Positions 1 to 40,769 of a DNA stretch of 40,769 nucleotides are shown piece by piece. Position numbers and translations under genes: made by a program. The stretch is from the NCBI GenBank assembly GCA_016934575.1, contig JAFGSN010000060.1:1-40769 (forward strand), in the 5' to 3' direction. This DNA comes from Vicinamibacteria bacterium (GTDB lineage Bacteria; Acidobacteriota; Vicinamibacteria; Fen-336). The number at the start of each line of letters is the position of its first letter. Within the stretch, counting starts at the first letter, position 1. The notes below the pieces were generated by a model, which had not been told where the DNA came from, did not search any database, and saw nothing but the letters and a program-made list of their open reading frames with translations.

Positions 1-13
1 CCTGGCCCTAGCC

Positions 14-793
14 CTAGCGTATCCCGCTCCTGAGCCAGCGAACGTGCGCCGCGAGATCGCCTTGCGGCTGCTCCTCGAGGAAGCGCACGAGACGGCTGCC
101 GACGACGACGCCGTCGGCGATCCGCCCTGCGTCCGCCACCTGTTCAGGCGTGGAGATTCCAAAGCCCAGCGCAACGGGAACGGGAGCGATGGCGCGGATA
201 CGCTCCACCATCGGGGCAGCCTCTTCTGAAAGCGCCGTTCGCTCACCCGTGATGCCGATGCGGCTGACTGCGTAGACAAAACCGCGCGAGCTTTCGACGA
301 TACGGCGCAGACGTTCCGGAGGGCTCGTCGGCGCGGCAAGAAACACGGTGTCGAGTTCGGCCGTCCAGGCCGTGTCTTTCCACGCCCGCCCTTCCTCGGG
401 AGGCAGATCCGTGACAAGAACGCCGTCGACGCCCGAGTCGCGCGCCTCGCCGGCCACGCGCTCGATGCCGTATCGCAAGATCGGGTTGAAGTAGGTGAAA
501 AGCAGCAACGGGATCTCGCTGCGCTTCCGGATCCGACGCGCGGCGTCGAGCACGCCGGCGAGCGTCACGCCGCGCTTGAGCGCTCGCTCGCTGCTGCGCT
601 GAATGGCGGGACCGTCGGCGAGCGGATCCGAAAACGGCACTCCCAGCTCGAGCACGTCGACGCCAGCGCCGTCGAGCTCGGCGGCGATCTCGATGGTGCG
701 CGCAAGCGACGGGTCGCCGGCCGTGACGAAGGCGATGAAAGCCTTGCGGCCTTCGCGTCGCAACGACTCGAAGCGCGTCCCGATGCGGGTCAT
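14..793 (-). CDS. trpA: Tryptophan synthase alpha subunit
   Basis: TrpA cleaves indole-3-glycerol phosphate to indole and glyceraldehyde 3-phosphate; the indole is channelled to TrpB. The 259-residue length and TIM-barrel motifs fit the family. The two catalytic acids sit at the textbook positions, Glu49 in [10 protein letters not shown] and Asp60 in LADGPAIQ. The phosphate-binding end ([15 protein letters not shown]) is intact. I chose the ATG at 793 because it overlaps the trpB stop by 4 bp (ATGA) and begins MTRIGTRFE; the frame stays open upstream, but that extension is Arg-rich antisense of trpB. This is the last gene of the aroD-his-trp operon. Only 13 bases remain after the stop, so the operon terminator is not visible. 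Confidence 0.97.
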
Positions 794-2016
794 GCGCCGC
801 GCTCCTCGGGCATATGACGCTCGACGATGTCGAGATCCTTGTCGCCGCGGCCGCTCAGGTTGAGCAGGACGTTCTTGCCGTGAAACGCCGCCGCCTCTCT
901 CATGATCCATGCAACCGCGTGAGCGGACTCGAGCGCCGGCAGGATGCCTTCGAGGCGGCCGAGCGTCTGAAACGCCTTGAGCGCTTCGGCGTCGCGCACG
1001 GTTCCGTAGCGCACGCGGCCGGCGTCGCGCAGGAAGGCGTGCTCCGGACCGATCGCCGGGTAATCCAGCCCGGCTGAAACCGAATGCGTCGGCAGAACGT
1101 TGCCCGTCTCGTCCTGGAGCAAATAGGTGCGCGAGCCCTGCAGAACGCCCACGGCCGCTCCGCCGCCGAGAAAACGCGAGGCATGATCGCCGGGACGATC
1201 GGAGCGCCCGCCCGCCTCCACGCCGACCATCTCCACGGGATCGTCGAGGAACGCGTGAAACAGGCCGATGGAGTTCGAGCCGCCTCCGACGCAGGCGACG
1301 AGGAGATCAGGCAGCGAATCGGTCCGTTCGAGGAACTGCCGGCGCGCCTCGCGGCCGATGACTATTTGAAAATCGCGCACCATCATCGGATAAGGATGCG
1401 CGCCCAGAACCGATCCCAGCAGGTAATGCGTCGTGCGCACGTTCGTGACCCAGTCGCGCATGGCCTCGTTGACGGCGTCCTTGAGCGTGCGCGAGCCGGC
1501 CTCGACTCCACGCACCGTGGCGCCGAGCAGGCGCATGCGCTGGACGTTGGGGGCTTGACGCGCCATGTCCTCAGTGCCCATGTAAACGACGCACTCGATT
1601 CCGAGCAGGGCGCAGACCGTGGCCGTGGCCACGCCGTGCTGGCCGGCGCCGGTTTCGGCCACGATACGGCGCTTGCCCATGCGCAAGGCGAGCAACGCCT
1701 GGCCGACGGCGTTGTTGATCTTGTGCGCGCCCGTGTGGCACAGATCCTCGCGCTTGAGCCACAGGTGGCAACCGAGCGTCCCCGAGAGGCGTTCAGCGTA
1801 CGAAATCGGCGTGGGCCGACCGACATAATCGCGCAGCAGCCGATCGAACTCACTAATAAAGACTGGATCGCGCCGCGCATCATTGTAGGCCCGACTCAGC
1901 TCGGCCAGCGGGTTCATGAGCGTCTCGGGCACATACTGTCCGCCGTAAGGACCAAAGCAGCCGGCGAGATCAGGAACCTCGTCCCAGGAGCGGCTTTCTT
2001 GCGTCGTCGTCACCAT
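790..2016 (-). CDS. trpB: Tryptophan synthase beta subunit
   Basis: TrpB is the PLP enzyme that condenses indole with serine to give tryptophan. The 408-residue protein carries the PLP lysine Lys99 in [12 protein letters not shown], the catalytic Glu121 in AETGAGQHG, and the cofactor-phosphate loop [25 protein letters not shown] near the N terminus is typical of the TrpB1 class that partners TrpA. The ATG at 2016 lies 4 bp after the trpF stop; longer in-frame starts run back into trpF and are rejected. It overlaps trpA by 4 bp. No catalytic residue is missing. Confidence 0.97.
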
Positions 2017-2020
2017 GTGA

Positions 2021-2662
2021 TCAGCTCGCCTCCTTCTCGAATCTTCGGACGGCCTCGACAAACGCGCGTAACTTTTCCGGATTCTTGCGGCCCGGCGCCG
2101 TCTCGACGCCGCTCGAGACATCGACCGCGTCGGGGCGGACCTGCGCAAGCGCCTCGTGGACGTTGTCCGGAGTCAGGCCGCCGGCGAGCACGAGGCGCTT
2201 CACGCGGTCGCGCACCTCACGGGCCAGTGACCAATCGAAGGTTCGCCCGGTCCCGCCCGGAACGCCGGCCGCGCCGCTGTCGAGGAGAATCCCGTCGACG
2301 CGGCCGGCATAGCGATCGACGGAATCGAGCGCAAAACCGGCGGCCACGCGCAACGCCTTGAGCGCTCGGCGCGGCAAACCGTGCAACTCTTCCGGAGGCT
2401 CGTCGCCATGGAGCTGGATCATGTCGAGACCGGCCTCGGCCGAAGTCCGCGCCAGTTCCTCGCGCGTCGCGTCGACGAAAACGCCGACGCGAACGACGAA
2501 CGGCGGAAGCGTCGCGATGATGAGGCGCGCGGTCGCGACGTCTACGGCGCGCGGGCTCCGCGGCCAGAAGACGAAGCCCAGCGCGGAAGCGCCGGCCTCC
2601 GTCGCCGCCGCCGCGTCCATGATGGAGGTGATCCCGCACACCTTGATCAGGATCCGGCTCAT
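2021..2662 (-). CDS. trpF: Phosphoribosylanthranilate isomerase
   Basis: TrpF isomerises N-(5-phosphoribosyl)anthranilate to CdRP, the third dedicated step to tryptophan. The 213-residue single-domain protein has the full motif set: KVCGIT with the catalytic Cys near residue 9, [38 protein letters not shown] and the GRKNPEKL tail. It is a stand-alone gene, not fused to trpC as in enterobacteria. The ATG at 2662 overlaps the trpC stop by 4 bp, which supports the start and suggests translational coupling. Confidence 0.97.
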
Positions 2663-3465
2663 CCGCGCGAGTCTCCGTCTTTTCCAGTAAGAGCGCGCAG
2701 CGCCTCGCCGGGATCGGGGGCGCGCATCAAATGCTCGCCGATGAGCAGCGCGTCATAGCCGGCTTCATACAGCCGGAGAGCGTCTTCCCGGCCGCGGATG
2801 CCGCTTTCCGACACCGCGACGACGTCGTCGGGGATGCGCGGGGACAGGCGCAGCGCCGTGCCGAGATCCACATCGAGAGAACGCAGATCGCGATTGTTGA
2901 CGCCCACGATGCAAGCGCCGGCCGAAAGCGCGCAATCGAGCTCGCGCTCGTCATGCACCTCGACCAGCGCATCGATCTGCGCCTTGTCGGCCACGCGCAA
3001 AAGCTCGCGCAGATCCGCGCTGCTCACGGCGGTCGCGATCAGGAGCACCGCGTCGGCCTCGACATGCCAGCTCTCCCAGATCTGGTATGGATCGACGATG
3101 AAATCCTTGCGCAGGACGGGAAGACGCGTCGCCTGCCGCGCCTGCTGTAAATCGGCCAGACTGCCGCCGAAATCCTGCTCCTCGGTCAGCACGGACAACG
3201 CCGCAGCGCCCGCCTTCTCGTACGCATGCGCCGCATGAACCACGGAAAGATCTTCGCGGATCGCGCCGCGCGAGGGTGATCGTCTCTTGAACTCGGCGAT
3301 CACTGCCGGACCGTCGCCGCGCGCAAGCACCGCGGAGAACGGCCGGCGCGTGGTGCGCGTCCTCGGCTGCGCGAGCATCTGATCGATGGAGAGCGCGGCG
3401 CGACGTCGAGCGACCTGCTCGTGAGCGCGCGCCACAATGCGCGTGAGAACGGTTTCACCTGTCAT
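2659..3465 (-). CDS. trpC: Indole-3-glycerol phosphate synthase
   Basis: TrpC closes the indole ring, converting CdRP to indole-3-glycerol phosphate. The 268-residue TIM barrel shows VIAEFKRRSPSRG (catalytic Lys), ALSVLTEEQDFGGS, LRKDFIVDPYQ (second Lys), VGVNNRDL and VSESGI. The ATG at 3465 (MTGETVLTRI) overlaps the trpD stop by 4 bp. The reading frame is open for a further 189 codons upstream, but that part is low-complexity Arg-rich antisense of trpD and is not coding. Confidence 0.97.
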   Translation of the reverse strand: MTGETVLTRIVARAHEQVARRRAALSIDQMLAQPRTRTTRRPFSAVLARGDGPAVIAEFKRRSPSRGAIREDLSVVHAAHAYEKAGAAALSVLTEEQDFGGSLADLQQARQATRLPVLRKDFIVDPYQIWESWHVEADAVLLIATAVSSADLRELLRVADKAQIDALVEVHDERELDCALSAGACIVGVNNRDLRSLDVDLGTALRLSPRIPDDVVAVSESGIRGREDALRLYEAGYDALLIGEHLMRAPDPGEALRALTGKDGDSRG

Positions 3466-4460
3466 TTTTGAGACAACTCCTTTACGCGATCGAGCAACGC
3501 GGCTGCCCGGCCGTCGTCCAGCGCCCGCGCAGCCTGGTCCAGGCCCTGGCGCAAGTCGGAGGCCCGTTCGGCCACGACCAGCGCGGCCGCGGCGTTGAAA
3601 AGAACGGCGTCTCGCCTGGGTCCGCGCGCTCCCGCCAGCAGCTCGCGCGCGATGCCGGCGCATCTCGCGGTGTCGCCGCCCTCGAGATCTTGCAGCGTGC
3701 AACGAGTCAAGCCGAAAGTCTCGGGTTCCAGCTCGAACGAGCGCACCTTGCCGTCCTCCACGGCGGCCACCGTACTCTTGCCGGAGGGAGACAGCTCGTC
3801 CAGCCCGGCGCCGTGCACGACCCAGACGCGCTCGATTCCCAGTCGATCGAGACAACGCGCCATGAAGGTCGTGAGCTCGGCGCGCGGCACGCCCACGACC
3901 TGGCCGCGCGGACGCGCGGGGTTGGTGAGCGGACCGAGCAGGTTGAAGGCCGTGCGCGCGCCGAGCTCCTTGCGCGGTCCCACCGCGTGCCGCGTTGAGG
4001 CATGAAAGCGCGGCGCGAAGATGAAAGTCCATCCGATCTCGTCCAGCAGGCGTTGAACCACTTCAATCTCCGGATCGATCTTGACGCCCAGCGCTTCCAG
4101 CACGTCGGCGCTTCCGCAGCGGCTGCTGGCCGATCGATTGCCGTGCTTGGCGACCGGAACGCCGCAGGCCGCGACGACGAGCGACGCCAGCGTCGAAACG
4201 TTGAACGTCCCCGCGCCGTCGCCTCCCGTGCCGCAGGTGTCGATCGCTCCCGAGGATCGCAGCGGCGCGGCCCGCTCGCGCATGACGCGCGCGAACCCGA
4301 CGATCTCGTCCTCGCTCTCCCCGCGCACGGCGAGAGCGGCGAGCAGAGCGCCGATCTGGGCCGGCGTGGCCGCGCCGTCCATGATCTTCTCCATGGCGCG
4401 CGCCGCCTCGTCCTCGGCCAGGCGCTCGCCGCGCATCAGTTTCTGAAGCTGTTCCTTCAT
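3462..4460 (-). CDS. trpD: Anthranilate phosphoribosyltransferase
   Basis: TrpD transfers phosphoribose from PRPP to anthranilate. The 332-residue protein has an N-terminal helical domain, the PRPP loop DTCGTGGDGAGTFNVST, KHGNRSASSRCGSADVLEALG and GPLTNPA, all family hallmarks. It is not fused to the TrpG amidotransferase. I start it at the ATG at 4460 (MKEQLQKL); a TTG one codon upstream is possible. It follows trpG after about 10 bp and overlaps trpC by 4 bp. Confidence 0.96.
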   Translation of the reverse strand: MKEQLQKLMRGERLAEDEAARAMEKIMDGAATPAQIGALLAALAVRGESEDEIVGFARVMRERAAPLRSSGAIDTCGTGGDGAGTFNVSTLASLVVAACGVPVAKHGNRSASSRCGSADVLEALGVKIDPEIEVVQRLLDEIGWTFIFAPRFHASTRHAVGPRKELGARTAFNLLGPLTNPARPRGQVVGVPRAELTTFMARCLDRLGIERVWVVHGAGLDELSPSGKSTVAAVEDGKVRSFELEPETFGLTRCTLQDLEGGDTARCAGIARELLAGARGPRRDAVLFNAAAALVVAERASDLRQGLDQAARALDDGRAAALLDRVKELSQK

Positions 4461-4470
4461 CAATCACCGT

Positions 4471-5046
4471 TCATCGAGATTCGATCCGAAGAAAGTTGCG
4501 TAAGAGATCCTTGCCGACTTCGGTCAAGATGCTCTCGGGATGAAACTGCACGCCCTCGAGCGGCAGCTCCTTGTGACGCAAGCCCATCACCAGATCGTCT
4601 TCCGTCCAGGCCGAGACTTCGAGGCTTTCCGGCACGGAATCGGAAGCGACGATCAGCGAGTGATAACGCGTGGCCGTGAACGGCCGCGGCAATCCGCCAA
4701 AGATCGTGCGCCCGTCATGGTGAATCTCGGAGGTCTTTCCGTGCATGAGCTTCGGCGCGCGCACGATTCTTCCGCCGAACGCCTGGCCGAACGCCTGATG
4801 TCCGAGGCACACGCCGAGCAAGGGAACCCGGGCGGCGGCGGCGCGCCGGATGACGTCAAGGCTGATCCCCGCCTGATCGGGATTGCCCGGACCGGGAGAG
4901 ATGACGATGCGCTCGGGCCGCAGCGCGAGCGCCTGCTCGGCCGTGATCTGGTCGTTGCGAACGACTTGCAGCTCCTCGCCCAACTCTCCCAGATACTGAT
5001 AGAGGTTGTAGGTGAATGAATCGTAGTTGTCGATCAGGAGGATCAT
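4471..5046 (-). CDS. trpG: Anthranilate synthase component II (glutamine amidotransferase)
   Basis: TrpG hydrolyses glutamine and passes ammonia to TrpE. This class I amidotransferase of 191 residues has the catalytic triad: Cys80 in [10 protein letters not shown], and His169/Glu171 in GVQFHPESI. The N terminus [18 protein letters not shown] and the PGPGNP oxyanion region are typical of TrpG/PabA. The ATG at 5046 overlaps the trpE stop by 4 bp, so component I and II are probably made in step. As the only such gene next to trpE here, it could also serve p-aminobenzoate synthase, as TrpG/PabA does in some bacteria; that is inference. Confidence 0.96.
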
Positions 5047-6506
5047 AGCTCCTCCGCCAGCGCGAGCGCGGCGAACAGCGCGCCGGCCTTGGCCTCAGTC
5101 TCGCGCTCTTCCGAGGCCGGATCGGAGTCGGCGACGATGCCGGCGCCGGCCTGGATCGTGGCGCGCCCGTCGCGCAGCATGATCGTCCGGATCGCGATGC
5201 AGAAGTCGAGATTGCCGCGCAGGTCGATGTAGCCGAGCGCTCCGCCGTAGAGACCGCGACGCGCGGGCTCCAGCTCGTCGATGATCTCCATCGCGCGAAT
5301 TTTGGGAGCCCCGGAGAGCGTACCGGCCGGAAAAGTCGCCACAAGCGCGTCGAGAGCGTCCTTGCCGGGAGCCAGCTCGCCCGCGACCGTGGACTCGATA
5401 TGCATCACGTGGGAGTAACGCTCGATCTGCATGAACTCCGGAACGCGCACGCTCGTGAAGCGGCAGACGCGTCCGAGGTCGTTGCGCCCAAGGTCGACCA
5501 GCATGATGTGCTCGGCGCGTTCCTTCTCGTCGGCCAACAGCTTCTCGGCCAGTCGCGCATCTTCGGCCGGAGTGGCGCCGCGCGGGTAGGTGCCGGCGAT
5601 CGGGCGCGTCTCGGCGCGTCGCCCGTCGACGCGCACCAGGCTTTCGGGCGAAGAGCCGGCGACGGCCGTGACGCCGTCCTTGACGAAATACATGTAGGGA
5701 GACGGATTGACCATGCGCAAGGCGCGGTAAACCGTGAAGGGATCGAGCGCGCAGTCGAGCGTTTTCTGTCTGGAAAGCACGACCTGGAAGATGTCGCCGA
5801 TCGCGATGTATTCCTTGGCATGCGCGACCGCCTCCCGGAACGCAGCGCCGCTTTCCAGCCCCGAGACGCGAGAAGCGGCGTTCCCCTTCTCCATGCGTCG
5901 TCGCGGCCGAACCGGGACCGAAAGGAGGTCATGCTCGAGCGCGTCCAGGATCTCTTGCGCGCGTTCGAAAGCGGAGCGACTTCCCGGCTCCGTGTTGGCA
6001 ATGAGCACCAGCCGCTGATGGACGTGATCGAAGGCCACGATCGAGCGATAAAAGGAAAAGGCCGCGAGCGGTGCATCCGGCGGCGCGTGGCGATCCGGGA
6101 TGCGTTCGAAGAGCCGGATTGCGTCATAGGACAGGCAACCCACGGCGCCGCCGGTGAAACGCGGCAGTCCGTTTACGTCGACGGCCGATCGCCCCGGCCC
6201 CAGAAGCCGCCGCAAGACGCTTAATAGATCGTCTGACACGAGACGCGTGCCCTCGCCGTCGCGCACGACGACGCCGTTTCCGCGCACCTCGACCGTGGCC
6301 ACCGGGTCGCGTCCGAGGAACGAATAGCGCGCGATGCGCTCGCCGCCGACGACGCTCTCGAGCAGAAAGGCGCGCTCCGAGCGCGCTGAAAGTTGTAAGA
6401 ACGCCGAGACCGGCGTGAAAAGATCGGCGGCGACGTCGCGATGGACCGGAACGAGGCCGCCCGAAGCCGAGAGCCGCTCGTAGTCCTCGTAAGTCAGGGT
6501 CCTCAT
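5043..6506 (-). CDS. trpE: Anthranilate synthase component I
   Basis: TrpE converts chorismate plus ammonia to anthranilate, the committed step to tryptophan. The 487-residue protein has the chorismate-binding fold with [29 protein letters not shown] and [21 protein letters not shown] near residue 48 matches the LLES element that binds feedback-inhibiting tryptophan, so allosteric control by Trp is likely on top of attenuation. Its ATG at 6506 overlaps the hisIE stop by 4 bp: this is the exact joint between the his and trp blocks, with no room for a separate trp promoter or leader. Confidence 0.97.
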
Positions 6507-7117
6507 CGCGGCCCTCTTCGCTTCTTGAGCTCCTGCAACACGCGGCTCAGGGCGACGCCGCGCTGGGCCAGCGCGACCTCGAGGTGAAAGAGCAGATCGG
6601 CCGCTTCCTCGATGACACGCTCGGAGTCGTCGCCTTTCGCCGCCAGAACGAGCTCGGTCGCCTCCTCGCCGATTTTCTCGAGAGAACGATCCAGACCGCC
6701 GTCAAGCAGGCGCACCGTGTAGGATCCTTCGGGCCGCCGCTTCGCGCGATCGGCGATGACGCGCTCGATCTCGGCCAGGACCCCGGCGTCGGTGGCGGAG
6801 TCCTCCCCGAAGCAAGTGCGCATCCCGGTGTGGCACGTCGGTCCGGCGGGCTCCGCGATCAACAGGATGACGTCGCGATCGCAATCGGTGCGCGCTTCGC
6901 GCACGCGCAGAACGTTGCCGGAGGTCTCGCCCTTCTTCCAGAGCTTCCGGCGGCTGCGGCTCCAGAAGTGCGCGTAACCCGTCTCCTCGGCGCGCCGCAA
7001 GGCTTCGTCGTTGGCATAGCCGACCATCAGTAAGTCGCCGCTCGTCACGTCCTGGACGACGACCGGTATCAATCCCGACGCGTCGTACTTGAGATCACGC
7101 GGCATCGTCGCGCTCAT
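6503..7117 (-). CDS. hisI: Bifunctional phosphoribosyl-AMP cyclohydrolase / phosphoribosyl-ATP pyrophosphatase
   Basis: This HisIE fusion does steps 2 and 3 of histidine synthesis. Residues 1 to about 105 are the zinc-dependent HisI cyclohydrolase, with the metal cysteines Cys79 (ARTDCDRD), Cys95 and Cys102 (PTCHTGMRTCF). Residues about 115-204 are the HisE pyrophosphohydrolase, with LEKIGEEATELVLAAKGDD and EEAADLLFHLEV. The 204-residue length is normal for HisIE. The ATG at 7117 (MSATMPRDL) lies just after the hisF stop; Met5 is an alternative. Its stop overlaps trpE. Confidence 0.96.
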   Translation of the reverse strand: MSATMPRDLKYDASGLIPVVVQDVTSGDLLMVGYANDEALRRAEETGYAHFWSRSRRKLWKKGETSGNVLRVREARTDCDRDVILLIAEPAGPTCHTGMRTCFGEDSATDAGVLAEIERVIADRAKRRPEGSYTVRLLDGGLDRSLEKIGEEATELVLAAKGDDSERVIEEAADLLFHLEVALAQRGVALSRVLQELKKRRGPR

Positions 7118-7120
7118 CCT

Positions 7121-7888
7121 CTAAATCCTCACTGTCACGCCCGCCGCGCGCAACTCGCGCTTCGCCTCGGGAACGCGGATCTCCCCGAAATGAAAGATAG
7201 ACGCGGCCAGAGCGGCGCTCGCCTCTCCCTCGCGCAGGACCTCGATCATGTGCGCGATCGTCCCGCATCCGCCCGATGCGATCACCGGCACGCGCACGGC
7301 GCGCGCCACGTCGCGAGTGAGCGCGATGTCGAAACCGTCCCTGGTTCCGTCGCGATCCATGCTCGTCAGCAGAATCTCGCCTGCGCCGCGCGCGACGCCT
7401 TGTCGCGCCCAGTCCACGGCGTCGATCCCCGTGGGCATGCGCCCTCCGCGGACATGGACCTCCCAACGCTCCGGGCCGCAAGCGCGGGCGTCGATCGCCA
7501 GCACCGTCGCCTGCGAGCCGAAGCGGCGCGCGATGCGCGTGAGCAGATCGGGATCGCCGACGGCGGCGGTGTTCACCGCGATCTTGTCGGCGCCAGCGCG
7601 CAGCAGCTCCTCGGCGTCCTCGATCACGCGCACGCCGCCGCCGACCGTGATGGGCAGAAACACCGAATCCGCCACGCGGCGCGCCACGTCGAGCATGATC
7701 GGCCGCGCGTCCGACGACGCGGTGATGTCGAGAAAGACCAACTCGTCGGCGCCCTCCTCGTCGTATCGGACGGCGCACTCGACGGGATCGCCGGCGTCGC
7801 GCAGCGACACGAACTGCACGCCTTTGACCACGCGCCCGCGGTCGACGTCAAGACAGGGAATGATTCTCTTCGCCAGCATTCTCGTCAT
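7121..7888 (-). CDS. hisF: Imidazole glycerol phosphate synthase cyclase subunit
   Basis: HisF uses ammonia from HisH to turn PRFAR into imidazole glycerol phosphate and AICAR. The TIM barrel has both catalytic aspartates, in [11 protein letters not shown] and [10 protein letters not shown], plus [14 protein letters not shown] and VIASGGCG. Homologues normally begin [11 protein letters not shown], which would be the ATG at 7879 (252 aa); I give the in-frame ATG at 7888 (MTRMLAKR, 255 aa), and neither has a clear ribosome-binding site. A 37-bp gap separates it from hisA. Confidence 0.95.
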
Positions 7889-7925
7889 GAACCGTAAAAA
7901 CAAGGAGCGTCGGAAGGCGTCGTCG

Positions 7926-8681
7926 TCATTCCGATCGCTCCTTGTCGTCGTCTATCGTGGTCGCCGCGATCGCCTCGGCCAGCGTGAACCGGCGTTCATA
8001 AAGCGCCTTGCCCACGATGACCTCATCGACGCCCAGAGGCGCCAACGCGGCCGTTCTCCGAATGTCGTCGAGCGTCGAGACGCCTCCGGCCGCCGTGATC
8101 CTGAGACCGCTGGCGCGCGCGATCGCGGCCGTCTGCTCCAGGTTCGGGCCGACGAGCATGCCGTCGCGCGTGACGTCGGTGTATTGCAGGCGCGTCACGC
8201 CCAGTCCGCGGATGCGCGCGGCGAGATCGAGCGCCGAAACGGCGCTTGTCACGCGCCATCCGACGACCACGGCCATTCCCTCGCGCGCATCGAGCGCCAC
8301 GGCCACCTTGCCGCCCCAATCGCGCGCGGCCCGTTCGACGACCTCGGGCGCGGCCAGGGCCGCGGTTCCGAAGATGACGCGGTCAACGCCGCGCTCGATG
8401 TAGCGCGCCGCCTGCTCCCGCGTTCGAATCCCGCCCCCCGCCTCCACGGGAATGCCCGCGGCCGCGATGATCGCGCCGACGACGTCCGTCTGCGGCTTGC
8501 CGTCGATGGCGCCGTCAAGATCGACGACGTGCAGGCGGAGGGCGCCCTGCGCGGCCCAGGCGCGCGCCGTCTCGACGGGATCGTCCCCATACACCGTCTC
8601 ATCGGAGGGACGGCCCTCGCGCAGGCGCACGACTTTGCCCCGGCGCAGATCGACGGCTGGAACGACGATCAGCTTGCTCAT
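7926..8681 (-). CDS. hisA: ProFAR isomerase (phosphoribosylformimino-AICAR-phosphate isomerase)
   Basis: HisA opens the ribose of ProFAR to give PRFAR, the HisF substrate. The 251-residue half-barrel-repeat protein has the acid/base aspartates in [15 protein letters not shown] and [10 protein letters not shown], and the [10 protein letters not shown] and ITAAGGVST phosphate loops. Some bacteria use this protein (PriA) for the TrpF reaction too; here a dedicated trpF exists, so ordinary HisA activity is expected. The ATG at 8681 overlaps the hisH stop by 4 bp. Confidence 0.95.
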
Positions 8682-9322
8682 GCCCCCTCCGAAACGGCGA
8701 CCGTCGCCGCACGAACGCCGGCGGCGACCCAGCGCGCGAAGTTGCCCACCATGCGCAATCCGACGGCCTGGCTTTTCTCCGGATGAAACTGAACGCCCAG
8801 AACGTTGCCGCGACCGACGATTGCGGCAAACTCGTGGCCGTAATCGGAGCGGGCCAGCACGATCTCGTCGGCCGCGTCGCAGAAGTAAGAATGGACGAAG
8901 TAGACGAAATCTCCTTCGCCAACGCCTTCGAGCAGAGGATGGGCGCGGCGGCGCACCAGAGCGTTCCAGCCCATGTGCGGCACGACGAGATCATCGGAGA
9001 AACGCCGGACTCGCCCGGGCAGACACCTCAGCCCGACATGTTTTCCATGCTCCTCGCTTTCTTCGAACAGAAGCTGCATCCCGACGCAGATCCCGAGCAG
9101 CGGCTTGCCCTTCGCGACCGCCTCGTGGAGCGCGGGAATCAGATCGAGACGGCGCAGCTCGGCGATCGCCGCGCCGAACGCGCCGTCGCCGGGCAGAACC
9201 AGGGCGCTCGCTCTTCGCAGCTCGCGCGGGTCGCCGGTGAGAACGGCCGGAGCGCCAACATGGCGGAACGCCTTGGCGACGCTCCCGAGGTTGCCGATTC
9301 CGTAATCTACGATCGCGATCAT
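8678..9322 (-). CDS. hisH: Imidazole glycerol phosphate synthase glutaminase subunit
   Basis: HisH hydrolyses glutamine and feeds ammonia through the HisF barrel. The 214-residue class I amidotransferase has the nucleophile Cys79 in [15 protein letters not shown] and the dyad His190/Glu192 in [22 protein letters not shown] at the N terminus is diagnostic. It lies 42 bp after hisB and overlaps hisA by 4 bp, next to its partner genes as is usual. Confidence 0.96.
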
Positions 9323-9364
9323 GGATTCATCGCCGCGCGCAGGGCGCGCGGGCCGGCAAGGCGC

Positions 9365-10015
9365 CTAGAGCGCTCCTTTCGTGCTCGGCACGCCGAGCGC
9401 CCGCGGATCTCGCGCCGCCGCCATGGCGAGGGCGCGCGCCGCGGCCTTGAAGAGCGCCTCCGCGACATGGTGCGCGCTCCGGCCGCGCAGCAGATCGAGA
9501 TGCAGATTGAAGCGCCCGTTGTCGCTGAACGCACGGAAGAAGTCCTCGAAGAGCTCGACCGGCATCGATCCGACATACTGCGCGCCGAAACCGACTTCGT
9601 AGTGGAGAAACACGCGGCCGGAGAGGTCGACGACGCAGCGGACCAGGGTCTCGTCGAACGGCACGTATGCATGACCGAAGCGAGTGACGCCCTTCTTGTC
9701 GCCGAGCGCTTGAGCAAGCGCCTCGCCCAGGACGATGCCCACGTCCTCGACGACGTGATGGGCGTCGACATGCAGGTCCCCCTTGCACGTTACCTTGAGG
9801 TCGAAGCGGGCGTGCGTGGCCAGGGCGGCGAGCATGTGGTCGAAGAAGCCGATGCCCGTGGAAATCTCCGCCGCTCCTCGACCGTCAAGGTCGAGAAAGA
9901 GATTGATGTCCGTCTCGCGCGTCTTTCGGTGCAGAATGGCGCGGCGGGGCAACGCCGCGGGCGGCGTCACGGCGGACGACGCCGGTTTGGCGGACGTGGT
10001 TTTCTTCTCCTTCAT
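9365..10015 (-). CDS. hisB: Imidazoleglycerol-phosphate dehydratase
   Basis: HisB dehydrates imidazole glycerol phosphate to imidazole acetol phosphate. This is the single-function dehydratase: there is no HisN-type phosphatase domain in front, so histidinol phosphatase must be encoded elsewhere. Metal-binding histidine motifs are present: GFFDHML, VDAHHVVEDVGI and SAHHVAEALFKA. Two starts compete: an ATG at 10030 overlaps the hisC stop, but AAGGAGG follows it and sits at good spacing before the ATG at 10015, so I chose 10015 (216 aa). The first 24 residues are a Lys/Ala/Pro tail of no known role. Confidence 0.95.
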   Translation of the reverse strand: MKEKKTTSAKPASSAVTPPAALPRRAILHRKTRETDINLFLDLDGRGAAEISTGIGFFDHMLAALATHARFDLKVTCKGDLHVDAHHVVEDVGIVLGEALAQALGDKKGVTRFGHAYVPFDETLVRCVVDLSGRVFLHYEVGFGAQYVGSMPVELFEDFFRAFSDNGRFNLHLDLLRGRSAHHVAEALFKAAARALAMAAARDPRALGVPSTKGAL

Positions 10016-10026
10016 TGGGTCCTCCT

Positions 10027-11130
10027 TCATGCAAGAATCTCGCGCAGCGCCGCGACGAGCGTCTCATTCTCCGATGCGGAGCCGACGCTCGCGCGCAAAC
10101 AACGTGAGAGTCGCGGATAGGACGTCACGTCGCGGACCAGCACGCCGCGACGAGCCAGGGAATCGAACACGATCTTGGGATCCTTCTCGATGAGCTCCAG
10201 GAGCAAAAAGTTCGCGCGGGAGGGATAGACACGCAACCCCGGCAGCGCGCCAAGCGACTCGGACAACGACTCCCGGAGCGCCACGAGTCGCCGCACTCCC
10301 TCAGCCAGCGTTTCAGGCTCGGCCAGCGCGGCGATCGCCGCCGTCTGCGTGAAGAAATTGACGTTGTAGGGCAGGCGCGCCTTGTTCACCTCGCGCACGA
10401 GATCGGGCGAGGCGAGCAGATATCCCAGCCGCAGGCCGGCCATGGCCATGGCCTTGGAGAAAGTTCTCAGAACGACGAGATTCGGATGGCGCGAGAGAAG
10501 CGGAACGGCGCTCACGCCGGAGAACTCGTGATACGCCTCGTCCACGACGACCAAGCCGTCCTCCTCCGCGCACAGGTCGGCGATCCGTTCCGGCGCGATC
10601 CAACCGCCAGTGGGATTGTTCGGCGTGCACAGGATCAGAAGCGGCGCTCCCGACTCGCGCCGCGCGACGCGCAGAGCGTCCATGTCGTACTCGAGGTCCG
10701 GACCGAGGCCGGCCGTGACCGGCGCGCCGCCGAGCACTCTCACGAGCAGGGCATAAACCGTGAAGGTCGGTTGCGGTATGACGACGCGCGTGCCCGGACT
10801 CACCGTCGCCAGAAGCAGCGCCTCGATCATCTCGTTCGAACCGTTGCCGGCGAGGATCCCGTCCGCGCGCCATCCCGAATGCCGCGCGAGCGCCTCGATC
10901 AGCTCGCGCGGATCGAATTCCGGATAGCGCGCCCACGGCCGCGCGAGGGCGCGATCGACGATCTTGCGCTTGAGCGCATCGGGCAGCTCGAAGGGATTCT
11001 CGTTCTGATCGATCTTGACGGAAACCCGGCGGGGGGCAAGCGTGTAGGCGCTCAGCGCGCGCACGGCGGGCTTGACGAACCGCAACGGATCCCGCGGCTT
11101 TCCGCTTGTCGTCATACGTTTCGCGCTCAT
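10027..11130 (-). CDS. hisC: Histidinol-phosphate aminotransferase
   Basis: HisC is the PLP aminotransferase that makes histidinol phosphate from imidazole acetol phosphate. The 367-residue fold type I protein shows KIDQNENPFELP, NGSNEMIE, CTPNNPTGGW, VVDEAYHEF, and the PLP lysine in RTFSKAMAMAGLRLGY. The ATG at 11130 (MSAKRMTTSG) overlaps the hisD stop by 4 bp; the ATG at 11115 is an alternative. HisC enzymes often accept aromatic substrates, so overlap with Phe/Tyr transamination is possible, but the sequence cannot settle that. Confidence 0.95.
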   Translation of the reverse strand: MSAKRMTTSGKPRDPLRFVKPAVRALSAYTLAPRRVSVKIDQNENPFELPDALKRKIVDRALARPWARYPEFDPRELIEALARHSGWRADGILAGNGSNEMIEALLLATVSPGTRVVIPQPTFTVYALLVRVLGGAPVTAGLGPDLEYDMDALRVARRESGAPLLILCTPNNPTGGWIAPERIADLCAEEDGLVVVDEAYHEFSGVSAVPLLSRHPNLVVLRTFSKAMAMAGLRLGYLLASPDLVREVNKARLPYNVNFFTQTAAIAALAEPETLAEGVRRLVALRESLSESLGALPGLRVYPSRANFLLLELIEKDPKIVFDSLARRGVLVRDVTSYPRLSRCLRASVGSASENETLVAALREILA

Positions 11131-12422
11131 TCCGCGAACCTCGTGAGCACGCTCTGCGCGTGTCCCGTCAGGCCCTCGGCCTCCGCCACGCGCGCCACGT
11201 CGGACGCGACGCGGCGCAGGCCGGCGCGTGTGAGCTTCACCTGACTCTGTCGCCGCACGAAATCGCGCACGGAGAGCGCCGACGTGAAGCGCGCCGTTCC
11301 GCCCGTCGGCAAGACGTGATTCGGACCGACGCCGTAGTCGCCCACGGACACGGGCGTCCAGTGCCCAACGAACACCGCTCCGGCGATGATGCGCTTCGCG
11401 ATGGATTCGGCGTCTCGCGTCATGACTTCCGCATGCTCGGGCGCGAGAAGATTGCACGCCTCCACGGCCGCGTCGAGATCCCGCACGAGCACGATCGCGC
11501 CCTGTCGCGCCAGCGCCTTGCGCGTGGTCGCGACGTTGGCGACCGAGCGTGCGCCCTCATCGACAAGCCTCTTGACCTCGATCGCGAGCTTCCGCGCGGG
11601 CGTCACGAGCGCCACGATCTCCGAGCCGGAGCCGTGCTCCGCCTGTGCCAGAAGATCGACGGCCGCCCAGCCGGCGTCGGCCGTCTCGTCCGCGAGGATC
11701 ACGACCTCGCTCGGGCCGGCCTCTTGGTCGATGTCCACGGTCCCGCGGACCTGGCGTTTGGCCTCGGTCACGTAGGCGTTGCCGGGACCGACGATCTTGG
11801 AAACGGCGGGCACGGAGGCCGTGCCGTAAGCGAGCGCCGCGACGGCCTGGGCGCCGCCGATGCGATAGACAGAGCCCTCGAGCCCGACGATCACGAGCGC
11901 CGCCGCGATCGCGGGATTCGTGTCGAGCGCCCGAGGCGGCGTCACGACCTCGATGCGCGGCACGCCGGCGACGCGCGCCGGAACGGCGTTCATGAGCACC
12001 GAGGACGGATAGGCGGCCGCGCCGCCGGGAACGTAAAGACCGGCGGCGTCGATCGGCGTGATTCGCTCCACGAGCGTCGAACCGTCGGGAAGACGCAGGC
12101 TGAAACCGCGTTCGATTTGCCGGCGATGATACCTCTCGATGTTCCGTGCCATGCGGCCCAGCGCGGCGGCGAGCTTGGGATCGGCCCGTCGAGCCCGCGC
12201 GCGGATCTCTTCGGACGAGACATGGATCCGTTTTGAATCCAGCCGAATCCCGTCGAGGCGAGCCGTCAAGCGCACGAGCGCCCGATCTCCGTCGCGGCGC
12301 ACGTCCCTGATGATGGTTTGAACGGCGCGCTCCACGCGCAACGAGCGCGAGGAGGAGCGCGGCAGACGCTCCAGATAACGACGCCATTCCGACTCGCCGT
12401 AACGAAGGATACGCATCGTCAT
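11127..12422 (-). CDS. hisD: Histidinol dehydrogenase
   Basis: HisD oxidises histidinol to histidine in two NAD-dependent steps. The 431-residue enzyme has the zinc ligands and catalytic pair in expected places: LLAQAEHGSGSE (Gln, His), LLAPEHAEVM (Glu-His), VGDYGVGPNHVLPTGG (Asp) and a late GHAQSV histidine. AGLYVPGG and VGPGNAYV are also typical. It is the first his gene in transcription order and overlaps the aroD stop by 4 bp. A hisG gene, often placed beside hisD, is absent from the window. Confidence 0.97.
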   Translation of the reverse strand: MTMRILRYGESEWRRYLERLPRSSSRSLRVERAVQTIIRDVRRDGDRALVRLTARLDGIRLDSKRIHVSSEEIRARARRADPKLAAALGRMARNIERYHRRQIERGFSLRLPDGSTLVERITPIDAAGLYVPGGAAAYPSSVLMNAVPARVAGVPRIEVVTPPRALDTNPAIAAALVIVGLEGSVYRIGGAQAVAALAYGTASVPAVSKIVGPGNAYVTEAKRQVRGTVDIDQEAGPSEVVILADETADAGWAAVDLLAQAEHGSGSEIVALVTPARKLAIEVKRLVDEGARSVANVATTRKALARQGAIVLVRDLDAAVEACNLLAPEHAEVMTRDAESIAKRIIAGAVFVGHWTPVSVGDYGVGPNHVLPTGGTARFTSALSVRDFVRRQSQVKLTRAGLRRVASDVARVAEAEGLTGHAQSVLTRFAE

Positions 12423-13543
12423 CGTCCGTTCTCCGCTCGTCCGGAATCACGACTCATGGCGGCGAACGCCTCTCGCATGACGTCTCGGGTCGCCGGGCGG
12501 CCGGTCCATGTCTCGACCTGCCGGGCCGCTTGTGCGAGAAACGCCTCGGGATCGCCGTTCACGATGCGACTCGAATCCGGATGCGTTGCGATTCCGCGCA
12601 AACGCCCGTCCTCCACGATGACGGTGTCGACGCGGCCGGAGCGGCGCGCCGCGCCGTCGACCTCGTCAAGATGATCGAGAATCTCGCTCTCGTACGATCC
12701 CGTCACGCTGAAGCCCGACAGCCGTATCCCTGGAAGCGCCGCGAGAAACGGCGGCAGCGCCTCGGCTTCGAGTGGAACGCAGACGGAGTCGACGCCGAGC
12801 GCCCGGAAACAGCGGTTATGGACGACAAGCGCGGGATTCGTGCGCACGTTCCGGCCGAGAACGCCGTACGCACGCGTTCGCGGATTGATTTCGCGAACGC
12901 GATAGAGATCGGCCATGAGCGCGATCGAAATCTGCCCGGGCGCGGCCTCTGCCCCTGTCTGCGCCGAGGCGAACATGAAGGGGACGCGATCACGGCCGCC
13001 CAGAATGCGCGTGACTGCTCCCAGAGGGCCCATCGCGATCGGGATCAACGGCGGTCCATCGCCCTCCGCCACCCGGCCGGCGAGGGCCATGAGTCGGCCG
13101 ACGTCCGCGAGCGAGCGGGGCGTGCCGGCGATCTTGACGATGTCCGCGCCCGTTGCGGCCATGCGGCGATAGAGCGTGTCCAGATCGTGCGGGATGCCCG
13201 CAAGATCATGAAAAGAAACCACGAGCCCGCGGCCGGCTTTCGCCGACATGATGTCATGGAAACCGCTCTGGAGGTTGACGTCGACGAAGTCGTAGCCGCG
13301 CTCCGTTGCCTCGAGCAACCGGAGACGTCGATCGGGATCGTCGTCCGGCCACAGACCGCCCTCGGATCGAGGAAGACAGGTGAGAAGCAGCGGTCGACAC
13401 CGAGCCTCCAGGATCGCGGCGAGGGCAAGGTCTTCCACGAGATCGCCGCGCACCTCGAAAAGATCGGCCTGTCGGGACAGCCGGGCCATGCCGTCTATCG
13501 TCGCCTTGGTGGTCTTCTCCGCCAGACTCACGCAGATGCGCAT
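12419..13543 (-). CDS. aroD: Type I 3-dehydroquinate dehydratase fused to a degenerate shikimate-dehydrogenase-like domain
   Basis: Residues 1 to about 218 are a type I dehydroquinate dehydratase (shikimate pathway). Glu30, Arg32, Glu61, His112, Schiff-base Lys137, Arg179 and Gln204 (APGQI) match catalytic and substrate residues, although the usual Arg before EGG (TFRSAKEGG in enterics) is Leu57. Residues 226-321 resemble the substrate domain of shikimate dehydrogenase, and 330-362 resemble its last helix (FLAQAARQVETWTGR). The whole NADP domain between them is gone. The catalytic Lys of NVTxPxK is Glu285 (SVTGSYE) and the NTD aspartate is His321 (ATH), so the second domain should be inactive. 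Met at 13543 has GTGAGG upstream; the frame stays open further, but that covers the attenuator. First gene of the operon. Confidence 0.9.
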   Translation of the reverse strand: MRICVSLAEKTTKATIDGMARLSRQADLFEVRGDLVEDLALAAILEARCRPLLLTCLPRSEGGLWPDDDPDRRLRLLEATERGYDFVDVNLQSGFHDIMSAKAGRGLVVSFHDLAGIPHDLDTLYRRMAATGADIVKIAGTPRSLADVGRLMALAGRVAEGDGPPLIPIAMGPLGAVTRILGGRDRVPFMFASAQTGAEAAPGQISIALMADLYRVREINPRTRAYGVLGRNVRTNPALVVHNRCFRALGVDSVCVPLEAEALPPFLAALPGIRLSGFSVTGSYESEILDHLDEVDGAARRSGRVDTVIVEDGRLRGIATHPDSSRIVNGDPEAFLAQAARQVETWTGRPATRDVMREAFAAMSRDSGRAENGR

Positions 13544-13557
13544 CAATGCCTCACAAC

Positions 13558-13590
13558 AAAAAAGCCTCTCCAGGGTTTCCTGAAGAGGCT
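13558..13590 (-). terminator. Intrinsic terminator of the leader (attenuator, helix 5:6)
   Basis: On the minus strand a 12-bp stem (AGCCTCTTCAGG with CCTGGAGAGGCT, one U-G pair, loop AAAC, 13590-13563) is followed by five more U residues (13562-13558) and then, 14 nt further on, the aroD start. A perfect terminator between promoter and first gene is the signature of transcription attenuation. The RNA stretch 13623-13612 can pair over 12 positions (two G-U) with 13584-13573, which would take this stem apart. Confidence 0.9.
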
Positions 13591-13611
13591 TCGTCGCCCG
13601 TGACTGGTCTT

Positions 13612-13671
13612 TCCAGAAAACCCGCTCTCGCTGCCGCGAGCGGGCCTCCGGGCCCGCCGCTAGCCGCGGCG
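13612..13671 (-). promoter_or_regulatory. Alternative helices of the his-trp leader (segments 1-4)
   Basis: Read as RNA on the minus strand, four segments can pair only with a neighbour. 1:2 is CGCCGC (13671-13666) with GCGGCG (13660-13655). 2:3 is GCGGGCC (13657-13651) with GGCCCGC (13646-13640), loop CGGA. 3:4 is CCCGCUC (13644-13638) with GAGCGGG (13627-13621), followed by UUUU. Segment 4 (13623-13612) also pairs with segment 5 of the downstream terminator. Segment 1 lies in the last codons of the leader peptide and segment 2 begins at its stop codon, the layout expected for ribosome-controlled attenuation. Pairings were checked by base complementarity only; no energies were computed. Confidence 0.8.
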
Positions 13672-13749
13672 ATGATGGGTCGAACGCCACCAGAAGATCA
13701 GATTTCGGCCGACCAGCGAGCCTTTGCGATCTGAGCGTAGTGACCTCAT
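13660..13749 (-). CDS. Leader peptide with tandem Trp and tandem His codons
   Basis: A 29-codon open frame runs from ATG at 13749 to TAG at 13660, between the promoter and the terminator that precedes aroD. Its end reads IFWWRSTHHRRG: two adjacent TGG codons (13692-13687) and two adjacent CAT codons (13677-13672), the two amino acids made by the operon behind it. Leader peptides of trp and his attenuators work by ribosome stalling at such codons. No Shine-Dalgarno sequence precedes the ATG, and the predicted transcript starts only about 2-5 nt upstream, so translation is probably leaderless. The same frame continues upstream as a longer ORF, but that part lies before the promoter and does not look like protein. 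Confidence 0.88.
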   Translation of the reverse strand: MRSLRSDRKGSLVGRNLIFWWRSTHHRRG

Positions 13750-13759
13750 CGGAAGGCTG

Positions 13760-13788
13760 ATACTAGAAGAAGGAAATATTGATGTCAA
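13760..13788 (-). promoter_or_regulatory. Promoter of the aroD-his-trp operon
   Basis: On the minus strand TTGACA (13788-13783) and TAGTAT (13765-13760) are separated by exactly 17 nt, an almost consensus sigma70 promoter. The predicted start near 13753 lies just before the leader-peptide ATG at 13749. It is the only strong promoter I see for the fifteen genes that follow. Confidence 0.85.
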
Positions 13789-14002
13789 GCTGCTATTCCC
13801 TGTCGGTCTTTCAAGAAAAGCGATACGAAACAGCTTGCGATAAGTATGATAGCGGCGCCGGGCGGAAATGCCGTCAGCATGGGCGCGAGGATGTCCGAGA
13901 TGACGATGGGGGGGCGGCTTCCCCGAGCAGGCTCTCGGCGCGGAACGGGAGCTCCTCGAACAACAGCGCCGTATCGATGAGCAACAGGAGGCTGGATCTC
14001 CT
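13786..14002 (-). pseudogene. Possible frameshifted small membrane-protein relic
   Basis: Two frames read like protein and join at a run of seven C (minus strand; 13908-13914). The first, directly behind the CE2 gene, reads LLLLIDTALLFEELPFRAES; the second reads IVISDILAPMLTAF and then one hydrophobic segment (AAIILIASCFVSLFL), ending in a TGA that overlaps the TTGACA of the operon promoter. I do not recognise a family and no good start codon is visible, although AGGAG occurs at 14002-13998. It could be a decayed gene, a sequencing slip in the homopolymer, or chance. Confidence 0.3.
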
Positions 14003-14011
14003 GAATCGCCC

Positions 14012-15118
14012 CTACCAGCCGACGGCGGCGCGAATGATCGGCTCGATGTCTCCGGCCATCGCGGCATGCTGGGCGCCCGTGGGGTGCGCATCGCAGGCAT
14101 CGCCGGGATAATGACGGGACTCAAAGACATGCATCCTGGGATCGGCAAGGCGGGAGGCCGTCTCCGCGATGTATCCACGCAGAACCGTTTTCTGCGTCCG
14201 GCCCGACGCGACGGAGTCGTTGACGATCGCGCCTTCGGTCAGGAACACATGGGCCTCCGGGTAACGCGCGCGGATCGCTCGCGCGAAAAGGACATAGGCG
14301 CCGACCCATTCCTCGCGGTCGGGAAAGTCGCCGAGCGCGAGGTTGAAGTCGTTGGTTCCGAGCGAGACGACGACGACATCCGGCGCGTATGCCGCATGAT
14401 CCCATGGCGGTTTCGTCGACTCGTCGGGGAGCGCCATGTCAAAGAACTGAGGCGCGTTCAAGACGTCGCGGCGGCCCTGCCAGTCGCGGATCAGGCCCCG
14501 CCCGCCGTAGCTGACGAGATGGCACTGGGCGTCGAACCGTCGGGCCAGGAGCATGCCGTAGGAGAGATCGGCGTTCGAGGACTCGAACTTGTCTTTCTTG
14601 CAGTCGGGCGTGCGGTCGACGCCTTCTCCGCACGTCACGGAGTCGCCGATGAAGAGCATCCTGCGGCGCGGCCACGGGAGCGGATCGAGCAGGCGGCCGC
14701 CGGACGGGAGGCGGAAGCCGGCGACCGTGACGATGCCCTGCCACGTTTCCGTCCGGTGGACCACGTCGACCGCATGCCGGCCGGCGCCGAGCCCCTCGAC
14801 GAGAATCACGTCCGTCTCTTCTTGCGGCAGGCGCAGGACGCGCGGCGCGCCGCCGTCGACGGAGACGCCGACATGGCTGTTCTGCGTGCTCGACGCGACG
14901 CGCATCGCGAGCGACGGACCCTCGAAGCGAACGCGGAGTTTCACGCCGGGATAGCCGATCCGCAGGCGATTCGCGGCGCCGGCGTCGACGCGGCCCATGA
15001 CCGCGATCCGCGGATCGTTCGCCGGGACGAGATCATCGACATCGGCCGGCATGGCGGGCAAAAGAAAAGAAACGCTGGCGATCGAGGCGACCGCGGCAAT
15101 GTGTCCGACTCCGGTCAT
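14012..15118 (-). CDS. Secreted SGNH-hydrolase esterase, CE2-like carbohydrate acetylesterase
   Basis: The 368-residue protein has an N-terminal hydrophobic leader ending near PAMPA (residue 25), a beta-rich domain to about residue 145 (LRVRFEGPSLAMRV, HAVDVVHRTE) and a C-terminal SGNH hydrolase domain. The four SGNH blocks are visible: GDSVTCGEG with Ser160, SYGGRGL, LGTNDFN with Asn246, and CDAHPTGAQ with Asp343/His345. A jelly-roll followed by an SGNH domain is the CE2 family architecture, which deacetylates polysaccharides; the actual substrate is unknown. A good ribosome-binding site (AAGGGGGAG) precedes the ATG at 15118. It is upstream of the amino-acid operon in the same direction but separated by that operon's own promoter. 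Confidence 0.8.
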   Translation of the reverse strand: MTGVGHIAAVASIASVSFLLPAMPADVDDLVPANDPRIAVMGRVDAGAANRLRIGYPGVKLRVRFEGPSLAMRVASSTQNSHVGVSVDGGAPRVLRLPQEETDVILVEGLGAGRHAVDVVHRTETWQGIVTVAGFRLPSGGRLLDPLPWPRRRMLFIGDSVTCGEGVDRTPDCKKDKFESSNADLSYGMLLARRFDAQCHLVSYGGRGLIRDWQGRRDVLNAPQFFDMALPDESTKPPWDHAAYAPDVVVVSLGTNDFNLALGDFPDREEWVGAYVLFARAIRARYPEAHVFLTEGAIVNDSVASGRTQKTVLRGYIAETASRLADPRMHVFESRHYPGDACDAHPTGAQHAAMAGDIEPIIRAAVGW

Positions 15119-15735
15119 GGCTCCCCCTTGTTCCTGTTCGTGCCTTCCGGTCGTCGTGGAAGCGCGCGCTATCGAGAGTCAGGGTCAGGTTCACGTTCAC
15201 GTCTGTCAGCGTACCCCGGCGCGATCCGACGCCGAACGCGCGCCCTTTCCTGTGACCCGGCATTCTCCGTCTGTGTCGCGCCGTCTTCCCGTCCAGGGCT
15301 TGACGTCGATCAGTAACGCGGCTTCTCGACGAGCGCGTGGTTTGTGACCTCCGGATCTTCGCGGATGTTCCAGCGCCGGCATGAAGGTCGAAGCCCAGGC
15401 GCATCCCGCCGATGCGCGAATGTCCCGCATACCAACAAGAATACGTCACTCAACGCGTCGATGACTTGTCCTCATGCGCCGGATGCGCCGGAAACACGGC
15501 GGTCGGCGGGCGCGGGAGATTACGTGGCAGGATCGCGATCATTGCTTGACTTCAGCATGATATCTGTTATCTTGCGGCCGGGTGTCGGGGATGGTTGGGC
15601 AGCATCCGGCGGCGCCTGACGAAATCCATCCAAGGGAAGGCGTTCGAGAAACGCCGCACATCATCAATCAAGTCGCGCGGCTGATTGATGCGATCGAGAC
15701 AAGGTTGTCTCCCAAATAGCGAGCAGAACGCGATT
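15119..15735. other. 617-bp spacer between divergent genes
   Basis: I find no convincing gene. Arg-rich frames on both strands do not resemble known proteins. At 15175-15203 there is a short tract of doubled hexamers (GTCAGG twice, TTCACG twice). A promoter facing the phosphate operon lies at 15546-15573. No clear Pho box was seen. Confidence 0.5.
15546..15573 (+). promoter_or_regulatory. Candidate promoter of the phosphate operon
   Basis: TTGACT (15546-15551) and TATCTT (15568-15573) are 16 nt apart, and a TG one base before the -10 box gives an extended -10. It would give a 5' untranslated region of about 155 nt before phoU. Nearby ATGATATCTGTTATC could hold a degenerate PhoB site, but I cannot support one. 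Confidence 0.5.
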
Positions 15736-16839
15736 ATGTCTCACTTCGAGGAGACGTTGGAGCGCGACATCCAGCGAATCTGCAGGCTTGTCAAGGAGAT
15801 GGCGAGACTGGCCGAGCGGGGCCTCAGGGATTGCATCCAGGCCCTCGTCGAGAACAATCGGCAGTTGGCGTACGCGGTCATCCTCCGCGACCAGTATATC
15901 GACGAGAAGGAAAAGGAGATCGATCGCCTGTGCCTCGAGTTTATCGTGCGGCAGCAGCCCGTCGCCGGACCGCTGCGTTTCGCTTACAGCACGATCAAGA
16001 TCAATCTCGAGCTGGAACGTGTCGGAGACTACGCCGAGAGCATCGCGCGCCACATCTTGAGATTGGACTCATCGTCCAACAAAAAGTCGATCCCGACGGC
16101 TCGCTTCGTCGAACTGGCCGATCTCTCGATCCCGATGCTCCGTGACGCCATCGAGGCGTTCGTGCGGCAGGATTCGGAACTGGCCAAAACGACGATCGCC
16201 GTCGAGGACGCCGTGGACGCGCTTCAAAGCAAGCTGAACGCCGAGCTCTTCCAACTGCTTCACGAGGAGAAGCTCCCGCTCGACATGCTGGATCCGCTCG
16301 TGACCATCGGCAAGCGTCTCGAGCGGGTTTCGGACCAGGCGCGCAACATCTGCATGGACGTGCTTTACATGTGCACGGGAGAAGACCCCCGGCATCCCGG
16401 CGCCGAGACCTTCCGGATCCTGTTCGTCGACGGGCACAATTCCTGCCGGAGCCAGATGGCCGAGGCGATCGCGCAGTCGCTGGATCAGCCGAAGTTCATC
16501 TTCCAGAGCGCCGGACTGGAACCCCGGCCGATCGACGCGAACACGCTGCAGTTCATGCAGAAGAAGGGCCTGGACCTGTCGCGCGCCGCTCCCAAGACCA
16601 TTTATCAGGTTCCTTATCTCGATCACTATCAGGTCATCGTCGCGTTGGCCAAGGAGGCGCAGCGAGCTTTCCCGATGCGGCCGCGCAAGATGGTCTACGT
16701 GGACTGGAGCGTCGGCGACCCCTCGAGCGTGCACGGATCACCCGAGGAGATCGACGATGCGTACGAGACCACGTTCAAGTTCATCTCGAGCCACGTGCGC
16801 GCGCTCGTCGAAGCCGTTCTTGGCAACAAGCTCGAATAG
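15736..16839 (+). CDS. phoU: PhoU phosphate-signalling regulator fused to an ArsC/LMW-phosphatase-like domain lacking the nucleophile
   Basis: Residues 1 to about 215 are PhoU: two three-helix bundles, each with a metal-binding ExxxD motif (ERVGDYAESIAR, Glu94/Asp98; ERVSDQARNI, Glu196/Asp200). PhoU links the Pst transporter to the PhoR/PhoB system and restrains phosphate uptake. Residues about 226-367 follow the low-molecular-weight phosphatase/arsenate reductase fold, with the loop FVDGHNSCRSQMAEA, SAGLEPRPI and an acid loop GDPSSV. The canonical loop is CTGNSCRS; here the nucleophilic Cys is Asp232, while the second Cys (237), Arg238 and the Asp328-Pro acid remain. Classical phosphatase or arsenate reductase chemistry is therefore not expected. 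The start at 15736 (MSHFEETLERD) fits PhoU alignments; the upstream extension is not PhoU-like. First gene of the pst operon. Confidence 0.88.
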   Translation: MSHFEETLERDIQRICRLVKEMARLAERGLRDCIQALVENNRQLAYAVILRDQYIDEKEKEIDRLCLEFIVRQQPVAGPLRFAYSTIKINLELERVGDYAESIARHILRLDSSSNKKSIPTARFVELADLSIPMLRDAIEAFVRQDSELAKTTIAVEDAVDALQSKLNAELFQLLHEEKLPLDMLDPLVTIGKRLERVSDQARNICMDVLYMCTGEDPRHPGAETFRILFVDGHNSCRSQMAEAIAQSLDQPKFIFQSAGLEPRPIDANTLQFMQKKGLDLSRAAPKTIYQVPYLDHYQVIVALAKEAQRAFPMRPRKMVYVDWSVGDPSSVHGSPEEIDDAYETTFKFISSHVRALVEAVLGNKLE

Positions 16840-16857
16840 ACGTCGAGGGAGAGCCGA

Positions 16858-17802
16858 ATGACGCGCGCCAGCGACTCGACTCCGCCGCGATTGACTCTCG
16901 GCGGATGTGCGTTGCTCGCCGCCATCATCGCCATCCCGTGTTGCGGAAGAGGACCCGCCCGAGCGGGGCAAGCGCAACGGCCGGGCGCGAAAGTCGTCAT
17001 TCAGAACAAGGGCTCGGACACGATGGTGAACGTCGCCCAGCTCTGGGCCGAGGAGTATCGCCATGTCGCGCCCGAAGCCGACGTCGAGGTGTCGGGCGGC
17101 GGTTCCGGAGTCGGCATCGCCGCCTTGATCAAGGGCGCCGTCGATATCGCGAACGCCAGCCGAGACATGAAGCCCGAGGAGATCGAGGAAGCCAAGCGTA
17201 ATAATCAAGGCCAAGAGCCAAAGGAATTCGTCGTCGGCCATGACGCCCTGGCCGTTTACGTTCACAAGAGCAATCCGCTGAACGAGATCTCGCTCGACAG
17301 TCTCGCCGACATCTACGGCGAACACGGGACGGTCACGCGGTGGTCGCAGCTCGGCGTCGAAATCCCCGGGGTTCGCGACGACAGGATCGTACGCATCAGC
17401 CGGCAATCCAGCTCCGGCACGTATGAGTTCTTCCGCGAACAGGTTCTGGATCAGAAGGACTTCAAGCTCGGCTCACTCGACCTGAACGGCTCCAAGGAAG
17501 TCGTCGAGCTTGTCGGCGCCACGAAGACGGCGATTGGATACAGCGGCATGGGATATGACACGGACGCGGTCAAGATGCTCGGTCTTTCGAGGGATGCGGG
17601 CGGGATCGCAAGCGCGCCTTCGGTCGATAACGTTTTCGACAAGCAATACCCGCTGGCTCGCTCCCTGCTCATCTACACGCTTGGAGAGCCTCAGGGCGCC
17701 GTCAAGATGTATATCGATTGGATCATGTCTGAGACCGGTCAAAAGATACTGGAAGAGAGCGGTTTCGTGCCGATTTCAAGACGTCGGAGCACGAAGAGCT
17801 GA
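16858..17802 (+). CDS. pstS: Phosphate ABC transporter substrate-binding protein
   Basis: PstS captures phosphate in the periplasm for PstCA. The 314-residue protein starts with a basic and hydrophobic leader ending IAIPCCGRG, so it is probably lipid-anchored at Cys28 or Cys29. Phosphate-site motifs are present: GSDTMVNVAQLWAE, SGGGSGVGIAALIKG, DIANASRDM, HDALAVYVHKSNPL and RQSSSGTYEFF. GAGGGAGAG precedes the ATG at 16858, 18 bp after phoU. A 188-bp gap follows before pstC, where I see no gene or clear terminator. Confidence 0.95.
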   Translation: MTRASDSTPPRLTLGGCALLAAIIAIPCCGRGPARAGQAQRPGAKVVIQNKGSDTMVNVAQLWAEEYRHVAPEADVEVSGGGSGVGIAALIKGAVDIANASRDMKPEEIEEAKRNNQGQEPKEFVVGHDALAVYVHKSNPLNEISLDSLADIYGEHGTVTRWSQLGVEIPGVRDDRIVRISRQSSSGTYEFFREQVLDQKDFKLGSLDLNGSKEVVELVGATKTAIGYSGMGYDTDAVKMLGLSRDAGGIASAPSVDNVFDKQYPLARSLLIYTLGEPQGAVKMYIDWIMSETGQKILEESGFVPISRRRSTKS

Positions 17803-17990
17803 CCGCTCGCGGCGCGACGGCTTGCACGTTGTTTGATCCGACGACATGAACGCGATTACCGATATCGATCGAAACGAAGGCGCGAACGGCTGTCGAGAAC
17901 GGTTGGATCCGGCTGGCTGCTGTTTACGATCTCGTTTTTCTCGAACCGGCGGCGCGTCATGAATCGCGACGCGCGATGGGAAGCGGACCG

Positions 17991-18914
17991 ATGAAAAAAC
18001 GCCTGGAAGCCATGAACCGTCCGTCGCGGCCGCGATGGGCCGTTCTCGGCGAAAAGATGCTCGAAGGCGTCATTCGACTGTGCGGCATCAGCGCCATCGT
18101 TTTCGTCGCGGCGATCCTCCTCTTCGTTTTTCGGGAGGCCGCGCCCATCCTGTTCGGCGACCGCTTTCATCTGAAGCAATTCCTTCTGAGCGTCGAGTGG
18201 TATCCCACCTCGGTCTCGAACGTCAGATACGGGACTTTCGCCTTGACGGTCGGCAGCGTGAGCGTGACCGCGCTGGCCATGGTCATCGCCGTTCCGTTCG
18301 GCCTGGGAGCCGCGATCTTCGTCTCGGAGTTTTGCGGCCGGCGCATGCGAGAGACGCTCAAGATCGTGATCGAGCTGCTCTCCGCCATTCCCAGCGTTGT
18401 CTGGGGATTCATCGGACTGACCGTCATGAGCAAGCTGATCGTCGCGTATACGGCGGCGCCTGTCGGAGTCAACATCCTGAACGGCGGCGTCATTCTGGCC
18501 TTGATGAGCGTGCCCATTATCGTTTCCATCGGCGAGGATGCGCTCAAGGCGGTTCCGGACTCGTACAGAGAGGCCGGCCTTGCGCTGGGAGCCACACGCT
18601 GGCAGCTTGTCTACCGAGTGCTGCTGCCGGCCGCGAAGAACGGGCTTCTGGCGGCCGTGCTCCTGGGCGTCGGCCGGGCGGTGGGCGAGACGATGGCGGT
18701 GCTCATGGCCACCGGCCACGCCGTGCATATCCCGCATGGAATACTCGACTCTGTCAGAACCCTCACGGCCAACATCGCCGCCGAGCTGGGTGAAGCCCCG
18801 GTGGGCTCGGATCACTATCGCGTCTTGTTCCTCACCGGATTGCTCCTTTTCGGCATCACGTTCGCAGTCAATCTGACGGCCGAGCTGGTCGTTCGAGGAA
18901 TTCGCAGAAAATGA
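17991..18914 (+). CDS. pstC: Phosphate ABC transporter permease PstC
   Basis: PstC is one of the two membrane subunits of the phosphate importer. It has about six hydrophobic segments, a periplasmic loop after the first (EAAPILFGDRFHLKQFLLS) and the EAA coupling loop EAGLALGATRWQLVYRVLLPAAKNG that contacts the ATPase. VGETMAVLMATGH is typical of PstC. The ATG at 17991 (MKKRLEAM) has GGGAAGCGGA upstream; an in-frame ATG at 17976 is possible. It overlaps pstA by 4 bp. Confidence 0.94.
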   Translation: MKKRLEAMNRPSRPRWAVLGEKMLEGVIRLCGISAIVFVAAILLFVFREAAPILFGDRFHLKQFLLSVEWYPTSVSNVRYGTFALTVGSVSVTALAMVIAVPFGLGAAIFVSEFCGRRMRETLKIVIELLSAIPSVVWGFIGLTVMSKLIVAYTAAPVGVNILNGGVILALMSVPIIVSIGEDALKAVPDSYREAGLALGATRWQLVYRVLLPAAKNGLLAAVLLGVGRAVGETMAVLMATGHAVHIPHGILDSVRTLTANIAAELGEAPVGSDHYRVLFLTGLLLFGITFAVNLTAELVVRGIRRK

Positions 18915-19831
18915 CGCAAGATGCGGCTTCCAGTCCGGCGCGGAATCGATTCGTCAAGACGTCTCTCGTCGTCCGGAAGGAGTTCGCCGAGCAATTGGCC
19001 AAGGCCGTGTTCTTCTTGATGTCTGTCGCCATGGTCGCGCCTCTTCTGGCGATCGTGGCATATCTCGTCTGGCGCGCCTGGCCGGTGTTGAGCTGGAATT
19101 TCGTCGTCGACGTTCCGCGACGAGGCATGACCGACGGCGGCATCTGGCCGGCGTTCATCGGCACGCTGTATCTCGTCGGCATCTCTCTGGCCGTCTCTGC
19201 GCCGACCGGAGTGCTGGCGGCCGTCTACCTCAATGAATACGCGAAGGAAAACTGGCTCAATCGCATCGTCAATCTGGCCGTGATCAATCTGGCCGGCGTG
19301 CCGAGCATCGTCCATGCGCTTTTCGGGCTCGGCGCATTCGTGTACGCCGCGCGATTCGGCTACTCGATCCTCTCCGCATCGCTCACCCTGGCGATCATGA
19401 CGCTTCCGGTCATCATCGCCAGCACGCGCGAGGCGCTCGCCGCCGTGCCGGCGTCGTTCAGGGAAGCCTGTTGGAACGTCGGCGCCACACGCTGGCAGAC
19501 AATCAGGGCCGTCGTTCTGCCCAATTCCATCTCCGGCATCCTGACGGGCGTGATCTTGCAGGTGAGCCGCGCCGCGGGCGAGACCGCGCCGATCATGTTC
19601 ACCGGCGCCGTTTTCTTCAAGGCGGTCGAAAAGGGCCAGCTTCTCCCGTATCGACTCGACGAGCAATGCATGGCGCTCTCCATGCATCTGTATACGGTCG
19701 CCACGCAGGTGCCGAACGTCAAGGAATCGATTCCCTACGCGACGGCGGTGGTTCTGCTTGGCACGGTGTTGGCCGTCAACGCCGCGGCTATCGCGTTGCG
19801 AGTGTGGCTGCGTAATCACAAGAAATGGTGA
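18911..19831 (+). CDS. pstA: Phosphate ABC transporter permease PstA
   Basis: PstA is the second permease subunit. The 306-residue protein has about six membrane segments, the PstA signature GGIWPAFIGTLYLV, VYLNEYAKENWLNRIVN, GVPSIVHALFGLGAFV, and the coupling loop EACWNVGATRWQTIRAVVLPNSISGI. AAGETAPIMFTGAVFF matches the conserved late segment. Its ATG overlaps the pstC stop by 4 bp. With PstC it would present two different coupling loops to two different ATPases encoded next. Confidence 0.95.
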   Translation: MTQDAASSPARNRFVKTSLVVRKEFAEQLAKAVFFLMSVAMVAPLLAIVAYLVWRAWPVLSWNFVVDVPRRGMTDGGIWPAFIGTLYLVGISLAVSAPTGVLAAVYLNEYAKENWLNRIVNLAVINLAGVPSIVHALFGLGAFVYAARFGYSILSASLTLAIMTLPVIIASTREALAAVPASFREACWNVGATRWQTIRAVVLPNSISGILTGVILQVSRAAGETAPIMFTGAVFFKAVEKGQLLPYRLDEQCMALSMHLYTVATQVPNVKESIPYATAVVLLGTVLAVNAAAIALRVWLRNHKKW

Positions 19832-19835
19832 CTTC

Positions 19836-20602
19836 GTGAGCCGTGATGATGTCCGCAAGAAGATCGAGGTCGAGGACCTGCGCCTCGCTTACGGCTCCCA
19901 GGAGATCATCCATTCGATATCCTTCGATGTGCGCGAGAACGAGATCCTCGGAATCATCGGACCGGCGCAGTCCGGCAAGACTTCGCTTCTCAGATGCCTC
20001 AATCGAACGATCGACTTTTGCGCGCGCGCGCGCGTTTCGGGCTCGGTGCGCGTGGACGGCGAGGACGTGCGCCAAATGAAGGACGTTTTTGCGCTGCGCC
20101 GTAAAATCGGCATGGTGGCGCCGTTGCCTGTCGGCCTGCCGCTCAGCATTTATGACAACGTGGCCTTCGCTCCGCGTTCCGCCGGACTGACGCGCAAAGT
20201 CGAGTTGAACGCCATTGTCGAGAGGTGCCTCAGGCAGGCGGCCCTCTGGGACGAGGTCAAGGATCGGCTCGACAGCCTCGGCACGGCGCTCTCCGGCGGA
20301 CAACAGCAGCGCCTCACCATTGCTCGGGCGTTGTCGCATCAACCGGAGGTTCTGTGCCTGGACGAGTTTTCAATCGCCATCGACCCGGTCACGACGATGC
20401 GTATCGAGGACGTGCTCAAAACGCTGCGCCGGGAGATCACGATTATCCTGGTCACCAATCTGAACCAGCAGGCGCGCCGGCTGGCCGATCGCACGATGTT
20501 TCTCTGGGGCGGGAGAATCGTCGAAATCGACACGACCGAGGTCGTGTTTTCCGACAATCCGGCGAATCCGCAGACTTATGATTACGTGCGGGGCGTCTTC
20601 GG

Positions 20603-20606
<4 letters not shown>
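19836..20606 (+). CDS. PstB-like ATPase 1 with degenerate Q- and H-loops
   Basis: The 256-residue ABC ATPase resembles PstB throughout: Walker A GPAQSGKT (42-49), PLSIYDNVAF, signature LSGGQQQRL (152-160) and Walker B VLCLDEF with Asp176/Glu177. Two nucleotide-site residues are lost: the Q-loop Gln of MVFQ is Pro96 (GMVAP), and the switch His of VTHN is Asn208 (VTNLN). The signature motif, which serves the partner subunit's site, is intact. GTG at 19836 is the start, with GGTGA overlapping the pstA stop; longer frames run into pstA. It overlaps the second ATPase by 4 bp. Best read as one half of a heterodimeric PstB. Confidence 0.88.
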
Positions 20607-21376
<770 letters not shown>

Positions 21377-21382
21377 TCGTTC

Positions 21383-22093
21383 CTATTTCTTCTTTTTGAT
21401 CGTGCTCAGCACTTTCTCCTTGGCGATTCTCTTGGTGCAGAAGAACCAGTCATGGCAGGTGACGTCGGCGTCCTTGCTTTCCATGCGCTCTTTGGCCACG
21501 CCGCAGGAGCCGGCCGTGGGGACGATGACGTCGTCACCGGGGCGCCAGTCGGCGGGAGTGGCGACGGAGAAGGCGTCGGCGGTTTGCAGGGCCTGCAACA
21601 CTCGTAGAAGCTCGTCGAAGTTGCGCCCCATGCTCAGCGGGTAGTAGATGATGGTGCGGATCACGCCCTTTGGATCGATGTAGAAGACGGCGCGCACGGC
21701 CTTGGTCGAACTTTCGCCCGGTTGCATCATGCCGTACTTCTTGGCCACTTCCATGGTGATGTCCTCGATCAAAGGGAACTTCACCTCGACGTTCTTCATG
21801 CCCTTGTAATCGATCTTCTCCTTGATGGTGCGCAGCCAGGCGATGTGGCTGTAGAGGCCGTCGACCGACAGGCCGACCAGCTTGCAGTTCAACTCGCTGA
21901 ACTTGTCCTCCATTGAGGCGAAGGTCATGAACTCCGAGGTGCAGACAGGGGTGAAGTCCGCCGGGTGGCTGAAGAGGATGACCCAACTGCCGGCGTACTG
22001 CTCGGGAAAGTTGATCTCGCCCTGGGTGGTGACGGCCTTGAAGTCGGGCGCCTTGTCGCCGATCCGGGGCATGCCGATTTGCGTGTTTTCCAT
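21383..22093 (-). CDS. Peroxiredoxin, Prx6 / archaeal-type
   Basis: This thiol peroxidase reduces peroxides. The 236-residue protein has the peroxidatic Cys51 in HPADFTPVCTSEF, the Prx6-type middle region (HIAWLRTIKEKI, GRNFDELLRVLQALQ) and the long C-terminal arm DWRPGDDVIVPT. Three more cysteines lie at 197, 213 and 219 (SCGVA, DVTCHDWFFC), like the C-terminal cysteine pair of archaeal Prx6 enzymes that can act as resolving residues. The C terminus is very Lys-rich (KKKK). GGAG lies 7 nt before the ATG at 22093. It has its own promoter at 22168-22195. Cytosolic; no signal peptide. Confidence 0.93.
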   Translation of the reverse strand: MENTQIGMPRIGDKAPDFKAVTTQGEINFPEQYAGSWVILFSHPADFTPVCTSEFMTFASMEDKFSELNCKLVGLSVDGLYSHIAWLRTIKEKIDYKGMKNVEVKFPLIEDITMEVAKKYGMMQPGESSTKAVRAVFYIDPKGVIRTIIYYPLSMGRNFDELLRVLQALQTADAFSVATPADWRPGDDVIVPTAGSCGVAKERMESKDADVTCHDWFFCTKRIAKEKVLSTIKKKK

Positions 22094-22167
22094 TGCTATC
22101 TCCTTTTCGTTGATTTGGCTGAAGATGCCTTCCGTCCTTCTTTAAAGCAGGGCGCGTGGATGCCGTA

Positions 22168-22195
22168 ATAGTATGGCCATGGCTACGGTTGTCAA
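22168..22195 (-). promoter_or_regulatory. Promoter of the peroxiredoxin gene
   Basis: On the minus strand TTGACA (22195-22190) and TACTAT (22173-22168) are 16 nt apart, in the 120-bp gap between the PsiE-like gene and the peroxiredoxin. The leader would be about 70 nt. No OxyR or PerR site was recognised. Confidence 0.65.
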
Positions 22196-22213
22196 CAGGG
22201 AAACGGCCTCCGC

Positions 22214-22612
22214 CTACTCGGGCGCGGAACCCAGAGACGACTCCTTTCTGGTGGAAGCATCTCGCGCGAAGCGCCGCGCCCACATCAGAGCGACAAAGGC
22301 CGCGACGACCAGAAGAATGTCTATCGACGTCAGGTCGGGCTTGAGCATCTTACGGGCGATCACAAACGCCAGAAGCTCCAGCACCGCCAGAAGATCGTGA
22401 ATCACGAGCATGCGCACAAGCTCCACGCCAATCACCATCAGCAGCACCCGATAGATCAGCTCGTACAACGAGTCATTGGACGACCAATCCATGCAGGCCA
22501 GAACCCGAGCGCTGCAAACGGCGTAGACCACGACTCCGAGCAGCACGAAGAACGCCAACACTCGCTCGAACCAGCGAACAATAACGGTAAATCTCGACGA
22601 AAAAGCCTTCAC
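22214..22612 (-). CDS. PsiE-like small integral membrane protein
   Basis: A 132-residue protein with four hydrophobic segments (FVLLGVVVYAVCSARVL, IYRVLLMVIGVELVRMLVI, LAVLELLAFVIARKM, SIDILLVVAAFVALMWA). The pattern ELVRMLVIHDLLAVLELLAFVIARKML resembles the phosphate-starvation-inducible PsiE family, whose biochemical role is unknown. The start is GTG at 22612, backed by GGGGAGG five nt upstream. It lies between superoxide dismutase and peroxiredoxin and close to the pst operon, which agrees with a phosphate or stress link but proves nothing. Confidence 0.65.
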   Translation of the reverse strand: MKAFSSRFTVIVRWFERVLAFFVLLGVVVYAVCSARVLACMDWSSNDSLYELIYRVLLMVIGVELVRMLVIHDLLAVLELLAFVIARKMLKPDLTSIDILLVVAAFVALMWARRFARDASTRKESSLGSAPE

Positions 22613-22679
22613 GAACGCCTCCCCGGCATGAAGATGCCGTCACGGAGATGCAAGCGCGAGCAGGCTGACGGCGCGCCTC

Positions 22680-23381
22680 TTACTTGAGGCGCGACTCGAC
22701 TGCCCGCCAGTCGACGTTCTTGAAGAAGGCCGCGATGTAATCGGCGCGCTTCAGGCCATAGTCGATCATGAAGGCATGTTCGAAGACGTCAAGGATCAGG
22801 AGCGGCACGCAGCCCGTGGGATGGCCCGCGTCATGCTCGTTGATCCACTGGTTGAAAAGCCGGCCGGTGACGTTGTCCTGATAAAGGATCGTCCACCCGA
22901 TGCCGCGCATGGCTCCGGTGGCTTTGAAATCGGCCTCCCACCTGTCAAACCCATGGAATTCGTCCGCGATGGCCTTGGCCAGCTTGCCGCTCTTTTCGAC
23001 GGGAGTCTTGCCGCCGAGGTTGTCGAAGTACAGCTCATGCAAGCGCATGCCGTTGAACTCCCACCCCAGTCTGCGCTTCAGCTCGGCAAAATCCGGCGTG
23101 GACGCCTTGCCGCCGGTTAATAATTGGTCCAGGGCATCGAACAACTTGTTCGTGTTGGCGACATAACCCTGATAGAGCGTGAAATGATTCTTGAGCAGCG
23201 TGTCGCTGAAGCCCTCCATCCCGAGAAGTCGCGAAAAATCCTTGGGTTCGTAGCTTGGCATGGTCTCCTCCTTTAATTGAACGACCGGTGACGTTTGTCG
23301 TCTCGTCTCCGCGCCGAAAGCGCCGCTCGCCATGGCGCCGGACGCGAGACCCAATCCCTTGAGAACGGTCCTACGTTCCAT
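22680..23381 (-). CDS. Fe/Mn superoxide dismutase with Tat-like signal and an internal cytosolic start
   Basis: The enzyme dismutes superoxide. Metal ligands are all present: His66 (LKNHFTLYQ), His115 (MRLHELYF), Asp198 and His202 (LDVFEHAFMIDY). The first 25 residues, ERRTVLKGLGLASGAMASG, have the twin-arginine pattern followed by a hydrophobic stretch, so the long form is probably exported. GGAGAGG precedes the ATG at 23381. Met41 (ATG at 23261) is preceded by AAAGGAGGAG at ideal spacing and would give a 193-residue protein of normal cytosolic SOD length. Metal choice cannot be told from sequence alone. Confidence 0.9.
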   Translation of the reverse strand: MERRTVLKGLGLASGAMASGAFGAETRRQTSPVVQLKEETMPSYEPKDFSRLLGMEGFSDTLLKNHFTLYQGYVANTNKLFDALDQLLTGGKASTPDFAELKRRLGWEFNGMRLHELYFDNLGGKTPVEKSGKLAKAIADEFHGFDRWEADFKATGAMRGIGWTILYQDNVTGRLFNQWINEHDAGHPTGCVPLLILDVFEHAFMIDYGLKRADYIAAFFKNVDWRAVESRLK

Positions 23382-23876
23382 AGATTACCTCTCCAAACCT
23401 GCTACGGCTTCCGCGCATCATGCGGATTCATCGCCGGAGTGTCGTCATGACGCCTCATTCCACACGCCGTTGGGTGAGGCGACGGCTTCTTTCGGAAGAA
23501 ACGATCCGTCGGCTCTTGCCATGCATGCGCGGCCACTCCGTCACACGACGCCTGCCAGTGAACAATACGTTACCGGTTACGATAGGATCAACGCAAGTCG
23601 CGATCGTCTCCGTCAGTGAGCGGCAGACGATCCACGTTGGGCCAGATCACGTGTCGAGAAGCTCGAGCTGACGTATGTTTTCTGGAGATCTCCGGTGGAG
23701 TAGGACCGGAGCGGCCACGCTGGAGCCGGTTGGCGCGCCGCCAAGGCTTCTAATTTCGGCGAATTCGCCGTCCATTCTCGATGTCGCGCGCCATTTCCGA
23801 ACGCGCGGCGTCGTGAGCCTCGGCGACGGCTTGGATGTCTGAGCGCGGGGACTCGACGAGCACCCGGAATTGCTTC
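23382..23876. other. About 495-bp spacer between divergent SOD and cobalamin operons
   Basis: No gene is supported. A weak minus-strand promoter candidate for the SOD gene is listed at 23562-23591; a direct repeat GTTAC-CG-GTTAC lies inside its spacer. An Arg-rich minus-strand frame ending at 23750 looks mildly protein-like but has no start or family. Confidence 0.4.
23562..23591 (-). promoter_or_regulatory. Weak candidate promoter for the SOD gene
   Basis: On the minus strand TTGATC (23591-23586) and TATTGT (23567-23562) are 18 nt apart. The spacer contains ACCGGT flanked by GTAAC-type half repeats that could be a regulator site. The match is modest and the leader to the ATG at 23381 would be about 175 nt. 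Confidence 0.3.
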
Positions 23877-23905
23877 TTGACGGCACGTTGCTTTCCTGCC
23901 AGACT
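23877..23905 (+). promoter_or_regulatory. Candidate promoter of the cobalamin riboswitch operon
   Basis: TTGACG (23877-23882) and CAGACT (23900-23905) are 17 nt apart. The -10 box is poor, but the predicted start near 23912 coincides with the first paired base of the riboswitch, which supports the call. Confidence 0.4.
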
Positions 23906-23911
23906 CCGCTG

Positions 23912-24100
23912 CGTTCAGGGCGCCCCTCATGGGGAGGGGCAAAGAGGGAAGCAGGTCCAAAGCCTGCGCGGTCCCGCCACTGTAGCCGGCGAGCCCGCCT
24001 CACATGGCGTCTATAAAGACGCCGCCACTCGGGTCGGACGACCCGGGGAAGGCCGGAGGCGATCGCGACGACCCGGAAGCCAGGAAACCTGCCCTGATCG
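23912..24100 (+). ncRNA. Cobalamin (AdoCbl) riboswitch
   Basis: The conserved elements occur in order: AGAGGGAAGC at 23943, CCGCCACTGT at 23974-23983 (the GCCACTG core) and the B12 box GAAGCCAGGAAACCTGCC at 24076-24093. The closing stem pairs 23912-23921 (CGTTCAGGGC) with 24091-24100 (GCCCTGATCG) with one mismatch. Such elements bind adenosylcobalamin and switch off the genes behind them, here the BtuB-type receptor and the uptake transporter. Peripheral stems differ from the enteric btuB example and were not folded. Confidence 0.9.
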
Positions 24101-24198
24101 GAATCCAGAGGCTTCTCGCGAGAAGGAGCTACGGATGTTGGACAGATCGGACCCATCTTGGGCCGGAATCCCATCCTCGATCCCATGTCGCGCTGAGC

Positions 24199-24219
24199 CT
24201 CCTCGGCACACGGAAGGAG
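24199..24219 (+). promoter_or_regulatory. Shine-Dalgarno-sequestering hairpin of the receptor gene
   Basis: CTCCT (24199-24203) is complementary to AGGAG (24215-24219), the ribosome-binding site of the receptor gene whose ATG is at 24225. A short hairpin could hide the site when cobalamin is bound, which would make this riboswitch act on translation. A longer palindrome CTTCTCGCGAGAAG lies upstream near 24113 and may be part of the same switch. Confidence 0.5.
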
Positions 24220-24224
24220 ACTCC

Positions 24225-26441
24225 ATGCATCGCTTTCGCTTCACTTTGCTTGTCTCGATCGTAGTCGGGTTCGCCTGCGCGTCAGGATCCGCAGAAGATC
24301 TCGGCGGCGTTTCCGGGGCGCTGATTGCTCCTGATGGCGTCGCGCTTTGCCATGTTCCGCTTCGCTTGTCCGGCGTGGGCGTTCAACAAACGATCGTGAC
24401 CGGCCCGGACGGGACCTTTCAAGTCGACCGTCTCTCGCCCGGGATCTATGTCGTGCGGTCGGAGACTCCCGGTTTTATCGTCGGAAGCGACGGTCGCTTC
24501 ACTGTTACGCCCGGCTCCACGACGTATCTTCGTGTCACGCTCGCGCCCGCGCCCGTGCGCGAGAGAGTGCTCGTGACGGCCACGCGCGGACATGCGCCTT
24601 TGTCGCATCTGGGATCGAGCGCCACCGTGATCGACGCCGAACGCATCGAGGCCAGGCGTCCCATGACGTTCGGAGGGATCGTCGAGGGCGTGCCGGGCCT
24701 GTCCGTGGCGCGCCTCGGAGGTCCCGGACAGCAGTCGTCGGTTTTCGTGCGCGGCGGCGAGTCGCGGTTCGCACGCGTCCTCGTCGACGGCGTGCCGGTC
24801 AACGAACCGGGCGGATCCATCAATCTCGGCCCGTGGCTGCCGCTCGATATCGATCGCGTCGAAGTCGTGCGCGGCGCGGCCAGTAGCCTCTACGGGACCG
24901 ACGCCCTGGCGGGCGTGATTCACGTTCTCACGCGGAGGGTCGCGCCCGACGAATCGCTGAACCTGCGCTTCGAGGCCGAGGGCGGCTCGTTCGACACATC
25001 GCGGATTCAGACGAGCGGCTCGGGCCGTATCGGTCGACTCGACTGGAACGCGGGCGCGTTGCGGATGGAGACGGACAACGAGGCGCCGAACAGTCGTTTT
25101 ACGGGAACGGCCCTGATCGCATCGACGGGAGCGGAAATCGGCGGCGGCACGCGACTCCGCGCCGTGGTTCGCGGGGACTGGAGCGAAGCAGGGACGCCGG
25201 GGCAGGTGCTCTTTGAACGGCCCGACCTCGACGCTTTATACGAGCATTCAGCGTTTTCGGGAAGCGTTGCGCTCCGGCACGAGAGCGGACGCGTCGCCCA
25301 TGATCTGCGCCTGGGAATCGCCGCGACGGACCATCTGTCGCTCAATCCAGAGGATTCGGGGCCCTACACGGCCAGTTACGGCGATCTGACGGGCTATTCG
25401 GGCGCGGACTACACGAATCCGGAGGGCTACCAGAACGACGTTCGACGCCTGAGCGCGAGTCATCAGATCGAGGCGCAGATCGAAAGCCGTCACCTGGTCA
25501 CGCTGGGAATGGATTTGGAACATGAGACCGGAGCGCTTGGCAATCGTCGCGAAGAGTTGCTCAGGCCGGAGCGAACGAACGTCGGCGTTTTTCTGCAGGA
25601 CCGGATTGTTATCGGGAGCCGCTTGTTCGCGACGGCGGGCGGGCGCGCGGAGCGCAACGCGAGTTTCGGATGGGTGTTGGTCCCGCGCGTGACGCTGGCT
25701 TTCCGTCCGCGGTCCGGCGAAAACGCCATGACGCTGCGCGCGAGCGCCGGAGCCGGCATCAAGGAGCCCGGTTTTCTGGAATCCTTCGGTCAGTCGCTTT
25801 TTGCCGAAGGCAACAGCGACTTGCAGCCGGAGCGTTCAAGGACGTACGACGCGGGAGTCGAGCAGCGTTTTCTGCAAGACCGCTTGCGCGTCGAGGCGAC
25901 TGCATTTCATCACGACTATCAGGACCAGATCGCTTACACGGTCGTGAGCGTCGATCCCTATCGCGGCACATACGTCAACTTGGCACGCACCAGGGCGCGC
26001 GGCGTCGAACTGGCGCTCGAGGCCGCGCCGTTCGCGGGTCTTCATGTCAAGGGCGAGTACACTTGCCTCGATGGAGAGATCCGCGTCAGTCCTTCGGATT
26101 TCGATCCCGTGTATGCCGTCGGAAGGCCGCTTCTCCGCAGACCGCGCCACCAGGGCGCATTCTCATGCCGATTCTCGAACGAGCGGCTCTCGATCGGCGC
26201 GACGATGCATCTCGTCGGACGCCGCGCCGACAGCGACTTCGTCGGCCTGGGATTGATGGAGAACGACGGATACGCTCGATTTGACGCTCGCTTTCGCCTG
26301 CGACTCGTTCGCGGAGTTGATTTGCTCGCTGCTGGGGATAACCTGCTGGATCGCAGCTATCAGGAGGCGCTGGGCTATCCGGCGCTGGGCCGCTCGCTTC
26401 GTGTCGGTTTGCGGCTTGAACGGGAGAATGGAAATCGATGA
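24225..26441 (+). CDS. btuB: TonB-dependent outer-membrane receptor, BtuB-like
   Basis: The receptor should import cobalamin or another corrinoid across the outer membrane, powered by TonB. The 738-residue protein has a signal peptide (about 1-23), a carboxypeptidase-regulatory-like beta domain (about 26-105: GTFQVDRLSPGIYVV), a TonB-box-like ERVLVTATR (112-121), a plug (SSVFVRGGESRFARVLVDGVPV, GAASSLYGTDALAGVIHV) and a C-terminal barrel ending RSLRVGLRLE. The extra N-terminal domain is absent from E. coli BtuB. The ATG at 24225 has AAGGAG upstream; longer in-frame starts overlap the riboswitch and are rejected. The substrate is inferred from the riboswitch and the following btuFCD genes. Confidence 0.88.
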   Translation: MHRFRFTLLVSIVVGFACASGSAEDLGGVSGALIAPDGVALCHVPLRLSGVGVQQTIVTGPDGTFQVDRLSPGIYVVRSETPGFIVGSDGRFTVTPGSTTYLRVTLAPAPVRERVLVTATRGHAPLSHLGSSATVIDAERIEARRPMTFGGIVEGVPGLSVARLGGPGQQSSVFVRGGESRFARVLVDGVPVNEPGGSINLGPWLPLDIDRVEVVRGAASSLYGTDALAGVIHVLTRRVAPDESLNLRFEAEGGSFDTSRIQTSGSGRIGRLDWNAGALRMETDNEAPNSRFTGTALIASTGAEIGGGTRLRAVVRGDWSEAGTPGQVLFERPDLDALYEHSAFSGSVALRHESGRVAHDLRLGIAATDHLSLNPEDSGPYTASYGDLTGYSGADYTNPEGYQNDVRRLSASHQIEAQIESRHLVTLGMDLEHETGALGNRREELLRPERTNVGVFLQDRIVIGSRLFATAGGRAERNASFGWVLVPRVTLAFRPRSGENAMTLRASAGAGIKEPGFLESFGQSLFAEGNSDLQPERSRTYDAGVEQRFLQDRLRVEATAFHHDYQDQIAYTVVSVDPYRGTYVNLARTRARGVELALEAAPFAGLHVKGEYTCLDGEIRVSPSDFDPVYAVGRPLLRRPRHQGAFSCRFSNERLSIGATMHLVGRRADSDFVGLGLMENDGYARFDARFRLRLVRGVDLLAAGDNLLDRSYQEALGYPALGRSLRVGLRLERENGNR

Positions 26442-27133
26442 GCCGGACGCCGATTTTGCTCGCCTGGAGCAGCGGCAAGGACAGCGCCTGGGCGCTTCAT
26501 ACGCTCAGGCGCTCGTCCGACCTGGAAGTCGTCGGTTTGTTGACGACAGTCAGCTCGCCGTATGCGCGCGTCTCGATGCATGCCGTTCGGTTCGACGTGC
26601 TTGAAGCGCAGGCGGACGCCGTCGGATTGCCGCTTCTGCCGGTGGAGATCCCCGCGCCCTGTTCCGGCGACGAATATGAAAAGGCGATGTCGCGTTCAAT
26701 GGAGCGGGCGCGCGCCGAGGGCGTCGCGGGAGTCGCCTTCGGCGATCTTCATCTCGCGGACGTCAAGACATATCGTGAGCGCCAGCTCGCGCGCGTCGAC
26801 CTGCTCGCGTTTTTTCCCTTGTGGGGACGCGCGCCGCGCGCGCTTGCCGAGGAGATGATCGCCTCCGGGCTTCGCGCCTGGATCACGTGCGTCGATCCGC
26901 GCGTCATGACGCGCGCGGACGCGGGAGCCGCCTTTGACCGTAATTTTCTCGATCGTATGCACGGCGACGTCGATTACTGCGGCGAAAACGGCGAGTTCCA
27001 CACGTTTGTCTGGGACGGCCCGATGTTTCGTCGATCCGTGCCGGTTGCGCGAGGCCCGGTGGTCGAGAGAGACGGCTTCGTGTTCGCGGATCTTCTGCTT
27101 GCCGGCACGAGGCGATTGGAACGCGTCTCATGA
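26438..27133 (+). CDS. Dph6-like PP-loop ATPase in the cobalamin operon
   Basis: The 231-residue protein belongs to the ATP-pyrophosphatase (PP-loop) family of diphthine-ammonia ligase, COG2102 type. LAWSSGKDSAWAL near residue 8 is the PP-loop, VAFGDLHLADVKTYRERQLARVD is the middle motif, and YCGENGEFHTFVWDGPMF is the conserved C-terminal signature. Eukaryal and archaeal Dph6 amidates diphthine on elongation factor 2, which bacteria lack, so the bacterial role must differ. It overlaps both the receptor and btuF by 4 bp within a B12-regulated operon. An ATP-dependent amidation of a corrinoid or another handling step is a reasonable guess, not shown. Confidence 0.82.
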   Translation: MSRTPILLAWSSGKDSAWALHTLRRSSDLEVVGLLTTVSSPYARVSMHAVRFDVLEAQADAVGLPLLPVEIPAPCSGDEYEKAMSRSMERARAEGVAGVAFGDLHLADVKTYRERQLARVDLLAFFPLWGRAPRALAEEMIASGLRAWITCVDPRVMTRADAGAAFDRNFLDRMHGDVDYCGENGEFHTFVWDGPMFRRSVPVARGPVVERDGFVFADLLLAGTRRLERVS

Positions 27134-28008
27134 ACGCCAACATTCGGAGAGCTCTCTTCCAGGGATGCATCGTTCTCATCTCGCTGCACACGGCAACGGC
27201 CGTCGCCGGATCGCCGACCAGTACGCCGCGCCGCGTGGCGTCGCTTTTCCTCGCGGCGGACGAGGTGCTCGTGGCGATTCTTCCGCTTGATCGCCTCGTG
27301 GCCGTGACGGCGATGGCCGACGACGAGACAATGTCCAACGTCGTCGGCCGCGTTCCATCGAGCGCGACCCGCTTTCACAGGGCCGACGTGGAGCGTCTCA
27401 TCGCATTGCGCCCCGATCTCGTCGTCGTGTCCGAGTTCAACGACGCGGATTTTCTGCATTTGCTCGGCCGCTCCGGTCTCCGAACGCATCGTTTCGAGGG
27501 CGTGCATTCGATCGCGGGGATCCGCCGAGCGATAATCTCGCTCGGCCGAGCCGTCGGCGAAACGCGCGCGGCGCGAGAGCTCGTCGCTCGCATGGACGCG
27601 CGATTGAGCCGTCTGGAAACGCGCCTCGCGGGCGCGCCGCGTCCGCGTGTCCTCTACTGGTCGAGCCCGTTCACCGCCGGATCCGACACCGCCATCGGCG
27701 CGCTCATCGAATGCGGCGGCGGCGTCAACGCGGCGCGGGAGGCGGGGGTGACGGGATTGGCTCCGATCGGCGCGGAACGGGCGCTCGCGATCGATCCGGA
27801 TGCGACGCTCGTCAACGCTCCCGACGAGGAGAGCGCGCCCTTGTCGCGTCACCCGTCGCTCTCGCATCTGCGGGCCGTGCGCCAAGGTCGCGTCGTCGCC
27901 GTGCCCACGCGCCATTTGGTCGCGCTCAGCCACCATGCGGCCGACGCGTGTGTGTTCGTGGCGCATGCGCTTCATCCGGACCGCGTCTCCGGAGTCGTCG
28001 ATGATTGA
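27130..28008 (+). CDS. btuF: Cobalamin ABC transporter substrate-binding protein
   Basis: BtuF binds cobalamin in the periplasm and delivers it to BtuC. The 292-residue protein has a signal peptide ending near TAVAGSP, then the class III binding-protein pattern: RRVASLFLAADEVLVAILP, LIALRPDLVVVSEF, GIRRAIISLGRAVGE and SLSHLRAVRQGRVVAVP. It overlaps the PP-loop gene by 4 bp and btuC by 8 bp. Iron-siderophore binding proteins share the fold; the riboswitch favours cobalamin. Confidence 0.88.
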   Translation: MNANIRRALFQGCIVLISLHTATAVAGSPTSTPRRVASLFLAADEVLVAILPLDRLVAVTAMADDETMSNVVGRVPSSATRFHRADVERLIALRPDLVVVSEFNDADFLHLLGRSGLRTHRFEGVHSIAGIRRAIISLGRAVGETRAARELVARMDARLSRLETRLAGAPRPRVLYWSSPFTAGSDTAIGALIECGGGVNAAREAGVTGLAPIGAERALAIDPDATLVNAPDEESAPLSRHPSLSHLRAVRQGRVVAVPTRHLVALSHHAADACVFVAHALHPDRVSGVVDD

Positions 28009-29032
28009 ATCGCGCCGACGCGGGATCGTGCTGCTGAGCCTGGGGCTGGCGCTCGCATGCGCGACGTTGCTGGCGATCAAGGTCGGCAGCGTATCCCTTC
28101 CGCCGTGGGCCGTCGCGCGCTCGGTTCTCGATCGGTTTTTCCCCTGGCGGCTTCCAGGCGCCGGGCTTGACGAGATCGGAGAGGTGATTCTCTGGGACGT
28201 GCGCGTCCCGCGGGTGTTGCTCGCCCTGCTTGTCGGAGGCGGACTCGCGATCGTCGGCGCCGCGCTGCAGTCCGTGTTTCGCAATCCAATGGCCGAGGCC
28301 GGCCTTCTCGGCGTCGGATCCGGCGCCGCTTTCGGCGCAGTCCTCGCCTTCCAGTTGGGATGGGCGGCGCAGATCTTCTTCGCGGCGCCCATGGCCGCCT
28401 TTGTCGGAGCATTGGGAGCGACGCTGCTCGTCTATGCGCTCTCGCACCTCATGGGCCGGCCGAGTCTCTCCCGATTGCTGCTCACCGGTCTGGCCGTCTC
28501 GGCGTTCGCCGGCGCGGCCACGGCCGTGTTGCTCGTCGCCACTGACGAATACCGGGTAAAAACCGTGCTCTTCTGGCTCGCCGGAGGGCTCGAGGGCCGG
28601 AGTTGGGCGCACGTTCAATCCGGCGCCGGATTCATCATCGTCGGCTCGCTGGCTCTCTTCGCGCTGTCCCGGCCTCTCGATGTGCTTTCGCTTGGAGAAG
28701 AGGAGGCGGCCTCGCTCGGCTTGCGCGTTCACCTCGTTCGGCTGACGATTCTTGGCCTGGCGTCGCTCGTGGCGGGCGCCGCGACCGCCGTGGCCGGAAG
28801 CGTGCCGTTCGTCGGCCTCGTGGCTCCCCACGCGCTCCGCCCGCTCGTCGGCCCGCGCGGACGCCACCTCCTGCCGGCCGCGTTCCTCGCCGGCGCATTG
28901 CTCGTGATCCTGGCCGACGTGGCGTCGCGCTGCATCAACACGCGAATCGATCTGCCGCTTGGCTCGCTCACGGCATTCATCGGCGCGCCCTACTTCCTGC
29001 TTGCGCTTCGCGGCAGCGAGGGACGCGAGTGA
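28001..29032 (+). CDS. btuC: Cobalamin ABC transporter permease
   Basis: BtuC is the inner-membrane channel of the vitamin B12 importer (FecCD family). The 343-residue protein has about ten hydrophobic segments. Family motifs are ILWDVRVPRVLLALLVGGGLAIVGAALQSVFRNPMAEAGLLGVGSGA (typical FecCD start), FWLAGGLEGRSW, LGEEEAASLGLRV and GSVPFVGLVAPHALRPLVGPRGRHLLP. ATG at 28001 begins 8 bp before the btuF stop; the longer frame upstream is antisense-like noise from btuF. Confidence 0.93.
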   Translation: MIESRRRGIVLLSLGLALACATLLAIKVGSVSLPPWAVARSVLDRFFPWRLPGAGLDEIGEVILWDVRVPRVLLALLVGGGLAIVGAALQSVFRNPMAEAGLLGVGSGAAFGAVLAFQLGWAAQIFFAAPMAAFVGALGATLLVYALSHLMGRPSLSRLLLTGLAVSAFAGAATAVLLVATDEYRVKTVLFWLAGGLEGRSWAHVQSGAGFIIVGSLALFALSRPLDVLSLGEEEAASLGLRVHLVRLTILGLASLVAGAATAVAGSVPFVGLVAPHALRPLVGPRGRHLLPAAFLAGALLVILADVASRCINTRIDLPLGSLTAFIGAPYFLLALRGSEGRE

Positions 29033-29814
29033 GGCCGATTATCGAGGCGCGCGGTCTTGCCGTGCGTCGCGGCCGGCGTCGCGTGCTCTTCGACGTGGAC
29101 ATGACTCTTCGCCCCGGCGAGGCCGTCGCGCTTTTCGGACCCAACGCCGCCGGCAAGTCGACGCTGATCCGGACGCTCGCCGGACTGTTGCCCGCGCTCG
29201 CCGGGGAGATCCGGCTTCTGGACCGCGAGCTTCGTTTCTGGAGCCGGGCCGCGGTCGCGCGCGTCATCGCGCTTGTGGCTTCCGATGATTCGAGCGGCAG
29301 CCTGCTCACCGTGCGCGAGCGCGTGGCGCTCGGAAGGTATCCGCATCGCGGACCGTTCAGGAGGCTGGACGCGGACGACGACGCGGCCATTTCTCATGCG
29401 CTCGAGCGGACCGAGATCGGCCACCTCGGGCATCGTCGCCTGGGAGAGCTGTCGGCGGGCGAGCGACAGCTCGCCGTCCTTGCGCGCGGCTTGGCGCAGG
29501 AGCCTCAAGTGTTGCTGCTCGATGAGCCCGCGGCTCATCTCGACGTGCGCCATCAGCTCCATCTTTTCCGAGCTCTCGACGAAGCTCGGTCGCGCGGCGT
29601 GGCCGTCCTGACCGTGGTTCATGACCTCCAGCGCGCCGCCGCCTGGGCCGAGCGCACCGTTCTGCTCGCCGGCGGGCGGATCGCGGCCGAAGGGACGCCG
29701 CGCGACGTTTTGTTGAGCGCGGCCTGCTCGAAAGCCTTCGGCGTCAGCGTTCGAGGACACGAAGTGCCGGGATCGCCTTCTTTACTCTACAGCTTCGAAG
29801 AGAATGGCCGCTGA
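29029..29814 (+). CDS. btuD: Cobalamin ABC transporter ATPase
   Basis: BtuD powers the importer. The 261-residue ATPase has Walker A FGPNAAGKSTL, signature LSAGERQLAVLARGL, Walker B VLLLDEPAAHLDV, and the switch histidine in TVVHDLQRAA. The start is GTG at 29029, overlapping the btuC stop (GTGA). It ends the operon. An imperfect CCGTCG/CGACGG pair after the stop is not followed by a U-run, so no terminator is called. Confidence 0.93.
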   Translation: MRPIIEARGLAVRRGRRRVLFDVDMTLRPGEAVALFGPNAAGKSTLIRTLAGLLPALAGEIRLLDRELRFWSRAAVARVIALVASDDSSGSLLTVRERVALGRYPHRGPFRRLDADDDAAISHALERTEIGHLGHRRLGELSAGERQLAVLARGLAQEPQVLLLDEPAAHLDVRHQLHLFRALDEARSRGVAVLTVVHDLQRAAAWAERTVLLAGGRIAAEGTPRDVLLSAACSKAFGVSVRGHEVPGSPSLLYSFEENGR

Positions 29815-30100
29815 TCCGATCCCGAGCCGTCGTTGTCGTTTTCAAGCATACGACGGCATGCGCCAACACAGGTGGAAGTCAGTGACGGCGGGAAATCCGT
29901 GCATGCGCCGGCTCTTGAGTCGCCTCGTCCCGGACGCTTGCTTCGCTAAACGCGCAACAGGTCGATGACGCGAGAGATCCTATTCAAAGCTCATGACTTG
30001 CGATTCGTTCACTGCTAACATTCAGGCGATTGAAGAAAGAAACCGAATAGGCCGGAATGCCGATTCGGCCGTATCTCATGCGCGAATCAAGGGAGAAACG

Positions 30101-30760
30101 ATGAAGCGACTCTATTTGACGATTATTCTCGCGATGGTTCTTGTCTCCGGAACGGTCTTGGCTCACGGGAACGAACGAGCGTCGGAAGCATGGATCGGCG
30201 GCGGTCTTGCCATGCCCCAGAGACCGGATACGTTCAAGGATTACGCCAAGGTCGGTTTTGGTCTGGAAGGCGGCGTGGGTTACAAGATTAGTCCGCGACT
30301 CATCATCGGAGTCTCGGCGGAATACAATCGATTCTCGCCGGATATGGCCACGCTCGAGGCGGAGGCGTTGCACTTCGTCGATGTCACCACATTCGACGTG
30401 AGCGTTGATATCAACGGCGGCAATGCGAGTATCGTCGGCGCCTCGGCGTATACGCGATTGCTACTGGCGTCTCAGGGGGCTCAACCCTACGTGGTGGCGC
30501 GAGCGGGACTGGCGCGGTACAAGACCAGCGACGCCACGGTCCGCTACACCGTAGAGTATCTAGGGCTCACAACGTCGGATTCAGTAACGTTGGACGGAGG
30601 CAGCGAGACCGCTCTCAAGATCGTCGCTGGAGCCGGCGTGGACGTTCCGGTCGGCGAGACATCAAAGCTTTTCTTCGAGGCTGCTTATAACTTCGGTTTT
30701 ACCGAAGAAGAATCGACCGGCCACATCTCCGTGAGGGCCGGCTTGCGCTTCGGACTGTAA
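30101..30760 (+). CDS. Small outer-membrane beta-barrel protein
   Basis: A 219-residue protein with a clear signal peptide (LYLTIILAMVLVSGTVLA) and alternating hydrophobic strands typical of an eight-stranded barrel: FGLEGGVGYKISPRLIIGVSAEY, GASAYTRLLLASQGAQPYVVARAGL, LFFEAAYNFGF and the final strand ISVRAGLRFGL. It resembles the general OmpA-barrel / outer-membrane-protein beta-barrel group without a specific function. AAGGGAG precedes the ATG at 30101. Base composition is slightly lower in GC than its neighbours. The 286-bp gap from btuD holds no recognised feature. Confidence 0.75.
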   Translation: MKRLYLTIILAMVLVSGTVLAHGNERASEAWIGGGLAMPQRPDTFKDYAKVGFGLEGGVGYKISPRLIIGVSAEYNRFSPDMATLEAEALHFVDVTTFDVSVDINGGNASIVGASAYTRLLLASQGAQPYVVARAGLARYKTSDATVRYTVEYLGLTTSDSVTLDGGSETALKIVAGAGVDVPVGETSKLFFEAAYNFGFTEEESTGHISVRAGLRFGL

Positions 30761-30867
30761 CTCCTGGACGCCAGTTCATTGCCGTGGTCCCTCAACCGTG
30801 ACACGCAACTGCGCGGATTGAGGGGCCGCGCGAACTGACGGGAGAGCCCGTTCGTCCCGATTGCCGG

Positions 30868-31187
30868 ATGACCGAGCTGTTACTCATCGCGGACGCCGCT
30901 GTCGTTTGTGACACGCCGATTGTTCCCCTGGATGAGGTGGAGAACGCGGGCATTCATCGCTCGCGAACGCTCGACCTGCCGCGCGCGCCTGCGCCGAACT
31001 GGCCGAACTAACCGAACTAACCGATGCCTATCTTCTGGCGCTCGCTTATCGTCGCAAGGCGGTTTTTGCTTCATTTGACGCCGGAATCCGTTCGATCGCA
31101 TCCGATCGTTCGGATTCACTGGCGATCGAAAGACAGATGCCGGTTGATACGCGCAATTCCGGTCCTGAGCCGCTTCATTCGGGATGA
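30868..31187 (+). pseudogene. Wrecked PIN-domain (VapC-like) toxin gene
   Basis: The 5' part (ATG 30868) reads MTELLLIADAAVVCDTPI with PLDEVENAG, like the start of a PIN nuclease with its first Asp and the LDEV helix. A different frame (from 30996) reads LTDAYLLALAYRRKAVFASF followed by DAGI, the classic C-terminal PIN block, and stops at 31187. The central region is missing and the halves are out of frame, so this is a deletion/frameshift remnant. No antitoxin partner is recognisable nearby. Confidence 0.7.
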
Positions 31188-31724
31188 GATCTTAGCGCAG
31201 TCGTCGTCGGAGCAGGAAGCCGCCCTCTTCCCCTCGATGTCGATTCGACAATCCCGTCGCCGCGGCCTGGTCGCTGTCCGAGAGGCCGGACCGACTCGGG
31301 CTCAAAGGCCCTGCCGGCCGAAGATCCGGCGCGCGCGGAACACGCCGACACAGAAGTTGTGGGACGACGCCGGCGTCATCGACGTCCATCTCGACACGCG
31401 TTCGATGGCCGACGGTCAGGTTGCCGGTCTGACGTTCATCGGCGGCAGCGTTTTCGGCTGGGTGTGCGCGGCTCTCTTGCAGCCTCGACGGCTGGACCTA
31501 TTCGGACGCAGGCGTCGCTTTTCCATTGAGGTTCGGCCTCTGGAAGGGCGCTCGTGTCGGTCTTTTCACGTTCGGTCCGGGCGTGCGATTCGGCCCATAG
31601 GGCCGCTAGAAACCAACCGCATGGCGACGTCGCGCGTATTTATTTATGATGGTAGCGGGTCAAGGCGCGTGATCGGCCCCAACGACTCGGATACCGATCA
31701 CAGGCCTCAGGAGGTGTCACTAAC
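31188..31724. other. 537-bp region without a recognised gene
   Basis: Long frames here are Arg-rich and overlap the start of the next gene in the wrong frame. I see no known domain, repeat or RNA. TATGAT at 31645-31650 could be a -10 box for the peptidase gene, but no good -35 accompanies it. Confidence 0.4.
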
Positions 31725-32417
31725 ATGTTCGATCCCATGTATTTCATCATCATCGCTCCCGGTCTGCTCCTCGCGTTATGGGCGAGCTGGAAGACGAAAT
31801 CGGCTTTTTCCCGCTATTCTCGCGTGCGCTCGATGACGGGCCTCACCGGCGCCCAGGCCGCCCAGAGACTGCTCGACGGCGCCGGCGTCGCGGGCGTCAA
31901 GATCGTGCCCACTTCAGGCATGCTCTCGGATCATTACAACCCGGTGACTCGGACGCTGGCGCTCTCGCGCGAGGTCTTCGGTTCGCCGTCTCTGGCCGCG
32001 ATCGGCGTGGCCTGCCACGAGGCCGGCCATGCCATCCAGCATGCCCGTCATTACGCGCCATTGTGGCTGCGCTCGATCCTCGTGCCCACGGCCAACATCG
32101 GATCGAGCATCGGCTATATCGTCATGGTGCTTGGGCTGATTCTATCATCGGCAAACATAGTGTTTTTCGGCGCGATCCTCTTTTCGATGGTGCTGCTTTT
32201 CCAGATCGTGACGCTTCCCGTCGAGTTCGACGCCACGGCCCGCGCCAAGCGGCTGGCGGTCGAGTACGGCGTGGTGAGCGGCCAGGAGCGCGGCGGCATG
32301 GCCGCGGTTCTGAACGCCGCTGCTTTGACCTACGTCGCCGCGGTCGTCTCGACCCTGCTCACGCTGCTCTATTTCCTGCTGCGCGCGGGCTTGCTCGGCG
32401 GTCGTAACGATGATTAA
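31725..32417 (+). CDS. Membrane zinc metallopeptidase, YugP family
   Basis: The 230-residue protein has an N-terminal membrane segment, the zinc motif ACHEAGHAIQHA (His98, Glu99, His102), and two or three further hydrophobic segments (IGYIVMVLGLILSSANIVFFG, LTYVAAVVSTLLTLLYFLL). VEFDATARAKRL provides the later acidic residue expected as a third ligand. This matches YugP-type peptidases, widespread in bacteria and of unknown substrate. CAGGAGGTG lies upstream of the ATG at 31725. Confidence 0.9.
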   Translation: MFDPMYFIIIAPGLLLALWASWKTKSAFSRYSRVRSMTGLTGAQAAQRLLDGAGVAGVKIVPTSGMLSDHYNPVTRTLALSREVFGSPSLAAIGVACHEAGHAIQHARHYAPLWLRSILVPTANIGSSIGYIVMVLGLILSSANIVFFGAILFSMVLLFQIVTLPVEFDATARAKRLAVEYGVVSGQERGGMAAVLNAAALTYVAAVVSTLLTLLYFLLRAGLLGGRNDD

Positions 32418-32525
32418 TTGACGCGCTCTCTCGGTCGACATCACGGGGCGGAGACAAGCTCCCCCCGGCGGATGAATTCCGCTGTCAGCATGGCGCGTCC
32501 CGCCGACGCAAGACGTTCCCCTCGC

Positions 32526-34451
32526 TCACGGAAGCGCTGAATTCGGCGAGAGCCTCGGATCGTCCACGTTCCGATTCATCGAATATGAGAAATGCGCCTG
32601 AAGGTATTCACAGTATCCGCCGAGTCCGAAGAATACGAGGCCGGCGATCACGAGACCGGCGGCGCTCCGGCCCCAGCTCTTCATCGTCGCCAGCTCCGCG
32701 ATCAAGGCGCCGGCCGTTATCGCCACGAACGGAGCGACGAATGTCGTCTCCTTGAGATCCTTGAAGATCGAACCGCCGCACGCACGCAGAGACAGCAGGC
32801 CCACATAGGTCAGAATGCCGGCGGCAAGCACCTTGAACGCGGGCGCCGGCGCGCGCCGCCAGGCAAGCATCAATCCGCCCGCAGCCAACGGCGGATACGC
32901 CCAGCCGAAAAAGAGCGGAATGCGTGACAGCGTCGTCATCGGGGAGTCACCGCGCGCGGCCGCGGCGCCCGCGCGCAGAATGACGGGGAGGATGTCACGA
33001 AAAAAGACGTCGATAAAAGACCAATAAAGCGCGACAAGCGTGATAACCACCGCGGTGACCGCGGCCGTCAGGAGCGGGACGAGGCGACGGCGATCGAGCA
33101 GCGCCAGAATGCCCAGGAACAGGCTGACGGTGAAGATGCTCGACACGTACATGAGACAGGCGGCCACGGCAAACGCATGGAGACCGGCGAGGCGCCACGG
33201 CTCCGGGCGCAGTAGATAACGCAGCGCCATCGCGACAACGGCGAGATCGATGACGTGTCCGACAAGCGTCGGCCACATCGCGTACAGCAAACGGCTGTGG
33301 ACCACCGGCAGTGACGCGGCCAGAATCGCGGCCGCGACTCCGGCCCGCGAGTCGAAGAGCATTCCAGCCAGCCAGAAGACGAGCGCGATTTCCAACACCG
33401 TCGCCGCCAGGCCGACATGGCGCATCGCGTCTTCCACGGTTTCCGCGCCCAGTGACGTTATCGGAACGAACGGCATGTAGAACAGCGAAGAATAGGGCAA
33501 GTTGCAGCCCAACCCGCCGTCGACGACGCGATATGCCCAGCCCATGTTCTTTTGCGCGCCATGGACACGCTCGAAAAACGAGCCCTCGATTTTCGCGATC
33601 TCGAAAGCGAAGCGCCGGTGCATCTCGACGTCCGGATAGCAGGACTGCGGATGAAACAAACCCGCGCCCTTGAGCAGATAGCTGACGGCGATCACCGCCA
33701 GAATCCATCGGCCGCCGTGACGACGACGCAGCCACGCCGCGGCCAGGCCCAGAACGATCGGCGTCGACGGAAGCATCTTGTAGGTCACGCGAGCAACGGC
33801 AAGCGGATCCGCGTGAATCCAGAAAGCGAGCGCCACGGCAAGCGGCGCCATGATCCCAAGCGCGGCTCGGGCCGTCAGAGCGCCCAGCCTCAACGCGAGA
33901 TAGGCGACGACGAGAAGCAAGACGAGCCCTGTCCGCGGCCATGCTCGAAGCCCCATGCGTCCCCGGGCGCCGATGCGCACGCCGAACCAATCCATGCGCA
34001 GACCGAGATCGCGTCGATCGTGCGAGTCGATAAAAAGCGACACGACGACGGGCGATCTTTCGCTCAGATCGAGCTGGACGCGACGCGTCTCTGAAGCTCC
34101 GCCGCGGCATCTGAACGAGTCGATGAGTCGTCCATTAAGAGTCACGTACACGATCGCCGTTTGCGGCAGTATCCGAGCGTATCGATACATGAGCTCGATG
34201 CCGCGACCCGACGCCCACAGCGGCAGGTCCAAGGACGCCGTATGGCGCGTCCAATGATGACTAACGCCGTCTTCGATCTCGGATTCCGGCGTGAAGCCCT
34301 CGATCCACAGGCCGTCGTTCGGGCCGAGATCGACGACGGCGACCGCCGGTCCGGCCGCGCCCCGAAACGCCGCGAAGAGCGGCATGGCGATTATCGCGAG
34401 TATCGCGGCGAAATCCGGGGCTCTCGCCTTTAGGGTCGTTCCACTCATCAT
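32526..34451 (-). CDS. Polytopic membrane protein, possible GT-C-type glycosyltransferase
   Basis: A 641-residue protein with one N-terminal membrane segment, a beta-rich soluble stretch of about 130 residues (LIDSFRCRGG, VVVSLFIDSHDRRDLGLRM), and then roughly a dozen hydrophobic segments. PDVEMHRRFAFEIAK followed by GAQKNMGWAYRV in a loop after a membrane segment recalls the acidic first loop of GT-C glycosyltransferases, but I cannot place it in a named family. ATG at 34451 has GGAAGGG upstream. It follows lpxA by 54 bp on the same strand, so it may act in lipid A or envelope glycan synthesis. Function is unproven. Confidence 0.6.
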   Translation of the reverse strand: MMSGTTLKARAPDFAAILAIIAMPLFAAFRGAAGPAVAVVDLGPNDGLWIEGFTPESEIEDGVSHHWTRHTASLDLPLWASGRGIELMYRYARILPQTAIVYVTLNGRLIDSFRCRGGASETRRVQLDLSERSPVVVSLFIDSHDRRDLGLRMDWFGVRIGARGRMGLRAWPRTGLVLLLVVAYLALRLGALTARAALGIMAPLAVALAFWIHADPLAVARVTYKMLPSTPIVLGLAAAWLRRRHGGRWILAVIAVSYLLKGAGLFHPQSCYPDVEMHRRFAFEIAKIEGSFFERVHGAQKNMGWAYRVVDGGLGCNLPYSSLFYMPFVPITSLGAETVEDAMRHVGLAATVLEIALVFWLAGMLFDSRAGVAAAILAASLPVVHSRLLYAMWPTLVGHVIDLAVVAMALRYLLRPEPWRLAGLHAFAVAACLMYVSSIFTVSLFLGILALLDRRRLVPLLTAAVTAVVITLVALYWSFIDVFFRDILPVILRAGAAAARGDSPMTTLSRIPLFFGWAYPPLAAGGLMLAWRRAPAPAFKVLAAGILTYVGLLSLRACGGSIFKDLKETTFVAPFVAITAGALIAELATMKSWGRSAAGLVIAGLVFFGLGGYCEYLQAHFSYSMNRNVDDPRLSPNSALP

Positions 34452-34505
34452 CGCGCGCCCTTCCACGCAGGGGCCGCGACGCGTTGCGTTCCCGCGTGGC
34501 TGCGT

Positions 34506-35291
34506 TCAACCATCTAGACCGCGCGCCGCGCGCGGAATGCCGCGCTTCGATGACTGAACGAAATCGACTATCTCGTCCGCAAGCGCGTGCCGCAGGGCCC
34601 TGACACGGTCCAGCGCTTCCGCGCGCGGAAGCGCCGAACGCGTCAGAAGCCGCAGCGCCTCCTTCAACGTCATCAAGTCCGCCGCGCCGAAGCCCGCCCG
34701 TCTCAGACCGACGACGTTCACGCCGCATGGCCGGGCGGAATATCCGGCCGCCAGCATGAAGGGCAGGGCGTCCTGCCGTAACGTCGATCCGCCGGCGATC
34801 ATGGCCAGTCGGCCCACGCGACAAAACTGATGGATTCCAACGCATCCGGAGACGAAAGCCTGACTCGCGATCTCGACATGTCCCCCCATCACCGAGTTGT
34901 TGGCGATGATGACGCGATCCCGCAAAACGCAGTCGTGCGCCACGTGGGCAAAGGCCATCAAGAAGCAGTCGTCGCCCACGATCGTCGCTCCATCCTCGCG
35001 GTTGGAGCGATGAATCGTCACTCCTTCTCGAAACACGTTGCGGGCGCCGATCGTCAGCCCCGAACGCCCGCCCGAGAACTTGAGATCCTGGGCTTCTCCG
35101 CCGATGACGGCGTGCTCATGAATCACGTTGCCCGGACCAAGCCGCGTATATCGCTTGACGACGGCGTGGGAACGGATTTCGCAGCCGTCGCCGATCCCGA
35201 CGCCGTCTTCGATGACGGCAAAGGGACCGACGCGCACGCCGTTTCCCAGGCGTGCGCTCGACGAGACGACCGCATTCGGATGTATTCCCAT
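34506..35291 (-). CDS. lpxA: Acyl-ACP:UDP-N-acetylglucosamine O-acyltransferase
   Basis: LpxA performs the first step of lipid A synthesis. The 261-residue protein is a left-handed beta-helix built of hexapeptide repeats (VVSSSARLGNGVRVGPFAVIED) with the LpxA-specific HEHAVIGGEAQDLKF and GVTIHRSNRED. The catalytic histidine is His119 in AHVAHDC, and HQFCRVG and GYSARPCGVN follow as in E. coli. The helical C-terminal domain is present. ATG at 35291 has AGGAG upstream; a longer frame to 35333 is less likely. No lpxD, fabZ or lpxB lies beside it. Confidence 0.94.
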   Translation of the reverse strand: MGIHPNAVVSSSARLGNGVRVGPFAVIEDGVGIGDGCEIRSHAVVKRYTRLGPGNVIHEHAVIGGEAQDLKFSGGRSGLTIGARNVFREGVTIHRSNREDGATIVGDDCFLMAFAHVAHDCVLRDRVIIANNSVMGGHVEIASQAFVSGCVGIHQFCRVGRLAMIAGGSTLRQDALPFMLAAGYSARPCGVNVVGLRRAGFGAADLMTLKEALRLLTRSALPRAEALDRVRALRHALADEIVDFVQSSKRGIPRAARGLDG

Positions 35292-35351
35292 CTCGCTCCT
35301 GTCGGCGGCGTCACTGCCGATGATTCCGTCCAACCGATCAATAGTCGGGAC

Positions 35352-35380
35352 AAACTACCGTCCCCGCCTATTCCCGTCAA
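35352..35380 (-). promoter_or_regulatory. Promoter of lpxA
   Basis: On the minus strand TTGACG (35380-35375) and TAGTTT (35357-35352) are 17 nt apart, giving a leader of roughly 55 nt to the lpxA ATG. Confidence 0.55.
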
Positions 35381-35556
35381 GTGACGACCGGCGAGCCTCG
35401 CCAAGCAGGCCCCATGTCACGTAATCCGCGTTTCCAACGTCACGCTCTTGCTTGACGAAAACCCGTCCGATGTCTTCCCGCCGGCATGACAGGACTTTCG
35501 ACCGACTCCAAGGCGCCGGCGTCCGTTTCGCGCGTGATCGTGAGCGCCGGACAAGG

Positions 35557-35584
35557 TTTTATCGGAAGCTTCGCGGAGTAAAAT
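35557..35584 (+). promoter_or_regulatory. Candidate promoter of the zinc-ribbon gene
   Basis: TAAAAT (35579-35584) is a near-consensus -10 box ending 9 nt before the ATG at 35594; TTTTAT at 35557 is a poor -35 at 16 nt. If correct, the transcript would be leaderless or nearly so, as for the his-trp leader peptide. The rest of the gap 35292-35593 holds the lpxA promoter and nothing else recognised. Confidence 0.4.
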
Positions 35585-35593
35585 GACGGCGAT

Positions 35594-35827
35594 ATGGAAG
35601 GATTGCTCAACGAAGCGCTCGGCAGCACCGCTGTCCTGATCATCATAGGACTTCTGTTGTTGCTCGTTGTCGTGCGGTTAGCCGCATGGCTCTTGGCGCC
35701 GCCAAAGGAATCGACGCTCCAAGTGCGTGTGCGTTGCCTGATCTGCGGCTGGGAAGGCCGGGTGGGCAAGTACAATCGCCGTTGCAGCGCTTGCGGCAGC
35801 GACACCCTCGAGTCCATCAGACGTTGA
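35594..35827 (+). CDS. Small membrane protein with C-terminal zinc ribbon
   Basis: A 77-residue protein: one membrane helix (VLIIIGLLLLLVVVRLAAWLL, residues about 14-34) followed by a cytosolic zinc ribbon with Cys48, Cys51 (RCLICGWEG) and Cys64, Cys67 (RRCSACGSD). No family name can be given. There is no good ribosome-binding site, but the coding character is clear from the CxxC pairs. It stands alone. Confidence 0.7.
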   Translation: MEGLLNEALGSTAVLIIIGLLLLLVVVRLAAWLLAPPKESTLQVRVRCLICGWEGRVGKYNRRCSACGSDTLESIRR

Positions 35828-35986
35828 CAAGCGTATCCTCTTCGTCGGCGTGAGATGGCCGTCACGGAACGAGAGGCGTTTGTGACGATCGGCGCCGATC
35901 TTCGCTACGAGCTGTTAACGAATACAGTGAGCGGAGGCGGCGAAACCGCGCGCCGGATGAGGCCGGGACATCCGCGGAAAGCTGCG

Positions 35987-36712
35987 CTACGGAACGAGCG
36001 TGGCTTTCTTGATGTAATCCAGCCGAGAGAAATCGCGTCGGAAGTAGGCGTTGCCCTCGTGTTGCGCCCGGCCTTGATCCGGCCCCATGCCGCGCGGCGC
36101 GCCTTCGCCGTACCCTGAATACAGCGAGTCCACGACGTCCATGCCTTCGACGACGCGTCCGATCGGGGCGAAGCCTTGACTGTCGAGGGCCGAGTTGTCG
36201 CCGAAATTTATGAAGAGCTGCGTGGTGCGCGTGTTGGGCCCCGCCGTGGCAAAGGAGACGAATCCGCGCTGGTTGGATTGCTTGACCGGATCGTCGGGAA
36301 TGCGCGCGTCACGCCAGGCCGCGCTCACCTTCGGATCTCCGTGAATTCCGAACTGCGCCATGAATCCCGAGATGACGCGGAAGAACGTGACGCCGTCGAA
36401 GTAACCGACACGCGCGAGATTGTAAATCCGATCGGCGCCGCGCGGGGCCCAGGCCCGTGTCACATCGAGAACGAACTCGCCTTTGGTCGTATCGAATCGA
36501 ACCTTGAAAGCAGGCGGCGACGTCTCGCGCGCGAGAGAAGGATCGAGCAGCGCGGGATGCGTCTCGTGAGCGGGAGTCGTACGGGCAGGGGTCATGGAGG
36601 TCTCCTTGTGATCGGTCACATCGCGCTCGCTCTTCCGCGTGCACGCGCCCAGGGCAAGAACGGCCGCCAAGACGACCAGGGTCGTCTTCCGCGCCTTGTC
36701 GTTTTTCGTCAT
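35987..36712 (-). CDS. Lipoprotein peptidyl-prolyl isomerase, cyclophilin type
   Basis: The enzyme assists protein folding by proline isomerisation outside the cytoplasm. The 241-residue protein has a lipobox LALGAC (Cys near residue 24), a linker, and a cyclophilin domain from about residue 68: FDTTKGEFVLDV, NLARVGYFDGVTFFRVISGFMAQFG, NTRTTQLFINFGDN and GRVVEGMDVVDSLYSGYGE. The conserved Arg of the active site is in FFRVI. GGGAGGG lies before the ATG at 36712; an upstream ATG at 36730 would put that site inside the gene. Confidence 0.92.
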   Translation of the reverse strand: MTKNDKARKTTLVVLAAVLALGACTRKSERDVTDHKETSMTPARTTPAHETHPALLDPSLARETSPPAFKVRFDTTKGEFVLDVTRAWAPRGADRIYNLARVGYFDGVTFFRVISGFMAQFGIHGDPKVSAAWRDARIPDDPVKQSNQRGFVSFATAGPNTRTTQLFINFGDNSALDSQGFAPIGRVVEGMDVVDSLYSGYGEGAPRGMGPDQGRAQHEGNAYFRRDFSRLDYIKKATLVP

Positions 36713-36788
36713 CGGCCCGCCCTCCCGCATCCAGACGTCTCATGAGAACGTCGTTGTCGCCGGATGCGCGCTTCGTGAAAGCGTTCGT

Positions 36789-36817
36789 AGGGTATGAGCC
36801 CGCAATACGCGTGTCAA
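36789..36817 (-). promoter_or_regulatory. Candidate promoter of the cyclophilin gene
   Basis: On the minus strand TTGACA (36817-36812) is followed after 17 nt by TACCCT (36794-36789). The -35 is perfect, the -10 weak. The rest of the gap 36713-37004 shows nothing else. Confidence 0.45.
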
Positions 36818-37004
36818 GTCGATTCGTCGCCGCGCATCGTATCCGCCGAGCGGCGCGTTCCCAGGGCGAGCGGGCCCTTGGCGTTCGATGAATCGTCGGG
36901 TGGGAGCGCTCCCCGTGATAAACGCTCTCGAAAAGCGCTGAGAACCGCGCCCGAGGCCGCCGGATTCTTCGGCGCCGTGTCCACCCGGCGGCGGCCGACC
37001 TGGG

Positions 37005-38471
37005 CTACTTTACTTGCAGCGCGCGTACGATTTCCGCGACGACCTCGTCTCCCACAACGGTCTTCGCCAACTGGCCGCCCGGCAGCGCGCCTGTCTCCTC
37101 GACTCCGTTGATGAGGGCCAGCTCTCGCGCATCGAGCGGCGAGGGCTGCCGGCGCGCGAACTGGTCGATGGAAGTGGCGCCCGCCACGTTCGTCACTTTA
37201 AGGCGCATCGGCTGGACGCTCAGGTAGCGGCGGTCCGTGAGCCGGGCGAAACTCCCGATCGAGCCTTCCAGCGCTGAGCCGTACTGCGACCACCGTGGAG
37301 TGGCCGTGTACGCCAGCAGGCGGAGCACGCTATTGCCGTGCTTCACGAAAGCGACCAGCCCCGAGATCTGAACCTCGCCGGCCGCTGCCGCGAACTCACG
37401 GGAGACCGCGGGCGCGCCGTTGATGTCATCGCGCCAGGAGCGGCCCCGCTGAACCCCCGACTGCGTGAAGAAGGTCTGCGCCGCATCTGCGGGCGAGCGT
37501 CCACCGGCGACCGCGACCATCACCACCGCGTCCTGATTGGGGCTCTGCGCTCCGACCGCCGGCCGCGTGTTCGAGGTCGCCCATCCCGCAGGGAAGTCGA
37601 TGCGAAAGGCCATGTCCGGGTGATAGAAGGTCCGGCCCTTGAAGAAGCCCTGTCGCACGTCGGCTCCGTACACCATTCCGTCGATCTTCCGGAGGTAGAC
37701 GTCATGGCGTATACCGAGGCGGCCCGCGACGGTGCGGTCGCCGATCTCCCCGCGAATGCGGCGCAAGCGGCTCTCGGGGCTCGGGTGGGTCGACAGCCAA
37801 TCGGGCAAACGGCCTCCCGAGCTGGTCCCGCTCACGCGCTCGAGCATGCGCATGACGTCCGCCATGGCCCGCTCGGGATAACCGACATGCTGCATGTAGC
37901 GCAGGCCCAGCTCGTCAGCCTGGTTCTCGTCGTCACGGCTGTACTTGAGCATGAGCAGAGCCAGGCCGACCTGGCCGATCTGCCCCAAATCCCTGAGTTT
38001 CGGACGCAGAATCATGCCGAGCTGAAGTCCCGCCGTGGCGAGAGTCTGCTTGCTCATCTGGCTGACCGAGTGGCGCGCCGTAACGTGTCCGATCTCGTGT
38101 CCGATGACGGCGGCGAGCTCCGCCTCCGAGTTGACGTGCGTCACGAGACCGCGCGTGACGAAGATCGCACCGCCGGGGAATGCGAACGCGTTGACGGCCG
38201 CGTCGTCGACGACCTGAAAGCTCCACGGCAGGCTCGGCCGCTCCGTGATCGCCGCGAGCCTCTGGCCGACCGAGTTGACGTACGCACCCAGGCCGCCGTG
38301 GTCGTAGACTCCCAGGGCCGCGCTCGCCTCCTCGGCGCCCTGACGCCCCATGGCGATCTCCTGCTGCTCGCTGATAAGCACGAGCTGCCGCTTACCCGTG
38401 ACGGGATTGGTCACGCAAGCGCACGCCAGGGCGGCAACGAGAACGATAGAGAGGAGAATCCGTGTCTGCAT
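37005..38471 (-). CDS. M48-family metalloprotease lipoprotein (BepA-like) with C-terminal LysM-like part
   Basis: The 488-residue protein begins with a signal and lipobox (LVAALAC, Cys17 or Cys19), then an M48 domain with HEIGH (His125, Glu126, His129) and the downstream ligand in SRDDENQADELGLRYM. The conserved WLSTHPSPESRLRRI follows. Such lipoproteins clear or help fold outer-membrane proteins at the periplasmic face. Residues about 265-405 form a region of unknown fold (GFFKGRTFYHPDMAFRIDFP), and about 415-480 resemble a LysM module (RLKVTNVAGATSIDQFARR), which may bind peptidoglycan. It differs from E. coli BepA, which has TPR repeats instead. Confidence 0.9.
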   Translation of the reverse strand: MQTRILLSIVLVAALACACVTNPVTGKRQLVLISEQQEIAMGRQGAEEASAALGVYDHGGLGAYVNSVGQRLAAITERPSLPWSFQVVDDAAVNAFAFPGGAIFVTRGLVTHVNSEAELAAVIGHEIGHVTARHSVSQMSKQTLATAGLQLGMILRPKLRDLGQIGQVGLALLMLKYSRDDENQADELGLRYMQHVGYPERAMADVMRMLERVSGTSSGGRLPDWLSTHPSPESRLRRIRGEIGDRTVAGRLGIRHDVYLRKIDGMVYGADVRQGFFKGRTFYHPDMAFRIDFPAGWATSNTRPAVGAQSPNQDAVVMVAVAGGRSPADAAQTFFTQSGVQRGRSWRDDINGAPAVSREFAAAAGEVQISGLVAFVKHGNSVLRLLAYTATPRWSQYGSALEGSIGSFARLTDRRYLSVQPMRLKVTNVAGATSIDQFARRQPSPLDARELALINGVEETGALPGGQLAKTVVGDEVVAEIVRALQVK

Positions 38472-38697
38472 GGCAAGGCCTCCGTGTGGAAGTGCGGATC
38501 TACCGCCTGTGAGTGTGCTCTCAGCATGCCAAGGACGTCAAGGGTCGCCGGCGTGCGATTGCAGAAGCGTCTCGTCGACATCTTCATTCGCGTCCCGTCG
38601 TTTCTGAAACGGCTTTCGGGTCGCTTGGAAGAGCGGGCCGAGATGAATCCACGCGCATCATGTGCTCAAATGTGCATCAAATGAGGAGACTCCGGCC

Positions 38698-40650
38698 ATG
38701 AAGAGCACGCCTCATGGTTTTCTTCGCGTGTGCGCCGCTGCTCCGCGAATCAAGGTGGCGGACCCCGAATTCAACGTCGCCGAGATGATCGCCGTCGCCG
38801 AGCGGGCGGCGCGCGAGGGCGTTCAGGTCCTCGTCTTCCCCGAGCTGTCGCTCTCGGGATACACGGCCGGCGACCTGTTCTTCTCTTCGACTCTCGTTCG
38901 CGGAACCGAAAGGGCGCTCGCGCGGTATATCGAGGCGAGCGCGAGCCTGGCCCTGCTCACCGTGGCGGGACTGCCCGCGGTCGTGGACGGCCGCATGTAC
39001 GACTGCGCCGGCGTGATTCAGCGCGGGCGTCTGCTCGGCGTCGTTCCCAAGACCTTCATTCCCGCCTACAAGGAGTTCTACGAAGAGCGCTGGTTCGGCT
39101 CTTCGCGCGACGCCAGACGTGCGGAGATCACGCTGTGCGGGCGGACCGCCGCCTTCGGCGCCGACCTGCTGTTCTCGATCGAGGACGCGCCGAACGTCGT
39201 CCTGGCGGTGGAAATCTGCGAGGATCTCTGGGCGCCGATTCCTCCGAGCAGCCTGCATGCGGTGGCCGGCGCGATCGTGCTCCTCAATCTTTCGGCGTCG
39301 AGCGAGTCGGTCGGCAAGGCGGACTACCGCCGCGCCCTCGTCACGCAACAATCGGGACGCTCGATCGCCGGGTACGTTTATGCCGGCGCGGGCGTCCACG
39401 AGTCGACGACGGACGTCGTCTTTGGCGGCCACTTGATGATCGCCGAGAACGGCCAGCTTCTTGCCGAGAGCCGCCGCTTCGAGCGTGAGAGCCGCTGGCT
39501 CGTCGCCGACGTCGACGTGCAGCGCCTGCTCACCGAGAGAACGCGGCAGAACTCGTTCGGCGACGCCGCGCACGACGTCGCGCGAGAATACCGGAGGGTA
39601 ACGCTGGAGCCGATTCCCGGCGCGATTCCGGCGCAGTTGCGGCGCACCCTCGATCCGCGTCCGTTCGCTCCCTCGGACCCGGCGACTCTCGCGCGTCGCT
39701 GCGAGGAAGTGTTCGCGATCCAGACCGCGGGTCTCGCCAAGCGTCTCGACCACGCCGGCATACGGCGCGCGATCGTCGGCGTCTCGGGCGGCCTCGACTC
39801 GACGCTGGCGCTCATGGTCGTGACGCGCACCTTCGACCTGCTGCGGCTGCCGCGCGAGGGCGTCCTCGCCGTCACGATGCCGGGCTTCGGAACCACGGTG
39901 ACGACGCTCGAGAACGCGCGCCGGGTCGCCGCCGCTCTCGGCGTCGTTCTGCGTGAGATCGACATCAAGCCGGCCTGCGCTCGGCACATCGCCGACATCG
40001 GTCTCGACTCGCGCGACGCCGGAAGCGTGACTTTTCAGAACCTCCAGTCCCGCGAGCGCATGCAGATTCTGATGGATCTGGCCAACAAGGAAGAAGGGCT
40101 CGTCGTCGGCACCGGAGATCTTTCAGAGCTGGCGCTGGGCTACTGCACTTTCGCCGGCGATCATATGGCGATGTACAACGTCAACGGCGGCGTGCCCAAG
40201 ACCCTCGTGCGCCAGATGGTGCGCTGGGCGTCACAGCAAGGCGCGAATGCGGGTGAGAGGGAGGCGCTGCTCGCCATTCTCGAAACGCCGGTCTCTCCGG
40301 AGCTTGTGCCGGCCGACGCGAACGGAGTCATCACTCAGTTGACGGAAGAGATCATCGGCCCCTACGAGTTGCACGATTTCTTCCTTTTTCACTTCTTCCG
40401 CGGCGCCGATCCGCCCAAGATCCTGTTCATGGCCGATCAGGCCTTCTCCGGCGCTTATGAACGAGCGATTATCAAGCGCTGGCTGCGCGTCTTCATTGAG
40501 AGGTTCTTCGCCTATCAGTTCAAGCGTTCGGTCCTGCCGGACGGCCCCAAAATCGGCGCGGTGAGTCTCTCGCCGCGCGGCGACTGGCGCATGCCCTCCG
40601 ACGCTTCAGCCGCGGCGTGGATCGAGAGCCTTGACCGGGACGAGCCCTGA
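38698..40650 (+). CDS. nadE: Glutamine-dependent NAD+ synthetase
   Basis: NadE converts nicotinate adenine dinucleotide to NAD+ using glutamine nitrogen. The 650-residue protein joins an N-terminal nitrilase-like glutaminase, with Glu49 (VFPELSLSGYT), Lys118 (VVPKTFIP) and Cys174 (VEICEDLW), to a C-terminal synthetase with the PP-loop GVSGGLDSTLAL and GTGDLSELALGY. All catalytic residues are present. The ATG at 38698 has GAGGAGA upstream; the frame to 38662 is probably not used. It stands alone, divergent from the M48 protease gene. Confidence 0.96.
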   Translation: MKSTPHGFLRVCAAAPRIKVADPEFNVAEMIAVAERAAREGVQVLVFPELSLSGYTAGDLFFSSTLVRGTERALARYIEASASLALLTVAGLPAVVDGRMYDCAGVIQRGRLLGVVPKTFIPAYKEFYEERWFGSSRDARRAEITLCGRTAAFGADLLFSIEDAPNVVLAVEICEDLWAPIPPSSLHAVAGAIVLLNLSASSESVGKADYRRALVTQQSGRSIAGYVYAGAGVHESTTDVVFGGHLMIAENGQLLAESRRFERESRWLVADVDVQRLLTERTRQNSFGDAAHDVAREYRRVTLEPIPGAIPAQLRRTLDPRPFAPSDPATLARRCEEVFAIQTAGLAKRLDHAGIRRAIVGVSGGLDSTLALMVVTRTFDLLRLPREGVLAVTMPGFGTTVTTLENARRVAAALGVVLREIDIKPACARHIADIGLDSRDAGSVTFQNLQSRERMQILMDLANKEEGLVVGTGDLSELALGYCTFAGDHMAMYNVNGGVPKTLVRQMVRWASQQGANAGEREALLAILETPVSPELVPADANGVITQLTEEIIGPYELHDFFLFHFFRGADPPKILFMADQAFSGAYERAIIKRWLRVFIERFFAYQFKRSVLPDGPKIGAVSLSPRGDWRMPSDASAAAWIESLDRDEP

Positions 40651-40769
40651 TGGCGGTCGCGGTGGGATGCTAGACTGTACGTTCATGGTGCGTCTTGAAC
40701 AACACCGGACTTGGATCAACCGGTTTTGGTGCTGCATCAGACTTGCGGGTGGAAGTCCCGCCGCGGTAA
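40651..40769. other. 119-bp tail after nadE
   Basis: An extended -10-like TGCTAGACT lies near 40668, and a hairpin GCGGG/CCCGC (40745-40761) occurs just before the window ends. No gene or terminator can be supported. Confidence 0.3.

Follow-up and report, generated by a model that had tools for sequence, protein, structure and literature searches.

A leader with both Trp and His codons is a probable two-input attenuator of an aroDE-his-trp operon in Vicinamibacteria

We propose that the aroDE-his-trp operon of a Vicinamibacteria bacterium is controlled by ribosome-mediated attenuation of transcription, and that the attenuator responds to two amino acids, tryptophan and histidine. We consider this likely, with the caveat that, in the absence of expression data, the either/or logic is inferred, as are ribosome stalling, read-through, and termination. 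In contrast, sequence comparison does show that the parts of an attenuator are present, that they are conserved, that the codons in the leader are linked to operon content across the phylum, and that the RNA can form mutually exclusive pairings. If the proposal is correct, then two textbook attenuators (trp and his) are joined in one leader that governs both pathways at once.

The stretch of DNA that we analyzed (the window) is contig JAFGSN010000060.1, with 40,769 nucleotides. The initial annotation of the window had described a near-consensus promoter, a 29-codon leader with TGG TGG and CAT CAT, exclusive helices, and a strong terminator, and all of these were confirmed in the sequence (Table 1). 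One promoter of this quality was found, versus 0.1 expected in shuffled sequences. The leader meets three general criteria for an attenuator: a short ORF that is rich in codons for the products of the operon lies between the promoter and the first structural gene, an intrinsic terminator lies between this ORF and the first gene, and there is a conserved antiterminator whose formation excludes the terminator. The encoded peptide ends with WWRSTHHRRG. The fold of the whole leader has a free energy of -96 kcal/mol (z = -3.9). An Rfam search of the window found no amino-acid leader (His_leader or Trp_leader) at the gathering score and no T-box. The sole Rfam match was a distant cobalamin riboswitch (23901-24110, + strand, 101.8 bits), which precedes genes for a TonB-dependent receptor, a diphthamide-synthase-like protein, a periplasmic binding protein, and a FecCD permease. 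We also noticed an ORF of 646 codons without any Pfam match (32526-34466, - strand).

Table 1. Positions in the window of the leader, its RNA segments, and the genes of the operon (segments are named as in the text).
Feature	Position	Strand	Comment
Promoter, sigma-70 type, TTGACA-17-TAGTAT	13760..13788	-	10/12 consensus matches; TTGAC invariant in 11/11 family members
Leader ORF, 29 codons, MRSLRSDRKGSLVGRNLIFWWRSTHHRRG and stop TAG	13660..13749	-	
Tandem Trp codons TGG TGG (W20 W21)	13687..13692	-	Second lies at the TGG kept in 11/11 relatives
Tandem His codons CAT CAT (H25 H26)	13672..13677	-	Relatives have 2-5 His codons, with both CAT and CAC used
Segment A, CGCCGC, end of leader ORF	13666..13671	-	Can pair with B
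Segment B, GCGGCGGGCC, at and just past the stop	13651..13660	-	Pairs with A or C
Segment C, CCCGGAGGCCCGC	13640..13652	-	Pairs with D (shielding D) or B
Segment D, GCGGGTTTTCTGGA, antiterminator arm	13612..13625	-	
Segment E, TTCAGGAAACCC	13573..13584	-	Forms the antiterminator with D, or else the loop and 5' side of the terminator
Intrinsic terminator, E:F stem and T run	about 13558..13592	-	14-bp stem
aroDE fusion	12419..13543	-	DHQase half intact; AroE half lacks NADP-binding domain
hisD	11127..12422	-	
hisC	10027..11130	-	5' end approximate
hisB (imidazoleglycerol-phosphate dehydratase)	9365..10030	-	
hisH	8678..9322	-	
hisA	7926..8681	-	
hisF	7121..7903	-	
hisIE	6503..7117	-	
trpE	5043..6506	-	4-base overlap with hisIE
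trpG	4471..5046	-	
trpD	3462..4463	-	
trpC	2659..3460	-	5' end approximate
trpF	2021..2662	-	
trpB	790..2020	-	5' end approximate
trpA	14..800	-	5' end approximate

In the window, the start codon of the leader ORF is only 10 bases past the -10 box (13760-13747, - strand), and this distance is 7-8 bases in two relatives (G005 and G011). Because the ATG is so close to the -10 box, it is possible that the leader peptide is translated from a nearly leaderless transcript.

The genes behind the leader are in the order aroDE-hisDCBHAF(IE)-trpEGDCFBA, all on the minus strand, and neighbors either overlap or are a short distance apart. Seven trp genes and seven his genes had been claimed in the initial annotation, and both sets held (hisD, C, B, H, A, F, and IE; trpE, G, D, C, F, B, and A). 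As trpE overlaps hisIE, the trp genes do not have a leader of their own in the window. The claim that the first gene is aroD was only partly right: it is a fusion of aroD and aroE with a broken AroE half. About 110 residues of this half, including the NADP-binding domain, are deleted in frame, and the AroE motif SLSPVLHN and the Lys of VTRPFK are altered. There is a distant second AroE-like match elsewhere in the genome (contig C163). Relatives have thiF, hisZ, and a short-form hisG between aroDE and hisD; these are missing from the window (at the 12422/12419 junction). A long-form hisG lies on another contig of the same genome (G000 C88:47894-48373).

Our sample of the window's family comprised 14 genomes, including the window's own. 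We found aroDE in 12 of these, and the region upstream was present in 11. In all 11, a leader of the form W-R-x-x-(F/V)-H.., a stop codon, segments D and E, and a terminator precede aroDE. Besides the window's, the leader peptides end with WRPIFHRYHRT, WRPTFHHHRHYD, WRTVFHYHWHP, WRATVHHHRYHA, WRAVFHYWHP, WRGSVHHHRHHS (twice), WRPFFHFRYHP, WRGMFHSHYRHP, and WRPVFRHHRYHP. Most of them have a single Trp codon, not two. The only invariant codons (11/11) are this TGG and the Arg codon that follows it, with Arg encoded by three synonyms. On contigs that are long enough, the family's operon is aroDE-thiF-hisZ-G-D-C-B-H-A-F-IE-trpE-G-D-C-F-B-A. The promoter, ORF, terminator, and antiterminator are kept across the 11 genomes, with family aroDE being about 47-59% identical to that of the window. 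The proposal in the initial annotation was to be refuted if homologous upstream regions lacked both the codon pairs and the terminator. We ran this test and it was not met, as Trp, His, and the terminator are kept in 11/11 genomes.

Assuming ordinary codon frequencies, we estimate that an adjacent Trp pair and an adjacent His pair would occur by chance in one 29-codon ORF with p ~1e-4 or less. (This is a calculation of ours and not the output of a tool.) Given that 11 relatives carry these codons, a chance origin is untenable.

We built a covariance model of the dual leader (R1). Across 193 genomes of the class, its strong matches (E < 1e-18) were the 11 aroDE leaders and nothing else. Weak matches within the class (E from 1e-5 to 0.1) were not counted; part of these are Trp leaders of aroDE and part are unrelated. 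Across 396 genomes of the phylum, R1 had a weak match in G406 (E = 2e-6), a member of a second class. This genome has the leader AAAWWRGVHHHGNR, a terminator, and then aroDE-hisZ-G-D-C-B-H-A-F-IE-trpE-G-D-C-F-B-A, and its aroDE is only 34% identical to the aroDE of the window's family.

Altogether, dual leaders precede aroDE in at least 12 genomes of the second class (G406 and at least eleven more), from six families. The operon is aroDE-hisZGDCBHAF(IE)-trpEGDCFBA, and on long contigs the operons with dual leaders run through his into trp, with one exception (G604; see below). Examples of these leaders are AWWRGVHHHGNR, GWWHGVHHHGDF, and AWAWRTHHHHAVS (the last from G602); others are AWAWRGHHHHSVS, GWWWHGVHHFGS, SWWHGVHHGV, RWRRSGHHHVVS, GWWGFVHHHVE, EWWSSVHHWTAL, and SWWAHGHGKG. 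Most have two or three Trp codons. Two genomes (G558 and G559, loci L197 and L196) have a fused his-trp operon behind aroDE, yet we did not recognize a leader upstream of aroDE in either. In both, aroDE and hisZ are also separated by an additional hisZ-like gene.

At the loci that we examined in the window's own class but outside its family, the his and trp genes are in separate operons, nearly all with single-amino-acid leaders. We examined 26 aroDE-trpEG loci, which are aroDE-trp operons without his genes, and 25 of them have a Trp-only leader, that is, a leader without a His run in which two to four Trp codons are among the final 22 residues (for example, AWWYWCPTGEAHRSV). For the remaining locus (in G035), we did not obtain a Trp leader. 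The antiterminator arm of the Trp-only leaders lies inside the ORF (for example, GGAGAGGC pairs with GCCTCTTC of the terminator), and the helix score summed over the 25 leaders was 601, versus 346 (sd 14.5) for shuffles. Across the class, Trp-only leaders are at loci L062, L064-L067, and L130-L149, and the arm within the ORF is in Glu-Ala or Glu-Gly codons. We did not find any description of this family of Trp-only aroDE-trp attenuators in the literature that we searched. In the seven same-class genomes outside the family that we examined for his genes, a separate operon (hisIE-G-D-C-B-H-F-A) has its own His-rich leader, with runs such as HHHHH, HHAHRSHHH, or HHHHRH and no Trp. His-rich leaders of separate his operons, including that of G448 (see below), are at L088-L092, L094, L095, and L151. 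There are also partial superoperons, with aroDE-thiF-hisC-hisB in G030 and aroDE-thiF in family f2 (L063, L060, and L061), and these have no clear Trp or dual leader.

Comparison of the sequences thus shows that leader codons track operon content in two classes: Trp-only leaders are on aroDE-trp operons, His-only leaders are on separate his operons, and dual leaders are on fused operons. The relatives act as natural experiments in which the removal of one gene set goes with the loss of the matching codons. In G604, the sister of G602, the leader (SVVVHHHPVI) lost its Trp codons and kept HHH. Its aroDE-his contig ends at hisF, and a complete trpEGDCFBA lies in the middle of a contig elsewhere, with no his genes beside it. 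In G563, the leader (CWRGRAQHRLS) kept Trp and lost the HHH run; its operon is aroDE-trp, and we found no match to hisD in the draft genome. Both G604 and G563 are nested among relatives with dual leaders. G448 has a hisZ-G-D-C operon whose leader has six His codons in a row and lacks Trp. One case goes against the loss of codons with genes: G560 has no match to hisD, yet its leader retains Trp and H-V-H. In all, hisD was not found in six draft genomes in which trpE follows aroDE (G563, G566, G560, G568, G576, and G578). As these are draft genomes, and the search had no positive control, we view the absence of hisD as supportive but not final. It is possible that these six bacteria are histidine auxotrophs.

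The leader RNA can form five helices with shared segments (A:B, B:C, C:D, D:E, and E:F), and pairings that use the same segment are mutually exclusive. The alignment cells are paired in 121/121 cases for E:F, 112/117 for D:E, and 103/126 for C:D. The covariation score for C:D and E:F together was reached by just 2 of 500 shuffles. For D:E alone, the covariation is modest, as 45 of 500 shuffles reached the observed score. RNAalifold on the full leader alignment gave almost no covariation term (-0.05) because the alternative helices share segments. We also considered a helix between the segment 3' of TGG and the stretch that separates D from E, which by eye is perfect in G003 and G009, but we dropped it as most members do not have it.

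In the proposed mechanism, RNA polymerase would start at the promoter and transcribe the leader while a ribosome trails on the 29-codon ORF. If charged Trp-tRNA and His-tRNA were both ample, the ribosome would reach the stop codon and cover segment B, so that C:D and E:F would form and transcription would end near 13558. If either were scarce, the ribosome would stall on the Trp codons or the His codons, and B:C and D:E would form instead. With D:E formed there would be no terminator, and the whole aroDE-his-trp operon would be transcribed.

We modeled these states by masked folding, in which the footprint of the ribosome is hidden, with 12 bases ahead of the A-site codon. (Up to 12 bases after the stop codon are used in PMC4833913.) As the null, we shuffled the segment between the stop and D (100 shuffles). 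A stall at the first His codon was predicted to favor D:E more than the stop position did in 11/11 family members, and a Trp stall did so in 9/11. In the two exceptions (G005 and G011), the Trp stall was predicted to be no better than the stop. Summed across the family, the stop-minus-Trp difference was 16.0 kcal/mol (null -5.7, sd 6.8) and the stop-minus-His difference was 33.9 kcal/mol (null -2.7, sd 7.9). The corresponding sums for the second class were 54.1 for Trp (null -3.9, sd 8.7) and 65.7 for His (null -3.1, sd 8.7). None of these four sums was reached by any of 100 shuffles. In the second class, D and E were picked automatically and may be wrong in G406, G490, and G519. For the window itself, the predicted values were +1.8 kcal/mol with no ribosome, -2.1 for the Trp stall, -5.2 and -4.0 for the His stalls, and +0.6 at the stop. 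These predicted stall-dependent structures fit the needs of an either/or attenuator.

The folding results also have complications. At equilibrium, the stop state itself favors D:E in 9/11 family members, so either the switch must be kinetic or our assumption about the footprint is imperfect. If the fold is halted before E has been made, a His stall opens C:D in most family members and a Trp stall leaves A:B and C:D intact in most of them. (In the window, C:D is closed under both stalls.) Since this early fold is closed under a Trp stall, the predicted Trp response depends on rearrangement once E appears. The model predicts that His is the stronger input in the window's family, with its stall nearer the switch, and we think this is probably correct. 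Sensitivity to Trp is probably weaker there because most of the leaders have one Trp codon, and for the same reason a His response has better support in this family than a Trp response.

The best of the alternatives is that the leader is in practice a His attenuator, with Trp codons that remain from a trp leader and matter little. In favor of this, segment A overlaps the codons beside the His pair, the predicted switch is larger for a His stall, C:D in the fold before E is opened by His stalls, not by Trp stalls, in the majority of family members, and the majority of the family's leaders contain a single Trp codon. However, that TGG is invariant in 11/11 family leaders while neighboring codons drift; two or three Trp codons are present in most leaders of the second class; G604, whose trp genes are elsewhere, has lost its Trp codons, and G563, where hisD was not found, has retained Trp; and the predicted Trp switch beats all shuffles in both classes. 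We consider this alternative to be unlikely.

A second alternative, which we think is very unlikely, is that RNA pairing, and not translation, is the reason for the retention of the TGG-CG and CAY codons. In several members, a pairing of UGGCG with the CGCYA of segment A is visible by eye. However, in G006 and G012, segment A is changed so that this pairing is weakened, and TGG is retained. Also, both CAT and CAC are used for His, the codons of the leader track the content of the operon, and leaders from the second class share the Trp and His codons in a different base context. Lastly, without expression data for this organism, the leader might be a remnant, with the operon expressed mainly from elsewhere or constitutively, but this is highly improbable given that the promoter, ORF, terminator, and antiterminator are kept in 11 genomes despite the divergence of aroDE, and in the second class as well.

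We return to the preferred reading, a two-input attenuator. The initial annotation had suggested that a single leader senses a shortage of either amino acid and opens the whole operon; comparison and folding support this, experiment does not yet, and the system reaches beyond the window's genome. As to its origin, we considered a recent transfer of the operon from one class to the other and rejected it as unlikely, because in the trees of hisD and hisF the window's family groups with its own class, apart from the second class (support of 0.95 and 0.94, respectively). The trpE tree does not resolve whether the classes separate (0.48). The identical gene order suggests that an ancestral superoperon was broken up across most of the window's class, although independent assembly is also possible. 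A bolder reading is that the either/or attenuator on the aroDE-his-trp superoperon predates the split of the two classes, and that the break-up of the superoperon split the leader into Trp-only and His-only forms. This could as easily be wrong as right; if true, the codons of the regulator change in step with the genes of the operon. With this system, one can test how a single leader balances two signals of starvation, and how regulation is re-established after operons have fused or split. Our results also suggest that ribosome-mediated attenuation is common in this phylum, with little written about it in the literature that we searched. (In PMC4833913, Acidobacteria are mentioned solely in connection with leader genes near start codons.)

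The initial annotation knew of no dual Trp/His leader, and we found no description of one on an aroDE-his-trp superoperon in the literature that we searched, which leaves out most subscription journals. Ribosome-mediated attenuation and leaders with codons for several amino acids are known; as far as we searched, the combination of Trp and His on this superoperon is new. The closest system for His is the his attenuator of Salmonella and E. coli (hisL, Rfam His_leader). It too has a run of His codons in a short leader ORF, a chain of alternative helices, and an extra hairpin between the leader and the terminator (PMC1183508) that shuts away the antiterminator arm unless the ribosome stalls. Unlike it, the window's leader also has Trp codons, drives his, trp, and aroDE, and does not match the Rfam model.

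For Trp, the leader resembles trpL and the class's Trp-only aroDE-trp leaders in having Trp codons, an intrinsic terminator, and an antiterminator. The Trp-only leaders also occupy the same site upstream of aroDE and share the terminator arm GCCTCTTCAG with the dual leader. However, their antiterminator arm is within the leader ORF. As the arm of the dual leader is instead 3' of the stop codon, behind a shielding hairpin, we infer (from the sequence alone) that the dual leader is not merely a Trp leader with His codons added.

The trp supraoperon of Bacillus subtilis (aro-trp-hisC-tyrA-aroE) also has aromatic genes, trp genes, and a his gene in one unit. It differs in that the TRAP protein controls it at the trp leader, in having only one his gene (hisC, which is also used for aromatics), and in having no known Trp/His leader peptide. 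In E. coli, the thr leader has codons for Thr and Ile, and the ilvGMEDA leader has codons for Ile, Val, and Leu (both operons are listed in PMC1183508). These are alike in that one leader contains codons for several relevant product amino acids. Those amino acids come from one connected or branched pathway, whereas here two separate pathways share one operon and would be sensed together.
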